A stretch of DNA of 64,000 nucleotides from Duganella sp. CF402 (GTDB lineage: Bacteria > Pseudomonadota > Gammaproteobacteria > Burkholderiales > Burkholderiaceae_D): positions 2,400,262 through 2,464,261 of the forward strand of contig NZ_FOBG01000001.1 in NCBI RefSeq assembly GCF_900109645.1, read 5' to 3'. The translations under genes were made by a program, and so were the position numbers. Every line of letters begins with the position of its first letter. Within the stretch, counting starts at the first letter, position 1. A model generated the notes under the pieces. It did not search any database, was not told the DNA's origin, and saw only the letters and a list, made by a program, of their open reading frames with translations. Shown in pieces: positions 1-64,000 of this stretch.

Positions 1-2
1 CG

Positions 3-1691
3 CTGCTGCCTTCGTTCCTGTACTTGCCGCACGCCGATGAACTGGCGCCGGGCGAGAACAATCTGCCGTGGCAGCAAACGGCTGAAGAACAAACCGGCGT
101 GGCCGGCGAGATGGCGCGTAGCCGTGGCGCCACCACGCCGATCCGCCTGGTCTCCAGCGCCAAGAGCTGGTTGAGCCATCCGGGCGTGGACCGCCGCAGC
201 GCCCTGCTGCCGAACGACGCGCCGGAAGAAGTGGCGCGCGTATCGCCGCTGGAAGCTTCCACGCGCTACCTGTCGCACCTGCGCAAGGCGTGGGAGCAGG
301 CGCACCCTGACGCGCCGTTCGGCGAACAGGCCGTGACGGTGACGATCCCCGCCTCCTTCGATCCGGGCGCGCGCGAACTGACCGCCGATGCGGCGCGCGC
401 CGCCGGCTACACCAACCTCACGCTGCTGGAAGAACCGCAAGCAGCCTTGTACAGCTGGATTCAGGGCAGCGAAGGCCGCTGGCGCAAGGAAGTCAAACCG
501 GGCGACATCATTCTGGTGGTCGACGTCGGCGGCGGCACCAGCGACTTTTCGCTGATCGCCGTGCTGGAACGCGACGGCGTGCTGGAACCGCACCGTATCG
601 CGGTGGGCGACCACATTCTGCTCGGCGGCGACAATATGGATCTGGCGCTGGCGCACCTCGTCGCACGCAAGCTGGCCGCCAATGGCACGCAGCTCGACGC
701 GTGGCAGATGCGCGCACTGACCTACGGCTGCCGCACCGCCAAGGAAAAACTGCTGGCCGATGAAACCGTGGCGACCTGGCCGATCGTGGTGCCGAGCCGT
801 GGCTCGAAACTGATCGGCGGTTCGATCCGCACCGAACTCACGCGCGAGGAAGTGTCGACCTTCATCCTCGACGGCTTCTTCCCGAAAGTGGAAGCGTCGG
901 CGCGTCCGGCCGTGCGCACCCGCGCGGGCCTGACGCAGCTTGGCTTGCCGTATGCGCAGGACGCGGGCATCACCCGCCATCTGGCGGCATTCCTCGCGCG
1001 CCAGCTTGGCGCGACGACGGAACTGGAAGGCTACGCCGGCAAGCAAAACGCCGAAGCGACGTTCCTGCATCCGACCGCAGTGCTGTTCAACGGCGGCGTG
1101 TTCAAGTCGGACCTGCTGGCGCAGCGCATCATGGGCACCATTAACGACTGGCTGTACATGGAAGGCGCAGAGCCTGCGCGCATGCTGGGCGGCGCGGACC
1201 TCGACCTGGCGGTGGCGCGCGGCGCGGCTTACTACAGCTACGTGCGTCGCGGCAGCGGCGTGCGCATTCGCGGCGGCACGGCGCGTTCGTACTACGTGGC
1301 GATCGAGTCGGCGATGCCGGCGATTCCGGGCATGGAGCCGCCGATTCAGGCGCTGTGCGTGGCGCCGTTCGGTATGGAGGAAGGCAGCGAGATCGAATTA
1401 CCGAATCAGGAATTTGGCCTGGTGGTCGGTGAGCCGGTGCAGTTCCGCTTCTTCGGTTCCTCGGTGCGCCGTCAGGACCAGATCGGCGATCTGCTGGACT
1501 TCTGGGGCCCGGATGAGCTGATCGAGATGAACGAGATTCAGGCTAACCTGTCGCCGGAAGGCCGTCAGGCTGGTGATGTGGTGCAGGTACGCCTGCATGC
1601 GATGGCGACGGAATCGGGCACGCTGGAACTGGCCGCCGTGGCCAACGATGGCCAGCGCTGGAAGGTGGAGTTCGACGTCCGCAACGCATGA
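3..1691 (+). CDS. Hsp70-like ATPase, 5'-truncated by window edge
   Basis: This is an Hsp70/actin-fold ATPase. The frame is open from base 3, with LLPSFLYLP before the first internal start-like codon, so the true start lies upstream of the window. The phosphate-binding segment VVDVGGGTSDFSL and the adenosine-side GGDNMDLALAHL and LFNGGVF motifs are typical of the Hsp70 nucleotide-binding domain. After the ATPase domain only about 150 residues follow, and there is no recognisable DnaK lid or EEVD-type tail, so this is a divergent Hsp70 rather than DnaK. It overlaps the next Hsp70 by 4 bp (ATGA), which suggests translational coupling and a shared function. The chaperone role is inferred and the client is unknown. 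Confidence 0.9.
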   Translation: MLPSFLYLPHADELAPGENNLPWQQTAEEQTGVAGEMARSRGATTPIRLVSSAKSWLSHPGVDRRSALLPNDAPEEVARVSPLEASTRYLSHLRKAWEQAHPDAPFGEQAVTVTIPASFDPGARELTADAARAAGYTNLTLLEEPQAALYSWIQGSEGRWRKEVKPGDIILVVDVGGGTSDFSLIAVLERDGVLEPHRIAVGDHILLGGDNMDLALAHLVARKLAANGTQLDAWQMRALTYGCRTAKEKLLADETVATWPIVVPSRGSKLIGGSIRTELTREEVSTFILDGFFPKVEASARPAVRTRAGLTQLGLPYAQDAGITRHLAAFLARQLGATTELEGYAGKQNAEATFLHPTAVLFNGGVFKSDLLAQRIMGTINDWLYMEGAEPARMLGGADLDLAVARGAAYYSYVRRGSGVRIRGGTARSYYVAIESAMPAIPGMEPPIQALCVAPFGMEEGSEIELPNQEFGLVVGEPVQFRFFGSSVRRQDQIGDLLDFWGPDELIEMNEIQANLSPEGRQAGDVVQVRLHAMATESGTLELAAVANDGQRWKVEFDVRNA

Positions 1692-4468
1692 TGAGCCAAT
1701 ACGTCGTCAGCATCGATCTGGGCACCACCAATACGGTGATGGCCTATGCGGAAGCCGGCAGCGCCGAGATTCGGTTGTTCGATATCGATCAGCTGACGGC
1801 GCCCGGCGAGATTGGTGCGGCGGCGTTGCTGCCATCCTTGCGTTATCACCCGGCTGACGGCGAGATGGCGGATGGCGATCTTCAATTGCCTTGGCAGGCG
1901 GAGGATGTCGCCGGCGTGCGGCAGGTGGTCGTTGGCCGCCTCGCGCGCAAACTGGGAGGGCAGGTGCCGGGCCGTTTGGTGGTCAGCGCCAAGAGCTGGC
2001 TTTCGCATCCGCAGGTTGATCGCATGGCGGCGATTTTGCCGTGGGGTGCAGAGGCGGATGTGGCCAAGGTGTCGCCGGTGGCGGCCAGCGCGTCGTACCT
2101 TGCGCATTTGCGGTCTGCCTGGAATACGCGCTTTCCTGCGCAGCCTTTGGAACGGCAGCAGATTGTTTTAACTATTCCCGCATCGTTTGACGAAGGCGCG
2201 CGTGCGTTGACGCTGGAAGCGGCGCGCATGGCGGGCTTGCCGTCGTTGCGATTGCTGGAAGAACCGCAGGCCGCGTTCTACGACTGGCTGTTCCGCCAGC
2301 GTGCGTCGTTGGACGAGCAGTTGGCCGATACGCGGCTGGTGCTGGTGTGCGACGTCGGCGGCGGCACCACGGACTTCAGTTTGATGAAGGTCGACGGTGC
2401 TGCCATCAGCCGCATCGGCGTCGGCAACCACCTGATCCTCGGTGGCGACAATATGGACCTCGCGCTCGCCCACCTCGTCGAGTCGCGCATGAGCGGTAAC
2501 GAACCTGCGCGGCTGTCGGCCGCACGCTTGTCGCAACTGGCGGAACGCTGCCGGGCGGCTAAGGAGTTGCTGCTGGCCGCCGATGCGCCGGAGCGCACCA
2601 CCGTGACGCTGCTGGGCGCCGGCTCGAAGCTGATTGGCGGCTCGCGCTCGGCCGAGCTGACGCGCGATGAAGTCACCGCGCTGGTGGTGGACGGCTTCTT
2701 CCCGCTAAACGCGGAACAGGCTTCCGCGAAGCGCGGTCGCGGGGCCATCGTCGAATTCGGCCTGCCCTACGCCGCCGATGCCGCCATCACACGCCACCTT
2801 GCAGACTTCCTGCGCCAGCACGCCGCCGCCGCGCGCGAAGCCCTCGGCCTGCCCGCCGACAGCACCACCATCCCGATCCCGGACACGCTGCTGCTCAACG
2901 GCGGCGTATTCCGCGCCGACGCACTGGCACGCCGACTGGAAGCGACGCTGGCAGGCTGGCGCCAACAACCAATGCGCGTGCTGCACAACGAAAACCCCGA
3001 CGTCGCCGTAGCACGTGGCGGCGTCGCCTACGCGCTAGGCCAATCCGGCCAGGCGCCGGTGATCGGCGGCGGCTCCGCGCGCAGCTACTTCCTGCTGCTG
3101 GACACCGCCGGCCCGGCCGACAAGCCACGACGTGCCATTTGCATCCTGCCGCGCGGCGCGGCCGAGAACAAAGAAATCCTGCTGGCCGACCGCACCTTCG
3201 CACTGCGCCTCGGCCGGCCGGTGCGCTTCCACCTCGCCTCCTCCACCGCCGAAGCGCCGCAAGCCGGCGACGTGATCGAACTGCAGCCGGACGACTGCAT
3301 CGAACTGCCACCCATCGCCACCGTCCTGCGCGACAGCAGCGCCGCCGACGCACGTAAAGAAATCCCAGTGCAGCTGGCCGCCACGCTGAGCGAAGTCGGC
3401 ACGCTGGACGTCCACTGCGTCGCCAAGGAAAACGCGCAACGCTGGCTGCTTGAATTCCAGCTGCGCGGCGAGGCAGCGCCCGAAGCAGCAGCCGATGAAA
3501 CACCGATGCCAGCAGGCCTGCCGGCCGCCCTCGAAAAAATCGAGCGCATCTTCGGCAGCCGCGCGCAGCAAGTCGACATCAAGGAAGTGAAGCAACTGCG
3601 CACCCAGCTCGAGCACCTGCTGGGCAGCCGCGAAAACTGGCCGACCGCCGTGCTGCGCCGCCTGTTCGACGCGCTGATGGAACGCGCCAAAGGCCGCCGC
3701 CGCTCCGCCGAACACGAACGTGCGTGGCTCAACCTGAGCGGCTACTGCTTGCGTCCCGGCTTCGGCTACGCGCTGGACGAATGGCGCATCGAAAAGCTGT
3801 GGGCCATGTTCGGCGCCGGCGTGCAGCATCACAAGGACAGCCAGGCCTGCGCCGAATGGTGGACTATGTGGCGCCGCGTTGCGGGCGGCTTGAGCGTGGA
3901 AGCGCAATTGCGCGTGCTGGACGATTTCGCTTTCAACGTGCAGGCCGATGCTGCAGAACGCGGCCGCCGACCTGTCACGCTGGTCAACGGCAGCGAGGAA
4001 GACATGCTGCGACTGGGCGCATCGCTGGAACGCATCCCCGGCAACTACAAGGCCGAAATCGGCGCGTGGATGCTGGAGCAGCTACAGAAAGAGAAGAAAT
4101 CCGAAGCCGCGCGCGGCCGCCTGCTGTGGGGCTTGAGCCGCGTCGGCGCGCGCCAGCCCTTCCACGGCAGCGCGCACGACGTGGTGGACACCGCCACCGT
4201 CGAACAATGGCTGGACGCCGTGCTGGCACTGGACTGGAAAAAGGTCGAACCGGCCGGCTACACCGCAGCCCACCTGGCCCGCATGACCGGCGACCGTTCG
4301 CGCGACATCAACGACACGCTGCGCGCCGAAGTGCTGCGCCGTCTGCAGGCGTCAACCGCGCCCGCCAACTGGAGCGCGATGGTGCGCGAAGTGGTGCAGC
4401 TCGACCAGGCCGACGAAAAGCGCATGCTGGGCGACGCCCTGCCGCCGGGCCTCAAATTGATTTCTTGA
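1688..4468 (+). CDS. Hsp70-like ATPase with long helical C-terminal extension
   Basis: This 926-residue protein has an N-terminal Hsp70 ATPase domain of about 450 residues. Visible motifs are SIDLGTTNTVMAYA (phosphate 1), VCDVGGGTTDFSL (phosphate 2), GGDNMDLALAHL and LLNGGVF. A short beta-rich part follows, then a roughly 330-residue, charged, mostly helical C-terminus that ordinary DnaK lacks. I associate that extension with the DUF3731-type Hsp70 relatives, from memory. The start ATG overlaps the upstream Hsp70 stop in ATGA; a second in-frame ATG follows directly. The two ATPases look like a tandem duplication in which the second gained a C-terminal module, so they may act as a heteromer. 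Its last 17 bp overlap the convergent DTW gene. Confidence 0.9.
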   Translation: MMSQYVVSIDLGTTNTVMAYAEAGSAEIRLFDIDQLTAPGEIGAAALLPSLRYHPADGEMADGDLQLPWQAEDVAGVRQVVVGRLARKLGGQVPGRLVVSAKSWLSHPQVDRMAAILPWGAEADVAKVSPVAASASYLAHLRSAWNTRFPAQPLERQQIVLTIPASFDEGARALTLEAARMAGLPSLRLLEEPQAAFYDWLFRQRASLDEQLADTRLVLVCDVGGGTTDFSLMKVDGAAISRIGVGNHLILGGDNMDLALAHLVESRMSGNEPARLSAARLSQLAERCRAAKELLLAADAPERTTVTLLGAGSKLIGGSRSAELTRDEVTALVVDGFFPLNAEQASAKRGRGAIVEFGLPYAADAAITRHLADFLRQHAAAAREALGLPADSTTIPIPDTLLLNGGVFRADALARRLEATLAGWRQQPMRVLHNENPDVAVARGGVAYALGQSGQAPVIGGGSARSYFLLLDTAGPADKPRRAICILPRGAAENKEILLADRTFALRLGRPVRFHLASSTAEAPQAGDVIELQPDDCIELPPIATVLRDSSAADARKEIPVQLAATLSEVGTLDVHCVAKENAQRWLLEFQLRGEAAPEAAADETPMPAGLPAALEKIERIFGSRAQQVDIKEVKQLRTQLEHLLGSRENWPTAVLRRLFDALMERAKGRRRSAEHERAWLNLSGYCLRPGFGYALDEWRIEKLWAMFGAGVQHHKDSQACAEWWTMWRRVAGGLSVEAQLRVLDDFAFNVQADAAERGRRPVTLVNGSEEDMLRLGASLERIPGNYKAEIGAWMLEQLQKEKKSEAARGRLLWGLSRVGARQPFHGSAHDVVDTATVEQWLDAVLALDWKKVEPAGYTAAHLARMTGDRSRDINDTLRAEVLRRLQASTAPANWSAMVREVVQLDQADEKRMLGDALPPGLKLIS

Positions 4469-5087
4469 TGTAGCCTGCCTGCTGGGCCACGAAACCGTCG
4501 AAGGCGGCGATCAGCGGATCGAATTTGTTGATATCGTTTTCCAGCTGCGCCAGCGCGTACACCGTGGCCTCCAGCGTGGACAGCTGGTCCGGCAGATGCG
4601 CCTTGCGTATCAGGTAGTGCGACGGCGGCGTGTCGCGCAGCGGCATGCGCGGCAAGGTTTGCAGCAGCGGATTCAGATACAGCATCTTGCGGCTCTTGCG
4701 CCAGGTCCCGTCCAGCACCACGAGGCGCAGCGGCTCTGCAAGCCATGCCTCGTCAAACGGCTGCGGCGCGGCCAGTCCCAGCGACGCATCTTCCGTATCG
4801 GGATACAGCAGCACGTTGCGGCGATCCGGCGAGAGCAGCGCTTGCAGCTGCTGCGGTTCGAACGTCTCGCCCACTTCCAGCCGGCTGTTGGACAAACTCA
4901 AATGCAGCAGACGCGCACTGCCCTTGGCATTGCTGACTTCCATCGGATGTTGAAGTATCAGGACTTCGACCTGATTAGGCTGCGCTGTCGCCCAGCGGCA
5001 GATGCAGGTCTGCTGTGGGCGCAGGCACGCGGCGCACATGGCGCGCCGCGCGGGAAGGGCTGGACTCGCGGGACTGGCAGTATTCAT
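4452..5087 (-). CDS. tapT: DTW-domain tRNA-uridine aminocarboxypropyltransferase
   Basis: This 211-residue protein is a DTW-family enzyme, which transfers the aminocarboxypropyl group of S-adenosylmethionine to a tRNA uridine to make acp3U. The family motif is seen as LVVLDGTWRKSRKM near residue 125. The N-terminal cysteine cluster CAACLRPQQTCIC (C-x2-C-x6-C-x-C) is the usual zinc-binding-like element, and LILQHPMEVSNAKGSARLL is a conserved early segment. The length fits the bacterial family. It is transcribed against the Hsp70 pair and shares 17 bp of 3' end with it. A chemotaxis receptor lies upstream in the same direction, 28 bp away. The exact tRNA position modified is known for the E. 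coli homologue and inferred here. Confidence 0.88.
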   Translation of the reverse strand: MNTASPASPALPARRAMCAACLRPQQTCICRWATAQPNQVEVLILQHPMEVSNAKGSARLLHLSLSNSRLEVGETFEPQQLQALLSPDRRNVLLYPDTEDASLGLAAPQPFDEAWLAEPLRLVVLDGTWRKSRKMLYLNPLLQTLPRMPLRDTPPSHYLIRKAHLPDQLSTLEATVYALAQLENDINKFDPLIAAFDGFVAQQAGYIKKSI

Positions 5088-5115
5088 AGGCCGCGATTGT
5101 ACAGCCTACAGCGGC

Positions 5116-6858
5116 TTAGAACTCTTCCCAGTCGCCCGACTCGTTGGCAGCAACGGTGGCCTTGCGTGGTGCGGTTGATGCGGCCGGTGCGGATGCCGGC
5201 GCAGCAGCCGGGGCCTTGGCGGCAACAGCCCTCTTTGGTGCCGCCACCGCTGCGGCACGACGCGGCAGCGCGGCGCGCGCCGGTGCGGCCGGACGCGCCA
5301 GCGCGGGCGCCGCGCTCGATCCATCCAGCTTGAACACACTGACCACATCGGCCAGCTTGGCCGACTGCTCCTGCATCGATTCCGCCGCAGCTGCAGCCTG
5401 CTCCACCAGCGCCGCATTCTGCTGCGTCACCTGATCCATCTGCGTAATCGCGTCGTTGACCTGCGCGATGCCGATGCTTTGCTCTTCGCTGGCATTGCTA
5501 ATCTGCGTCATGATCTGCGTGACGCGGCTGATGCTCTGGACGATTTCCTCCATCGTCTGCCCGGCCTTGTCCACCAGCTCGGAGCCCATCTGTACCTTCT
5601 GCACTGAGTCGTCGATCAAGCCCTTGATATCCTTGGCGGCCGAGGCGGAGCGCTGCGCCAGATTACGCACTTCCGACGCCACCACCGCGAAGCCGCGTCC
5701 CTGCTCACCAGCGCGCGCCGCTTCCACGGCCGCATTCAACGCCAGGATATTGGTCTGGAACGCGATGCCGTCGATGACCGAGATAATATCCACGATCTTG
5801 CGCGACGAGTCGTTGATCGAGCCCATCGTGTTCACCACCTCGCCCACCACCGAACCACCACGGCTGGCGATTTCCGATGCGCTGATCGCCAGCTCATTGG
5901 CCTGCCGCGCATTCTCCGCATTGAAGCGCACGGTGGACGTCAACTGCTCCATCGAGGATGCGGTTTCCTCCAGCGAGCTAGCCTGCTCCTCGGTGCGCGA
6001 AGACAGGTCCTGATTGCCGGCTGCGATTTCCGTGGACGCCGTCGCAATCAGATCGGTGCCATTGCGCACCTGGCCGACGATGTTCACCAGATTGGTGTTC
6101 ATGGTCTTCAATGCGTTCATCAACTGGCCGGTTTCGTCATTGCTGCTGACCTGGATATCGCTGGTCAAATCGCCCGAGGATACGGTCTCCGCAACCTTTA
6201 CCGCTTCATTGATCGGCTGCGTGATGGTGCGCGTGATCCACCATGCGGCGAACACGCCCATCACAATCGCGGCAAGGCCTAGCAGCACCAGCAAGGTGCG
6301 GCCGCTCTGGTACTGTTTCTGGATCTCGACGGCGGTGGCGTCCAGCGATGCTGCCTGCTTGTCGGCGAAAGCCTTCAGCGCCGCGAGGTAGCGGATGCGG
6401 CTCTGGGTCATCTCGCCTTCGTAGATTTTGGTCGCACCTTCCAGGTCGCCGGCGTTCTTGGCGGCGAATACGGCCTTGCGGAAATCGGTGTAAGCCTTGC
6501 GCGTATCCAGCACTTGCTTGAACACTGGCTTGAGATCATCGTCATCGAGGTTGGCGCCGATCTGGTCCTGGATCTGGGTGGCGCGGCCGGAGGATTCGGC
6601 CATCAGCGCTTCGAGTTTTTTCTGGTCGGCCGCATCGCGCACCATGTAGGCGCCGGTGGTACGGGCGGCGTTCACCTCGATGATCTTGCCCCACTCCGCG
6701 ATCAGCCGCTCGTCGCGGATTTTCACGTTAATCATCTCGTCGGTTTTGGCGCTCGCGCTGCTCAGGCGAAGTATGCCTATGGTGGTCATCGCAACCAGCA
6801 GTAACAAAATCAGCGAAAAACCAAAGCCAAGTCGGGTTCCGATCTTGAGATTGTTCAT
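5116..6858 (-). CDS. Methyl-accepting chemotaxis protein
   Basis: This 580-residue transmembrane chemoreceptor begins [12 protein letters not shown]. The start was chosen because GGGAG precedes it; an upstream in-frame extension to 6960 lacks MCP character. It has a first transmembrane helix at about residues 10-30, a periplasmic four-helix-bundle sensor to about residue 185, a second helix ([19 protein letters not shown]), a HAMP region, and a signalling domain with the invariant tip [20 protein letters not shown]. An Ala/Pro-rich linker leads to the C-terminal residues DWEEF, matching the xWxxF pentapeptide that tethers CheR and CheB in E. coli receptors such as Tar. No che genes are nearby. 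It follows tssA after about 100 bp on the same strand. The ligand is unknown. Confidence 0.95.
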
Positions 6859-6960
6859 GGCAAACTCCCTAGCAAAAGTCTGGAATGTCCAGTTCATGCT
6901 AGCACTATTTGTCCACAATCTATAGTTCGAAAAGAAATATTCTGCGCTGCAACGCAGCAA

Positions 6961-7815
6961 TCAATCGCTTGCGGGCGCTGCGCCGAGCAGTTCCTCAACG
7001 CCCGCAATCGCCGACGGATCCTTGATCACGGCACGCAGCCACACATGCAGCGGCATTTCACCCCAGCTGGCCGCCCGTTCAGCCAGATAGGCGACCGGGC
7101 TGTGCGGCTCGGTGCGACGGAAGAATTCCGCCACCAGCCGCAGTTGCTGCAGGGCTTGCACGCGATTTTGCAGTGCGCCGCCCAGCGTGGCGCTTGTGTG
7201 ACCAGAAGTGGCCTGACCACCGTCAGCGAGGGCCATCAGTTGGCTGTGCGGGGCGAGATGGCGGATCACCGCCTGCAAGGCGTCCTTGGCAGGCGAGAAG
7301 CCGGGACCGTCCGCACCCAGTTGCGTATCTACCACGCGCTCCAGTTGAATCAGCGCGGTGAGGCAGAATTCGGCGTCGTCCAGCGATGGCGATGCGCAGG
7401 CTTGCACCAGCGCCGGCGTGCGCGCCAGCAGCCAAAACAGATTGCCGATGCGCTGGTCGTAGTCGCCGTCATCGACCAATGGATACAAATCGGTCCAGTA
7501 TTTTTCGCACAGGCCGGCCAGCAGCGCGTAGCCTTCGCCGAGGCCACGAAGACCTTGCGTGCGCGCCTGGGCCTCAGCCAGCCAGACAGCCAGCCGCAGG
7601 TCCTTGCTGCGGGTGAGGATCAGTTGCGCGCAGCGGCTGGCGACGAACGGCCAGTCGGCTTCCTTCAACGCGGTCTCCCACTCGCCTTGATCCAGCGTCG
7701 GATCGTCATGCTGGCGCGCTTGCGCCACTTCGTCCACTTCTCGGCTGAATGACATATCTTCGCCGCAGGGCTGTTCCGCGCTGACCGGCTGCAGTAATTG
7801 ATCGATGGTGGCCAT
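6961..7815 (-). CDS. tssA: T6SS protein TssA (short form)
   Basis: TssA proteins cap or position the baseplate and growing tail of the type VI secretion system. The N-terminal ImpA-type domain is recognisable: the region around PVSAEQPCGEDMSFS, then WETALKEADWPFVASRCAQL, TRSKDLRLAVWLAEA and KYWTDLYPLVDDGDYDQR. At 284 residues it is short, with only the conserved N-terminal domain and a modest C-terminal region, unlike long TssA proteins of 450 or more residues. It is the last gene of the leftward T6SS operon, 9 bp after clpV. Family membership is clear, but which functional TssA class it belongs to is not. Confidence 0.92.
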   Translation of the reverse strand: MATIDQLLQPVSAEQPCGEDMSFSREVDEVAQARQHDDPTLDQGEWETALKEADWPFVASRCAQLILTRSKDLRLAVWLAEAQARTQGLRGLGEGYALLAGLCEKYWTDLYPLVDDGDYDQRIGNLFWLLARTPALVQACASPSLDDAEFCLTALIQLERVVDTQLGADGPGFSPAKDALQAVIRHLAPHSQLMALADGGQATSGHTSATLGGALQNRVQALQQLRLVAEFFRRTEPHSPVAYLAERAASWGEMPLHVWLRAVIKDPSAIAGVEELLGAAPASD

Positions 7816-7824
7816 GTGCGCCTC

Positions 7825-10403
<2,579 letters not shown>

Positions 10404-10407
<4 letters not shown>

Positions 10408-10865
10408 TTGCGACCTCCACGTGCGCTGCGATTGATCGAGTAATGCAGCGATGACGGTTGCAGCACCGCGTCAAAGCTGACAGCTTCGGTATGGGGTAGT
10501 CCGGCCAGCGTGCCGTAGATGGCAAAGCGCACGCGGTTGATCGAGCCGGGTTCGTGTTCCAGGCGGGCCTGCACATTGCGCAGGCGCGGTTCATGCCGTT
10601 CGATGGCGGCTTTCAGTGCGGCGCAAATGCGCATGCGGTCGTCATCGCTGCCAAAGCACATGCCGGCGAAATCTACCAGTCCGTAATTGGCGATCGAGCG
10701 CGCGCACTCGGGATAGGCGCGCATCGTCTCGACGGCGATGGCGCAGCGGGTGTTCAGCAAGTCTTCCAGATCGCGCGCCACGCTGTCTTTGTACTGTTCC
10801 AGCGACATGCGGGGTGCTGCTTCGCCAAGCAAGCGATCGAGCAGGCCGGGAGTAAAGCCGTTCAT
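10404..10865 (-). CDS. tssE: T6SS baseplate protein TssE
   Basis: TssE is the gp25-like wedge protein of the T6SS baseplate. The 153 residues show the family pattern: LLDRLLGE near the start, SVARDLEDLLNTR, the Tyr-Pro-Glu segment AYPECARSIANYGLVDFAGM, and an arginine-rich C-terminal part. The length is normal for TssE. It lies 95 bp downstream of hcp, beyond a strong hairpin, and overlaps clpV by 4 bp. Because tssF and tssG, its usual partners, are absent from the locus, its baseplate partners must be encoded elsewhere. Confidence 0.92.
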
Positions 10866-10883
10866 GCCAGACTTTCGAAAAAG

Positions 10884-10906
10884 AGCCAGGCCGGGAAGGC
10901 CTGGCT
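10884..10906 (-). terminator. Hairpin with U-rich tail between hcp and tssE
   Basis: A perfect 9-bp stem (AGCCAGGCC and its complement) encloses a 5-base loop. On the minus strand it is followed by CTCTTTTT. It sits downstream of hcp and upstream of tssE, inside an otherwise tightly packed operon. It looks like an intrinsic terminator or attenuator that could let hcp be expressed above the distal genes. Confidence 0.65.
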
Positions 10907-10960
10907 AAAGGCGCGCGGCGCCGGCTCGCCACGAGGACCGGCGCGGGCGCAGGGGAAGCT

Positions 10961-11452
10961 TCAGACGATGCGGTTGGTGGACAGATCCCAACCGCCGGAC
11001 GTGTTACCGCCAGCGCCGCCGCTGATTTTCTGCTGCGTGTACTTCCACTTGATCTTGGAGAATTTGAGCGCGACTTCCTCGCTCAGGATGTCGCCCTCCT
11101 CCACCGCCGGCGACACGGCGCCGATCAGCACATTCTCGATTTCGATTTCGTAGTATTTCACGCGCTCACCCTGGGCGTCGGCACGCATGAACTCAAACTT
11201 GGCCTTGGGGATGGTGCGGCCGGCCGAACAGGTTTGCAGCAGGATCGGGGACGCCAGGTCGGCCAGTTTGGACAGCACGATGTCGCGATGCTCGCAACGC
11301 TCCGCCGTATGGCCGCCGCCAGTGGAAGCGGTGGCGGACTTGGGCTGTTCCACGCCGAAGCTCACGGACCGGCACTCGATCCAGTCCTTGTGGCGGTCGT
11401 CATTCGATTCGCCCTTGATGCCGTCAATGTACAGATATACGTCGATTGCCAT
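10961..11452 (-). CDS. hcp: T6SS tube protein Hcp (TssD)
   Basis: Hcp hexamers stack to form the inner tube of the T6SS. The 163-residue sequence starts MAIDVYLYIDGIKGES and contains ECRSVSFGVEQP, the loop SATASTGGGHTAERCEHRD and the C-terminal strand IKWKYTQQK, all typical of Hcp. The start is supported by AGGAG seven bases upstream. A Gly/Ser-rich tail follows the core fold. It lies 28 bp after tssC in the leftward operon and is followed by a terminator-like hairpin. No second hcp or fused effector domain is seen. Confidence 0.96.
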   Translation of the reverse strand: MAIDVYLYIDGIKGESNDDRHKDWIECRSVSFGVEQPKSATASTGGGHTAERCEHRDIVLSKLADLASPILLQTCSAGRTIPKAKFEFMRADAQGERVKYYEIEIENVLIGAVSPAVEEGDILSEEVALKFSKIKWKYTQQKISGGAGGNTSGGWDLSTNRIV

Positions 11453-11480
11453 TGGAATGCTCCTCTCAATTTATCGGGGT

Positions 11481-12968
11481 TCAGTAGTTGGTCGGTTGTG
11501 GCAGCTCCGCGACCAGACGGAGTGAAACGGACAGCTCATCGAGCTGGAAATGCGGACGCAGGAAGGACACCGCGCGGAACACGCCCGGCCGCCCTGCGAC
11601 TTCGTGCACTTGCACCGAGGCCTCGCGCAGCGGGAACTGCGCCTTCTGTTCCTGGCTGGCGTTGTCGTCCAGCAGAACGTATTTCATGAGCCAGCGGTTA
11701 AGGAAATCTTCGACGTTGGAGGCGGACGCAAAGCTGCCGACCTTATCGCGCATCATGGCCTTCATGTAGTGCGCGATGCGCGATACGGCGAAGATGTACT
11801 GCAACTGCGAGGACAGCACGGCGTTGGCATTGGCCGCTTCCGAGTTGTACTTGCGGGCCTTTTGCGCAGACTGCGCGCCGAAAAAGGCGGCGTACGCGGT
11901 GTTCTTGCAGTGGACAAGCGAGATGAAGCCAAGGTCGCTCAGCTCTTTCTCACGGCGGTCGGTGATGGCGACTTCGGTCGGGCACTTGAGCGCCACTTCG
12001 CCTTCGTCGGTTTTGAAGGTGTGGGTCGGCAGGTCGTCCACCAGGCCGCCGCCTTCCACACCGCGGATCGCCGCGCACCAGCCGAAATCATCGAAGGCCT
12101 TGGTCAGCTTGGCGCCGAAGGCATAGGCGGCGTTACACCACAGGTACTTCTGGTGATCGGTGCCGTCGACTTCCTCGACGAAGTTGAAGCCTTCCACCGT
12201 GGTGCCGTCGACAGGATTGAACGGCAGGCGGCCGAGGAAGCGCGGCAGCGCAAGGCCGACGTAGCGGGAGTCATCGGATTCGCGGAAGGCCTTCCACTTG
12301 GCGTATTCCACCGTATCGAAAACCTTGGACAGGTCGCGCGGCTTGGACAGGTCGCCGTAGCTTTCGAGCCCAAACAGTTCCGGCGACGCCGAGGCAATGA
12401 ATGGCGCATGCGAGGCCGCCGCCACGTGCGACATCTGCTCGATGAAGTACATGTCTTCCGGCTGGCGCGAGATTTCGAAATCCCCCAACAGCGCGGCATA
12501 CGGCGCACCGCCGAAGGTGCCGAATTCTTCCTCGTAGATCTTCTTGAACATCGCGCTCTGATCGAATTCCAGCGCGGACTGGAAGTCCCGCACCAGTTCG
12601 CGCTTGGTGGCGTTGAGCACGCGGATCTTCAATCCCTGCCCGGTAGCGGAGTTCTTCACCAGGTAATGCAGGCCGGTCCAGCTTTGCTCCAGCTTCTGGA
12701 ACGCCGGCGCGTGCATGATGGCGCTCAACTGGCTCGATATCAGCTTGTCCAGCTCCGCCACGCGCGCGTCCAGCGTGGCGGACAGGTTGTTGGAGACCGC
12801 CACGGTACCGTCCAGCACCTGATTCACCAGCTCCGCGATGATGTCCTTGGCGCGTTTATGCTCCACGCTGGATTTGGCGACCTTGCTCTCTTCCACGATC
12901 CGGTCCAGCAGGCTGTCGCCTTCCTGCAGCGGCGCGGCTTCCTGCGCTTGATTCAGTTGTGCGGACAT
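11481..12968 (-). CDS. tssC: T6SS contractile sheath large subunit TssC (VipB)
   Basis: TssC pairs with TssB to form the contractile sheath. The 495 residues contain the family segments LEQSWTGLHYLVKNS, the region from PYAALLGDFEISR on, FPFNPVDG-like RLPFNPVDGTTVEGFNFVEE, KCPTEVAITDRREKELSDLGF, and the C-terminal VSFLRPHFQLDELSVSLRLV. GGGGA precedes the start ATG. It directly follows tssB, with a single base between the tssB stop and the region before tssC, and precedes hcp. Length and motifs are normal. Confidence 0.97.
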   Translation of the reverse strand: MSAQLNQAQEAAPLQEGDSLLDRIVEESKVAKSSVEHKRAKDIIAELVNQVLDGTVAVSNNLSATLDARVAELDKLISSQLSAIMHAPAFQKLEQSWTGLHYLVKNSATGQGLKIRVLNATKRELVRDFQSALEFDQSAMFKKIYEEEFGTFGGAPYAALLGDFEISRQPEDMYFIEQMSHVAAASHAPFIASASPELFGLESYGDLSKPRDLSKVFDTVEYAKWKAFRESDDSRYVGLALPRFLGRLPFNPVDGTTVEGFNFVEEVDGTDHQKYLWCNAAYAFGAKLTKAFDDFGWCAAIRGVEGGGLVDDLPTHTFKTDEGEVALKCPTEVAITDRREKELSDLGFISLVHCKNTAYAAFFGAQSAQKARKYNSEAANANAVLSSQLQYIFAVSRIAHYMKAMMRDKVGSFASASNVEDFLNRWLMKYVLLDDNASQEQKAQFPLREASVQVHEVAGRPGVFRAVSFLRPHFQLDELSVSLRLVAELPQPTNY

Positions 12969-12969
12969 G

Positions 12970-13470
12970 TCAGTTCCCCTTGGCGGCCCTCAGGCTCGCC
13001 AGCTTGTCGGTGTTATTCAGGACGTCGCTCAGGATGTCTTCCAGCTTGTCGTTCCCGGCCAGCTTGTTGCGCAGGTCGGCCAGCTTGCTGCGTGCTTCCA
13101 GCAGCTTGGCCAGCGGCTCCACCTGCTGCACGATCGACTCGGGCCGGAAGTCGTCCATCGCCTTGAAGCGCAGCTCCACATTGAAGCTGCTGTCGTCGCC
13201 GGCCAGTTGGTTCGGCACCTGGAAACGCGCCACCGGCTCCACGCCGCTCAACACTTCATCGAAGTTGCCGCTGTCGATGCTGACGAACTTGCGGTCCTTC
13301 AGGCGCTTCTTCTCCACATCCGAATTGCCGCCGAAGTCTCCCACCACGCCGACCACGAAGGGCAACTCCTTGTTTTCCATCGCATCGCCGATCTCCACGT
13401 CGTAGGTCATCTGCACGCGCGGAGGACGCACCTTGGTGAGACGCTTTTGAATGCTGTCGCCGTTAGCCAT
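12970..13470 (-). CDS. tssB: T6SS contractile sheath small subunit TssB (VipA)
   Basis: This 166-residue protein is the small sheath subunit. It shows RLTKVRPPRVQMTYDVEIGDA, ELPFVVGVVGDFGG and DRKFVSIDSGNFDEVL, all hallmark TssB segments, and ends with the helical region that contacts TssC. The start ATG is preceded by AAGGAG at five bases. It follows the TPR lipoprotein gene by 9 bp and precedes tssC by 1 bp, so it is clearly co-transcribed with them. Confidence 0.97.
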   Translation of the reverse strand: MANGDSIQKRLTKVRPPRVQMTYDVEIGDAMENKELPFVVGVVGDFGGNSDVEKKRLKDRKFVSIDSGNFDEVLSGVEPVARFQVPNQLAGDDSSFNVELRFKAMDDFRPESIVQQVEPLAKLLEARSKLADLRNKLAGNDKLEDILSDVLNNTDKLASLRAAKGN

Positions 13471-13479
13471 ACATGCTCC

Positions 13480-14079
13480 TTATTTCAATCCGCCGAACGG
13501 ATCGCTGTTGTTGGTCTGGTTGTTGTTCTTCGCCGGGCCGGTGGCAGTGTTCGAACCCTTCTTCGCCGGCGGAGCGACAGGTGCCGGCACCGGCTTGCGC
13601 GCAGTGGGCACCAGCACATCTTCGCCAAGGCTAGTGCGCAGCAGCTTGGCCAGGTCCTGCGCCTCGGAACGCAGCGAGCCATTCAGATTGTTTTGCTGGC
13701 TCAGGTCCGCCAGCGCCTTGGTTGACAGGCGCAAGCCACTGACGGCGACGATGCTGTTTCCCAGTTTGTCATTGGGATCGCGCTGCAGCGCTTCCTGCGC
13801 ATTCATGATCGCCTCGCCGTAGCTGGCACGATCGAACTTCATTTGCGCCATATGGAGCCACGGCGTCTTCTCCGCCGGGTAGTTGGCGGCGGCCGATTTG
13901 AGGATGCCTTGCGCCTTGTCGGCCTGCCCCGCAACCAGCGCCGCGTCAGCGTCGGCCAGTGCGCGATCGAGCGTTACGGCTTGCGGCTTTTCAGCACGCA
14001 CGCTGGCGCCGTCTGTCGCGCAGGCCGACAGCAACAGCATGCTGGCGACACAAGGCAGCCATGTTCTTGAAGTGCTCAT
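13480..14079 (-). CDS. T6SS-associated TPR-like lipoprotein
   Basis: This 199-residue protein begins MSTSRTWLPCVASMLL, with AGGAGA just upstream. A longer in-frame start at 14118 has no ribosome site. A lipobox LLSAC at about residues 16-20 marks it as an outer-membrane lipoprotein. The mature part has two or three TPR-like helical pairs (LADADAALVAGQADKAQGIL and NAQEALQRDPNDKLGNS) and a Pro/Asn-rich tail. It is the first gene of the leftward T6SS operon, 9 bp before tssB. It does not look like the beta-sandwich lipoprotein TssJ, and none is found here. It may take an outer-membrane anchoring or accessory role; that is inference from position only. Confidence 0.8.
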   Translation of the reverse strand: MSTSRTWLPCVASMLLLSACATDGASVRAEKPQAVTLDRALADADAALVAGQADKAQGILKSAAANYPAEKTPWLHMAQMKFDRASYGEAIMNAQEALQRDPNDKLGNSIVAVSGLRLSTKALADLSQQNNLNGSLRSEAQDLAKLLRTSLGEDVLVPTARKPVPAPVAPPAKKGSNTATGPAKNNNQTNNSDPFGGLK

Positions 14080-14157
14080 TGGTTTCTCCTTTTGCGTAAC
14101 CGTTCGGAAGAAGGCCATTATTCATGAACGCTTTTTTCGCCGATTGCGCTTGCTCAA

Positions 14158-14210
14158 GCAGCGTGCTGTTTTCTCTTTGCTTGAGGCGACGCAAGGAGAA
14201 ACAGCGCTGC
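14158..14210. promoter_or_regulatory. Long imperfect inverted repeat in divergent T6SS promoter region
   Basis: The 145-bp gap between the leftward lipoprotein-tssB operon and rightward tssK holds a long inverted repeat. The arms are 14158-14180 and 14191-14210, with a 10-base loop. GCAGCG, CTGTTT and CTC/GAG blocks match across the arms, with a 2-base bulge and one or two mismatches. It could be a regulator site for both operons or a structured 5' leader of tssK. Confidence 0.5.
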
Positions 14211-14248
14211 TTTCGTTCTAATGCATGGATATCCAACAGGGAGACCGT

Positions 14249-15595
14249 ATGAGCATTCCATCCAAGGTGCTGTGGGGCGAAGGCCTGTTCCTGCGGCCGC
14301 AGCACTTCCAGCAGCAGGACCACTATCACGAAGCGCGCCTGCGCCGCACTGCGCAAGCACTCCATCCTTACTTGTGGGGCGTGCGCGAAATCGCATGGGA
14401 CCTCGACGCGCTCAAGGCCGGCAAGCTGCGGCTGGAAGCGCTGTCGATCATCTTCCGCGATGGCGAAATCGTCGACGCGCCGGTCAACGCCCCGCTACCG
14501 CCGGCGATCGACTTGTCGCGCATTCCCGCCAGCGTGCTGGAAGTGACGTGGCATGCCGCCCTGCCGTCGCTGGCGCCGGGCGGGGGCAACGCGGCGTCGG
14601 CTGGCGAGCATCACACCGGCGCGCGCTACGGCCAGTCCAGCCGTGAAGTGGCGGACCTGTACACGCAAGCTGTCACCACGGACGTCAGCTTCCTCAACAG
14701 CGCTGTGCGGCTGCTGTCCGATCTTGAACCGCTCGGCGCTTTTGAATGTGTGCCGGTGATACGGCTGCGGCGCGTGGTGACCGGCGGCTTCGAGCCGGAT
14801 CCGACATTCATCCCGCCCGGCCTGGCCATCGCCAGCGCGCCTGCGCTCAAGGCCATGCTGGATCGCCTGCTGGACGCCCTGCAGGCCAAAGTGCAATCGC
14901 TGCAAGGCCATATGCGCGAACCTAGCCGCAACGTGATTGAATTCCGCTCCGGCGACGTTTCATCGTTTTGGCTGCTGCACACCGTAAGCACCTCGGCCGC
15001 CACGTTGATGCACTACCTGCGCAATCCGGAACTGCATCCGGAACGCCTGTTTGAAACACTGCTGGCATTGGCCGGCGCGATGATGACCTACTCCAAGCAA
15101 TACACGCTGATCGACCTGCCGGGCTACCAGCACGACGATCCGGCGCAATGCTTCTCGGCGATCGACGCAATCATCCGCGACCTGCTGGACACCGTCATCT
15201 CCACCAAATACTTCTCCATCGCGCTGACCGAGGACAAGCCGAGCTACCACCTCGGCAAGCTCGATTCCGGCAAGATCGACCAGCGCACCACGCTCTACCT
15301 GGCCGTCAGCGCCGCACTGCCGGCGCTGGAACTGGTGGAGGTAGTGCCGCTACGCGTCAAGGTCGGCGCGCCAGACGACGTCGAGAAATGCGTGCTATCG
15401 GCCATGCCCGGCGTGAAGCTAACGCACGCACCGCAAGTGCCGGCAGCCATCCCGGTGCAGCCGGATACCTACTACTTCGCATTGGAGGGCAAAGGCATGT
15501 TGTATGAACAGATGCTGAAATCGCAGTCGATCTCAATCTACGTACCGGCCGGCATACGCGACCTGCGCCTCAACCTGATCGCGGTGACAGCATGA
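14249..15595 (+). CDS. tssK: T6SS baseplate-membrane connector TssK
   Basis: TssK links the baseplate to the TssL/TssM membrane complex. The 448-residue protein starts MSIPSKVLWGEGLFLRPQHF, the signature N-terminus of the family, with AGGGAG five bases upstream. A start eight codons earlier lacks such a site. Other recognisable segments are HPYLWGVREIAWD, RLLSDLEPLGAFECVPV and YSKQYTLIDLPGYQH. It is the first gene of the only rightward pair in the core locus. Its stop overlaps the tssL start by 4 bp (ATGA). Confidence 0.96.
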   Translation: MSIPSKVLWGEGLFLRPQHFQQQDHYHEARLRRTAQALHPYLWGVREIAWDLDALKAGKLRLEALSIIFRDGEIVDAPVNAPLPPAIDLSRIPASVLEVTWHAALPSLAPGGGNAASAGEHHTGARYGQSSREVADLYTQAVTTDVSFLNSAVRLLSDLEPLGAFECVPVIRLRRVVTGGFEPDPTFIPPGLAIASAPALKAMLDRLLDALQAKVQSLQGHMREPSRNVIEFRSGDVSSFWLLHTVSTSAATLMHYLRNPELHPERLFETLLALAGAMMTYSKQYTLIDLPGYQHDDPAQCFSAIDAIIRDLLDTVISTKYFSIALTEDKPSYHLGKLDSGKIDQRTTLYLAVSAALPALELVEVVPLRVKVGAPDDVEKCVLSAMPGVKLTHAPQVPAAIPVQPDTYYFALEGKGMLYEQMLKSQSISIYVPAGIRDLRLNLIAVTA

Positions 15596-16374
15596 CGCGC
15601 CCGGTCGAACGCCGCGCAGTTCCCACGCTGATGGGCGGCCAGCGCAAGCAGATCCAACCCGGCTACGGCCACGTGCAAACCCTGCTCGACCTGCTGCAGG
15701 AAGGCTTCTATCTGCTGTTCATGCTGAAGAACGGCAGCACGCCGCCGGGCGAAGCTGAATTCCTCGACACCGTCACCGCCTATCTCGCGGAGTTCGACCG
15801 CGAAGCGCGCAAGCTGCGTGCACAGGGCGAGGATATCGACGCCTCCAAATACGCCTTCTGCGCGGCGCTCGATGAGATCATCCTGTCCTCGCAGTTTGCG
15901 ATGCGCTTCGCGTGGGAACGCAGGCCACTGCAACTGGTGATCTTCGGCGACCAGCTGGCGGGCGAACACTTCTTCGACCGCCTGGAAGCGCTGCGCAGCG
16001 CCGGCGGTGCGCGGCTGCCGGCGCTGCAGGTGTTTCATATGTGCCTGCTGATCGGCTTTCGCGGCAAGTACGCGCTGGATGCCAGCGACAAGCTGGCCTA
16101 CCTGACCGCCCGCCTGGGCGACGAAATCGCCCACATGCAGGGCAAGAGCAAGGGCTTCGCACCGCAGGCGGAACGGCCCGACCAGATCGTGCACAAACTG
16201 CGCTCCAACGCGCCGCTATGGGTGGTATCAGCGGTGTTCGGGGTGATTGCGATGGCGGCCTACATCGGCCTGGAATCGTCACTGTCCAGCTCTACGCAGG
16301 ACACGCTGGCGGCCTACTCGGACCTGGTGAAGCTGGCGCCGCGCCCGGCCTACGTGACCATCACATTGCCATAG
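15592..16374 (+). CDS. tssL: T6SS membrane protein TssL (DotU type, no OmpA domain)
   Basis: TssL is an inner-membrane member of the T6SS trans-envelope complex. The 260 residues show the DotU-type cytoplasmic domain (LLQEGFYLLFMLKNG, FCAALDEIILSSQF, LQVFHMCLLIGFRGKY) and one C-terminal transmembrane helix at about residues 207-227. There is no periplasmic OmpA domain. The peptidoglycan-binding function is carried instead by the separate, convergent tagN gene, whose stop codon starts at the very next base (TAG followed by the complement of TAG). It is coupled to tssK by a 4-bp overlap. Confidence 0.95.
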   Translation: MTRPVERRAVPTLMGGQRKQIQPGYGHVQTLLDLLQEGFYLLFMLKNGSTPPGEAEFLDTVTAYLAEFDREARKLRAQGEDIDASKYAFCAALDEIILSSQFAMRFAWERRPLQLVIFGDQLAGEHFFDRLEALRSAGGARLPALQVFHMCLLIGFRGKYALDASDKLAYLTARLGDEIAHMQGKSKGFAPQAERPDQIVHKLRSNAPLWVVSAVFGVIAMAAYIGLESSLSSSTQDTLAAYSDLVKLAPRPAYVTITLP

Positions 16375-17127
16375 CTACTGCGCGACGCGGAACTCGATGC
16401 GGCGGTTGCGCGCGCGCCCTTCCGCACTGGTGTTCTCGGCCACGGGGCGATCCGGTCCCTGGCCGGACACCATCACCATGTCGGGATTGATGCCCTTCCC
16501 GGTCAGATAAATCCGCACCGCCTCGGCGCGCGCCTGGCTGAGCGCCAGGTTGCTCTCGCGCAGACCAGTGTTGTCGGTATGGCCGATCACCTCCACCTTC
16601 TTGCCTTTTACCTTGTGCAGCGCGGCCGCCATCTCATCGAGAATGGCCTGGCCGGATGCGGTCAGCGTGGCCTTGCCGCTATCGAATTCGATGATGCGCT
16701 TGTCCAGCGTGGCGTCCAGCAGATTCTGCTCCGCAGCGCTGACGCGCAGGCCGTTGTTGACGGTGTAGCTGGGATTGAGGCTGGTGGCGATATCGCTGGC
16801 GATCTGCTGCCGCTGCGCTTCGTTTGCCACCTCGCCGCGTACGGTGACATTGGTTCCGTCGATTTTGAGCTCGCCCTTGCTGATCAATTTTAGATTGGGC
16901 GCGATCAGCTTCTGCACGTAGCCGTTCCAGTTCGGCGGCAGCGAGACCTGCGCGATCGTCACCTGGTCGACCACGCGCTCGGCACCGTACAGCGCACGTA
17001 CCTGCGCCAGCATGGCGGCCTTGCTGGCCTCATCCGGCACAGCGCCGGTGACCACGATCTGGCCCGGTGTCTGGGCGGCGGCCCCCGCTGCCGCCAACAA
17101 TGCCATCATCATCGCACTTTTACGCAT
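16375..17127 (-). CDS. tagN: T6SS-associated OmpA-family peptidoglycan-binding protein (TagN-like)
   Basis: The 250-residue secreted protein has a signal peptide (MRKSAMMMALLAAAGAAA). A BON-like region around residues 95-130 (GELKIDGTNVTVRGEVANEAQ) is followed by a C-terminal OmpA domain with VEVIGHTDNTGLRESNLALSQARAEAV and ARNRRIEFRV, which contain the Asp and Arg residues that bind peptidoglycan. It is the last gene of the leftward tagX-tssM-tagF-tagN block, 12 bp after tagF. The order tssM-tagF-tagN matches my memory of T6SS clusters of the Acinetobacter/Burkholderia type. It probably anchors the membrane complex to the cell wall, since TssL lacks such a domain. Confidence 0.82.
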   Translation of the reverse strand: MRKSAMMMALLAAAGAAAQTPGQIVVTGAVPDEASKAAMLAQVRALYGAERVVDQVTIAQVSLPPNWNGYVQKLIAPNLKLISKGELKIDGTNVTVRGEVANEAQRQQIASDIATSLNPSYTVNNGLRVSAAEQNLLDATLDKRIIEFDSGKATLTASGQAILDEMAAALHKVKGKKVEVIGHTDNTGLRESNLALSQARAEAVRIYLTGKGINPDMVMVSGQGPDRPVAENTSAEGRARNRRIEFRVAQ

Positions 17128-17139
17128 GGCTGAACTCCT

Positions 17140-18108
17140 TCACTCAAAGGTTTCATGGAATAGCGCTTGCACGGAGCGCAGCGACAACTGGCCTTGTTCA
17201 AGATATGCCGACAGCTTTTGCACGCGGGCGTCACCGGCAATCAGCTCATCGACCCAGCCGGTGTAATCGAAGTGGATCTGCTGCTCGGCGGCGCTGTGCG
17301 GATCGATGATGGCGGCCAGCGTTTCCGGCGCGGCGCCATTGAAGCCGATGACCAGCGACGGCTGTCCGCGCACCTCAGCAAAGAACAGGCTCAGTTCAAA
17401 GTCGGCCTGCTGCAGGAATTGCGCGATCAGGTCCAGCCAGAATGCGGCCACCAGGTTGCGCTGGCGTTCCGATAGCGGCAACGGCAGCACCAGGCTTTTG
17501 TCGAGACGTTCCGCCCCGCTCCGGCGCACCGGCTGCAGCAGCAGGCCGACCGCCAGTATCGTGCGACGCACGCAGCCGCTGCCCAGCAAGGCTTCCAGCG
17601 CCGTCACCGTGTGCCGTTCGAGGAAGTCGGCAAATGACAGCGCGTGCTGCTCGCTGGCGGCATCGACGTCAACGCGGGTACTCGCCAGCGCTTGCAGCGC
17701 CGCGTCGGGATCGATGGCATCCAGCACCTGTTCCGCCAGCAGGTCCAGTTCGCACCAAAGCGGCGACAGGATCAGAGGACTGCGCGGCACAAAGGAGGCC
17801 GGCGCATCGACTTCGATGGCACTCATGCTGAGGAAAGGATAGCGTCGCCGCGAACTATCGCTGCTTGCAGCGAGATGGCCGGCGATGGCGCGCCGGCTGC
17901 GCGTACCGACGAAGGCGAAGTGCAGCGGGCGCATCGCATCGTAGTTCAGCTTCCAGCGCGGCTCGGCGCTGACGAGATTCATCACTTCGGCCAGCCAGCC
18001 GTCCAGCAGTGTGGCCAGCGCGGGATTGTCGGCGGCCTTGATGAAGTCACTGCGGCTGGGCAGCTTGCCGAAATAGCCGATCCGCGCCGCCTGCGCCCCG
18101 CGCCTCAT
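17140..18108 (-). CDS. tagF: T6SS-associated protein TagF
   Basis: TagF is a post-translational repressor of T6SS activity in systems where it has been studied. The N-terminal signature is seen as GYFGKLPSRSDFI at residues 11-23, followed by ALATLLDGWLAEVM and HFAFVGT, typical of the TagF/ImpM fold. The 322-residue length is longer than the simple domain and includes a C-terminal half of unclear fold. Its start overlaps the tssM stop by 4 bp. No PpkA or PppA kinase/phosphatase genes are in the window, so the threonine-phosphorylation pathway is not shown here. Confidence 0.88.
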   Translation of the reverse strand: MRRGAQAARIGYFGKLPSRSDFIKAADNPALATLLDGWLAEVMNLVSAEPRWKLNYDAMRPLHFAFVGTRSRRAIAGHLAASSDSSRRRYPFLSMSAIEVDAPASFVPRSPLILSPLWCELDLLAEQVLDAIDPDAALQALASTRVDVDAASEQHALSFADFLERHTVTALEALLGSGCVRRTILAVGLLLQPVRRSGAERLDKSLVLPLPLSERQRNLVAAFWLDLIAQFLQQADFELSLFFAEVRGQPSLVIGFNGAAPETLAAIIDPHSAAEQQIHFDYTGWVDELIAGDARVQKLSAYLEQGQLSLRSVQALFHETFE

Positions 18109-21100
18109 CGCACCGCCCCCACCAGCGCCCCAGCCGGCGCCGCACCCGGTGCCGATGCCGGTGCAGGCGCCGCGTCGGACTGCCGCCCGCCGCTGGCCCC
18201 TGTACCTGCCGAAGACTGGCCGCCGGGGCCAGCGGCGGCTACAGCGCTCGTGGGCGGTCCGCCGCCGGTCGGCATCAGCGGCGGCGCAGTGGGCGTCGGC
18301 GATGCTCCCGGCGCCAATCCGGCGAGCGGTGCGCCGACGACGGTTTCTGGCAGCCGCAAGCCACGGAAGCCCTGATCTTGCGGCGCGCTTGCCGCAGCGC
18401 CGTTTTCCGGACTGCTGACGATTTTCAATCCCATCGCCACCGTAATGCCGCCGCTGGTCCAGCGCAGTTCAAACACGCCGCCATCGCGCTTCTGCTTGGC
18501 CGCCGTATCGATCATGCGCTTGAGGCCAAACTGCCCTGGCTCATTGAACACCTCCACGCTACGCCCGTCGGCCGCCACCGCCGTGATGCGCGCGCCAGGC
18601 GCGCCCTCCGGACTCGGATGCACCATGCTCGCCCACTGCGCCGGCGTATTCCGATAGCGCAGCTGCTGGCCGTCGATCTCCACCGTGTATTCCAGCGCAC
18701 CGGGCGCCGGCATCGGCTGGATCTGGAATACCGTCTGCGCGCTGGCCGGCGAGACCACACCGCCTGCAGAAATCGGCGCAACCCAGCCAGGAAAACGCGC
18801 CGCCATCTGCGGCGCCAGCGTAATGCCCATGTCGGCCCAGGTGCGCGGCGCCAGCACATCGCCACGCCGCAGCACCAGCGGCCCCATTGCCGACGTGGCG
18901 AATTTGGCGATCACGCCATCCGGCCCAAAGAACTGAGCGATCTCGGTGCTGGCCGCCTCCACCCGTCCGTTCGGCGCGAACGGATACTTGTTCGCCAGCG
19001 ACTGCTGGAACGGCTCATACACCTGCGCCAGCCAGGTCTTGTTGATCTCCGCTTCGGCGGCGGGAATCAGCACGGCGAAGGTCTGCATCAGCGGCCGCAC
19101 GAGGATAGGACGTATGGCCTGCTTCTGCGTATCGCTCATCCCGACCAGCATTTGCTCGTCGACCCAGCGCAGCGCGTCGGCCAGTTCCGAACCGCTGCCG
19201 TCCAGCGTCTGCTGCATGAGTTGCCGTGCACCGGGACCGGGATCGCCCTGGTTCTTCAGTTGATTCATGCGGCCGCGCAGCTTGGACAGCACATCCATGT
19301 AGGCGCGCATCAGCGATGCATCCTTGTCACCGGACGCCACCAGCTTGCCGATGCCGGAGAACTCGCGCCCCACCGCGCCCATCGCCATCGCGCGTTCCGC
19401 CGGCAGGTTGATGTTGACCTGCGCCGGCGACCGCCGCAGCAGACTATATTTGATCCAGTTGATGAAGCCCGTACGCGCCTCCTTCACCTCCGCGCTCATC
19501 GCCGAAGGATTGTCCCACGAGGTTTGCTGGTGTATCGCCGCCAGCAGCTTGGTCAAAGGCGACGCTTGCGGATCGCCGAGCCGGTTCATCGCCGCCACCG
19601 CCGCATCGAAGCCATTCAGGTTGGAGATGTTCACGCCCTGCACAAACCTCTGCCACTCGCGCGCGTAGTCCGCCTTGTACAACTCCGTCAGGCCTTTCTG
19701 GATTTGTTCGGGACTGCCTTCCAGCGTCAGGTCGTCGCGGGCGGCAGTCTTCAACACCCAGTCGCTGCTTTGCAGCTCGCGGCTGGCGGCGTTGCGGAAA
19801 GCCTCCTGCACAAACTTCTCCCACGCCTCGCGTGTGTACGCGCCCGGCACCGCGTAACTGCCGTTGACCAGCGCCTGATCCTGCTCGCCCACTACGCGCG
19901 CCACCGTGGCCGATGGAAAGCGCGTATTGGCGCGGGCACGGATATCGGCATATACGCGCTCCCGCGCTGGCAGACCACGCACCACGCGGCGCAGGTTTTC
20001 ACGCGACTGTTCCACCAGCGCCAGCTTCAGATCAATGCGCGGCCAGGCCGGATCGGGAATCTGCGCGAGATAGAAGGTCATCAACCGTTCGGCGCTGTGG
20101 ATCATCTGCTCGCGCGGCATGGCGCCGCGATTATTGTCCAGCCAAGCGCGCCAGTGACGCGGCAACTGATCGTTGAGGTGACTGGCTTCCGCGTGCGATT
20201 TATCAGCCAGCATCAGGTAGCTTTTCAACGCGTTGTAACCATCGTCCACGTTGGCGGCGCCCGGCTGCAGTTCGGCGGCATGCACATTCATCTCCGACAG
20301 CTGCGTTTCCAGATTCGCCACCACCGGCATCAGCATCACATTCCTCACGCCGGCGAAGTACTCCTCACGCAGCTTGCGCTCCAACAGCTCGCCCTGATAA
20401 AGACCCATACGCAGCGACCACGGACGCGCATCGTGATACTTCTCCAACTGCACGATACGATCCTGAATGATCTCCAGCGCTTCAAGGCGCGATTGCAGGT
20501 CCAGCCGCTTGGCCTGCAGCTTGATCACCTTGTCGAGATCCGCCTGCACATTGCTGACCAGCTGGCGGTTGCCCATGTAAGCCCAGCTCCATCCGCCCAG
20601 CGATGCGCCCAGCAGCAGCACCGCACCGAAGAAGGCGGCATACTTCAAACGCACCTTGGTCTTGCTGGCGTACTGCGACACCAGATCCTTATCCTCGAAG
20701 ATCACCTTGCGGAATAAGTTCAACAGGAAGAAGCCCGAATTGCCCGCGCCGGCGACAGCGGCGGTATCGGACGCCGCCAAAGCAAAGCGCTTGGCTACGC
20801 GCTGCGATTGCTCGCTGAGCGGCATTCCCTCCTGCAGCGCGCTGGTGAAGTAGAAACCACGGAACACCGGCTTGAACTGGAACGGGTTCTCTTCAAACAG
20901 CGTCACCAAAAACGCACGCAGTGGCGCGCGGATGGTCGAGAACTCCAACGGGAACGTGAACACGCCCGGCTCCATGCGCTCGCGCCGCTGCTGGCCCATG
21001 ATGGCGAGACTCATCGCCTTCAAGCCGTCGCACAGCTCATCGAAAGCGTGATCGAAGAACGCCATCACCTGCTGGCTGCTGGTCTTGCGCTGATACGGCA

Positions 21101-21920
21101 TGGTCGCGCCCCATGCGCGCTCACGCTCCGTGCGCTCCGCCTGCGCGAAAAATTCGCCGAAGCCCGCAATCAAATCAGCCTTCGTGAACACCACATACAC
21201 CGGCGCGAAAATCTCCAGGCGTTCGATCAAATCCTGCACGCGCTTGCGCAGGCTGCGCGCCAGCTGGATGCCCGCCTCCGGATCCTCGCCGCGCAGTTCC
21301 GCGATGCTGACCGCAATCACAATCCCGTTGACCGGCGCACGGCGGCGATACTTCTTCAGCAAATCGAGAAAGCCGAACCACTCTGCGCGATGTTCATCAA
21401 GCACCGAGTAGCGGCCCGCCGTATCGAGCAGGATGCCTTCGGTGGTGAAGAACCAGTCGCAGTTGCGCGTGCCGCCCACGCCTTGCAGTACCTTCCCGTC
21501 CGCGAACGGAAACTGCAAGCCGGAGTTGGTAACGGCCGTGCTCTTGCCCGCCGCCGGATTCCCGATGATCATGTACCACGGCAGCTCGTACAAGGCACGC
21601 GTGCCGGAGACCATGCCCAGCTTCGAGCCCTTGATGGTATCGATCGCCTTGAGCATGCTGTCGCGGATGGCTTTTACCTCGGCGACCGACGGATCGACGA
21701 TGGCCCCGCCCAGCAATTCAGACTCGCGCCGCGCGCGCCAGCGTCGCCAGCCCCACACCGCGCCGGCCAGCGCCAGCATCACGGCGATGGCGGCCAAGGC
21801 CCACACCAGCGCCAGTTCCAGCATTTGCGCGCCAAGGTAAAACAGCGCCGCCATCGCCGTCAGGCCAATGATGGTGAGATTGCGGCTATCAGTCAGGAAG
21901 GTCCAGATTTTGCGCATCAT
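18105..21920 (-). CDS. tssM: T6SS inner-membrane protein TssM (IcmF)
   Basis: This 1271-residue protein forms the core of the T6SS trans-envelope channel. Two N-terminal transmembrane helices (about residues 10-50) precede a cytoplasmic NTPase-like domain with Walker A IIGNPAAGKST and TTEGILLDTAGRY. A third helix (YAAFFGAVLLLGASLGGWSW) leads into a large periplasmic region. A Pro/Gly/Ala-rich C-terminal tail of about 70 residues is unusual. The start was set at the ATGATG at 21920; a 12-codon upstream extension is Arg-rich and unconvincing. It lies between tagX (98 bp away) and tagF (4-bp overlap). Confidence 0.95.
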   Translation of the reverse strand: MMRKIWTFLTDSRNLTIIGLTAMAALFYLGAQMLELALVWALAAIAVMLALAGAVWGWRRWRARRESELLGGAIVDPSVAEVKAIRDSMLKAIDTIKGSKLGMVSGTRALYELPWYMIIGNPAAGKSTAVTNSGLQFPFADGKVLQGVGGTRNCDWFFTTEGILLDTAGRYSVLDEHRAEWFGFLDLLKKYRRRAPVNGIVIAVSIAELRGEDPEAGIQLARSLRKRVQDLIERLEIFAPVYVVFTKADLIAGFGEFFAQAERTERERAWGATMPYQRKTSSQQVMAFFDHAFDELCDGLKAMSLAIMGQQRRERMEPGVFTFPLEFSTIRAPLRAFLVTLFEENPFQFKPVFRGFYFTSALQEGMPLSEQSQRVAKRFALAASDTAAVAGAGNSGFFLLNLFRKVIFEDKDLVSQYASKTKVRLKYAAFFGAVLLLGASLGGWSWAYMGNRQLVSNVQADLDKVIKLQAKRLDLQSRLEALEIIQDRIVQLEKYHDARPWSLRMGLYQGELLERKLREEYFAGVRNVMLMPVVANLETQLSEMNVHAAELQPGAANVDDGYNALKSYLMLADKSHAEASHLNDQLPRHWRAWLDNNRGAMPREQMIHSAERLMTFYLAQIPDPAWPRIDLKLALVEQSRENLRRVVRGLPARERVYADIRARANTRFPSATVARVVGEQDQALVNGSYAVPGAYTREAWEKFVQEAFRNAASRELQSSDWVLKTAARDDLTLEGSPEQIQKGLTELYKADYAREWQRFVQGVNISNLNGFDAAVAAMNRLGDPQASPLTKLLAAIHQQTSWDNPSAMSAEVKEARTGFINWIKYSLLRRSPAQVNINLPAERAMAMGAVGREFSGIGKLVASGDKDASLMRAYMDVLSKLRGRMNQLKNQGDPGPGARQLMQQTLDGSGSELADALRWVDEQMLVGMSDTQKQAIRPILVRPLMQTFAVLIPAAEAEINKTWLAQVYEPFQQSLANKYPFAPNGRVEAASTEIAQFFGPDGVIAKFATSAMGPLVLRRGDVLAPRTWADMGITLAPQMAARFPGWVAPISAGGVVSPASAQTVFQIQPMPAPGALEYTVEIDGQQLRYRNTPAQWASMVHPSPEGAPGARITAVAADGRSVEVFNEPGQFGLKRMIDTAAKQKRDGGVFELRWTSGGITVAMGLKIVSSPENGAAASAPQDQGFRGLRLPETVVGAPLAGLAPGASPTPTAPPLMPTGGGPPTSAVAAAGPGGQSSAGTGASGGRQSDAAPAPASAPGAAPAGALVGAVR

Positions 21921-22019
21921 AGATGGTGTCCGGCGAAGACGGCGGCGCCCATGCAACAGGCGGACCGATCAATGTTGCCACCAACAAAGCCGGGATTTTT
22001 TGCGCCAGAACAAGTCCGC

Positions 22020-22859
22020 TCACTTCTTTACCGTGCCCGGCACACGCAATTCGGTGTGGCCGAAGTCCATCATGGTCCAGCGGCCGCCCCAGGTCAGGCC
22101 GGCGGCTTCGGCAGCGGCGCCGTAGAACTGGTAGCCGCGCATGGCCCACGGATCTTTTTCAGAAATCACCAGCTTGCCGTCGCGCAGGAAGGCGCAATCG
22201 GCCGCCAGCCCAAACTGGTGATAGCTCTGGAACGCCTTGGCATTGGTCACACCGGGACCGGCGGCGGCCAGCGCGTTCTGCCGCTCGGGACTGCGGTAGC
22301 CCTCGAGGATGGCCATGTCGTAGCCGTGCCGCTCCTTCATGATCTTGAACACCAGCAGCAGCCGCTGCGCAAACGCCGGATCCAGCAACTGCCAGTTGCG
22401 GTTGGCGCTGTCGAGCATGGGCAGCAGCAGCGTCACCTCGGCGGTGGTGAAAGCCAGCAGCGGCAGCGGCGCGGGCGCGGCCAGCTGTTCGCCTTGCAGC
22501 ACGCCGGCGATCTGGTCGTTGATGGCTTGCGTGTCGCTGTCGTAGCCGGACAACATGCCGCGTCCGCTGAGCATCAGCGCCAGCAAAGGCGGCACCGTCA
22601 CCAGCACGGAGGCGGCCAACAGCAGCAGATAGCGCCGCCGCACGAACAGCAGCACGCGCCGCAGCGAGCCGCCGGCGTCCCGTCCCAGCCCCGCCGCCTG
22701 CCGCGCGCCCTGCCGGTAACCGCCGCGCAAATGCTGTTCGATGCGGCGGCCGGCCGCGCTCAAGGACTGCACCACCACATCGCGGCCGGCGGGAAACAGC
22801 AACAACCAGGCGCAAAAACAGGCCGCCACGAAGAACAACAGCACAGAAAAGAGAAACAT
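22020..22859 (-). CDS. tagX: T6SS-associated peptidoglycan endopeptidase TagX-like (M15 family)
   Basis: This 279-residue protein has two transmembrane segments (FLFSVLLFFVAACFCAWLLL and LLLLAASVLVTVPPLLALML) and a periplasmic M15-type peptidase domain. The metal-ligand pattern is visible: YRSPERQNAL, SYHQFGLAADCAF (His and Asp) and DFGHTEL (His). TagX of Acinetobacter has this architecture and is an L,D-endopeptidase thought to open the cell wall for T6SS assembly. The start at 22859 is preceded by GGAG six bases upstream, overlapping a possible earlier ATG at 22871. It heads the tssM-tagF-tagN block and is divergent from an unknown membrane-protein gene. Confidence 0.87.
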   Translation of the reverse strand: MFLFSVLLFFVAACFCAWLLLFPAGRDVVVQSLSAAGRRIEQHLRGGYRQGARQAAGLGRDAGGSLRRVLLFVRRRYLLLLAASVLVTVPPLLALMLSGRGMLSGYDSDTQAINDQIAGVLQGEQLAAPAPLPLLAFTTAEVTLLLPMLDSANRNWQLLDPAFAQRLLLVFKIMKERHGYDMAILEGYRSPERQNALAAAGPGVTNAKAFQSYHQFGLAADCAFLRDGKLVISEKDPWAMRGYQFYGAAAEAAGLTWGGRWTMMDFGHTELRVPGTVKK

Positions 22860-22961
22860 GGTGCGCTCCATCAAAACGGGCCGATGCGACAGACCGGACA
22901 CTGCATCGTAGGCCGTTCGCAGCGACGCGACCTCGGCCAGATCAAATGGAGGGGGAATACC

Positions 22962-23732
22962 GTGGAAAAAACCAAACCTGATTTGCTGGCCGCCAGCGGC
23001 GCGCGGCGCCCTGTCGGCGGCAAGCGCATCCTGGCGCAACTGGAACATGGCACAAGGCCGGCAGCGCAGGCGGCGCGCGCCGCCGGCTGGACCATCGATG
23101 GCTGGACCATCGGCCTGTTCGCGTTGCTGCTGCTGATGTGCAGCGTGGCCTGGCTGATGCACGACAAGACCATCACGCCGAAGACCTTCCGGCGCGACTA
23201 CAGCAGCGGCACCTCGCCAAGCATGCCTCGACACGTGACAGCGCGTGCATCGGCGCAGGAGCAGCCCGCAGCCATCGTGAACGAGGCCGCGCCGATGTCC
23301 AGCCCGGATGAGGAGCAAGCAGCCGTCCCGGCACCCAGCGCGGCGGGCGCGACAAGCGCCGCTGCCCGCTTCGATCACACGGCAGCGGCGATGCCAAGAA
23401 CTGCCGCATCGCCGGCCAAAGCCACCGCATCGGCAACGCCGGCCGCACGGTCGGCAGCGACTGCGGCACCGGCCGCAGCCACAGCCGCCTCAGTGCAAGC
23501 CGGCGACACCGACGTCACCCTGCTGACCGCCCTGATGGCGCACGCCGGCAAGCCAGCCGCCGTCACACCCGAGCGTCCACGCGACGTGGTCGAACGTCAG
23601 GATGGCGACAGTACCGCCCAGCTGCTGGCCCGCTGCAAGCAACTGGGCCTGATCGAAGGCATGCTATGCCGCTCGCGCATCTGCTCCGGGCGCTGGGAGG
23701 CCGAAGCGGCCTGCCGCGCGCCCAGCCGCTGA
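22962..23732 (+). CDS. Unrecognised single-pass membrane protein, Ala/Pro-rich
   Basis: I do not recognise this 256-residue protein. A GTG start at 22962 follows a strong GGAGGGGG ribosome site. It has a short basic cytoplasmic N-terminus, one transmembrane helix at about residues 47-66 (IGLFALLLLMCSVAWLM), and a long Ala/Pro/Thr-rich periplasmic linker. A C-terminal 40-residue module carries three cysteines and a tryptophan (LARCKQLGLIEGMLCRSRIC, then SGRWEAEAAC). The linker-plus-small-Cys-domain layout suggests a periplasmic binding module. It is divergent from tagX with a 100-bp gap and ends 1 bp before the convergent GST. A T6SS accessory role is possible from position alone. Confidence 0.75.
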   Translation: MEKTKPDLLAASGARRPVGGKRILAQLEHGTRPAAQAARAAGWTIDGWTIGLFALLLLMCSVAWLMHDKTITPKTFRRDYSSGTSPSMPRHVTARASAQEQPAAIVNEAAPMSSPDEEQAAVPAPSAAGATSAAARFDHTAAAMPRTAASPAKATASATPAARSAATAAPAAATAASVQAGDTDVTLLTALMAHAGKPAAVTPERPRDVVERQDGDSTAQLLARCKQLGLIEGMLCRSRICSGRWEAEAACRAPSR

Positions 23733-24437
23733 TCAGCCGCGCTTGGGAATCTCCAGACCCCGAACCACCGCCGGACGGTCGAGGAAAGCCGCCAGCACGC
23801 GCTGCACATTGCTGAACTGGTGGAACTCGACCAGCTCGCCTGCGCCGTAGTAATTCACCAGATTGCGCACCCACGGGAAGATGGCGATATCGGCGATGGT
23901 GTACTCGTCGCCCATGATCCACTTGCGGCCTTGCAGGCGCTGGTCCAGCACGCCCAGCAAACGCTTGGATTCGTTGATGTAGCGGTCACGCGGGCGCTTG
24001 TCCTCGTACTCCTTGCCGGCGAACTTGTGGAAGAAGCCGACCTGGCCGAACATCGGGCCAATGCCGCCCATCTGGAACATCAGCCACTGGATAGTTTCAT
24101 AGCGGCCGGCGGCGTCATTCGGGATCAGCTGGCCGCTCTTGTCGGCCAGGTACAGCAGGATGGCGCCGGACTCGAACAACGGCAACGGCTTGCCATCCGG
24201 ACCGTTCGGGTCGATGATGGCCGGGATCTTGTTGTTCGGGTTCAGCGACAGGAATTCCGGCGACATCTGGTCGTTATGGTCGAAGCTGACCAGATGCGGC
24301 TCGTAGGCCAGCCCGGTCTCTTCCAGCGCAATCGACACCTTCACGCCATTCGGCGTCGGCAGCGAATACAGCTGGATGCGCTCCGGATGCTGGGCCGGCC
24401 ACTTGCCGGTGATAGGAAAGGTAGACAAATCGCTCAT
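23733..24437 (-). CDS. Glutathione S-transferase family protein (YfcG/YghU-like)
   Basis: This 234-residue protein is a nu-class-like GST, a group with disulfide-bond reductase activity on glutathione disulfide. The thioredoxin-like half shows LYSLPTPNGVKVSIALEETG, where the Thr-Pro-Asn-Gly turn replaces a catalytic Cys, then NPNNKIPAIIDPNGPDGKPLPLFESGAIL. The all-helical half has MMFQMGGIGPMFGQ-like FQMGGIGPMFGQVGFF and the N-capping motif YTIADIAIFPWV. The cytoplasmic location and substrate are inferred from the family. It is convergent with the unknown T6SS-adjacent gene with no gap, and upstream of an ICMT-like gene. Confidence 0.92.
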   Translation of the reverse strand: MSDLSTFPITGKWPAQHPERIQLYSLPTPNGVKVSIALEETGLAYEPHLVSFDHNDQMSPEFLSLNPNNKIPAIIDPNGPDGKPLPLFESGAILLYLADKSGQLIPNDAAGRYETIQWLMFQMGGIGPMFGQVGFFHKFAGKEYEDKRPRDRYINESKRLLGVLDQRLQGRKWIMGDEYTIADIAIFPWVRNLVNYYGAGELVEFHQFSNVQRVLAAFLDRPAVVRGLEIPKRG

Positions 24438-24471
24438 GGGACACTTTCAAAAGAAAATATCCGTCGATTAT

Positions 24472-25086
24472 CTACGAACCACGCGAAACGTGCTGGCGAG
24501 GCCGCAAAGCGGGAAACAGGCGATTGGTGCGCGCTTTGTAGGCAGCATACTGCTCGCCAAAATGATCGAGCATCATCTGCTCCTCCCGCTCAATGCGGGC
24601 GAAATACAGGATCGAGAACGCCAGCAAAAACGCCGGGCCGACCACGAAATTAGCCAGCAACAGCAGCTGCGCGGTCGAGGTGAGGAACACGGCCGTGTAC
24701 ATCGGATGGCGCACCCGCTGGTAGACGCCCGTGCACACAAGAGCATGCGCATCCTGCACCTCCAGCTTGGGTGAAAACTGCCGCCCCAGATCGTGGTGCG
24801 AGCGCCAGAACAGGTACACGCCCAGCACTGCGGCCAGCGTGCCCAGCACGCCCTGCAAGGTGCTCGCCGCGTAATTCGCATAATCGAACCACGGCGTGCA
24901 CAGGTACAGCACCGGCATGGTCACCGAGCCGGTGAACACCAGCAGCAGGTTGAAACGCTCCTTGCCGCTGTCGCGCGACTCGACCGGCTTACTCTTCTTG
25001 TTCCGATACTCCCACGGCCCGCGAATCAGCAGGCACAGGAGAATCATGGCGATAAAGATGTAGTCGAACATTCCCAAGTGATGCAT
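24472..25086 (-). CDS. Isoprenylcysteine methyltransferase-like membrane protein
   Basis: This 204-residue membrane protein belongs to the ICMT/PEMT-like superfamily of SAM-dependent methyltransferases. The conserved C-terminal core reads LVCTGVYQRVRHPMYTAVFL (the His-Pro-x-Tyr motif) and RIEREEQMMLDHFGEQYAAY (the Glu-Glu motif), which form the cofactor site. About four transmembrane helices are visible, beginning MFDYIFIAMILLCLLI. Bacterial members act on unknown lipid or small-molecule substrates. It lies 17 bp after a broken fatty-acid hydroxylase, suggesting a former lipid-modification pair. A start four codons later (MFDY) is also possible. Confidence 0.85.
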   Translation of the reverse strand: MHHLGMFDYIFIAMILLCLLIRGPWEYRNKKSKPVESRDSGKERFNLLLVFTGSVTMPVLYLCTPWFDYANYAASTLQGVLGTLAAVLGVYLFWRSHHDLGRQFSPKLEVQDAHALVCTGVYQRVRHPMYTAVFLTSTAQLLLLANFVVGPAFLLAFSILYFARIEREEQMMLDHFGEQYAAYKARTNRLFPALRPRQHVSRGS

Positions 25087-25103
25087 GAACCGCGCTCCTA
25101 TGG

Positions 25104-25611
25104 CTAGTCATAAACATCCTTGAAGGCGAGCATCTCCCTCAAGCGCTCTTCATTCTGCCGGGGGAAGCCGCAGCGGTCAATGAATCCATCGGTGTCCTTG
25201 AAGGTGCCAAACATCCGGTCCCAAATGGTCAAGTCACCGAAGTTGTACTTGTGAACGCCAAGTTGATGATGAATCGAATGCTGCTCCGGTCGCTGCAGGA
25301 TCAACCCTACCCACTTCGGCGTGCGGATATTCGCATGATAAAAATACTCGCCGGCGGCCCCGAAGAACGAAGTCCAGGAGAGCATGCTCCCGAAAGTAGC
25401 GGTTCCAGATAAGCCCACCGACACCGATGAGCGTCAGCTGCATCACATTCATCAGCGTGGCCCGCAGATACCATCCACGCACGTGCGGCAACTCCCGGCC
25501 CGGCCGGATGCGTTCAAACCAGAAGAACGCCAGTGTCACGATGACGATCAACGATGCCGGCAACAGCTGTTCAACAAACTGTGCCGGCCAGAGTGCAAGG
25601 CTATAGTTCAT
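25104..25611 (-). pseudogene. Fatty acid hydroxylase (sterol desaturase family), internally deleted and frameshifted
   Basis: Two halves of one gene lie in different frames. From 25611 the first frame gives the N-terminal membrane part (MNYSLALWPAQFVEQLLPAS, through LIGVGGLIWNRYFREH), then loses family character. From about 25400 to 25104 the second frame gives the C-terminal part (GEYFYHANIRTPKWVG, QRPEQHSIHHQLGVHKYNFG, WDRMFGTFKDTDGF). The family normally has about 90-100 residues between these parts, including two of the three histidine boxes; both are missing and only HSIHH remains. The di-iron centre could not form. GAGG precedes the start. Confidence 0.8.
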
Positions 25612-25758
25612 TTGCCTCGAACCTCACGAATAGACATTTTAAAAACACCAACATGCCAGATATCGACTGCTTGAGCAAGCAACAAAATAAACGTTCAGTC
25701 ATCCGACTTTCCCGCTACGGCTACATGCACTTTAAGCAAACGCACCGCCTCATCTGGT

Positions 25759-25764
25759 TATAAT
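25759..25764 (+). promoter_or_regulatory. Possible -10 box for the solute-binding protein gene
   Basis: A perfect TATAAT lies 33 bases upstream of the start ATG at 25798 in an AT-rich stretch. No good -35 hexamer is seen at 16-18 bases upstream, so this is tentative. Confidence 0.35.
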
Positions 25765-25797
25765 TTGTAAAAATAAATTCAAATGATGGAGGCGTGC

Positions 25798-26637
25798 ATG
25801 TGGGGAACCGCCGTTGTCTTGACTGCTGCAGTTGTGGCCACGGCAAGCCCCGCCGCCGCTCCCGTCAAGATCGGCCTGCAAAGCGTGATCGCGCCGTTCG
25901 TGCTGTCAGATCATTCGTCGGGCCTGCTGGTAGATGTGTTGCGCGCGGCGTTCGAGTCGCAGCATATGGCGGTTGAATTTCGCTATCTCCCCAATGCACG
26001 CTTCGAAGACCAGTTCCGCCAGGGCCTGCTCGACGTCACCACCTCGTCTTCACCGCAACACTCTCAAGAAGGTTACCTGGGCCACTGGCCGGTCTCGCAT
26101 TTTCAAAACATGGCCATCACCTTGCGCAGCAAGATCCCGGCCATGTCCACCGTCGCCGATCTGAAAAAATACCGTGTGACGGCGTTCCGCAATGCGCACA
26201 AGGTGCTGGGACCCGCCTACATTGCAGCAACGGCGGATAACCCGAACTATCGCGAAACCATCACCATGCCGTCGGGCGCCCTGTTCCTGGACCGCACCGA
26301 TGTGATCATCTCGCAGCCGGATATTTTCCTGTACTACCTCAAGCAGCAATTGCCGCAGCGGAGGAACGCCGCCACCGAGTTGGCCTTCCACGACGTGCTG
26401 GGCCCCGGCCGGTATTATTGGATGCGCTTCCGCACCACGGAGCAGCGCGATGCGTTCGAGCGCGGCATCGAGCAGTTGTACACCAGCGGCGAGATCGACC
26501 GCATCCTGACCCGCTACCAGCGCGACTACGGCGTGACGCGCGACTTCTTCATCGCACTGGACTGCCGCTTCCGGCCACAGCTGGCCCCGCAGAAGTGCAA
26601 GAAGCTCAGCCAGGAATGGAGCAGTACGCCACAATGA
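25798..26637 (+). CDS. Periplasmic solute-binding protein, SBP_bac_3 type, orphan
   Basis: This 279-residue secreted protein starts with the signal peptide MWGTAVVLTAAVVATASPAAA. The start at 25798 is supported by GGAGG five bases upstream, which overlaps two earlier ATGs. The fold is the amino-acid-binding type: FVLSDHSSGLLVDVLRAAFE, VEFRYLPNARFEDQF, VADLKKYRVTAFRN and the C-terminal LYTSGEIDRILTRYQRDYG. No permease or ATPase genes are adjacent, so it may serve a distant transporter or act as a periplasmic sensor. A coiled-coil gene follows 70 bp downstream, beginning with a hairpin that starts right at this stop codon. Confidence 0.85.
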   Translation: MWGTAVVLTAAVVATASPAAAPVKIGLQSVIAPFVLSDHSSGLLVDVLRAAFESQHMAVEFRYLPNARFEDQFRQGLLDVTTSSSPQHSQEGYLGHWPVSHFQNMAITLRSKIPAMSTVADLKKYRVTAFRNAHKVLGPAYIAATADNPNYRETITMPSGALFLDRTDVIISQPDIFLYYLKQQLPQRRNAATELAFHDVLGPGRYYWMRFRTTEQRDAFERGIEQLYTSGEIDRILTRYQRDYGVTRDFFIALDCRFRPQLAPQKCKKLSQEWSSTPQ

Positions 26638-26655
26638 CTTTGCGCACGCGCAAAG
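26638..26655 (+). promoter_or_regulatory. Leader hairpin of coiled-coil cassette, copy 1
   Basis: A perfect 7-bp stem (CTTTGCG/CGCAAAG) with tetraloop CACG ends 52 bases before the start codon of the coiled-coil gene. The same stem at nearly the same distance, with loop CCAA, precedes the paralogue (34829-34846). There is no U-tract, so it is not a terminator. Conservation of stem and position with a changed loop points to a functional RNA or operator element. Confidence 0.55.
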
Positions 26656-26707
26656 CGGCAAACGCCAACTTCGGAACAATGAATGGATGCCCTTGAAGGA
26701 GCCACTC

Positions 26708-27118
26708 ATGGAACCCGTGCCAAATGAATCGCGCCCTATTCCAGCGTATGATCACACCGAGCCCCGTCTTACGAAACTGGAGAAAGCTGTGACGGATCTA
26801 CAGTGTGACAACGCGCTACTCAGGCAGCGAATGGATAGCGGCTTTGAGGCAGCTCAAATACAGCTTGCGCTGACTGAAGAAAAGTTGCGACGCGAATTCC
26901 ACGAGGGTCTGCACGCCCTGGAGCAGCGCATGAACGCAAAAATCGAGGCGGAGTGTCAGCACCTGGAAAGCAAGTTCAGTAGCGAAATTCAAATCCTGGT
27001 CGCAAGGATGGATCGGCAGGATGCCAAGCTTGACCAACTCGCTAAATGGATGATTGGAGCGCAAGTGACTACGATGGCTTTTGTGGCCGGCATCGCCATC
27101 CAACTTTTCCTGCGCTGA
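26708..27118 (+). CDS. Tail-anchored coiled-coil protein, paralogue 1
   Basis: This 136-residue protein is a long coiled coil (residues 20-112, with runs such as RLTKLEKAVTDLQ, ALTEEKLRREFHEGLHALEQR and ARMDRQDAKLDQLAKW). It ends in a single C-terminal transmembrane helix (GAQVTTMAFVAGIAIQLFLR) and has no signal peptide. It resembles DUF1640-type tail-anchored coiled-coil proteins; that is from memory. AAGGAG six bases upstream fixes the start. The paralogue at 34900 is alignable without gaps except for a 14-residue insertion. Both genes are followed by a terminator and a tRNA-Asn gene on the other strand. Function unknown. Confidence 0.8.
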   Translation: MEPVPNESRPIPAYDHTEPRLTKLEKAVTDLQCDNALLRQRMDSGFEAAQIQLALTEEKLRREFHEGLHALEQRMNAKIEAECQHLESKFSSEIQILVARMDRQDAKLDQLAKWMIGAQVTTMAFVAGIAIQLFLR

Positions 27119-27123
27119 AAGCG

Positions 27124-27160
27124 AAAAAGCCCAACCGCTAACGACAGCGGCTGGGCTTTT
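27124..27160. terminator. Two-way terminator between coiled-coil gene 1 and tRNA-Asn 1
   Basis: A 12-bp stem (AGCCCAACCGCT with one mismatch) has A-runs on the left and T-runs on the right. It can therefore end transcripts from the coiled-coil gene (+) and the tRNA gene (-). Confidence 0.8.
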
Positions 27161-27168
27161 CTATGTTC

Positions 27169-27244
27169 TGGCTCCCCGACCTGGACTCGAACCAGGGACC
27201 TGCGGATTAACAGTCCGTCGCTCTACCGACTGAGCTATCAGGGA
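27169..27244 (-). tRNA. tRNA-Asn (GTT), copy 1
   Basis: A 76-nt cloverleaf on the minus strand: acceptor TCCCTGA pairing with TCGGGGA, D-arm GCTCAGTCGGTAGAGC, anticodon loop CTGTTAATC with GTT, T-arm CTGGTTCGAGTCCAG, and an encoded CCA. It is identical over its whole length to the copies at 31600-31675 and 35396-35471. Confidence 0.97.
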
Positions 27245-27255
27245 AAAGAGGCCGC

Positions 27256-27284
27256 ATTATATACGGCCATTTTTCAGCTGTCTA
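27256..27284 (-). promoter_or_regulatory. Promoter of tRNA-Asn copy 1
   Basis: On the minus strand TAGACA, a 17-base spacer and a perfect TATAAT lie just upstream of the tRNA 5' end. This is close to the sigma-70 consensus. Confidence 0.65.
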
Positions 27285-27301
27285 GGCTGAACGGCAATTT
27301 C

Positions 27302-29476
27302 TTAGAAACCGCCGCGGAACTGCACGCCAAACTGGCGCGGCTCGTTGACGAAGCCGGTCAGGTTGTTGAAGTCAATGCCGCCAATGATGCGACGGGTGTT
27401 GGTGATGTTGCGGCCGAACGCTGCCACTTCATACTTGCCGCCATCCCAGTTGTAACCCACGCGCAGGCCGCCTTCCAGCATTTCTTTGCCGGTGAACTCC
27501 TTCGACTCGTACAGGAAGAAGTTGATCTTGCTGCGATACGACCAGTCGGTCAGCACGAACAGGTTGCCATCGGCCAGCGGGAAGTTGTAACGCGCGGTGG
27601 CGTTGACGATGTACTTCGCCGCTTGCGGCAGCGGATTGCCGTTGATCGCGGCCAGCTTGTTGACGATCGGGTCGGTCACGGTGCAGGTGCCGCAAGGCTG
27701 TGCGTACAAGCTCGGATCCTTGATCTCGGTGAAGTTGTACGAGCCGCTCAGGCTGACCTTGAAGTCCGGGGTCACGAAGCCTTCGATCTCGGCTTCCACG
27801 CCGCGGCCGGCGGTCTTGGCAGCATTGATCAGCTTGGTCACGTTGGCGTTGCCGCCGACCACGGTCAGCTGCTGGTTCTTGACGTCGTAGTTATACACGC
27901 TCAGCGACGCGCGGGCGCGGCGGTTGAACAGGTCAGCCTTGATGCCGGCTTCGACCGAGGTGATGGTCTCGGCATCGGCCACGGTGATCGGCACCGAGGA
28001 CGAGGCAGCGGCGATCGACGGCGCGCGGAAACCGGTCGCTACGCGGCCGTAGGCGCTGATGTCCTTGTCGATCTTGTAGGTGCCGCTCAGGTCCCAGTTC
28101 GCTTTGTTCTTGCTCACGTCCACCGACTTCGGACCGATCTGGGTCACGTTCCAGGCGTTCACCGTGCGGAAGTCTTTTTGGTCGTGGGTGTAGCGCAGGC
28201 CGCCGCGCAGGGTGAAGTCGCTCGACACATCATAGGTCACCGAACCGAAGGCCGCGTAGGCGGTGTTGTTCTGGTGGCTGGTCAGGTCCGAGGTTTGCGC
28301 CTGGGTGGTGCTGTCGAAGTTGTCGCTGAAGCCGGTACCGCTTTCCTTGAAGTAGTACACGCCGGTCTGCCAGTTCAGCGGACCTGCGTTTTTCGACTCA
28401 ACACGGAATTCCTGGCTGTACTGTTTCAGGTCGGTGATGCCGCCGGCGGTCTGCACCGGGAAGCGCGGCGGGTTGGCCGGCGAGCCGCCGTCGATGTCGC
28501 CACGGGTGTAGTAGTTGTCCACGCCTTCGTAGCCGGTGATCGAGAACAGCTTGACCGCGCCCAGGTCCCAGGTCAGGCGGGCGTTGGCGCCGTTGGTGCG
28601 CAGGTTCTGGAAGTTCAGGCCGTCGGTCGAGATCTTGGTGAAGTCGTAGCCGTCAGCGAAGTCGTTGGTGCCCTTCTTGATCAGGTTGGCGCGGAACAGG
28701 CGCGCGCTGCCGTCGGTGGTACGCGAGTGCACGTTGAACAGCGCGTTGAAGGTGGTGCTTGGCTTGTACAGGAACTGCACGCGCTCGGCGTGTTCGTTGT
28801 AGCCTTCCAGCGCATCGTTCTGCTTGGTATAGGTGTTGTCGACGAAGTCGTCGCGGTGCTGGCGCAGGGTCGATACGCGCATGGCCCACTCGCTCGACAG
28901 CGGGATGTTGGCGGCCGCTTCCACCGAGCTGGTTTTGTGGGTGGCGATCGAGGCGCTGTAGTAGCCTTCGATCTTGTCCAGGTTCGGCTTGGCCGATTCA
29001 AACTTCACCACGCCGGCCGGGGTGTTGCGGCCGAACAGGGTGCCTTGCGGGCCGCGCAGCACTTCCACGCCGGCCACGTCGAACACCGGGAAGCCTTTCA
29101 GGATGCCGTTCTCTTGCACCACGTCGTCGTACACCAGCGATACCGGCTGCGAAGCGAAGGTCGAGAAGTCGGTGTTGCCGTAGCCGCGGATGTAGAAGCG
29201 CGGGAAGGTACGGCCGTTCGACGATTCCACGTTCAGCGATGGCACTTTGCCGGCCAGGAAACGGATGTCCTGGCCGCCGGACAGCAGCACGTCCAGCTTT
29301 TCGTCTTTCAGCATGGTGACGGAAACTGGCACGTCCTTGATGTTTTCCGCGCGACGCTGGGCGGTCACGGTCACGGTTTCCAGTTGTGGCTCGGTGGTTT
29401 GCGCAATGGCAGCACCGATAGGCAATACGGCGCTCAGCGCCAGTACGCGCTTGTGCATCTTCGACAGTTTGATCAT
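27302..29476 (-). CDS. TonB-dependent outer-membrane receptor
   Basis: This 724-residue receptor has a signal peptide (MHKRVLALSAVLPIGAAIAQ), then a TonB box-like segment LETVTVTAQRRAENIKDVPVSV. The plug domain carries FYIRGYGNTDF and VEVLRGPQGTLFGRNTPAGVV, and a 22-strand barrel ends in the terminal aromatic FRGGF. The plug motifs are of the broad group that includes pesticin/siderophore-like receptors common in sphingomonads and Oxalobacteraceae. The substrate cannot be read from the sequence. No TonB, ExbBD, FecR or susD-like genes are adjacent. Two abutting perfect palindromes lie about 195 bp upstream. The gene stands alone between a tRNA-Asn and a DUF3334 gene. Confidence 0.95.
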   Translation of the reverse strand: MIKLSKMHKRVLALSAVLPIGAAIAQTTEPQLETVTVTAQRRAENIKDVPVSVTMLKDEKLDVLLSGGQDIRFLAGKVPSLNVESSNGRTFPRFYIRGYGNTDFSTFASQPVSLVYDDVVQENGILKGFPVFDVAGVEVLRGPQGTLFGRNTPAGVVKFESAKPNLDKIEGYYSASIATHKTSSVEAAANIPLSSEWAMRVSTLRQHRDDFVDNTYTKQNDALEGYNEHAERVQFLYKPSTTFNALFNVHSRTTDGSARLFRANLIKKGTNDFADGYDFTKISTDGLNFQNLRTNGANARLTWDLGAVKLFSITGYEGVDNYYTRGDIDGGSPANPPRFPVQTAGGITDLKQYSQEFRVESKNAGPLNWQTGVYYFKESGTGFSDNFDSTTQAQTSDLTSHQNNTAYAAFGSVTYDVSSDFTLRGGLRYTHDQKDFRTVNAWNVTQIGPKSVDVSKNKANWDLSGTYKIDKDISAYGRVATGFRAPSIAAASSSVPITVADAETITSVEAGIKADLFNRRARASLSVYNYDVKNQQLTVVGGNANVTKLINAAKTAGRGVEAEIEGFVTPDFKVSLSGSYNFTEIKDPSLYAQPCGTCTVTDPIVNKLAAINGNPLPQAAKYIVNATARYNFPLADGNLFVLTDWSYRSKINFFLYESKEFTGKEMLEGGLRVGYNWDGGKYEVAAFGRNITNTRRIIGGIDFNNLTGFVNEPRQFGVQFRGGF

Positions 29477-29845
29477 TCCAATTTCCCGATTAGGTAGTGT
29501 GCAAAGAGTTAAAAACAGTTGTCTCCTGCTCTCTCTTTTTTGTGCGTCCAGCGCTGGTAGCAGCTATCAATAATGCACTGACTTTTTTGAAAGGCGATAT
29601 TGTCTTAGATTGATAGTGGGTATTGCAAGCTGAATATATCTTCACGCCGATTTACGGTTAGAAATTTGGTTTTACATATGTAAAAACTGAATATTCAGTG
29701 GTTTAGGCGCGCCGCACCAGCCTCACCATGATGATATCGGCAAGCTTGGCGGGATGGCAGGAGGCGGAAGGGAGAGGTGGCAATTGTAGGAAAATTGCCA
29801 CAAAAACAGCGCGGCCAGCGCGAGGCTGGCCGTGGAATGGCGGGC
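29477..29845. other. Intergenic region upstream of the TonB receptor
   Basis: This 369-bp gap lies between the leftward DUF3334 gene and the leftward TonB receptor. It is AT-rich from about 29510 to 29700 and contains the palindrome pair at 29670-29699. The segment 29700-29845 is GC-rich and shows nothing I can name. No convincing small gene is present. Confidence 0.6.
29670..29699. promoter_or_regulatory. Two abutting perfect palindromes, candidate operators
   Basis: TTTTACATATGTAAAA (16 bp, 29670-29685) is directly followed by ACTGAATATTCAGT (14 bp, 29686-29699). Both are perfect. They lie about 195-225 bp upstream of the TonB receptor start. They look like binding sites for dimeric regulators, but no regulator gene is adjacent. 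Confidence 0.55.
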
Positions 29846-30541
29846 TTACATGCCCAGGGATCTTAGCAATTCATCGGCATCGTGGTCGGCCGACGCTGCG
29901 GCCGACGACGCGCCGCCCGCCAGGTGCGCGGCGCGCTCCTGGTCCATCAGTGCGTCGGGATCGACGATCTCGCTGGAATCGAAGTCGCGCAGGCGGATGA
30001 ACTCGGTGCGGTCGATCGCCAGCTCCAGGTAGAACACATTGCCGGTCTCGGTGTAGAAACTGACGCGGCGCATTTCCGGGCGGTCCAGCGGGGTGTCGAC
30101 GCTGAGCACGATCTGCTTGTTCAGCACCAGCATCTTCGGCTGGTTCTGGGTAATGTTGGTTTGCAGCTCGCGCCGCACCTTGCCGGTGAAGTCGCCGACT
30201 ATCTGGTTCATCAGCTCGCCCATGATGTTGGCCACCTCGTCCGAGGTGTGCGAGCTGGCCAGCTCCGATTTCGGCATGCCCATGTGCAGCATGTAGCGCT
30301 CGTAGATTTCCATCGCCGTGCCGGCGGCGAAATTCAGCACCACCAAGCCGGTAAAGCCGCCGTCAAACAACACGAAGCAGCCGATGTCGGGTTTGAGGCC
30401 GATCTTGGTAATGCGTTGCACCATGCCGGCGTAGTTCACCTGGCTCTGGGTGGCGGCGTTCAACACCTTGGTCACCGAATTGCACAGACTTTCCAGCAAG
30501 TCCTCGGTACCGTAGACCACCGCTTTGTTTTCGCTGCTCAT
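29846..30541 (-). CDS. DUF3334 family protein (CheX/CheC-like fold)
   Basis: This 231-residue protein matches the DUF3334 family as I know it from Vibrio and other proteobacteria: TEDLLESLCNSVTKVLNAAT, MVQRITKIGLKPDIGCFVLF and DGGFTGLVVLNF, then EVANIMGELMNQIVGDF and TEFIRLRDFDSSEIVDPDAL. The Glu-x2-Asn helix (GELMNQ) resembles the active-site motif of CheX/CheC chemotaxis phosphatases, so a link to phospho-CheY or receptor signalling is plausible but inferred. The C-terminal 30 residues are Ala/Asp-rich. The ATG at 30541 was chosen over TTG at 30547 because AGAGG is well placed. It is divergent from an unknown membrane protein. Confidence 0.83.
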   Translation of the reverse strand: MSSENKAVVYGTEDLLESLCNSVTKVLNAATQSQVNYAGMVQRITKIGLKPDIGCFVLFDGGFTGLVVLNFAAGTAMEIYERYMLHMGMPKSELASSHTSDEVANIMGELMNQIVGDFTGKVRRELQTNITQNQPKMLVLNKQIVLSVDTPLDRPEMRRVSFYTETGNVFYLELAIDRTEFIRLRDFDSSEIVDPDALMDQERAAHLAGGASSAAASADHDADELLRSLGM

Positions 30542-30775
30542 AATCAACCTCTACTTATTTTTTTAAAGATGAAACGTGGTTTCCCATGATTCAGAATACC
30601 GAGTGGCAAGATTCTCGTCCATAGGAATCGCGTGTTTGTGTGAGATTTCGCCGCAAACTGCGCACAGGCAAGGCCCTAGCTTGCGCATCAATAAATCAAC
30701 AATGGTGAAAATTGGAGAGATTAGCGAGCAATAATAAAGGCAAAATTGCTGTAAAACCCAAAGCAAGGAGCCGGC

Positions 30776-31435
30776 ATGTCAGCACAAACCGCACTTCCCG
30801 CAAACAACCAGTACGTGGTCTCTTACATGCTGCTACGCCAGATGATAGGGGCTCTGGGGCTCGGCATGCCAATCTTCGTGCATGGCTGGGCCAAGATATT
30901 TTACGGAATCCCGCTGGCCAACTCCATCAGCGCCTACTATTACACCGTCATGCGCGACGAGTTCGTATCAACGCTCGTGTTGGTGGGCGTACTCCTGCTC
31001 TGCTATCGCGGCCCGTCGCGGATCGACAATGCAATTGCCAGTATTGCCGGAATTGCTGGTATCGGCATCGCCTTAAGCCCGATGTCGCAGGCTAGCGCTT
31101 GCGAAATACTAGGCAAGTTTTCGAATGTTTGCCAACTGCCGCCGAGCACGCATCCCAGTTATCACTTTATTTTCGTGGCGATCTTTTTCGCGCTGGTGTT
31201 TGTGCTGGTGTTTTTCCGCTTTCGCCTTCCAACGCCGGGAGCGCCGGCCGCCCGGAAAAACGCACGCAACAAGGTCTATTTCGCCTGCGGCATCGCCATG
31301 CTGGTGTCCTTCCTGATCATCGGCTTGATGAATCTGACGCACAACGAAGGATCAATTTTCTGGCCCGAGACCGTCGCCGTCATGGCCTTCGCCATAGCCT
31401 GGCTGACCAAGGGGCAAGCCATACTTAAAGGGTAA
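30776..31435 (+). CDS. Unrecognised integral membrane protein
   Basis: I do not recognise this 219-residue protein. AAGGAG five bases upstream fixes the start. It has about six hydrophobic segments, including MIGALGLGMPIFVHGWA, FVSTLVLVGVLLLCY, ASIAGIAGIGIALSPM, FIFVAIFFALVFVLVFF, FACGIAMLVSFLIIGLM and VAVMAFAIAWLTKG. A conserved-looking loop holds two cysteines (ACEILGKFSNVCQLP). It may be a DUF998-like small multipass protein. It is divergent from DUF3334 and stands upstream of tRNA-Asn copy 2, in the position that coiled-coil genes hold at copies 1 and 3. Confidence 0.7.
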   Translation: MSAQTALPANNQYVVSYMLLRQMIGALGLGMPIFVHGWAKIFYGIPLANSISAYYYTVMRDEFVSTLVLVGVLLLCYRGPSRIDNAIASIAGIAGIGIALSPMSQASACEILGKFSNVCQLPPSTHPSYHFIFVAIFFALVFVLVFFRFRLPTPGAPAARKNARNKVYFACGIAMLVSFLIIGLMNLTHNEGSIFWPETVAVMAFAIAWLTKGQAILKG

Positions 31436-31561
31436 ACAAACAAAGGAAACGTCATGGCAACGTGGACGCGCTGGACGCAGTCATCGCCCGGCAGTTCCAC
31501 GCAATGTCATTGCATGCTGCCTTGCAGCATTTCCCCACTCATTTTTTCACCGTCCAAATGC

Positions 31562-31592
31562 AAAAAACCCAGCCTGTTAGGGCTGGGTTTTT
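31562..31592. terminator. Two-way terminator by tRNA-Asn copy 2
   Basis: The stem CCCAGCC/GGCTGGG with a six-base loop is flanked by A6 on the left and T5 on the right. It serves the tRNA on the minus strand and any rightward transcript from the membrane protein gene. Confidence 0.78.
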
Positions 31593-31599
31593 AGTATTC

Positions 31600-31675
31600 T
31601 GGCTCCCCGACCTGGACTCGAACCAGGGACCTGCGGATTAACAGTCCGTCGCTCTACCGACTGAGCTATCAGGGA
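31600..31675 (-). tRNA. tRNA-Asn (GTT), copy 2
   Basis: Identical in all 76 nt to copies 1 and 3, with anticodon GTT and encoded CCA. It lies on the minus strand, between an unknown membrane protein and the GPH/GH43 operon. Confidence 0.97.
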
Positions 31676-31687
31676 AGTGAGGCCAGA

Positions 31688-31716
31688 ATTATAGCCGCTC
31701 AAATTGGATTTGGCTA
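31688..31716 (-). promoter_or_regulatory. Promoter of tRNA-Asn copy 2
   Basis: A perfect TATAAT on the minus strand with a 17-base spacer to TAGCCA (4 of 6 matches to the -35 consensus). The spacing equals that of copy 1. Confidence 0.55.
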
Positions 31717-31810
31717 ATCTTTTTACGCCCCCGACGAAAATATGGCGCTTGACGCCCTTCGCTGGAAAAGTGACAATCGAATGGTTGCGCTATTCATTTA
31801 ATAAAAATTC

Positions 31811-31827
31811 TGATGGTAATACCATCA
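31811..31827. promoter_or_regulatory. 17-bp perfect palindrome upstream of sugar operon, candidate operator
   Basis: TGATGGTAATACCATCA is a perfect odd-length palindrome (8 + 1 + 8). It lies 20 bases before the start codon of the GPH symporter. Its form suits a dimeric sugar-responsive repressor such as a LacI- or GntR-family protein. No such gene is in the window. Confidence 0.6.
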
Positions 31828-31847
31828 CGGGACGCCGCGGAGACATG

Positions 31848-33338
31848 ATGACCCAAACCCCTACCAGCCCTTCGTCGGGCAAGCTTTCCCCGCTGGAGAA
31901 GATTGGCTACAGCCTCGGCGACCTGGCCGCCAATCTGATCTTCCAGACCCTGCTGACCTTCATCGCGTTCTTCTATACGGACGTCTACAAGATCCCGGCC
32001 ACCGCCGCCGCCACCATCATCTTCATCGGCGGCCTGGCGGGCGCCTGCTTCAATCCCATCATGGGCCTGATCGCCGACCGCACCGCCACCCGCTGGGGCA
32101 AGTTCCGCCCGTGGCTGCTGTGGACCTCCGTGCCGTTCGGCCTGATCGCCATCCTTGCCTTCAGCACCCCGGACCTCGGCGACAACGGCAAGATCATCTA
32201 CGCCACCCTGACCTACCTGGCGCTGCTGCTGATCTACTCGGCCAACAACCTGCCCTACTCGGCCCTGAGCGGCGTGCTGACCGGCAGCATGCAGGAGCGT
32301 AACAGCCTGTCGTCCTACCGCTTCGTGGCGGTGATGGTGGCCCAGCTGATCATCCAGGTGCTGCTGCTGCCGCTGGTGCTGATTCTCGGCGGCGGCGACA
32401 AGGTGATCGGCTTCCGCAACACCATGATGCTGTTCGCCGTCGCCGGCACCATCTGCTTCCTGATCGCCTTTGCCACCACCCGCGAGCGCATCGTGCCGAC
32501 CGCCGAGCAGCGCTCCAGCATCGGCCAGGACGTGCTGGACCTGCTGCGCAACAAGCCGTGGGTAGTGATGCTGCTGCTGACCATCATGGTATTCATCACG
32601 CTGGCCCTGAAAGGCGGCCTGTACATCTACTACTTCAAGAACTACCTGAGCGAAGCGGCGCTGTCCGCCTTCCTCAAGGACATCGGCTTCATCAGCTTTA
32701 TCGAGCACTTGAACGCTGCGCTCAACAGCATCGGCCTGACCAAGTTCCAGTGGCCGGAAGATCCCGCCACCTCGGCCTTCAGCCTGTTCAACGGCGCCGG
32801 CATCATCTGCATGATCATCGGCATCGGCTTCTCCAAGCCGCTGGCCGACCGCTTCGGCAAGCGCGATGTGTACGGCGCAGCGCTGCTGGTGTCCACCCTG
32901 TTCATGCTGGTCTTCTATGTGTTCCCGCCATCGTCGATCGGCCTGGTGTTCGGCGCGCAAATCCTGCACGGCTTCTTCTACGGCATCACCATCCCACTGC
33001 TGTGGGCCATGATTGCCGACGTCGCCGACTACTCGGAATGGAAAAACAACCGCCGCGCCACCGCGCTGCTGTTCTCGGCCATGATCTTCGGCCTCAAGGC
33101 CGGCCTCAGCATCGGCGGCGCGCTGGTTGCCGCGCTGTTGGCAGGCTATGGCTACGATGGCGCCCAGACCGTGCAGCCGCAGACGGTGGCAGACGGTATC
33201 CGCGTGTCGATCAGCCTGTACGCCTCGCTGCCGTTCCTGGTCGGCGTCGGCCTGCTGTACTTCTACGAAATCAACAAGGCGGCCGAGCGCACGATCGAAC
33301 TGGATCTGCAAACCCGCCGCGCTCAACTTACTGCATAA
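31848..33338 (+). CDS. GPH-family sugar:cation symporter
   Basis: This 496-residue, 12-helix transporter is of the glycoside-pentoside-hexuronide (GPH) family. Characteristic segments are LSPLEKIGYSLGDLAANLIF at the N-terminus, GLIADRTATRWGKFRPWLLW in the first cytoplasmic loop, NLPYSALSGVLTG, and IADVADYSEWKNNRRATALL late in the protein. GGAG lies five bases before ATG 31848, with another ATG one codon earlier. Directly downstream is a cytoplasmic GH43 enzyme (9 bp), so the pair probably imports and cleaves xylo- or arabino-oligosaccharides. A palindromic operator candidate sits just upstream. Confidence 0.92.
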   Translation: MTQTPTSPSSGKLSPLEKIGYSLGDLAANLIFQTLLTFIAFFYTDVYKIPATAAATIIFIGGLAGACFNPIMGLIADRTATRWGKFRPWLLWTSVPFGLIAILAFSTPDLGDNGKIIYATLTYLALLLIYSANNLPYSALSGVLTGSMQERNSLSSYRFVAVMVAQLIIQVLLLPLVLILGGGDKVIGFRNTMMLFAVAGTICFLIAFATTRERIVPTAEQRSSIGQDVLDLLRNKPWVVMLLLTIMVFITLALKGGLYIYYFKNYLSEAALSAFLKDIGFISFIEHLNAALNSIGLTKFQWPEDPATSAFSLFNGAGIICMIIGIGFSKPLADRFGKRDVYGAALLVSTLFMLVFYVFPPSSIGLVFGAQILHGFFYGITIPLLWAMIADVADYSEWKNNRRATALLFSAMIFGLKAGLSIGGALVAALLAGYGYDGAQTVQPQTVADGIRVSISLYASLPFLVGVGLLYFYEINKAAERTIELDLQTRRAQLTA

Positions 33339-33347
33339 GGCAAAACC

Positions 33348-34358
33348 ATGTCCGAACAACTGACTCCAGCTGAAGAACAAGCACTGCTGCGCGCGATCTC
33401 GCAGCCGCTGGTCTCGCATATCTACACCGCCGACCCGTCGGCCCACGTGTTCAACGGCAAGCTCTACGTCTATCCATCGCACGACATCGAAGCGGGCATT
33501 CCGTTCAACGACAACGGCGACCACTTCGGTATGGAGGATTACCATGTGCTGTCGATGGATACGCCGGATGGCGAAGTCACCGACCACGGCGTGGCACTGC
33601 ACATCAAAGATGTGGCATGGGCCGAGCGCCAGATGTGGGCGCCGGACGCGGCCACCAAAGATGGCAGATACTACCTGTACTTCCCGGCCAAGCGCGCCGA
33701 CGGCATCTTCCAGATCGGCGTAGCGGTCGGCGACCAGCCGCAAGGCCCGTTCACGCCGGAGCCGGCCGCCATCGAGGGCAGCTATTCGATCGACCCGGCA
33801 GTGTTTGAAGACCAAGGCGAGCACTACATGTACTTCGGCGGCATCTGGGGCGGCCAGTTGCAGAAGTACCGCAACAACGAGTATGCAGCATCGAACGAAG
33901 AGCCTGCGGACGACCAGCCGGCCCTGACCGCCCGTGTGGCACGCCTGACGACCGACATGAAGCAGTTCGCCGAAGCGCCGCGCGCGGTGGTGATCCTGGA
34001 CGAAAACGGCGAGCCGCTGCTGGCCGGCGACCACGACCGCCGCTACTTCGAAGGCCCGTGGATGCACAAGTACCAGGGCAAGTACTACTTCTCCTACTCG
34101 ACCGGCGACACCCACTTCCTGTGCTACGCGGTGGGCGACAATCCATACGGCCCGTTCACCTACCAGGGCCAGATCCTGACGCCGGTGATCGGCTGGACCA
34201 CGCACCACTCGATCGTGGAATTCGAAGGCCGCTGGTTCCTGTACTACCACGACAGCAGCCTGTCGAAGGGCATCACCCACCTGCGCTCGGTGAAGGTGAC
34301 GGAATTGTTCTACGACGATAACGGCCGCATCAAGACCATCGACCCGTACGGCAAATAA
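33348..34358 (+). CDS. Cytoplasmic glycoside hydrolase family 43 enzyme
   Basis: This 336-residue five-bladed beta-propeller hydrolase belongs to GH43, whose members are beta-xylosidases and alpha-L-arabinofuranosidases. The likely catalytic residues are the Asp in YTADPSAHVF (base), the Asp in YSIDPAVFED (pKa modulator) and the Glu in YFEGPWMHKY (acid). WAPDAATKDGRYYLYF and GRWFLYYHDSS are further family segments. It has no signal peptide, so it acts in the cytoplasm on sugars brought in by the GPH symporter encoded 9 bp upstream. A strong terminator follows. The exact sugar specificity is not determinable here. Confidence 0.92.
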   Translation: MSEQLTPAEEQALLRAISQPLVSHIYTADPSAHVFNGKLYVYPSHDIEAGIPFNDNGDHFGMEDYHVLSMDTPDGEVTDHGVALHIKDVAWAERQMWAPDAATKDGRYYLYFPAKRADGIFQIGVAVGDQPQGPFTPEPAAIEGSYSIDPAVFEDQGEHYMYFGGIWGGQLQKYRNNEYAASNEEPADDQPALTARVARLTTDMKQFAEAPRAVVILDENGEPLLAGDHDRRYFEGPWMHKYQGKYYFSYSTGDTHFLCYAVGDNPYGPFTYQGQILTPVIGWTTHHSIVEFEGRWFLYYHDSSLSKGITHLRSVKVTELFYDDNGRIKTIDPYGK

Positions 34359-34373
34359 GCGGCCGCAGCGCAG

Positions 34374-34402
34374 AAAGCCCACTCCGCCGAGTGGGCTTTT
34401 TT
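34374..34402 (+). terminator. Terminator of the GPH-GH43 operon
   Basis: The stem AAAGCCCACTC/GAGTGGGCTTT with loop CGCC is followed by six T. It lies 15 bp after the GH43 stop codon. Confidence 0.9.
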
Positions 34403-34447
34403 GTTATGTGACAAAATATCGTCTTTCAAACCACACGAGCAATAGCA

Positions 34448-34777
34448 ATGCAATTACCAAGCTTCAGCGACAAATTCTCCGACAACCTGGCCCAGATCCC
34501 CGCAATGGAGTCGGTAGCCGCCATCGAACTAATCGACCAGTCCGGCGCAACCGTGGCAAAGATTGAAAACAAACCAGGCCAGGCGGGCTCGCTCCGTGTT
34601 TATAGCTGGCTGGCAGACAAGCTCGGCGCGATCACGCCAGAAGCCGCCGAACTGGGCCTGAAGATCTATGCAGAACACACGCAAGACGCCATCGCCAACC
34701 CTGGCAAGCATCCAAACATTGACCGTTTGTTCAACATTAAAACCGCAGAACAAACCCTGCAGGTAAAAGGCCTGTAA
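34448..34777 (+). CDS. DUF2322 family small protein
   Basis: This 109-residue cytoplasmic protein matches DUF2322 as I remember it: MESVAAIELIDQSGATVAKI, PGQAGSLRVYSWLADKLG, EAAELGLKIYAEHTQDA and NPGKHPNIDRLF. There is no transmembrane segment or signal peptide. Its function is unknown. It follows the GH43 terminator and is probably transcribed alone. The leader hairpin of the second coiled-coil cassette begins about 50 bp downstream. Confidence 0.8.
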   Translation: MQLPSFSDKFSDNLAQIPAMESVAAIELIDQSGATVAKIENKPGQAGSLRVYSWLADKLGAITPEAAELGLKIYAEHTQDAIANPGKHPNIDRLFNIKTAEQTLQVKGL

Positions 34778-34828
34778 GCCCGGCCACGGCAGCCGGCGCC
34801 CGGCTGCCGCCACCTCCCGCCACAACAC

Positions 34829-34846
34829 CTTTGCGCCAACGCAAAG
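34829..34846 (+). promoter_or_regulatory. Leader hairpin of coiled-coil cassette, copy 2
   Basis: The same perfect stem CTTTGCG/CGCAAAG as at 26638-26655, with loop CCAA in place of CACG. It ends 53 bases before the start codon (52 in copy 1). The sequence between hairpin and start is also similar in the two copies. Confidence 0.55.
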
Positions 34847-34899
34847 CGGCCAGCGCCAACTTCGAAACAATGAGAGGATGCCCCAACAGGAGTCCAATC

Positions 34900-35352
34900 A
34901 TGGCATCCGCACCAAACGAATCACCCGCCCAATCGGCGTATGATGAACACGAAGCCCGTCTGACGAACGTGGAGAAAGCCGTGACGGATTTACAATGTAA
35001 CAACTCGCTACTCAGGCAGCAGATGGCGAGTGGCTTTGCAGCGGTTCAAGCGCAATTTGCGCTAACCGAAGAAAAGCTGCGAAGTGAGTTCCGCGATGGC
35101 CTGCACGCCCTGGAACAGCGCATGACCGCGAAAATCGAGACAGAGTCCCAGCGCCTGGAAAGCAAGTTCAGCAACGAGATTCAAATGCTCGTTTCAAGGA
35201 TGGATCGACAGGATTCCAGGATGGATCGGCTGGATGCCAAGATAGACCGGCTCGACGCAAAAATCGACCAGCTGGCAAAATGGCTGATCGGCGCACAAGT
35301 CACCACGATGGCTTTCGTGATCGGCATCGCCGTCCAGCTTTTTCTGCGCTGA
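34900..35352 (+). CDS. Tail-anchored coiled-coil protein, paralogue 2
   Basis: This 150-residue protein is a paralogue of the one at 26708-27118. It shares the coiled coil (VEKAVTDLQCNNSLLRQQ, ALTEEKLRSEFRDGLHALEQ) and the C-terminal anchor (GAQVTTMAFVIGIAVQLFLR). It differs by a 14-residue insertion, exactly two heptads, in the repeat MDRQDSRMDRLDAKIDRLDA, which reads as tandem 7-residue units. AGGAG upstream fixes the start at MASAPNES. A two-way terminator and tRNA-Asn copy 3 follow. Function unknown; the tail anchor suggests attachment to the inner face of the cytoplasmic membrane. Confidence 0.82.
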   Translation: MASAPNESPAQSAYDEHEARLTNVEKAVTDLQCNNSLLRQQMASGFAAVQAQFALTEEKLRSEFRDGLHALEQRMTAKIETESQRLESKFSNEIQMLVSRMDRQDSRMDRLDAKIDRLDAKIDQLAKWLIGAQVTTMAFVIGIAVQLFLR

Positions 35353-35357
35353 AATGC

Positions 35358-35389
35358 AAAAAGCCCAACCTGTAAGGATTGGGCTTTTT
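35358..35389. terminator. Two-way terminator between coiled-coil gene 2 and tRNA-Asn 3
   Basis: AGCCCAA-CC pairs with GG-A-TTGGGCT around loop TGTAA, with A-runs left and T-runs right. It corresponds to the element at 27124-27160. Confidence 0.78.
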
Positions 35390-35395
35390 ATGTTC

Positions 35396-35471
35396 TGGCT
35401 CCCCGACCTGGACTCGAACCAGGGACCTGCGGATTAACAGTCCGTCGCTCTACCGACTGAGCTATCAGGGA
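35396..35471 (-). tRNA. tRNA-Asn (GTT), copy 3
   Basis: Identical in all 76 nt to copies 1 and 2. On the minus strand, a TATAAA element (35485-35490) lies upstream at the same place as the -10 boxes of the other copies; its -35 region is weak. Confidence 0.97.
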
Positions 35472-35584
35472 TTAGAGGCAACATTTTATACTGTTTCTTT
35501 CGCACCGACAAGGTGCGATTTACTGCGGTATTTCATGCTGCTTTTCGCGCTTTGCCATGCAGCTCAGCGCGAAGAACCAAGATT

Positions 35585-36781
35585 TTAGAGGACTTCGGCG
35601 ATGGCGTCAATAACGATATCGATATTGCGCGAGTTCAACGCGGCGACGCAGATGCGGCCGGTGTCCACGGCGTAGATCGACTTGGCGCGCAGCTGTTCCA
35701 CTTGTGCCTTGCTCAGGCCCGAGTACGAGAACATGCCGATCTGGTCGCGCACGAAGGCGAAGTCATGGCCCTTGGCTTGCAGCTTGACCACAAACGCTTC
35801 ACGCATTTCCTTGATGCGCACGCGCATCGCAGCCAGCTCGTCTTCCCACATCTGGCGCAGCTCAGGGGTGGTCAGCACGGTCGCTACGACCTTGCCGCCG
35901 TGGACCGGTGGGTTGGAGTAGTTGGTGCGCACCACGCGTTTCAGTTGCGACATCAGGCGAGCCGCTTCTTCCGAGGTGGCAGCCACCACGCTCAGCGCGC
36001 CCACGCGCTCGCCGTACAGCGAGAACGATTTGGAGAACGAGTTCGATACCAGAAGCGGACCGCCGGCGGCAGCGAAGCGGCGCACCACGGCGCCGTCTTC
36101 GGCGATACCAGCGCCGAAGCCCTGGTAAGCCATGTCCAGGAACGGTACCAGGCCGCCATTGGTCACAGCAGCGATCACTTCATCCCACTGGGCCGAGGTC
36201 AGGTCGGCGCCGGTCGGGTTGTGGCAGCAGGCGTGCAGCAGCACGATGGAGCCGGCTGGCATGGCTTTGATGTCGGCGATCATGCCGGCGAAGTTCACGC
36301 CGTGGGTGGCCGCGTCGAAGTAGGCGTAGTTGTTGACTTTGAAACCGGCGCTTTCAAACAGCGCGCGGTGGTTTTCCCAGCTTGGGTCGCTGATGTAGAC
36401 TTCCGCGTCCGGGGCGAAGCGCTTCAGGAAGTCGGCGCCGATTTTCAGGGCGCCGGTGCCGCCGATGGCTTGCACGGTGACGGCGCGTTTTTCTTGCAGC
36501 ACGGCACTGTCGGCGCCGAATACCAGCTCTTGCACCGCCTTGTCGTAGGCAGCCAGACCTTCGATTGGCAGGTAGGTGCGCGGCGCAGGCGTCGCGATCA
36601 GGATTTCCTCCGCTTTCTGCACGCACGATAGCAGCGGCACTTTACCGTTGTCGTCATAATAAACACCAACGCCCAGATTGATTTTCTGTGGGTTTTGGTC
36701 GGCGTTAAAGGCTTCGGTAATACCCAGGATAGGGTCGCGTGGTGCCATGTCGATGGCGCTGAACAAGCTAGGATTCGTCAT
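35585..36781 (-). CDS. Aspartate/aromatic amino acid aminotransferase (class I)
   Basis: This 398-residue PLP enzyme belongs to the AspC/TyrB group. The N-terminus MTNPSLFSAIDMAPRDPILG was taken as the start; an upstream extension to 36850 is not family-like. Visible motifs are NLGVGVYYDDNG, HACCHNPTGADLT, PFLDMAYQGFG and the PLP-lysine segment SNSFSKSFSLYGERVG. The Arg that binds the substrate carboxylate is in the C-terminal region (GRICVAALNSRN). It transfers amino groups between aspartate or aromatic amino acids and 2-oxoglutarate. Sequence alone does not separate aspC from tyrB. It is divergent from uvrB. Confidence 0.92.
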   Translation of the reverse strand: MTNPSLFSAIDMAPRDPILGITEAFNADQNPQKINLGVGVYYDDNGKVPLLSCVQKAEEILIATPAPRTYLPIEGLAAYDKAVQELVFGADSAVLQEKRAVTVQAIGGTGALKIGADFLKRFAPDAEVYISDPSWENHRALFESAGFKVNNYAYFDAATHGVNFAGMIADIKAMPAGSIVLLHACCHNPTGADLTSAQWDEVIAAVTNGGLVPFLDMAYQGFGAGIAEDGAVVRRFAAAGGPLLVSNSFSKSFSLYGERVGALSVVAATSEEAARLMSQLKRVVRTNYSNPPVHGGKVVATVLTTPELRQMWEDELAAMRVRIKEMREAFVVKLQAKGHDFAFVRDQIGMFSYSGLSKAQVEQLRAKSIYAVDTGRICVAALNSRNIDIVIDAIAEVL

Positions 36782-36895
36782 GATAAGATTGGATTCAATT
36801 GGAAGCGGTTCGCAGCAGAGATGTATAGACAGCGCCCTTAAAATAAACACTTCAGGCCGCTGGCAGGCCGTTATTCTAACAAAGGTCTGAGCAAG

Positions 36896-38968
36896 ATGGC
36901 TGATTTACCTGTAGCAGATACCCCTCAAGCGACCGTGGTCACGTTCCCGGATTCGCCGTTCAAACTGCACCAGCCCTTCCCGCCCGCCGGCGACCAGCCG
37001 ACGGCGATCGACCAGCTGTGCGAAGGCATCGACGACGGTCTGTTCTTCCAGACGCTGCTCGGCGTGACCGGTTCCGGCAAGACCTACACGATGGCGAACG
37101 TCATTGCGCGCAAGGGCCGCCCTGCCATCGTGTTCGCACCGAACAAGACGCTGGCCGCGCAGCTGTATTCGGAGTTCCGCGAGTTCTTCCCGGAGAATGC
37201 GGTCGAGTACTTCGTGTCCTACTACGATTACTACCAGCCGGAAGCCTACGTGCCGCAGCGCGACCTGTTCATTGAAAAGGATTCGTCCATCAATGAGCAC
37301 ATCGAGCAGATGCGCCTGTCGTGCACCAAGTCGCTGATGGAGCGGCGCGATGTGGTGATCGTGGCGACGGTGTCGGCCATCTACGGTATCGGTAATCCGA
37401 ACGAGTACCACCAGATGATTCTGACCTTGCGCCAGAAGGACCGCGTGTCGCAGCGCGACATCATCGCGCGCTTGATCCAGATGCAGTACACGCGCAATGA
37501 AGTGGACTTCGGCCGTGGCACCTTCCGCGTGCGCGGCGATACGCTCGATATTTTCCCGGCCGAGAATGCGGACCTCGCGGTGCGCCTTGAGCTGTGGGAC
37601 GATGAGCTGGAATCGATCCAGCTGTTCGATCCGCTGACCGGCCGCGTCAAGCAAAAGATCCCGCGCTTCACCGTGTATCCAGGCTCGCACTACGTGACGC
37701 CGCGTTCGACCGTGCTGCGCGCCATCGAGACCATCAAGCTGGAGCTGCGCGAGCGGCTGGAGTTCTTCCGCAAGGAGAACAAGCTGATTGAAGAGCAGCG
37801 CCTTGAGCAGCGCACCCGTTTCGATCTGGAGATGATGGCGGAAATCGGCTTCACCAAGGGCATCGAGAACTACTCGCGCCACCTGAGCGGCGCAGCACCG
37901 GGCGAGCCGCCGCCAACGCTGGTCGACTATCTGCCGAAAGACGCGCTGATGTTCCTCGACGAATCACACGTGCTGATTGGCCAGCTAAGCGCCATGTACA
38001 ACGGCGACCGTTCGCGCAAAACGAATCTGGTCGATTACGGCTTCCGCCTGCCGTCGGCGCTGGATAACCGGCCATTGAAATTCGAAGAATTCGAGCAGAA
38101 GATGCGGCAAACGGTATTCGTCTCAGCCACGCCGGCGGACTACGAGAAGAAGCGCGCGGACCAAGTGGTGGAACAGGTGGTGCGCCCGACCGGCCTGGTC
38201 GACCCGCTGGTCATCGTGCGCCCTGCCCTGTCGCAGGTGGACGACCTGATGTCCGAGATCACCGACCGTGTGGCCAAGAACGAGCGCGTGCTGGTCACCA
38301 CGCTGACCAAGCGCATGTCCGAACAGCTGACCGAGTACCTGAGCGATCACGGCATCAAGGTGCGCTACCTGCACAGCGATATCGAAACCGTGGAGCGTGT
38401 GGAACTGCTGCGCGACCTGCGCATCGGCACCTTCGATGTGCTGGTCGGGATTAACTTGCTGCGCGAAGGCCTGGACTTGCCGGAGGTATCGCTGGTGGCC
38501 ATCCTCGACGCCGACAAGGAAGGCTTCCTGCGCTCCGAGCGCTCACTGATCCAGACCATCGGCCGCGCCGCGCGTAACCTGAACGGCGTGGCGCTGCTGT
38601 ACGCCGACCGCATGACCGATTCGATGGAACGCGCCATCGGCGAGACCGAGCGTCGCCGCGCCAAGCAGATCGCCTTCAACGAAGCCAACGGCATCGTGCC
38701 GCGCGGCGTGAAGAAGATCATCAAGGACATGATCGACGGCGTCTACAGCGAGAAGGAAGCGAAGGAAGAGCTGCAGGTGGCGCAGGAGACGGCCAAGTAC
38801 GAATCCATGAGCGAGAAGCAGATCAGCAAAGAGATCAAGCGCCTCGAAAAAGCCATGCTCGATCACGCCAAGAATCTGGAATTCGAAAAGGCCGCTCAAG
38901 TGCGCGACCAGCTGCACCACCTCAAGCAGCAGCTGTTCGGCGCGCCGGGCGCCGACACCATCAGCTGA
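36896..38968 (+). CDS. uvrB: Excinuclease ABC subunit B
   Basis: UvrB is the damage-verifying helicase of nucleotide excision repair. The 690 residues show Walker [17 protein letters not shown], the beta-hairpin region [39 protein letters not shown] and QTIGRAARN in the second RecA-like domain, and a C-terminal UVR motif ([20 protein letters not shown]) that binds UvrC. The length is typical. The 114-bp gap to the divergent aminotransferase shows no clear CTGT-N8-ACAG LexA box, so SOS control is not evident. Confidence 0.98.
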
Positions 38969-39898
38969 TTATTTGACGAAGCCGGCCAGCGCGTCGATCA
39001 ATTGCGGGGCAACCGGCAGGTCCGGGCTGGCGTAGGATTTTTGCTGGAGGGCCTGGTCGTCGCCGACGATTTTCAGCAGGTGGTTCATGCCTTGCACGAT
39101 GACCAGCCTGGCTTGCGGCGCGGCGGCGGACAGCAGCTTCGCTTCGTCTTGCGGCACCTGGATGTCCGAGGTGCCCTGCAGGATCAGCACCGGCATCTTC
39201 AGCGCCGCAATCGCCTTGCGCGGATCGTGCTGGAAGGCGGAGATCAGGTACGGTTGCACGTCCGGACGATACAGGGCCATTAATGGCGGCGGCACCCTAT
39301 CGACGGTCTTGCCAGCCTTGAGCGACGTGAGGATCTCATCGCTCTCCCCCATCAACGCCGGCGGCAGCTTGTCTTTCAATTGCTCGCGCAGGATTTCGTC
39401 CATCGTACGGCCGGTGCCGGCGATCAGCACGCAGGCGTCGCTTGCCGCTTGTGCGCACGCTTCGGAGGCAATCTGCGCACCTTCGCTATGCCCAGCCATC
39501 ACCACGCGCGAGAAGCGCGGATCGGCGCGCAGCTTGCGCAGCCAGGCGGCAGCATCGCCGACGTAATCGTCGAGGCGCAGGTTCTCTTCCTTCCACACCG
39601 GCAGCGCGCTGGAGCCGATGGCGCGCTTGTCGTAGCGGACCGACGCAATCCCCTGCCGCGCCAGCCCTTCCGCCAGCAACTTCAATGAATCGTTTGGTCC
39701 CGGCAGCAGGTTGCTGTTGCCATCGCGGTCGGTGGGGCCGGAGCCCGAGTGCAGCAACACCACCGGCACCTTGCCGCTCACGCCATCCGGTGTCAGCTCG
39801 GTGCCATACACTGTGCCGCCGCCCACATCGAGCGATACCGGCCGCGACGCGGCCAACACGGAGGACGACAACATCATCAAGGACAGCAACAGCTTCAT
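38969..39898 (-). CDS. Secreted alpha/beta hydrolase
   Basis: This 309-residue protein has a signal peptide (MKLLLSLMMLSSSVLAAS) and an alpha/beta-hydrolase fold. The nucleophile elbow is VMAGHSEGAQIAS (GxSxG), the oxyanion region is VVLLHSGSGPTDRDGNS, and the acid and histidine lie around LILQGTSDIQVP and VQGMNHLLK. The start at 39898 has GGAG six bases upstream. Members of this group are esterases of unknown natural substrate. It ends next to uvrB with convergent orientation and follows the SdpI-like gene by 12 bp, so it may share that transcript. Confidence 0.88.
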   Translation of the reverse strand: MKLLLSLMMLSSSVLAASRPVSLDVGGGTVYGTELTPDGVSGKVPVVLLHSGSGPTDRDGNSNLLPGPNDSLKLLAEGLARQGIASVRYDKRAIGSSALPVWKEENLRLDDYVGDAAAWLRKLRADPRFSRVVMAGHSEGAQIASEACAQAASDACVLIAGTGRTMDEILREQLKDKLPPALMGESDEILTSLKAGKTVDRVPPPLMALYRPDVQPYLISAFQHDPRKAIAALKMPVLILQGTSDIQVPQDEAKLLSAAAPQARLVIVQGMNHLLKIVGDDQALQQKSYASPDLPVAPQLIDALAGFVK

Positions 39899-39910
39899 AC
39901 TTTTCTCCAT

Positions 39911-40546
39911 TCATTGAGGAAGATTCTTGTAGCGTACCAGCGAGTAGCCGGCCGCGAGCGGGCCCCATGCCATCATCAGCACCAGCAGCAGCCAGTGCGG
40001 CGCTCCCAGCCAGGCAGCGAGCAGACCCAGTACGCCGCTGCCCACCATCAGCTTGCCGGCCAGACGGTGCGTGGTATGCCAGACCTGCTCGCTGGCCAGC
40101 GTCCACGGCGTGCGGATGCCGATGAAGAAATTGCGCCGCACCTTGCCCATCGGGTTGCCCATCAGGATCAGCACCACGAACACAATCACCGGCATGACGC
40201 GCGGCACATCGAGCTTCACACCAAGCGCGCTGCACAGCATGAATAGCTCGATGGCGCCAAACAGCGCGACCGGAATCGCCATCAGGTAGCCGTAGGTGGC
40301 GCCGGAATTCTGCACCTCGAACTGCTTGGGCGACAGCCACGGCAGCGCCATCGCCAGCAGCAGGAAGGCGCTCATGGCGACCGGCCCGACCAGCCACAAT
40401 TGCCAGCGCGCGCCGTAGCCATCAACCTGTCCCGCATAGTTCCAGTGCGTGGGCATGACCTCCGGCAGCGTCGGGTAGTAGTAAGCGGTGATGGCCGTCA
40501 TGGCCAGGATCATCAGGATGCACAGCCATAAGGCGCGAGGCTTCAT
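39911..40546 (-). CDS. SdpI-like membrane protein (DUF1648 plus SdpI domains)
   Basis: This 211-residue protein has a DUF1648-type N-terminus (LPEVMPTHWNYAGQVDGYG between helices 1 and 2) and an SdpI-type C-terminus (GNPMGKVRRNFFIGIRTPWTLASEQVWHTTHR split across the loop). Six hydrophobic helices are visible. In Bacillus subtilis SdpI confers immunity to the SdpC toxin and signals to the repressor SdpR. Its start codon overlaps the stop of the ArsR-family regulator upstream, so the pair mirrors sdpRI. A signalling or immunity role is inferred. The Arg-rich upstream extension of this frame is just the shadow of the regulator. Confidence 0.86.
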   Translation of the reverse strand: MKPRALWLCILMILAMTAITAYYYPTLPEVMPTHWNYAGQVDGYGARWQLWLVGPVAMSAFLLLAMALPWLSPKQFEVQNSGATYGYLMAIPVALFGAIELFMLCSALGVKLDVPRVMPVIVFVVLILMGNPMGKVRRNFFIGIRTPWTLASEQVWHTTHRLAGKLMVGSGVLGLLAAWLGAPHWLLLVLMMAWGPLAAGYSLVRYKNLPQ

Positions 40547-40830
40547 TTCTTTCTCCCTTGAGGTTGTTCGCCGGCCAGGTCCATCATCCAGGCCAGCACG
40601 TCTTGCAGCACGGTGGTGTTGAGTCCGTACCAGATGGTCTGCCCTTCGCGCCGGCGTGTGATCAGGTCGGCCTCGGCCAGTACGGCGAAATGGTGCGACA
40701 TCGACGGCTTGCTCATATCGAAGCGTTCGGCCAGATCGCCGGCCGTCATCTCGCCGCTGCGCAGCAGACGCAGGATTTCGCGCCGAGCTGGGTCGGCGAT
40801 GGCTTTGAAGGCGCTGTTGGTGGCATTCAT
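40543..40830 (-). CDS. ArsR-family autorepressor (SdpR-like)
   Basis: This 95-residue winged-helix repressor shows FKAIADPARREILRLLRSGE, the recognition helix DMSKPSMSHHFAVLAEADLI and the wing TRRREGQTIWYGLN. It lacks the Cys metal-binding motif of ArsR/SmtB metal sensors and ends in a short basic tail. It is translationally coupled to the SdpI-like gene downstream. By analogy to SdpR it would repress its own operon. A candidate operator lies just upstream at 40846-40861. Confidence 0.88.
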   Translation of the reverse strand: MNATNSAFKAIADPARREILRLLRSGEMTAGDLAERFDMSKPSMSHHFAVLAEADLITRRREGQTIWYGLNTTVLQDVLAWMMDLAGEQPQGRKK

Positions 40831-40845
40831 TAGACAATCATTTAA

Positions 40846-40861
40846 TTAGACGGTTATCTAA
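40846..40861. promoter_or_regulatory. Candidate operator of the SdpR-like repressor
   Basis: TTAGA and TCTAA arms are separated by six bases, about 16 bp upstream of the repressor start. TAGAC half-sites recur on either side. The site lies in an AT-rich stretch that probably also holds the promoter. Confidence 0.45.
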
Positions 40862-40873
40862 ATATAGACCGAT

Positions 40874-40897
40874 AAAAAGCGGGCGTCAAGCGCCCGC
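40874..40897 (-). terminator. Terminator of the MarC-family gene
   Basis: On the minus strand the stem GCGGGCG/CGCCCGC with a five-base loop is followed by five T. It lies just after the marC-family stop. Confidence 0.8.
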
Positions 40898-40905
40898 CGC
40901 CCTGC

Positions 40906-41502
40906 TTACAAGGTTTGGACGAACTCGCGGATGCCGCCCAGTAGCATCTCGACCGACATCGCCGTCAGGATCAGCCCCATCAGGCGCTCGAACGCCGTCA
41001 TCACCTGCGGGCCGAGGACCTTCTGCAGCTTTTCGGCGCTGAGGAACACCGCCAGCCACACCACGCCCACCGCCGCCAGCGCCGCCACGTGCACCAGCAC
41101 TTCACCGGTGCTCTCGCGCGAGAACAGCAGCACCGTGGCCAGCGCCGAGGGGCCGGCCAGCGCCGGGATCGCCAGCGGCACGATGAAGGGCTCGGCGCCG
41201 TCCGTGCGGCCCAGCACGCCGTCGGGGTGCGGGAAGATCATGCGGATCGAGATCAGCAGCAGGATCACCGCACCGCCGATGCGCAGCGACACTTCCGACA
41301 GGTGCAGCGCGGTCAGGAAGTGGCGACCGAAGAACATGAAGATCAGCAGCAGCACGAACGCAATCGCGCACTCGCGCACCACAATGCGCGGGCGGCGCGA
41401 CGGCGGCACCGGATTGAGGACGCTGGCAAACAGCGGCACGTTGCCGAACGGGTCGGTCACCAGCAGCAAGAGAATAAAGGTCTGGAAAAAATCCTGGGTC
41501 AT
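40906..41502 (-). CDS. MarC-family inner-membrane protein
   Basis: This 198-residue, six-helix membrane protein is of the MarC (UPF0056/YhgN) family: MTQDFFQTFILLLLVTDPFGN at the N-terminus, RIGGAVILLLISIRMIFP, and the paired IPALAGPSALATVLLF loop. The start at 41502 follows AGGGA; the frame upstream of it is non-homologous. Despite the old name, MarC is not proven to act in multidrug resistance, and some members export amino acids. It has its own terminator and lies downstream of the PEP-CTERM terminator. Confidence 0.9.
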   Translation of the reverse strand: MTQDFFQTFILLLLVTDPFGNVPLFASVLNPVPPSRRPRIVVRECAIAFVLLLIFMFFGRHFLTALHLSEVSLRIGGAVILLLISIRMIFPHPDGVLGRTDGAEPFIVPLAIPALAGPSALATVLLFSRESTGEVLVHVAALAAVGVVWLAVFLSAEKLQKVLGPQVMTAFERLMGLILTAMSVEMLLGGIREFVQTL

Positions 41503-41518
41503 GGAATCCCTAAGTGGA

Positions 41519-41548
41519 AAAGAAAAACGGGAGCCGAAGCTCCCGTTT
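41519..41548 (-). terminator. Terminator of the PEP-CTERM pair
   Basis: On the minus strand the stem AAACGGGAGC/GCTCCCGTTT encloses a TTCG tetraloop and runs into a T-rich tract. It lies about 20 bp after the stop at 41570. Confidence 0.88.
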
Positions 41549-41569
41549 GAGTGTACCACCAGATTCGGC

Positions 41570-42256
41570 TTATGCCGACTTCCGGCGGCGGGCGATTGCG
41601 CCAACCAGGCCCAGGCCTGCCAGCAGCATCGCATAAGTTTCCGGTTCCGGCACCGGCAAGGCGTAGGTGTAAGTGACCTTGCCGTAAGCGCTGTACGACG
41701 ACGACGCGATGGTGTCGATATTGCCGGACGCGGTGACCTTGGTGGTGCCCACGCCGGCGACCGTGGTGTGCACCACGCTGTTGCCGGTGAACGCAGCCAG
41801 CGCACCCGCGTCGGTCAGCAGCACCGTGGTCGGCGCGCCGTGCTGATCGGTGACGGTGATGGTGGCCCCGGAGCTGCCGCCATGATCGAGCACGTGGTCA
41901 TACGCCGTGGCCAACACCGAATTGCTGTAATTGTTTTCCACCGCGTCGATGGTGAACAGGCCGCCGGAGGTCATCGTCACTTTGCTCTTCGAGCTCAGGG
42001 TGAAGGTGGTGCCGCGCGTGCCCTTGTTTTCAACGGCGAAAGTGCTGTTCAGGTCACTATACAGCTCGACTTCCACCGACAACAGCGTGCCCAGGCTGCT
42101 GTCGAACTGGGCAAAGTCCAGCGCACCGGAAGTACCCTTGATGTTGTTGATGACGTTGCTGCTCACTTCCAAGGTCGTCGTGACAGGCGCGGCTTGCGCG
42201 ACCGAGACGAAGCCGAGAGCGGCGCCTGCCGCCAGCGTGCTGAGTAATTTTTTCAT
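41570..42256 (-). CDS. PEP-CTERM sorting-signal protein 1 (choice-of-anchor E-like)
   Basis: This 228-residue exported protein begins MKKLLSTLAAGAALGFVSVA (signal peptide). It ends with VPEPETYAMLLAGLGLVGAI plus a basic tail, the PEP-CTERM signal cleaved by exosortase. The body shares DFAQFDSSLGTLLSVEVELYS with the neighbour, a segment typical of choice-of-anchor E domains. A start four codons earlier is possible. It is the second of two tandem homologous genes, 26 bp after the first. The exosortase system is not in the window. Role: cell-surface or exopolysaccharide-matrix protein, inferred from the sorting signal. Confidence 0.92.
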   Translation of the reverse strand: MKKLLSTLAAGAALGFVSVAQAAPVTTTLEVSSNVINNIKGTSGALDFAQFDSSLGTLLSVEVELYSDLNSTFAVENKGTRGTTFTLSSKSKVTMTSGGLFTIDAVENNYSNSVLATAYDHVLDHGGSSGATITVTDQHGAPTTVLLTDAGALAAFTGNSVVHTTVAGVGTTKVTASGNIDTIASSSYSAYGKVTYTYALPVPEPETYAMLLAGLGLVGAIARRRKSA

Positions 42257-42282
42257 GTTGTTATCCATTCAGATAGCGTTGT

Positions 42283-42939
42283 TCAAGCCTGCGCCGAGCG
42301 CGATTTGCGCTTGGCCACCACACCAATCGCACCCAGACCCAGCAGCATCATGCCGTAGGTTTCCGGCTCCGGTACCGGAGCGGTGGTGAAGTTGTAGGTC
42401 ACGCTGGCGCTGCCGGCAGCGTAAGTGGTGAAATTCACCTGGCCGTCATCGCCTTCCCACGACGAGGTGGTCATCACGTACAGTGGCGCGTAGACGTAGC
42501 CAGTGCCCGGGCCAGCGTGGGTGAACATCGCGAAATCGGATGCCGAGATGGTCAGGCCGGAGGCGCCAAACGCGGCCGAACCGGTAGCGGAGGTCGTGCC
42601 GCTGAGTTCGAGCTGGTCGAACAGCTGAGCGCTTTGATAGTGCAGCGGATTGACGTTATCCGGATGGGTCAGGAACAGTTCGGCCAACAGGCTGACTTTA
42701 ACCGTATTGCCAGCCAACGCGATCACGTCCACGGTGCTGGAAATATTGGTGTTGAAGCTCAGCGTGATCGAGTCCAGCGTGCCCAGGGAGCTGTCGAACT
42801 GCTGGAAGCTCAGCGACTGGTCTTGATCGGTCAGCGCGCTGGCCAGCGTGCTGTTGTAGGTGACTTGGCCCGCAAACGCCGAGGCGGAAGCGAAACTTGC
42901 TGCTGCCAGCAGCACTTGAGAAAACTTGCGTAATTTCAT
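42283..42939 (-). CDS. PEP-CTERM sorting-signal protein 2 (choice-of-anchor E-like)
   Basis: This 218-residue exported protein starts MKLRKFSQVLLAAASFASA, with GGGAG five bases upstream. Its C-terminus is VPEPETYGMMLLGLGAIGVV plus the basic tail of a PEP-CTERM signal. LSFQQFDSSLGTLDSITLSF matches the neighbour, so the two genes are a tandem duplication now strongly diverged. The frame extends far upstream but that part is AT-rich non-coding DNA. The upstream 200 bp (42940-43137) is markedly AT-rich and probably holds the promoter of the pair. Confidence 0.92.
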   Translation of the reverse strand: MKLRKFSQVLLAAASFASASAFAGQVTYNSTLASALTDQDQSLSFQQFDSSLGTLDSITLSFNTNISSTVDVIALAGNTVKVSLLAELFLTHPDNVNPLHYQSAQLFDQLELSGTTSATGSAAFGASGLTISASDFAMFTHAGPGTGYVYAPLYVMTTSSWEGDDGQVNFTTYAAGSASVTYNFTTAPVPEPETYGMMLLGLGAIGVVAKRKSRSAQA

Positions 42940-43137
42940 GGGAACTCCCACTTGTTGGATTTGTTGGTCAGAAGATTTTTTGGTGGCAGCAATTATTGTC
43001 CCGCAGACACCGTTAATGCATGAATGGATATTAACATAAAATATCGCAAAGTAATTTTCTTTTTTGCATCTAAGAGGAAAAATTTGCAATAAAAATTTCC
43101 CAACAAAAATATTATGTTGTGCAAGACAAACAGACGT

Positions 43138-43163
43138 AAAAAAAGCGGCCCGCAGGCCGCTTT
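43138..43163 (-). terminator. Terminator of the purine operon
   Basis: On the minus strand the stem AAAGCGGCC/GGCCGCTTT with a four-base loop is followed by a run of T. It lies 27 bp after the phosphoribosyltransferase stop. Confidence 0.88.
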
Positions 43164-43189
43164 CATAGGAGAAAAAGCTAGGGAAACCC

Positions 43190-43735
43190 TTACGCGACCT
43201 TCTCACCTTTTTTGATCCAGGCCGCCAGTTGATGCGGGCGCAGACCGTCGTAATCTTCGAACGGCTGGTGGATCCACGGGTTGTGCGGCAGTTCTTCCAT
43301 CTGGTAGTCCGGCTTGAAGGCCGAGCTGCCCTTGGTCCAGATCACGGCCGATTTCACCTCGGTCACGCCGTCGAAGTTGTCCTTCAGGTGCTGCATGACT
43401 TTGATCAGGGTGACGCCCGAATCGGCCAGGTCGTCGACCAGCAGGATCTTGCCGCTCAGCGGGCCCTTGGTCATGGTCATGTACTTGGCGATGTCGAGGT
43501 CGCCCTGCACGGTGCCCTTGTCTTCACGGTACGAGCTGGTCGACAGGATCGCCAGCGGCACGTCGAAGATACGCGAGAACACGTCGCCCGGACGCACGCC
43601 GCCGCGCGCCAGGCACAGTACCATGTCAAACTTCCAGCCCGACTCGTGCACTTTGAGCGCCAGGCGCTCGATCAGGCGGTGGTACTCGTCCCAGGAGACC
43701 CAGAGGTGTTTTTCGTTCGATTGTGGGGTGTTCAT
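43190..43735 (-). CDS. Purine-type phosphoribosyltransferase
   Basis: This 181-residue type I phosphoribosyltransferase has the PRPP-binding motif ILLVDDLADSGVTLIKVM, and the early segment MVLCLARGGVRPGDVFSRIF contributes to the active site. The tail motif KGSSAFKPDYQMEELPHNPWIHQPFEDYDG resembles hypoxanthine/xanthine phosphoribosyltransferases. It lies 17 bp after purA in the same direction, which supports a role in purine salvage. The exact base specificity is inferred. Confidence 0.88.
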   Translation of the reverse strand: MNTPQSNEKHLWVSWDEYHRLIERLALKVHESGWKFDMVLCLARGGVRPGDVFSRIFDVPLAILSTSSYREDKGTVQGDLDIAKYMTMTKGPLSGKILLVDDLADSGVTLIKVMQHLKDNFDGVTEVKSAVIWTKGSSAFKPDYQMEELPHNPWIHQPFEDYDGLRPHQLAAWIKKGEKVA

Positions 43736-43752
43736 GCTTGCGGGTTCCTAAA

Positions 43753-46228
<2,476 letters not shown>

Positions 46229-46335
46229 GGGTCTATTAATTAAGAAATGAACAATGCGGCGCGCACGCCACGGCCACCTGACTGGAAGGCCGAACCTGAT
46301 ATTTTACGCGAAAACGCGTCTTTAGAGGGGAAAAA

Positions 46336-46368
46336 GATGCGATCGGGATGCCTTGTGGGCATCCCGAT
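46336..46368 (-). terminator. Terminator after hflC
   Basis: The 11-bp stem ATCGGGATGCC/GGCATCCCGAT with loop TTGTG is followed on the minus strand by CGCATCTTTTT. It separates the hfq-hflX-hflK-hflC transcript from hisZ-purA. Confidence 0.75.
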
Positions 46369-46383
46369 GCGAGGTCCCTGCTG

Positions 46384-47295
46384 TTACTTCCGGGCTGCAG
46401 CTGGTGCGGCGCCGGCGGCGCCCGAGCCTTTGAAGTATTTGAAGAAGTCCGAGCTGGAGTCCATCACCATCACGTCGCCGTGGTTCTTGAAGGTGGCGCG
46501 ATAGGCTTCCAGGCTGCGGTAGAACTTGTAGAACTCCGGATTCTTGCCGAAGGCTTCCGCGTAGATGGCCGATGCTTTGGCATCGCCCTCGCCGCGAATC
46601 TGCTCGGCATCGCGATAGGCTTCCGCCAGGATCACGGAGCGCTGGCGATCAGCATCGGCACGGATTTTCTCCGACTCCGCCGAACCGGTCGAACGCAGTT
46701 CGTTGGCCACGCGGGTACGCTCGGCCTTCATGCGCTCGTACACCGAATTGTTGATCTGCTCTACATATTCAACACGCTTGAGGCGGACATCGATGATCTC
46801 GACACCGATCTGCGCGGCTTCCTGCACCACCTTGGCGCGGATGCCCTCCATGACCTTGCCGCGCTGGCCGGAGATCACTTCAGCCACGGTGCGCTTGGTG
46901 ATTTCCTCGTTCAGCGCCGCCTTGATGATCTGCGACATACGGTCACGCGCGCGGCTTTCATCGCCGCCGAAGGTGACGTAGTAGAGCTTCGGCTGGTTCT
47001 CGCCACGGCCGATGCGCCACTTCACGAAGCTGTCCACCAGGATGTTCATCTTCTCGGCCGTGATGAAGCGCTCGGCGTCCGGCGATTCAATCGTCATGAT
47101 GCGGTTATCGAGCAGCAGCACGTTCTGGAACGGCGGCGGCAACTTGAAGTGCAGGCCCGGCTCGCGGATGACTTCCTTGATCTGGCCCAGCGCGAACACG
47201 ATGGCGTATTTGCGCTGGTCGACCACAAACACGGTCGACGACAGCAGCATCAGGGCGATAAAGCCCAGGACGACGGTACTAGCGATGCGATTCAT
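46384..47295 (-). CDS. hflC: FtsH protease modulator HflC
   Basis: HflC is a band-7/SPFH membrane protein that with HflK forms the periplasmic cage around FtsH. The 303 residues have one N-terminal transmembrane helix (VVLGFIALMLLSSTVFVV), then YAIVFALGQIKEVIREPGLHFKLP, the prohibitin-type core with RTRVANELRSTGSAESEKIRAD, and a coiled-coil C-terminus. It overlaps the hflK stop by 1 bp. A short Ala/Gly-rich tail is unremarkable. Confidence 0.97.
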   Translation of the reverse strand: MNRIASTVVLGFIALMLLSSTVFVVDQRKYAIVFALGQIKEVIREPGLHFKLPPPFQNVLLLDNRIMTIESPDAERFITAEKMNILVDSFVKWRIGRGENQPKLYYVTFGGDESRARDRMSQIIKAALNEEITKRTVAEVISGQRGKVMEGIRAKVVQEAAQIGVEIIDVRLKRVEYVEQINNSVYERMKAERTRVANELRSTGSAESEKIRADADRQRSVILAEAYRDAEQIRGEGDAKASAIYAEAFGKNPEFYKFYRSLEAYRATFKNHGDVMVMDSSSDFFKYFKGSGAAGAAPAAARK

Positions 47296-48611
47296 TAACG
47301 GCTCTCCCGGTCACGTAAGGATTCGCGCGAGCGCGGATCGCGCGTGCGGTTCACTTCCACCGACGGCATCAGCTCCGACGGCAGCGTGGTAGTGGCGGCC
47401 GGCGCGGAGCCGGCTGCCTGCGCGGCGCGCGCGGCGGCGGCTTGCGCATCGGTGGCTGCCGCCTGGGCGATCAGCTTGTCGAGCGGCAGGTACAGCAGGT
47501 TGCTGCCGGTCTTGGCGTCCACCATCACTTTGGAAGCGCTGGAGAAAATTTGCTGCATGGTCTCAAGGTACAGGCGGTCGCGGGTCACGCCCGGCGCCTT
47601 CTGGTACTCGACCAGCACCTGCTTGAAGCGCGATGCATTACCGGTGGCGTTCTCCACCACCATCGAGCGATAGCCCTCGGCTTCCTGCAGCAGGCGCGAA
47701 GCGGTACCGCGTGCTTTTGGAATCACGTCGTTGGCGTAAGCCTGGCCTTCGTTCTTCTGGCGTTCGCGGTCCTGCCCTGCTTTCACCGCGTCGTCAAACG
47801 CGATCTGCACTTGTTCCGGCGGTTGCACCGCTTGCAGGGTGACGCTGGAAATCAGCACGCCGGAAGCGTAGCGGTCCAGGATCTGCTGCATCAGCTGCTG
47901 GGTTTCGAAGGCGACCTTGTCGCGGCCCTCGTACAGCACGAAGTCCATCTTGTTCTTGCCGACGATTTCGCGGATCGAGGTCTCGGCCACCTGGCGTACG
48001 GTGTCTTCCTCGTCGCGGTTATTCATCAGCCACGCGACCGGATCTTTCAGCTTGAACTGCACCGCGAACTGGATGTCGATGATGTTCTCGTCATCGGTCA
48101 GCATCAGCGATTCACGCGTCTGCTTGTTCTTGATATTGCCGCGATAGCCGATTTCCACCATGCGCATCTGCGAGACCTTGACCGTCTCGTCGCTCTGGAA
48201 CGGATACGGCCAGCGCCAGTTGAAACCGGAGCCGGTGGTGTGGCTGACTTTGCCGAAGGTGTAGACCACGCCGGTCTGGCCTTCCTGCACGATGAAGGAG
48301 CCGCTGGCGAGCCAGATCAGCGCGACCACCGCGCCGATGGCACCGGCCGTGGCACGCACGCCGCCGCTCATGTCGGGGCGATTGCTGCCGCCGCCGCTGC
48401 CATCGCCGCCATTGTTATCGCCGCTCGGACGCTTTTGCCCGAACAAGCCGTTCAGGCGCTGGTTGAAGTCGCGCCACAGCTGTTCCATGTCGGGCGGGCC
48501 TTCGCCGGGCTTCTTGCCTTCATTGGCTTGCGGCTTGTTGTCCTTCCCCCAGCGAGGGTCGTTCAGCGACAGCTTCAAGCCGAGTCGTTTCATAAGTGAG
48601 GAGACACGCAT
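47295..48611 (-). CDS. hflK: FtsH protease modulator HflK
   Basis: HflK, partner of HflC, is 438 residues here. The start at 48611 is preferred because its ATG overlaps the hflX stop in TAATG; the frame upstream is not family-like. A Gly/Pro-rich N-terminus (DMEQLWRDFNQRLNGLFG is the conserved cytoplasmic part) precedes the transmembrane helix GAIGAVVALIWLASGSFIV. The SPFH core follows with EGQTGVVYTFGKVSHTTGSG and PPEQVQIAFDDAVKAGQDRE. The C-terminal tail is Arg-rich. Confidence 0.96.
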   Translation of the reverse strand: MRVSSLMKRLGLKLSLNDPRWGKDNKPQANEGKKPGEGPPDMEQLWRDFNQRLNGLFGQKRPSGDNNGGDGSGGGSNRPDMSGGVRATAGAIGAVVALIWLASGSFIVQEGQTGVVYTFGKVSHTTGSGFNWRWPYPFQSDETVKVSQMRMVEIGYRGNIKNKQTRESLMLTDDENIIDIQFAVQFKLKDPVAWLMNNRDEEDTVRQVAETSIREIVGKNKMDFVLYEGRDKVAFETQQLMQQILDRYASGVLISSVTLQAVQPPEQVQIAFDDAVKAGQDRERQKNEGQAYANDVIPKARGTASRLLQEAEGYRSMVVENATGNASRFKQVLVEYQKAPGVTRDRLYLETMQQIFSSASKVMVDAKTGSNLLYLPLDKLIAQAAATDAQAAAARAAQAAGSAPAATTTLPSELMPSVEVNRTRDPRSRESLRDRESR

Positions 48612-49732
48612 TAGTGTGATCCAACGTGAGTGAGGGTGGGACTGCTCTCTACTTCTTCTACTTCTTCTTTCGTGGCCCATTCAGTGATGGCGGCGCGCAG
48701 CAGATCCAGTCCTTGCCCGGTGCGCGCACTGAGGAAGACTCTGGAAATCTTATCATATTCATCTCGCTCAACCGAAGGTTCCAGCTCGGCGGCGTCGATC
48801 TTATTCCACACCAGAATCTGCGGGATGTGATCGGCGCCGATTTCCTGCAGCACCAGGTTGACCTGCTCGATCTGCTCCATGCGCGCCGGCGACGCGGCGT
48901 CGACCACGTGCAGCAGCAGATCGGCATGAATGGTTTCCTCCAGCGTGGCGCGGAACGCCGCCACCAGCTGGTGCGGCAGCTCGCGCACGAAACCGACCGT
49001 GTCGGACAGCACCACGTGCCCTACTTCCTCGTTCATGTAGACACGGCGCGAGGTCGTATCCAGCGTGGCGAACAACTGGTCGGCCGCATACACGCCCGCC
49101 TTGGTCACCGCGTTGAACAGGGTCGACTTGCCGGCATTGGTATAGCCGACCAGCGAAATGGAGAAAGTCTGGGTACGGTTACGCGAACGGCGCTGGGTCT
49201 CATGCTGCTTGCGCAGCTTGGCCAGGCGGGCACGCAGCGCTTTCACCCGCTCGCCGATCAATCGGCGGTCGGTTTCCAGCTGGGTTTCACCGGGACCGCG
49301 CAGACCGATACCGCCCTTCTGGCGCTCAAGGTGAGTCCAGCCGCGGATCAGGCGCGTGGCCAGGTGCTGCAACTGCGCCAGCTCGACCTGCAGCTTGCCC
49401 TCGTGGCTCTTGGCACGCTGGGCGAAGATATCAAGAATCAGGCTGGTCCGGTCCAGCACCCGAATGTTCAGGCGTTTTTCCAGATTGCGTTGCTGCGCCG
49501 GCGACAGGGCGTGATTGAAGATGACGATTTCGCAGCGATCGGCCAGCACGGCTTGGCCGATCTCGTCGGCCTTGCCGCTGCCGACGAAATAAGCCGCATC
49601 CGGGGCGGAGCGCTTGGCCGTGATGGTCGTCACCGGTTCAGCACCGGCGGAACGCGCCAACAGCTGCAATTCCTCGATGCTGGCGGCAAAGTCGCCCTTG
49701 CCGAAATCGATACCGACTAGAACTGCACGCAT
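48611..49732 (-). CDS. hflX: Ribosome-associated GTPase HflX
   Basis: HflX splits stalled 70S ribosomes, especially after heat stress. The 373-residue protein has the N-terminal HflX subdomain (LARSAGAEPVTTITAKRSAP; YFVGSGKADEIGQ), the linker GGIGLRGPGETQLETDRRLI, and a G domain with G1 GYTNAGKSTLFN, G3 DTVGFVRELPHQLVAAF and G4 NKID. Its stop codon overlaps the hflK start. It lies 42 bp after hfq in the conserved hfq-hflX-hflK-hflC order. Confidence 0.97.
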   Translation of the reverse strand: MRAVLVGIDFGKGDFAASIEELQLLARSAGAEPVTTITAKRSAPDAAYFVGSGKADEIGQAVLADRCEIVIFNHALSPAQQRNLEKRLNIRVLDRTSLILDIFAQRAKSHEGKLQVELAQLQHLATRLIRGWTHLERQKGGIGLRGPGETQLETDRRLIGERVKALRARLAKLRKQHETQRRSRNRTQTFSISLVGYTNAGKSTLFNAVTKAGVYAADQLFATLDTTSRRVYMNEEVGHVVLSDTVGFVRELPHQLVAAFRATLEETIHADLLLHVVDAASPARMEQIEQVNLVLQEIGADHIPQILVWNKIDAAELEPSVERDEYDKISRVFLSARTGQGLDLLRAAITEWATKEEVEEVESSPTLTHVGSH

Positions 49733-49774
49733 ACGACGGTCAGGCCAGTTAAAAAGAAGCGGTGTGGCAAATGC

Positions 49775-50011
49775 TTATTCCGCGTCGTTTTCAATGCTGA
49801 GATTGACGGCGCGCGCCGGCACCACGGTGGAGATGGCGTGCTTGTAGACCATCTGCGTCACAGTGTTACGCAGCAGTACGACGTATTGGTCGAAAGATTC
49901 GATGTGGCCCTGCAGCTTGATGCCGTTCACCAGGTAGATCGACACCGGGACGTGCTCTTTGCGCAGTGCATTGAGGAATGGGTCTTGTAACAGTTGCCCT
50001 TTGTTGCTCAT
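49775..50011 (-). CDS. hfq: RNA chaperone Hfq
   Basis: Hfq is the hexameric Sm-like RNA chaperone that supports small-RNA regulation. The 78 residues include the Sm1 part ([39 protein letters not shown]) and the Sm2 motif [14 protein letters not shown], with only a short acidic tail. This length is typical of betaproteobacteria, shorter than in E. coli. The 204-bp gap to der upstream contains hairpins and probably the hfq promoter. Confidence 0.98.
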
Positions 50012-50086
50012 AACAGCTCCATTTTATGTTGTTGTGTTGGAAGTGGAGGCGAAACGCTTGATTTCAAGTACTTTCAAGGTCGTGGC

Positions 50087-50126
50087 TCAGCGAAAAGTCA
50101 TAAAAAAGTCAAACATTTTTCGCTGA
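50087..50126. repeat. Inverted repeat upstream of hfq
   Basis: TCAGCGAAAA at 50087-50096 is complementary to 50117-50126, with a 20-base A-rich spacer. It lies about 75 bp upstream of hfq in its promoter region. It is not followed by a U-tract on the minus strand. Confidence 0.45.
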
Positions 50127-50215
50127 AACACCGCTCGCCACGCTAAAAGTGGTGCTTCTAAGCCACTGTACCTTGTTTTTGCTTTTTTTGCAGGCTGTTC
50201 CTGCAAAAAAATCGC

Positions 50216-51562
50216 TTATTTTTCCGAACCCTTGGCGAATGGGTTTTTACCAGTGCGCAGTTCAATGCGCAGCGGCGTGCCGACCAGGTTGAAGGTCTCG
50301 CGGAAATGCTTCTCCAGATAGCGCTTGTATGGCTCGCTGATGGCGTCCAGGGCATTGCCGTGGATGACGATCACCGGCGGATTCATGCCGCCCTGGTGGG
50401 CGTAACGCATCTTCGGACGGATCGAACCTTTGCGCTTCGGCTCCTGCTTCTCCACCGCCTCGATCAGGGCGCGGGTCAGCTTCGGCGTCGAGAGGTCGGC
50501 GAAGGCGGCGGCGTAAGCCTGGTCCAGGGATTTCATCAGCGGACCGATGCCCTGCGCCTTCAGCGCCGAGATGAAGTGCATCTTGGCGAAGCCGAGGAAG
50601 TCCAGCTTGCGGTCGATGTCGATCTTGATTTCGTCGCGCTGCCACGATTCCAGACCGTCCCACTTGTTGACGGCGATGACCAGCGCGCGGCCGGTTTCCA
50701 GCACGAAGCCGGCGATGTGGGCGTCCTGCTCGGAGATGTCCTGCTGCGCATCGAGCATCAGCACGACCACGTTGGCTTCCGAGATCGATTGCAGCGTCTT
50801 CACCACCGAGAATTTCTCGATCGCTTCGAACACCTTGCCGCGACGGCGGATACCGGCGGTGTCGATCAGGGTGTACTGCTTGCCATCGCGTTCGAACGGG
50901 ATCTCGATCGAGTCGCGGGTGGTGCCCGGCATGTCGAAGGCGATCACGCGCTCTTCGCCCACCAGGGTATTGATCAGGGTCGACTTGCCGACGTTCGGAC
51001 GACCGACCAGTGCGATCTTGACGCCGCGGTCCGACTTCTCCAGCTCCGCCGGATCTTCCGGACGCTGCTCGAACGCGGTGTCCAGCGCCAGGTCGACCAG
51101 ATCGTGCACGCCGTCGCCGTGTGCCGACGAAATGACAGCCGGTTCGCCCAGTCCCAGTTCATAGAAGTCCGCCACCACCGAGGTGTAGCGCATGCCTTCC
51201 GCCTTGTTCACGACCAGGATCACCGGACGGCCGCTCTTGCGCAGGAAGTCGGTGATGGTCTTGTCATGTGGCGTCAAACCCTGGCGGCCGTCGACCAGGA
51301 AGATGACAACGTCAGCTTCGGCCACGGCTTGCTTGGTTTGCTTTGCCATTTGGTGGAGGATGCCTTCCTTGGCAACCGGCTCAAAGCCGCCGGTGTCAAT
51401 AACGAGGAAGGGACGTTCGCCGACACGGCCCTCGCCATAGTGACGATCTCGCGTCAACCCAGGCAAGTCCGCCACCAGCGCATCGCGCGAGCGGGTCAGA
51501 CGATTGAACAAGGTCGATTTCCCTACATTGGGTCGACCCACTAGTGCGATTACCGGCTTCAT
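50216..51562 (-). CDS. der: Ribosome biogenesis GTPase Der (EngA)
   Basis: Der is the double-GTPase factor for 50S subunit maturation. The 448 residues carry two G domains with P-loops [14 protein letters not shown] (residues 8-21) and [14 protein letters not shown] (about 185), NKAEG and NKWDG G4 motifs, and a C-terminal KH-like domain ([20 protein letters not shown]). It follows bamB by 3 bp, the standard betaproteobacterial arrangement. Confidence 0.98.
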
Positions 51563-51565
51563 TTT

Positions 51566-52711
51566 TTACTCGACCGCGAGTGCGGTCACTGTCCCTGATT
51601 GGGTTTGGAAAATCAAATTCGTGCCGGCGATGATCGGATCAGCATTGATTGCGCTGCCGTCGGTCGCCACACGACCTATAAATGCGCCATCTTCCCGCGA
51701 CAGGAAGTGGATGTAACCCTGGTAGTCGCCAACTGCCACCGCGCGGCCGTACGACACAGGGGTCGACAGCACACGGTACGACAGCTTGTCGTTCTTCCAG
51801 GCGTTGGCGCCGTTTTCACGGCTATAGGCGCCAACTTCGCCTTTGTCGTCGGAGACGAATACAAAACGCTGGTCCACCGCCACGCCCTTGTCGGACGAAG
51901 TGGCTTTGCTCCAGTGCGGCGCGCCGGTGGTGGCGTCGAAGCAGGCCACGCGGCCTTGATACGACACGGCGCAAACATCTTTTTCGTAGATCACCGGGGC
52001 GCCGGCGATGTCGGTCACGCGTTCCAGTTCGGTGGCGCCGCGCGGCTCGCCGACGACCACTTCAAAACGCTGCAGGCCACCGGCCAGGTTCAGCGCGAGC
52101 AGCTTGCCGCCCGGCTGGGCGATGTAGGCGTTCTGGCCGTTGATGACCATGCCCGGCGCATTGCGCAGGGTCAGGGCCGGCGTGGTGCGAGCCACGTTCC
52201 ACTTGCGCGCGCCGGTCTTGGCATCAAAGCCGGTGATCATGTTGTCGACACTGCGTACCACCACCATGCCGCTGCCGGCTTCCGGCGACGACAGCACTTC
52301 GCTCGAGGCTTGCGCTTTCCACAGCTGCTTGCCGTTGCTGTCGTAGGCCAGGATCTGGCCTTTGACGCCGCCGACTACCACCACGTCGCCATCGGCGCCC
52401 ACACCGGCGGTCAGGTCGACGCCGGTCTTGATGCGCCAGATTTCCTTGCCGGTGGCGGCGTTCAGGCGCACCAGGGTGCCATCGGCATCAGCCACGTAGA
52501 TGCTCTCGCCCGACAGCGCAGGCGTGAACACCGCGTTGCCCGATTTACCTACCGAATACTTCCACACCACCTTTGGATTCAGCGATGGATTTTTCAGTTC
52601 CACCAGCGGCGCCGGCTGGTTCTTGGTTTCCTTGGACGAGAACAAGGAGCAACCGGCCAACATCGCAAACACACTTGCTGCCACTACTTTTTCGGTAATA
52701 CGCATAGTCAT
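51566..52711 (-). CDS. bamB: Outer-membrane protein assembly lipoprotein BamB
   Basis: BamB is the beta-propeller lipoprotein of the BAM complex that inserts outer-membrane proteins. The 381 residues begin with a lipoprotein signal peptide ending VFAMLAGC (lipobox LAGC). Eight PQQ-like blades follow, with repeats such as LVRLNAATGKEIWRIKTG, ILAYDSNGKQLWKAQA and VACFDATTGAPHWSKA. The length and gene order (yfgM-bamB-der) are normal. Confidence 0.97.
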   Translation of the reverse strand: MTMRITEKVVAASVFAMLAGCSLFSSKETKNQPAPLVELKNPSLNPKVVWKYSVGKSGNAVFTPALSGESIYVADADGTLVRLNAATGKEIWRIKTGVDLTAGVGADGDVVVVGGVKGQILAYDSNGKQLWKAQASSEVLSSPEAGSGMVVVRSVDNMITGFDAKTGARKWNVARTTPALTLRNAPGMVINGQNAYIAQPGGKLLALNLAGGLQRFEVVVGEPRGATELERVTDIAGAPVIYEKDVCAVSYQGRVACFDATTGAPHWSKATSSDKGVAVDQRFVFVSDDKGEVGAYSRENGANAWKNDKLSYRVLSTPVSYGRAVAVGDYQGYIHFLSREDGAFIGRVATDGSAINADPIIAGTNLIFQTQSGTVTALAVE

Positions 52712-52731
52712 GAACCTTGCTACTTGGTGAA

Positions 52732-53364
52732 TTAGGCGGTGCCGCCGATGGCTTCCAATTTCATCTGAATCAGCTGACGGCCAGGATTTTTCTTGTCGGT
52801 GGCGTCCAGCGCGGCCTTGTAGGCGGTGCGGGCTTCGGCCAGCTTGTTCTGCGCGGCCAGCACGTCGCCCTTGCGGTCGGCAACGGCGCCGGCGAATTGC
52901 GCAGGCACGTCGCCGGCCAGCACTTTCAGCGCTTCGTCGTAGGCTTTTTCATCCAGCAGCACGCCGGCCAGGCGAACCTTGGCCACGGCCTTGAATTCAT
53001 CGCCGCCGTGTTCCGCCGCCCATTGCAGCTGGGCTTTGGCCGATTTCAAATCGTTGGCGTCGAACGCGCTCTTGGCGGCGACCAGCGCGGCCATCGGCGC
53101 GTAGGCGGTGCTGCCGAATTGCGATTCCATGTCGCCGGCGGCGCGCAGCACCTTGGCGTTGTCCTTGGCTTCCACGGCGGCTTGCAGCTGGTCGTACAGC
53201 GCCGAGGCTTTGCCGGCCTGGTCGCGCTGGTAGTAGTTCCAACCGTTCCAGCCAGAGTACGCAGCGAGGGCCGCGATCAGCACCCAGGTCGTCGCATTGC
53301 CGTACTTGTCCCACCACGCTTTGAGGGTCGCTATCTGTTCTTGTTCTTCAAGATCGTATGCCAT
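52732..53364 (-). CDS. yfgM: YfgM-like TPR membrane protein (Sec ancillary factor)
   Basis: This 210-residue protein has a short cytoplasmic N-terminus (MAYDLEEQEQIATLKAWWDK), one transmembrane helix (TTWVLIAALAAYSGWNGWNY) and a periplasmic TPR-like region (AAKSAFDANDLKSAKAQLQW; KVRLAGVLLDEKAYDEALKV). In E. coli YfgM associates with SecYEG and PpiD and helps periplasmic chaperones. The order hisS-yfgM-bamB-der is conserved. It lies 28 bp after hisS. Confidence 0.94.
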   Translation of the reverse strand: MAYDLEEQEQIATLKAWWDKYGNATTWVLIAALAAYSGWNGWNYYQRDQAGKASALYDQLQAAVEAKDNAKVLRAAGDMESQFGSTAYAPMAALVAAKSAFDANDLKSAKAQLQWAAEHGGDEFKAVAKVRLAGVLLDEKAYDEALKVLAGDVPAQFAGAVADRKGDVLAAQNKLAEARTAYKAALDATDKKNPGRQLIQMKLEAIGGTA

Positions 53365-53392
53365 GTTTCGTCTGCCGTTATCGTAGGTTTGG

Positions 53393-54736
53393 TTAATGGT
53401 TGCAGTGTTCGTCGTGCACGTGGTGGTGATGATCGCCGCTGTCGGTGATCTGGTCCACCACGAAGTCTACTACCTGGTCGAACGGCACCGAGGTTTGCTG
53501 CTGTTCGCCTTCCGCCGCGCGCATCGCTTTGACGCTGGCGGTGTTGTTGGTGACTTCATCTTCGCCAATGATGACGGCGAATGCGGCGCCTGCGCCGTCG
53601 GCCTTCTTCATCTGCGATTTGAAGCTGCCGGCGCCGGCCAGCGTGGAGCCGTGCATGATCACGTCCAGGCCAGCGTCGCGCAGGCGCTCGCCCAGCACGA
53701 AGGCTTGCAGCTGCGCTGCTTCGCCTTGATGCACGAGGTAGACGTCGCACTGGTTAGGCATTTCCGGCTCGCCGGCTTCCTTCATCAGTTCCAGCAGGCG
53801 TTCGATGCCCATCGCGAAACCGACGGCAGGCGTTGGCTTGCCGCCGAACGAGGCGATCAGCGGATCGTAACGGCCGCCGGCGCACACGGTGCCCTGCGAA
53901 CCCAGCGAGTCCGTCACCCATTCGAACACGGTGCGGTTGTAGTAATCCAGACCGCGCACCAGGCGGGTGTTGATCACGTACGGAACGTTGTTGTGGTCGA
54001 GGATCTTGCGCACGCCGTTGAAGTGCGCCAGCGACTCTTCGCCCAGGTAGTCCATCAGCTTCGGCGCGGCGTTGACCATGTCCTGCATCGCAGGGTTCTT
54101 GGTGTCCAGGATGCGCAGCGGGTTGCTGTGCAGGCGGCGCTTGGCTTCGGCGTCAAGGATGTCTTCGTGCTTTTCCAGATACGCGATCAGGTCGACGCGG
54201 TGGCGCGCGCGCTCTTCGGCGTCGCCGATCGAGTTCAGTTCGAGGCGGATTTCCGGCAGGCCCAGGTCATCCCACAGGCGGCGGCACATCATGATCAGTT
54301 CGGCGTCGACGTCCGGGCCGGTGAAGCCCACGGCTTCGCAGCCGAACTGGTAGAACTGACGATAGCGGCCGCGCTGCGGACGCTCGTGGCGGAACATCGG
54401 GCCGGTGTACCACAGGCGCTTAGGACCTTCGTAGACCAGATTGTGCTCGATCACCGCGCGCACCGCGCCGGCCGTGCCTTCAGGGCGCAGGGTCAGCTGG
54501 TCGCCGTTCATCGAATCTTCGAACGAATACATCTCTTTTTCGACGATGTCGGTGACCGCGCCGATCGCGCGTTTGAACAGCGCGGTGTCTTCCACGATCG
54601 GCGTGCGGATCTGCTGGAAGCCATAGCTCTGCACCACCGACTGCGCGGTGTTCTCGAACAGCTGCCACAGGTGCGAGTCCTGCGGCAGGATGTCGTTCAT
54701 GCCTTTGACGGCGACGATTTTTTCTTGTTTAGACAT
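53393..54736 (-). CDS. hisS: Histidyl-tRNA synthetase with His-rich C-terminal tail
   Basis: HisRS charges tRNA-His. The 447 residues contain class II motifs 2 and 3 ([35 protein letters not shown]), the HisRS-specific [14 protein letters not shown] and AGGRYDPL, and a C-terminal anticodon-binding domain. The last dozen residues, [12 protein letters not shown], form a His-rich tail that normal HisRS lacks and that could bind metal. The start overlaps the ispG stop by 8 bp. A basic-catalysis role is certain; the tail's function is unknown. Confidence 0.97.
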
Positions 54737-55985
54737 GTTTGCTGTAATTCTTCTTCACGTAATTCAGTACGATTTCCTGGAATTCTTCCACGATGCGCTC
54801 ACCGCGCAGCGTCGCCACCTTGGCGCCGTCGACAAATACCGGTGCGGCCGGCGATTCGCCGGTGCCCGGCAAGCTGATGCCGATATTGGCGTGCTTCGAT
54901 TCGCCCGGACCGTTGACGATGCAGCCCATCACGGCCACGTTCATCGCCTCCACGCCCGGATAGAGCTTTTTCCATTCAGGCATCTGGTCGCGCAGGAAGG
55001 TCTGGATGTTGTCAGCCAGTTCCTGGAACGTGGTCGAGGTGGTGCGGCCGCAGCCTGGGCAGGCAATCACCATCGGGGTGAATTTGCGCAGGCCCATCGT
55101 CTGCAGGATCTCCTGCCCCACCACCACTTCCTTGGTGCGGTCGCCGCCCGGTTCCGGGGTCAGCGAAATGCGGATGGTATCGCCAATGCCTTCTTGCAGC
55201 AGCACCGACAGCGCGGCGGTCGACGCCACGATGCCCTTGCTGCCCATGCCCGCTTCGGTCAGGCCGAGGTGCAACGGGTAGTCGCAGCGCTTGCCCAGTT
55301 CGCGGTACACGGCGATCAGGTCCTGCACGCCCGAGACTTTGCACGACAGGATGATCTTGTCGCGCGCCAGACCCAGTTCTTCAGCGCGCACGGCGTTCTC
55401 GATGGCCGAGGTAATCAGCGCTTCATACATCACCTGCTGCGCGGTCCACGGATTCGCACGGCCGGCATTTTCGTCCATGATGCGCGCCAGCAGCGCCTGA
55501 TCCAGGCTGCCCCAGTTGACGCCGATGCGCACCGGTTTGTCGTAGCGCGCCGCCACTTCGATCATTTGCGCAAACTGCGTATCGCGCTTGGCGCCCTTGC
55601 CCACATTGCCCGGATTGATGCGGTACTTGGACAGCGCTTTGGCGCACTCCGGGTAGTCGTTCAGCAGCGTGTGGCCGTTGTAGTGGAAGTCGCCGACCAG
55701 CGGCACGTCGACGTCCATCTTGTCCAGCTGTTCGCGGATGTACGGCACCGCTTCGGCGGCTTCAGGACGGTCCACGGTCAGGCGCACCAGCTCCGAGCCG
55801 GCACGCGCCAGGTCGCGGATCTGGATCGCCGTTTCGATGGCGTTGGCGGTGTCGGTGTTGGTCATCGACTGCACCACCACCGGAGCGTCGCCGCCCACCC
55901 AGATCTTGCGCTCGCCGTGCGAGATCAACACGCGGCGGCTGGCGCGGCGGTCGGTTGGTCCCGATGGAATAGCAGTTTGCGTCAT
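54729..55985 (-). CDS. ispG: 4-hydroxy-3-methylbut-2-enyl diphosphate synthase
   Basis: IspG (GcpE) is the [4Fe-4S] enzyme of the MEP isoprenoid pathway that makes HMBPP. The 418 residues include [20 protein letters not shown] at the N-terminus, the TIM-barrel segments [14 protein letters not shown] and [15 protein letters not shown], and the C-terminal cluster ligands in [14 protein letters not shown] and [20 protein letters not shown]. It overlaps hisS by 8 bp and follows rodZ by 27 bp. Confidence 0.98.
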
Positions 55986-56012
55986 GGTTCTAACTCTGTT
56001 TTTACTTGATGC

Positions 56013-57044
56013 TTACTTGATATTTACGCGCGAAATCGTACCGCCCGGGATCAGCGGCAACGGCAGCGGCGCGCCGCCCAGCGAGGCTTCCACGCCGCCC
56101 GGCTTACCAACGATCAGCAACGCCGGATCCTTGATATCGAAGGTCTCGGTGCTGCCTGCTTTCACCACGCGCGAAATCAGCGAAGTGGTGCCCGGACGGC
56201 GAATCTCTACCCACGAATCTTCCGTCACCTTCAATACCAGCTGGTGGCCGGCGCCGCTCACTGCCGGCGCAGCAGGTGCAGGCGTCGGTGCTGGCGCAGC
56301 GGCCACTGGGGCTGGTGCTGGCGCTGGTGCTGCGGCTAACGGAGCCGGGGCTGGCGTCGGTGCAGGCACCGCTGCCGGCGGTGCAACGGCGGCAGTTGCC
56401 GGCGCGGTCGCAGCAGTAGCAGGAGCTGCGGCTTGCTCGCCTTGCGGCGGCACCGAAATCAGCGGCACGCTCGGCGATTGCAGGGGCGCCGATGCAGCGC
56501 TTTCCTGGCCCGGCTTGAGCAGCGTGGTGTCAATCGCCGGCGTTTCAACCGGCTTCACTTCCTCTTCCTTGCGCTCGAACAGCGAGGCAGGAATCAAACC
56601 GCTCTGGTACGCATACGCGCCAGCCGCACCAATCACGACCACCGCCGCCACGCCAACCAGCCAGCCGGCCGGCGCCGACGAACGTCCCGTCATCGACGGG
56701 AAGCGCGACTCGGAGAACGACTGCGCCAAATCCTTGCGCGGCGCAACGACGACCTCGGGGCTGATCGGCTGCGCTGCGTCTATCATCGCGACCAGCGGGG
56801 CCGCATCCATCTTCAATACCTTGGCGTAGGCACGCACGAAGCCGCGCGTGACCGCCATGTTAGGCAGGGCGGCGTAATCGCCGGCCTCCAATGCCTTCAC
56901 CTGGCGCACCGCCAGTTTCAGTTGGTCTGCAATTTGTTCAACCGTCCAACCCATCGCTTCGCGCTGGGCGGCCAGCAATGCTCCGGGCGTAGCCTTGCCA
57001 GTGTTGCCCTGCTCTTGCGGCGGTTCTGCCCACTCAGAATTCAT
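56013..57044 (-). CDS. rodZ: Cytoskeleton protein RodZ
   Basis: RodZ couples MreB to the cell-wall elongation machinery. The 343-residue protein has a cytoplasmic HTH domain (PGALLAAQREAMGWTVEQIA; YAALPNMAVTRGFVRAYAKV), one transmembrane helix (GWLVGVAAVVVIGAAGAYAY), a long Ala/Pro-rich periplasmic linker of about 80 residues, and a C-terminal DUF4115-type domain (QLVLKVTEDSWVEIRRPG). AGGGG before ATG 57044 supports this start; ATG 57065, overlapping the pilW stop, is an alternative. Order pilW-rodZ-ispG is conserved. Confidence 0.94.
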   Translation of the reverse strand: MNSEWAEPPQEQGNTGKATPGALLAAQREAMGWTVEQIADQLKLAVRQVKALEAGDYAALPNMAVTRGFVRAYAKVLKMDAAPLVAMIDAAQPISPEVVVAPRKDLAQSFSESRFPSMTGRSSAPAGWLVGVAAVVVIGAAGAYAYQSGLIPASLFERKEEEVKPVETPAIDTTLLKPGQESAASAPLQSPSVPLISVPPQGEQAAAPATAATAPATAAVAPPAAVPAPTPAPAPLAAAPAPAPAPVAAAPAPTPAPAAPAVSGAGHQLVLKVTEDSWVEIRRPGTTSLISRVVKAGSTETFDIKDPALLIVGKPGGVEASLGGAPLPLPLIPGGTISRVNIK

Positions 57045-57057
57045 TGGTACCCCTGTT

Positions 57058-57879
57058 TCACTCATCAAACGCCCCACGTTGATAAGCAGCATATTCGGCC
57101 GAACCGGCGTGGTGACGACGCAATTGCGTCGCCCAACCAGCTTCCGCGTCCTTATCGCCCAGCTTATGCTGCACCTTAATCGCGAGCCACAGCACATCGG
57201 CCGTCAGGCTCTCCATCTTTGCCACCTTGTTCAAACGGGTCACGAAGAAATTGGCGCGCACATAATCGCCCTTCTCAACATACACCCGTGCCAGATTGGC
57301 GTTAGTGGCCGGCAGGTCAGGCGTCAACTGCAAGGCTTGCAGCAGATAACGCTCCGCGCTGGCGTAATCCTTGATCTTCAATGCGCACGAACCGGCGTTG
57401 TTCGCGGCACTGGCCGGCGAACGGTAACTCCGGTTGGTCAGGGCCGCATCAAACAGCGGCAGGGCTTCCTTCACGCGGCCAAGCTGGCACAGGAAGGAAC
57501 CATAGTTGTTGGCCAAGTCCGGGCTGTTCGGCGCCAGCTTGCGGGCGCGGACGAAGTTATCCTCGGCCAGGCCGTTCTCGCCCATCTGCTGGTAAATCAG
57601 GCCGCGCATGCCATAGCCGTCGGCGTAGTTCGGGTCGGCGGCCAGCGCCAGCTTGACTTCATCCAGCGCCACCGCGTACTGGCCACGCTCGAAATAGCCG
57701 ATCGCCAGCTGCATGCGGATATCGACCTTGCGCTGCACGGCGGTGGCGTCGGAGGTGGTGGTCAGCTCGGCCTTGCCGCTGTTACCCGGTTGCGATCCCG
57801 ACGAGGCACAGCCGGCCAGCGCCCCTGCCACGCAAAGCGCGACGAGACTGAGCCGGCTACGCTGCGCCAGGAAGATCAT
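57058..57879 (-). CDS. pilW: Type IV pilus biogenesis lipoprotein PilW (PilF)
   Basis: PilW/PilF is the outer-membrane pilotin that stabilises the PilQ secretin. The 273 residues start [20 protein letters not shown] with lipobox LAGC. Six TPR units follow, for example YFERGQYAVALDEVKLALAA, YADGYGMRGLIYQQMGENGL and YASAERYLLQALQLTPDLPA. Its start codon overlaps the rlmN stop in TGATG. Presence implies type IV pili encoded elsewhere in the genome. Confidence 0.95.
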   Translation of the reverse strand: MIFLAQRSRLSLVALCVAGALAGCASSGSQPGNSGKAELTTTSDATAVQRKVDIRMQLAIGYFERGQYAVALDEVKLALAADPNYADGYGMRGLIYQQMGENGLAEDNFVRARKLAPNSPDLANNYGSFLCQLGRVKEALPLFDAALTNRSYRSPASAANNAGSCALKIKDYASAERYLLQALQLTPDLPATNANLARVYVEKGDYVRANFFVTRLNKVAKMESLTADVLWLAIKVQHKLGDKDAEAGWATQLRRHHAGSAEYAAYQRGAFDE

Positions 57880-59078
57880 CAGGAACGGATCTCCACGATC
57901 TTGCCGAAGTTGGCGCCGAACTTGTTCTGGTATTCGGCCATTTTTTCCATCCGCTCCTGGACCTTGGTGCGGTCCTGCACCTCGCCGGCCAGCTGGCCGC
58001 AAGCAGCGTCGATGTCGTCGCCACGGGTTTTGCGGATGGTGGTGACGATGCCGGCGTCCAGCAGGATTTGCGCGAAGGCCGAAATGCGCGGGTTCTTCGA
58101 ACGCAGCAGACCCGATTCCGGGAAGGGGTTGAACGGAATCAGGTTGAATTTGCAGTTCACGCCGAACTCCGGGTGCTGGACCAGCGCCACCAGTTCGCGC
58201 GCGTGCTGGTCGGTGTCGTTGACGCCATCCAGCATGCAGTACTCGAAGGTGATGAAGTCGCGCGGCGCAAACTCGATGTAGCGCTTGCAGGCGGCCATCA
58301 GCTCCTTGAGCGGGTATTTTTTGTTCAGCGGGATCAGGCCGTTGCGCAGCTCGTCGTTCGAGGCGTGCAGCGAGACCGCCAAGGCCACCGGCACATCCTG
58401 CGACAGCTTGTCGATCATCGGCACCACGCCCGAGGTGGACAGGGTCACGCGGCGGCGCGACAGGCCGTAGGCGTTATCGTCCAGCATCAGCTTGAGCGCA
58501 GTGGCGGTCGGCTCATAGTTGAGCAGCGGCTCGCCCATGCCCATCATCACCACGTTGGTGATCTGGCGCTCGCCTTTCGGGCCCGGTTCGATGCCCTTGG
58601 TGCGGCGCAGTTCGAATTCGGCCATCCACAGCTGGCCGATGATTTCGCCCACGCTCAGGTTGCGGCTGAAGCCTTGCTTGCCGGTCGAGCAGAAGCGGCA
58701 GTTGACGGCGCAACCGGCTTGCGTGGAGATGCACAGCGTGCCACGGTTCTCTTCCGGGATGTACACGGTTTCGACCGCGTTGCCATTGCCGACGTCGACC
58801 AGCCATTTGCGGGTGCCGTCGGTGGAGGTGTGGTCGCTGATGATGGCCGGCGCCACGATCTGGGCGCGGGTCTTCAGTTTGTCGCGCAGCGACTTGGCCA
58901 GATCCGTCATGCTGTCGAAGTCCGACGCACCGAATTGGTGGATCCAGCGTTGCAGTTGCTTGGCGCGGAACGGTTTCTCTCCCAACTCGGCGCAATAAGC
59001 GATGAGCTGCGCGGGATCGAAATCCAGCAAGTTGGTCAGAGGTGCGTTCATATCTTGGCTCAAAACAGTACTAATCAT
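57879..59078 (-). CDS. rlmN: Dual-specificity 23S rRNA/tRNA methyltransferase RlmN
   Basis: RlmN is a radical-SAM enzyme that makes 2-methyladenosine at A2503 of 23S rRNA and A37 of tRNAs. The 399 residues hold the cluster motif [15 protein letters not shown] (CxxxCxxC), [25 protein letters not shown] and the late catalytic Cys in [16 protein letters not shown] upstream supports ATG 59078; ATG 59051 is another option. A long hairpin between ndk and rlmN covers that ribosome site. Confidence 0.97.
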
Positions 59079-59082
59079 TTAA

Positions 59083-59116
59083 ATTCCGTTTCCGCACCGC
59101 AGTGCGGGAACGGAAT
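59083..59116 (-). promoter_or_regulatory. Long hairpin in the ndk-rlmN gap, covering the rlmN ribosome site
   Basis: Two 15-base arms (59083-59097 and 59102-59116) pair with a single mismatch around a CGCA/TGCG loop. On the minus strand the 3' arm ends in CGGAAT, directly before TTAA and the rlmN ATG. Folding would mask the GGAA ribosome site. No U-tract follows, so it is not a classical terminator. Confidence 0.55.
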
Positions 59117-59127
59117 CCTTACATCAA

Positions 59128-59535
59128 TTACTTACCGAAGAAGTAAGCGATTTCAACAGCAGCGGCTTCAACAGCGTCCGAACCGTGAACGGCGTTAGCG
59201 TCGATCGAATCAGCGAAATCGGCGCGGATGGTGCCTTTGTCTGCTTTCTTAGGATCGGTAGCGCCCATCAGTTCGCGGTTTTTCAGAACGGCGTTTTCGC
59301 CTTCCAGGGCTTGGATCATGACTGGACCCGAAACCATGAAGTCCACCAGATCTTTGAAGAAGCCGCGCTCTTTGTGAGCAGCGTAGAAGCCTTCAGCTTC
59401 TTCGCGCGACAGTTGCTTCATTTGAGCGGCAACGATCTTCAGGCCAGCTTCTTCGAAGCGGGTGTAGATCTTGCCGATCACGTTTTTTGCAACTGCGTCT
59501 GGTTTGATGATCGACAGGGTGCGTTCGATTGCCAT
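59128..59535 (-). CDS. ndk: Nucleoside diphosphate kinase
   Basis: Ndk balances NTP pools by transferring phosphate through a histidine intermediate. The 135 residues start [20 protein letters not shown], include [20 protein letters not shown], and end with the active-site motif NAVHGSD, whose His is the phospho-acceptor. It is slightly shorter than the usual 141 residues. GGAG precedes the start. It is the first gene of the leftward ndk-rlmN-pilW-rodZ block. Confidence 0.98.
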
Positions 59536-59681
59536 TTGAAAAACTCCAATAAAAAGAAAGGTTTAAAACAAGAATTGATAATCCAATCAACCTTTGATTT
59601 TACCATAGAACACCCCATATTCCGAAAAGCACGGCAATGAAGCCGGTTTAAGTCCGGATTAAGTGCATTTTTGGCATGATT

Positions 59682-59711
59682 TTGCTCATTCTCGGCCCGC
59701 CATGCTATGCT
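59682..59711 (+). promoter_or_regulatory. Possible promoter of the Bax1-I family gene
   Basis: TTGCTC and TATGCT are separated by 18 bases, 43 bp upstream of the start codon at 59755. The match to sigma-70 consensus is moderate. Confidence 0.4.
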
Positions 59712-59754
59712 TTTAGCAAGCGGTAACCTTTACCCCGCATTTGGAGGTATTACG

Positions 59755-60435
59755 ATGATTAACATGCAAAAAACTTACGACCTGGCGGGTAGCCGTCAGG
59801 CGGTGCAGCATAAAGTGCTGCGCAATACGTACTGGCTGCTGGCCCTGTCGATGGTGCCGACCGTGTTCGGCGCGGCGCTGGGCGTGGCGCTGCACCTGCC
59901 GCTGGGCGGCGGCCTGATGGCGCTGCTATTCCTGGCGGTGGCCTTCGGCTTCATCTGGGGCATCGAGAAGAACAAGGATTCCGGCGTGGGCGTGGCCCTG
60001 CTGCTGGGCTTCACCTTCTTCATGGGCCTGATGCTGACGCCGCTGCTGTCGCGCGTACTGGGTTTCTCGAACGGCGGCTTCCTGATCATGGCGGCGTTCG
60101 GCGGCACGGCCAGCGTGTTCGCGGTGCTGGCGTCGGTGGCGACTGTGTCCAAGCGCGATTTCTCGGGCATGGGCACCTGGCTGTTCGCAGGCGTGGTGAT
60201 TCTGATGCTGGCGTCGATTGCCAACATCTTCCTGCACATCCCGGCGCTGTCGATCGTGATCTCGGTGGTGGCGATTGGTATTTTCTCGGCGTACATCCTG
60301 TATGACGTCCAGCAGATCATCAACGGCGGCGAGACCAACTACATCCGCGCCACCCTGTCGCTGTACCTGGACGTGTACAACATCTTCACCAGCCTGCTGC
60401 AACTGCTGGGCATCTTCGGCGGTGATCGCGACTAA
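59755..60435 (+). CDS. Bax inhibitor-1/YccA family membrane protein
   Basis: This 226-residue, seven-helix membrane protein is of the Bax1-I (UPF0005) family. Characteristic parts are the helices beginning LRNTYWLLALSMVPTVFGAA, the MLTPLLSRVLG loop, and the C-terminal YILYDVQQIINGGETNYIRA with the conserved Asp residues, ending in FNIFTSLLQLL-like YNIFTSLLQLLGIFGG. YccA of E. coli is an FtsH substrate that modulates its action; other members leak calcium. GGAGG seven bases upstream fixes the start. Confidence 0.94.
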   Translation: MINMQKTYDLAGSRQAVQHKVLRNTYWLLALSMVPTVFGAALGVALHLPLGGGLMALLFLAVAFGFIWGIEKNKDSGVGVALLLGFTFFMGLMLTPLLSRVLGFSNGGFLIMAAFGGTASVFAVLASVATVSKRDFSGMGTWLFAGVVILMLASIANIFLHIPALSIVISVVAIGIFSAYILYDVQQIINGGETNYIRATLSLYLDVYNIFTSLLQLLGIFGGDRD

Positions 60436-60453
60436 GCGTCATCTGCCCTCCTC

Positions 60454-60482
60454 AAAAAGCCGGCCTTCGCGCCGGCTTTTTT
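60454..60482. terminator. Two-way terminator between the Bax1-I gene and pbpC
   Basis: The stem AAAAAGCCGGC/GCCGGCTTTTT encloses a six-base loop. It serves both the rightward Bax1-I gene and the leftward pbpC, which converge on it. Confidence 0.92.
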
Positions 60483-60491
60483 ATTGCGTGC

Positions 60492-62588
60492 TTATTGCTG
60501 GCTTACACCGCGCACCTGGAAGCGAGTGGTAGCGATGGGGGTGGCGTTGGCGTCGATCAGGGCTAGCTGGTGTTGGCCCGGCGTTGGACGCCAGGCGTAA
60601 TCGGTGCTAGCTTGGGCCAGCGGCTCGCCGTCCAGCTGCCAGCGTAGCCCCTGGCCGCCCTGGGCGAGGAAGAAGACGCGCTGGGTGGCGTCCGGAATAT
60701 CGGGATCGAGAGCCAGGATGCTGGCGTCGCCCGGATACAGGATCTTCGGCGCGCGATGCTCGTCGTGCACCAGTGTGACCAGCGGGCTTTCGGTGCCGGC
60801 GATGAACCACTCTCCGCGTGCCGATTCCAGCTCCGGCTGATACGCGATCTGCTGCCGCACCACGCCGGCCGGCGGCTTGGGCGCGCGGCTGGCGGTGCTG
60901 CGGTGCAGGTAATCCATCACGTCGCGCCACACCGGCGCCGCGCCGCTGACGCCCGACACGTCCCACATCGACTGGCCATTGAAATTCCCCACCCAGACAC
61001 CAACCGTGTACTTTTCCGAATAGCCCACGCACCAGTTATCGCGCATGTCTTTGCTGGTGCCGGTTTTGACCGCTGCCCAGAAAGTAGTCGCCAGCTCGTT
61101 CTTCAAGCCGAAGGTCAGGCTGCGCGCCGCGCGGTCAGCCAGGATATCGCTGACGATGAAGGCGGCCCGCGCATCGAGCACGCGGCGCGGCTGCGGCGCC
61201 TTAGCTGCCTGCGGCGCCAGCATGGCCGCGCTGTACATGCCGCCATTCGCCAGCACGCGATACGCATTCGCCAGCTCCAACAGCGATACCTCGGCCGAAC
61301 CCAGCGCCAGCGAGTAGCCGTAGTATTCGGCCGGCTGCGTCAAGCTGCTCAAGCCCACATCGCGCAGACGCTCATGAAAACGCTCCATCCCCGTCATCAT
61401 CAGCGTGCGCACGGCGGGCACGTTGAGCGAACTGGCAAGGCTGGTGCGCGCGCTGACGTAGCCCTTGTAGCCCTTGTCGTAATTCTGCGGCGCGTACATG
61501 CCCGAGCCGGTCGAGATATCGATCGCCGTATCATCCATCAGCGAGGCCGCCGTGATCTGCTTGCGTTCCAGCGCCAGCTCATACAGGAAAGGCTTGAGGG
61601 TGGATCCGGCCTGGCGCAGCGCCGCCACGCCATCGACGTCGGAGCCGCCCGCGTTGCCAACATAGGCGAGGATTTCGCCGCTAGCGTTTTCCAGCACGAC
61701 CACCGCGCCGTCGTTCACATTGCGGCCATTCAGCGCCGCCAGCTGCTGGCGCAACACAGCCTGCGCGTGACGCTGCAAGCCTCCATCCAGCGTGCTGCGC
61801 ACCGCCTGCCCGCTGCGCGTCAGCAGTTGCTGCGCCACTTGCGGCGCAGGCGCCAGCTTGCCCGCCAACTGCGGACGGCTCCACGCCACGATAATGCGCA
61901 ACTGGATTTCGCTGCAGGTCGAGGGCAGCTGCAACTCGTGCGCCAGCGAACACGCGCGCTGCGCCACCATTTTCTGTCCGGCCGCCGGAGCGCGCAGCAA
62001 GCTGGCGAGAATCACTGACTCGCTTGAATCCAATCCCGATGGCGCCTTGCCGAACATGCTGCGCGCCGCCGCCCCCACACCTTGCAGCTCGCCGCGATAC
62101 GACACCATGTTCAAGTACGCCTCCATGATCTGCTGCTTGCTCCACTGCGCATCGAGCTCGCGCGCGGCCGTCACCTGATCCCATTTCTGGCCCCAGTTGC
62201 GTCCCTTGGCGACAGGCTGCAAGGCAGGATCGAGCAAGGCCGCCAGCTGCATGGTAATGGTCGATGCACCGCGCGGGCGGGTGCGGAACAGGTTATCCCA
62301 TGCCGCCTTGGCCGCCGCGCTCCAATCCACGCCATTGTGTTCGTAGAAGCGCTGGTCCTCCGCCTGCAGCACCGCCGCCGGCAGCGCGGGCGAGATGTCG
62401 CCCAGCGCCACCCACGGCAAGCGCCGCACCGCCATGTCGATACGCAGCGACTGGATCGCTACACCGTGGCGGTCCAGCAGCTCCGCGTCCGACGAGCGGT
62501 ACGCAGCGCGCACCTCGTCAAACGCCGGCACGGCATGGACATTGGCGCCGGCCAGCGCCAGCACAATGGCGGAGGAGATCAGTTTCAT
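60492..62588 (-). CDS. pbpC: Penicillin-binding protein 1C
   Basis: PBP1C is a class A peptidoglycan synthase. The 698-residue protein begins with a hydrophobic signal/anchor (LISSAIVLALAGANVHA). The glycosyltransferase domain (GT51) shows LQAEDQRFYEHNGVDW and RPRGASTITMQLA. The transpeptidase domain has the active-site AGSTLKPFLYELAL (SxxK), SSLN and VKTGTSKDMRDNWCVG, and a C-terminal PBP1C-type domain follows. Its start overlaps the end of the alpha-2-macroglobulin gene by 4 bp, as in the well-known yfhM-pbpC pairing. Confidence 0.97.
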   Translation of the reverse strand: MKLISSAIVLALAGANVHAVPAFDEVRAAYRSSDAELLDRHGVAIQSLRIDMAVRRLPWVALGDISPALPAAVLQAEDQRFYEHNGVDWSAAAKAAWDNLFRTRPRGASTITMQLAALLDPALQPVAKGRNWGQKWDQVTAARELDAQWSKQQIMEAYLNMVSYRGELQGVGAAARSMFGKAPSGLDSSESVILASLLRAPAAGQKMVAQRACSLAHELQLPSTCSEIQLRIIVAWSRPQLAGKLAPAPQVAQQLLTRSGQAVRSTLDGGLQRHAQAVLRQQLAALNGRNVNDGAVVVLENASGEILAYVGNAGGSDVDGVAALRQAGSTLKPFLYELALERKQITAASLMDDTAIDISTGSGMYAPQNYDKGYKGYVSARTSLASSLNVPAVRTLMMTGMERFHERLRDVGLSSLTQPAEYYGYSLALGSAEVSLLELANAYRVLANGGMYSAAMLAPQAAKAPQPRRVLDARAAFIVSDILADRAARSLTFGLKNELATTFWAAVKTGTSKDMRDNWCVGYSEKYTVGVWVGNFNGQSMWDVSGVSGAAPVWRDVMDYLHRSTASRAPKPPAGVVRQQIAYQPELESARGEWFIAGTESPLVTLVHDEHRAPKILYPGDASILALDPDIPDATQRVFFLAQGGQGLRWQLDGEPLAQASTDYAWRPTPGQHQLALIDANATPIATTRFQVRGVSQQ

Positions 62589-64000
62589 TTCACGTTCATC
62601 ACTGCGTTCGGGGATGCGCCGAACATTTCAGGGCTGTACATTGCTTCCACCCGCGTCGGCGGCAGGTTGAACTGGCCCGGATTATTCAAACGCACGGTGT
62701 ACTCCACGCTCCATTTGCCTTTCGGGACGAAGCTGTAGAACGCGCGGTAGCCTTCAAAAGTGCGTTCCTGGAAGGCCGGATACACCCAACCAGTACTGCG
62801 TTCACCGCCGGTAGCGATCTTCGAATCGCCGCCCAGTCCCGAGCCCAGCACCGTGGCGCTGGCCGGAATCGGATCATCCACCACCACCCACGTCATGTCT
62901 GACTGCGCTTCCAGATCCAGGTGCACGCGGTAGGTGTCGCCTCGCGACCATGCGCCCTTCACTTTCTGCTCCAGCGGCGTGATGGTCTTGGCGATCTTGT
63001 AGCCGCTTGCCAGCGATGTCTTGAGCGGCACGGCGGACAAGGTTTGCACCGTCACCCACGGCTTGCCCGCGCCGGCATGCTCCAGTTCCAGCGGACCGGC
63101 GCCGCCGCGCGGCCACGGCAGCATCGTCGTGCCGCCAGCCGGATCGCCGCCAAAGGCGATGCTCTTGCTGGCATTGCCCAGCGTGGCGCCAGCCGTGCCG
63201 CTTACTTTATCGCGCTCAAACAGCTGCGAGAATTTGTCGATCGCCAGCACGCCCCATGCGTTGGCGACGGTGGTGCCCCAGCGGCCCTTCTTCTGCCGCC
63301 CCAGCGCACCGCGCGCGAGGCGGCCGATGTCGTCCTTCCACGCCGGGTTGTCGGCCATGACCAGCAACAGGCGGTTGGCGTTGCTGTCGGCCGAGGACAT
63401 CAGCCACCACCAGTCATCGGTGCGCTCGGTCGAGAAGGTCATGGTGGTGCCCTGCAGGTTGAGGCGCGAACGCAGGATCTGGTCCACCTCCTTCAAGCGC
63501 TGCGCGTGCTGCGGCAGCTTGGGCGAGCGTTGCAGGATCTGGTACCAGTCGATGACGGCGGACGTCGGCCACAGGTTCGGCTGCACCGTGAAGGATTCCA
63601 GCTCACTGGCGCTGACGGCGCGCGAACGCGACAAGGCTTCCAGCGCCGCGATCTTGCGCACGGCTAGGTCGGCGGTCGGCAGCGACGAGTAGCGCACCAC
63701 CTTGCCCTGCACGAAAGCCAGCAGCGCGGATTCCATGCGGCCTTTGAGCGCGTCGGGAATCGCGTAGCCGGCTTCGCCGGCGGCGGACAGCACGTAGGCT
63801 GTCAGCGTATCGCTGCCCTGCTCCATCAGCGAGAAGTATTTGACCAGGCCATCGGCGTCCAGGTAGTTGGGCAGTTTTTCCACCGCCGCGTTCCACATGG
63901 CCTCATCATGCAGCGCGATCGAGCGTGAAGTCACCTGTTCGAAGCAGCGATACGGATATTGCAGCATGTAGTCGCGCACCCCCGGCAACTCGCCACCCAG
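62585..64000 (-). CDS. Bacterial alpha-2-macroglobulin, C-terminal part (truncated by window edge)
   Basis: The frame is open to the right-hand window edge, so only the last 471 or so residues are present. The thioester motif CFEQ (in YPYRCFEQVTSR) is close to the edge. It is followed by the alpha-helical thioester domain (LVKYFSLMEQGSDTLTAYVL) and the macroglobulin receptor-like C-terminus (RYSFVP-like FYSFVPKGKWSVEYTVRLNN). These periplasmic protease traps are thought to guard the cell wall together with PBP1C, encoded directly downstream with a 4-bp overlap. The thioester Cys and Gln are intact. Confidence 0.95.
   Translation of the reverse strand: MGGELPGVRDYMLQYPYRCFEQVTSRSIALHDEAMWNAAVEKLPNYLDADGLVKYFSLMEQGSDTLTAYVLSAAGEAGYAIPDALKGRMESALLAFVQGKVVRYSSLPTADLAVRKIAALEALSRSRAVSASELESFTVQPNLWPTSAVIDWYQILQRSPKLPQHAQRLKEVDQILRSRLNLQGTTMTFSTERTDDWWWLMSSADSNANRLLLVMADNPAWKDDIGRLARGALGRQKKGRWGTTVANAWGVLAIDKFSQLFERDKVSGTAGATLGNASKSIAFGGDPAGGTTMLPWPRGGAGPLELEHAGAGKPWVTVQTLSAVPLKTSLASGYKIAKTITPLEQKVKGAWSRGDTYRVHLDLEAQSDMTWVVVDDPIPASATVLGSGLGGDSKIATGGERSTGWVYPAFQERTFEGYRAFYSFVPKGKWSVEYTVRLNNPGQFNLPPTRVEAMYSPEMFGASPNAVMNVK

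Follow-up and report, generated by a model that had tools for sequence, protein, structure and literature searches.

A tRNA-Asn array beside aspC in Duganella sp. CF402 and its relatives as a probable multi-site docking strip for integrating DNA

Results

The window analysed here, a 64,000-nucleotide stretch of the Duganella sp. CF402 genome, carries three tRNA-Asn(GTT) genes of identical sequence, all on its minus strand, T1 (35396..35471, on the aspC side), T2 (31600..31675) and T3 (27169..27244); these are the only three tRNA-Asn matches in the source genome (E 1e-15). The array they form is anchored by aspC (minus strand) and uvrB (plus strand) at 35585..38968. Two paralogous blocks (26627-27259 and 34818-35486) each comprise a leader, a coiled-coil gene, a terminator and a convergent tRNA-Asn gene. 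Specifically, the leader repeats (26627-26701 and 34818-34892) are 80% identical, the coiled-coil gene copies, W1 and W2, are 78% identical, and the 3′ parts of the blocks are 77% identical, in agreement with a sequence-only reading of this DNA in which the same parts occurred twice in the same order. The tRNA and terminator segments of the blocks (27112-27259 and 35339-35486) also match a middle copy (31543-31690) at 74-86% identity; there T2 and its terminator-like stem stand between the blocks without a coiled-coil gene, again as that reading had it.

A promoter-like site lies upstream of each tRNA-Asn gene (27284-27256, 31716-31688 and 35511-35483), which agrees with the proposal that the opposing tRNA-Asn genes are identical and have promoters of their own; across the stretch, seven such sites were found against 3.2 expected. 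Terminator-like stems flanked by A and T runs lie between W1 and T3 (27124..27160), at T2 (31558..31597) and between W2 and T1 (35356..35390). A simple terminator scan did not list these three stems; compared with shuffles in plus-strand folding, they give z values of -5.9, -5.9 and -3.6. The fold on the plus strand supports the terminators as such; their suggested use from both strands is a prediction from the A and T runs.

The remaining genes of the region are varied. An SBP_bac_3-like gene (25783..26637, plus strand) lies upstream of W1, and two genes that we refer to as the skeleton, TonB-receptor-like and CheX-like (named by eye), occupy 27302..30547 on the minus strand. A gene for a 219-aa membrane-like protein (assigned by eye; 30776..31435, plus strand) converges on T2 and has no tblastn match in 46 other arrays (E 1e-8, 40% coverage). 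The cargo between T1 and T2 comprises MFS-like transporter and GH43-like genes (named by eye; 31845..34358, plus strand), followed by a DUF2322 gene (34448..34777, plus strand), and W2 stands between the latter and T1.

Both coiled-coil genes lie on the plus strand. W2 (34900..35352) encodes 150 aa with a hydrophobic C-terminal anchor recognised by eye, and W1 (26708..27118) encodes 136 aa from an ATG that aligns with those of relatives, an upstream ATG at 26687 being possible. Reading from 26687 (143 aa), the W1 protein is predicted to form one helix spanning residues 20-142 (mean pLDDT 86), and it ends in a hydrophobic stretch, also judged by eye. The single long helix and hydrophobic end support the earlier description of a coiled-coil protein with a C-terminal anchor. 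The substitution rates between W1 and W2 (dN 0.15, dS 0.86) indicate that the gene is under purifying selection; the divergence is high, and the duplication event is therefore old. No Pfam or NCBIfam family was found above cut-off, and W2 had no match in phage and plasmid collections. As candidates for a known family, Pfam, NCBIfam, PHROGs, PADLOC and PDB sequences offered only weak matches. A holin-like or XhlA-type protein was likewise set aside, the PHROGs hemolysin/holin matches being weak and none reaching curated-family significance, and PDB profile matches to viral spike/hemagglutinin stalks look like coiled-coil resemblance only.

The leaders contain hairpins at 26638..26655 and 34829..34846 (both plus strand). 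The starts at 26708 and 34900, each preceded by GGAG, lie 52-53 bases past the hairpin stem, and the 7-bp stem that had been placed at this distance is therefore confirmed in both copies. The perfect stem, CTTTGCG-N4-CGCAAAG, occurs genome-wide only at 26638 and 34829, and a third genomic place matches it with one mismatch. That the stem is the same in W1 and W2 and the loops differ had been taken as a sign of selection, and would be expected of a conserved regulatory RNA element. We aligned, folded and counted pairs in seven leaders (W1, W2, G032, G059, G043, G009 and G054), leaving out those of G010, which is not alignable, and of the divergent G015, G021 and G047. The W2 leader folds with a z of -3.06, and stem cells pair in 83.7% of cases over the seven leaders, above slid versions of the stem. 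Against this, the z of the W1 leader is only -0.93, and pairing and covariation over the seven leaders were no better than those of shuffles (121/500 and 118/500; both-side changes, 269/500). All five alignable relatives have lost at least one stem position, so none has the full stem, and the right arm and the bases after it are partly kept. Because leaders and genes have diverged equally and the full stem is absent from relatives, the argument for selection fails, and the hairpin is not a conserved part of the unit, being perfect in the two window copies only. A conserved RNA element is thus very unlikely, and duplication is the most likely reason why the stem is identical in the two window copies.

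To place the window among its relatives, we considered 50 genomes of the genus, namely the first 48 and two (G054 and G059) added for their coiled-coil gene. We kept the 47 in which a single contig or circular chromosome holds the whole array and excluded three (G008, G018 and G040) in which it is broken over contigs. All 47 arrays (the window and 46 relatives) have three to five full tRNA-Asn genes on one strand beside aspC, with three copies in 33 arrays, four in 13 and five in one. Other genes spread the copies apart, such that the arrays span 3956-44017 bp (median 10773) and many segments have full tRNA-Asn copies at both ends. The TonB-receptor-like gene is present in 47/47 arrays and the CheX-like gene in 36/47; the remaining content varies from genome to genome. 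In every array, then, variable genes occupy the same aspC-anchored chromosomal position, as in an additive tRNA island. We found no description of this array in Duganella/Massilia in the literature searched (one library).

Closely spaced tRNA-Asn copies persist in G007 and G016, and G114 has four copies in ~500 bp, with neither aspC nor uvrB in the 9 kb examined. These favour an account in which the coiled-coil block reflects plain inheritance and one tandem duplication, and an old tRNA-Asn tandem was split by ordinary insertions with no site-specific element involved.

The arrays also contain partial tRNA-Asn copies, which ordinary insertions do not explain. We found 24 of them in 18/47 arrays, all of them same-strand 3′ pieces reaching nt 70-76 of the tRNA; at the threshold used, none was detected in the other 29 arrays. 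Three copies, in the related G015, G021 and G047, start at nt 54 and are counted in the 24 but left off the list of elements. Fourteen of the 24 start at nt 30-32, close to the beginning of the anticodon loop, which is a usual crossover point in tRNA genes. Exact 16-mers outside the full copies show the same asymmetry, with none from nt 1-31, 324 (overlapping) from nt 32-76 and none on the other strand. The T2 site, which is whole in the window, is interrupted in G010, where a 3.9-kb insert separates nt 32-76 and the terminator, on the CheX side, from the rest; a second insert, of 0.8 kb, accounts for a partial tRNA-Asn after the coiled-coil gene of that genome. Integration into a tRNA gene would leave just such a pattern. 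At the locus, units are thus bordered by direct repeats of the tRNA 3′ end; the window's own array has none, and no tRNA fragment of at least 12 nt was found in it.

The units bounded by such footprints range from 0.3 to 19 kb and have varied cargo, including defence genes. By eye, eight elements of seven genomes begin alike after the tRNA (two in G001 and one each in G002, G010, G013, G014, G030 and G034), and five elements with different cargo (in G001, G002, G010, G043 and G047) have a common right end before the footprint. We derived a motif for each end from some of the elements to which it was then matched. The left motif (<=5 mismatches) is present in six of the eight alike-starting elements, G013 and G034 being the exceptions, and has 20 matches in 9/47 arrays, of which nine lie 63-65 nt past a tRNA-Asn 3′ end and 11 lie at 81-2623 nt. 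One of these nine, in G043, follows a partial copy, which suggests chained units. At <=2 mismatches in 16 whole genomes, picked partly because their arrays hold the left motif, it has 11 matches in five genomes, all inside arrays. The right motif (<=4 mismatches) has five matches in five arrays, all 39-40 nt before the footprint, and neither motif occurs on the other strand of the 47 arrays. Because the left flanks of all 17 footprints compared are only slightly more alike than random ones (mean similarity 10.85 versus 9.58, sd 0.52; largest of 200 random sets, 10.46), we claim a shared right end for five elements only.

The family scan of the cargo covered 47 of 347 ORFs (>=200 aa, picked partly by codon-position GC) from 14 of the 21 footprint-bounded units, the other seven units having no ORF in the set. 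Among the PADLOC matches listed (the best 25 of 124 families), those at 1e-10 or better include HerA, DUF4297, Avs2, HEC-01A, PDC-S15, PDC-S60 and AriA-like ATPases, together with a CBASS-type cyclase and a 2TM effector; the share of defence genes describes the selected ORFs, with no control region, and is not a rate. An 825-bp unit of G010 carries a pair resembling MntA-HepT (by eye). One of the 47 scanned ORFs is a tyrosine integrase (Phage_integrase and Arm-DNA-bind_3 domains), located inside a 17-kb element of G002 that has both ends. A search of 23 other genomes found no relative of this integrase at E 1e-60, and the 104 PF00589 matches (E 1e-8) of 13 genomes, including the window's, all lie outside the arrays; no tyrosine integrase was thus found in the window's array at this threshold. 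Integrase fragments of 49 and 39 residues lie within the array of G015 and just outside that of G059, respectively.

We searched for relatives of the coiled-coil gene with W2 as the query, and 17 of 148 genomes, the source included, gave a match (E 1e-6). In 9/9 relatives with homologues of 43-74% identity, the gene is inside the tRNA-Asn array. Seven relatives (G007, G008, G030, G048, G055, G069 and G073) have weaker matches of 23-37% identity, with no tRNA-Asn within the 20 kb examined. We treat these as coiled-coil resemblance or remote relatives; G069 (E 2.9e-19, 37%) may hold a genuine distant homologue, which argues against strict linkage to tRNA-Asn. The expectation that homologues sit beside tRNA-Asn with the same stem therefore holds for their place in the array among the nine closer relatives, but not for the stem, nor for the seven weaker matches. 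A scan of 84,980 genomes with short peptide patterns returned eight loci, in Duganella, Rugamonas, Pseudoduganella and Massilia; all eight belong to the nine array-linked relatives and so are not an independent count. As a separate observation, a tRNA-Thr lies ~1.3-2.5 kb from the weaker match in four of the seven genomes (G007, G055, G073 and G030).

Eleven coiled-coil genes are present in ten arrays. All converge on the tRNA, eight of them with a tRNA-Asn 3′ end no more than 76 bp away, an arrangement that, with the purifying selection noted above, might be taken to mean that the protein has a function involving tRNA-Asn, such as sensing the tRNA or partnering a nuclease. However, one gene lies 2.7 kb and two lie ~280 bp from the tRNA, 37/47 arrays have no member, the protein falls into no Pfam or NCBIfam family at cut-off, and unrelated genes fill the slot elsewhere. 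Specifically, the DUF2322 gene is 46-127 bp from a full or partial tRNA-Asn 3′ end in 8 of the 14 arrays that hold it; in G059, G007, G039, G024, G012 and G035 it is directly next to the terminator and tRNA-Asn, whereas W2 intervenes in the window. Likewise, in G013 and G025, 112 and 191 bp separate the SBP gene from a partial tRNA-Asn, with no coiled-coil gene, whereas W1 intervenes in the window. We therefore regard a functional link as highly improbable, and the membrane-tethered system tied to tRNA-Asn that had been suggested is not supported, since the same slot holds the DUF2322 gene, the SBP gene or others elsewhere. Because these genes are tRNA-adjacent elsewhere, the coiled-coil unit occupies a tRNA-adjacent slot in the manner of a newly docked unit. 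The coiled-coil gene is probably a passenger, because it lies in the array in 9/9 relatives (43-74% identity), yet other genes fill the slot elsewhere. In a small, unrooted tree of ten sequences (the G010 copy was dropped, its 5′ part looking frame-broken), W2 groups with the G043 copy (support 0.97-0.99), although the latter occupies the position of W1; this fits exchange between slots.

The left and right motifs are absent from the window (<=3 mismatches) and from its array (<=5 mismatches for the left, <=4 for the right). This, the missing footprint and the age of the W1-W2 event (dS 0.86) fit plain inheritance of the block. What that account leaves unexplained are the partial copies of relatives, exclusively 3′ and mostly bounded at the anticodon loop, and the shared ends on unrelated cargo. 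We consider it a serious alternative that falls somewhat short of an even chance; its probability overlaps with that of docking, as a docking strip would be compatible with such a history of the block. Because the window has neither footprint nor shared ends, its unit could have been copied by homologous recombination between the tRNA/terminator repeats or could descend from an old docking event whose traces have eroded. As that sequence-only reading proposed, tRNA-Asn does look like a recombination site in the relatives, given 24/24 same-strand 3′ pieces and some shared ends on different cargo; these signs of a mobile unit do not extend to the window's array, which has no footprint, shared end or tyrosine integrase.

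Discussion

We conclude that the row of identical tRNA-Asn genes anchored at uvrB-aspC is probably a docking strip with several sites at which DNA can integrate, in other words an additive flexible genomic island. We favour this because same-strand arrays lie at aspC in 47/47 cases, the partial copies are exclusively 3′ pieces, a site is split in G010, the motifs lie in arrays, the G002 integrase is in a two-ended element, the cargo includes defence genes, the coiled-coil genes are convergent and the G043 copy groups with W2. Weighing against the docking strip are the window, which has no footprint or motif, the 29/47 arrays with no partial copy, the rarity of integrases, flanks barely above random and the seven unlinked weak matches.

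Mechanistically, a tyrosine integrase would recombine the tRNA 3′ half carried by an element with one of the tRNA-Asn genes, the crossover presumably being at the anticodon loop. The target tRNA would be rebuilt intact and followed on its 3′ side by the cargo, and the previous 3′ half (45 nt) would remain as a footprint. Most of the units examined have no recognisable integrase; they may have been moved in trans or have decayed, or the identical tRNA/terminator repeats may have let them spread through homologous recombination. The coiled-coil gene would be a passenger in the tRNA-adjacent slot, and its duplication would have copied the gene together with its leader, terminator and tRNA.

Islands at tRNA genes are an established theme. 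Tycheposons bring a complete tRNA of their own and thereby repair the target site. As described in two reports (PMC10872708, PMC11389934), they resemble the units here in being tRNA-bordered cargo elements; they are linked to a tyrosine recombinase and, in Methylophilaceae, start at tRNA-Met, whereas the site here is tRNA-Asn and most units have no recombinase found. Another known system is fGI-2 of Ca. Methylopumilus, an additive flexible genomic island at tRNA-Lys with direct repeats of the tRNA 3′ end (PMC10872708, on Methylophilaceae); both loci have variable cargo of <1 kb to tens of kb at a tRNA, with repeated tRNA 3′ ends. In contrast to that island, three to five full tRNA-Asn genes here serve as parallel sites around kept skeleton genes, partial copies are often ~45 nt rather than 20, and some units share terminal motifs. 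The asnT/asnU/asnV/asnW region of E. coli (PMC8209727) likewise has a cluster of identical tRNA-Asn genes interspersed with other genes, and hosts the HPI and pks islands, the latter at asnU, asnV or asnW. Those islands are large and typically have an integrase, whereas the units here are small and mostly have no recognised one.

Integrons and CALIN arrays (PMC11389934) resemble the array in their way of working, with cassettes that lack their own integrase and may depend on one in trans; the apparent attachment site here is the tRNA 3′ half. A bolder version of our proposal is a Duganella/Massilia-type integron-like platform, in which several intact tRNA-Asn genes would be parallel reusable sites, and a rare helper integrase acting in trans would capture, chain and shuffle standard-ended integrase-less cassettes, many of them anti-phage; the coiled-coil unit would be an old cassette with decayed ends. 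We regard this extended form as speculative and rather unlikely. Returning to the docking strip, its kind, the additive genomic island at a tRNA, is already known; what appears to be new is the joint occurrence of several intact tRNA genes serving as parallel sites, small and mostly integrase-less units, some shared ends and a kept skeleton.

If the docking-strip reading is true, this lineage maintains an essential tRNA gene in several grouped copies as landing sites, and the exchange of genes, including anti-phage genes, would be confined to one address with translation unharmed. The array would then be a fixed place to seek new defence genes in Duganella/Massilia-type bacteria, and a test case for how islands move without integrases.

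Coiled-coil genes and leader-hairpin-like stems

Among the coiled-coil genes, the number of seven-residue repeats (for example DRQDARL and DRMEARL) varies, as seen at 35193-35270 in the window and at loci L032, L034 and L035 of relatives; the length of the rod is therefore variable among relatives. For four of the weak coiled-coil matches in relatives (L042, L043, L044 and L045), a tRNA-Thr lies approximately 1.3-2.5 kb away. A third stem resembling the leader hairpin, with one mismatch, is found in the window's own genome approximately 8.5 kb before the window (G000:C2:2391792-2391809, L029). The window also contains a very long reading frame on the minus strand (18105-21956), whose product resembles, as judged by eye, a type VI secretion IcmF/TssM protein.

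Organization of tRNA-Asn loci in relatives

In the genome of one relative, G010 (L033), an 825-bp unit lies between the tRNA-Asn T3 and its footprint, with the tRNA-Asn on one side and a 46-nt 3′ piece on the other; its two small genes resemble a MntA-HepT toxin-antitoxin pair. Three other genomes (G022, G025 and G043; loci L095, L113 and L099) show a different kind of element end, in which repeats such as ATTACCC/ATTCCCC directly follow tRNA-Asn; these repeats are perhaps the arm sites of another integrase. Within the same order, G114 (L105) carries a close tandem of four tRNA-Asn copies, approximately 500 bp in all; neither aspC nor uvrB was found around it in the 9 kb read. This four-copy tandem possibly represents an ancestral state.
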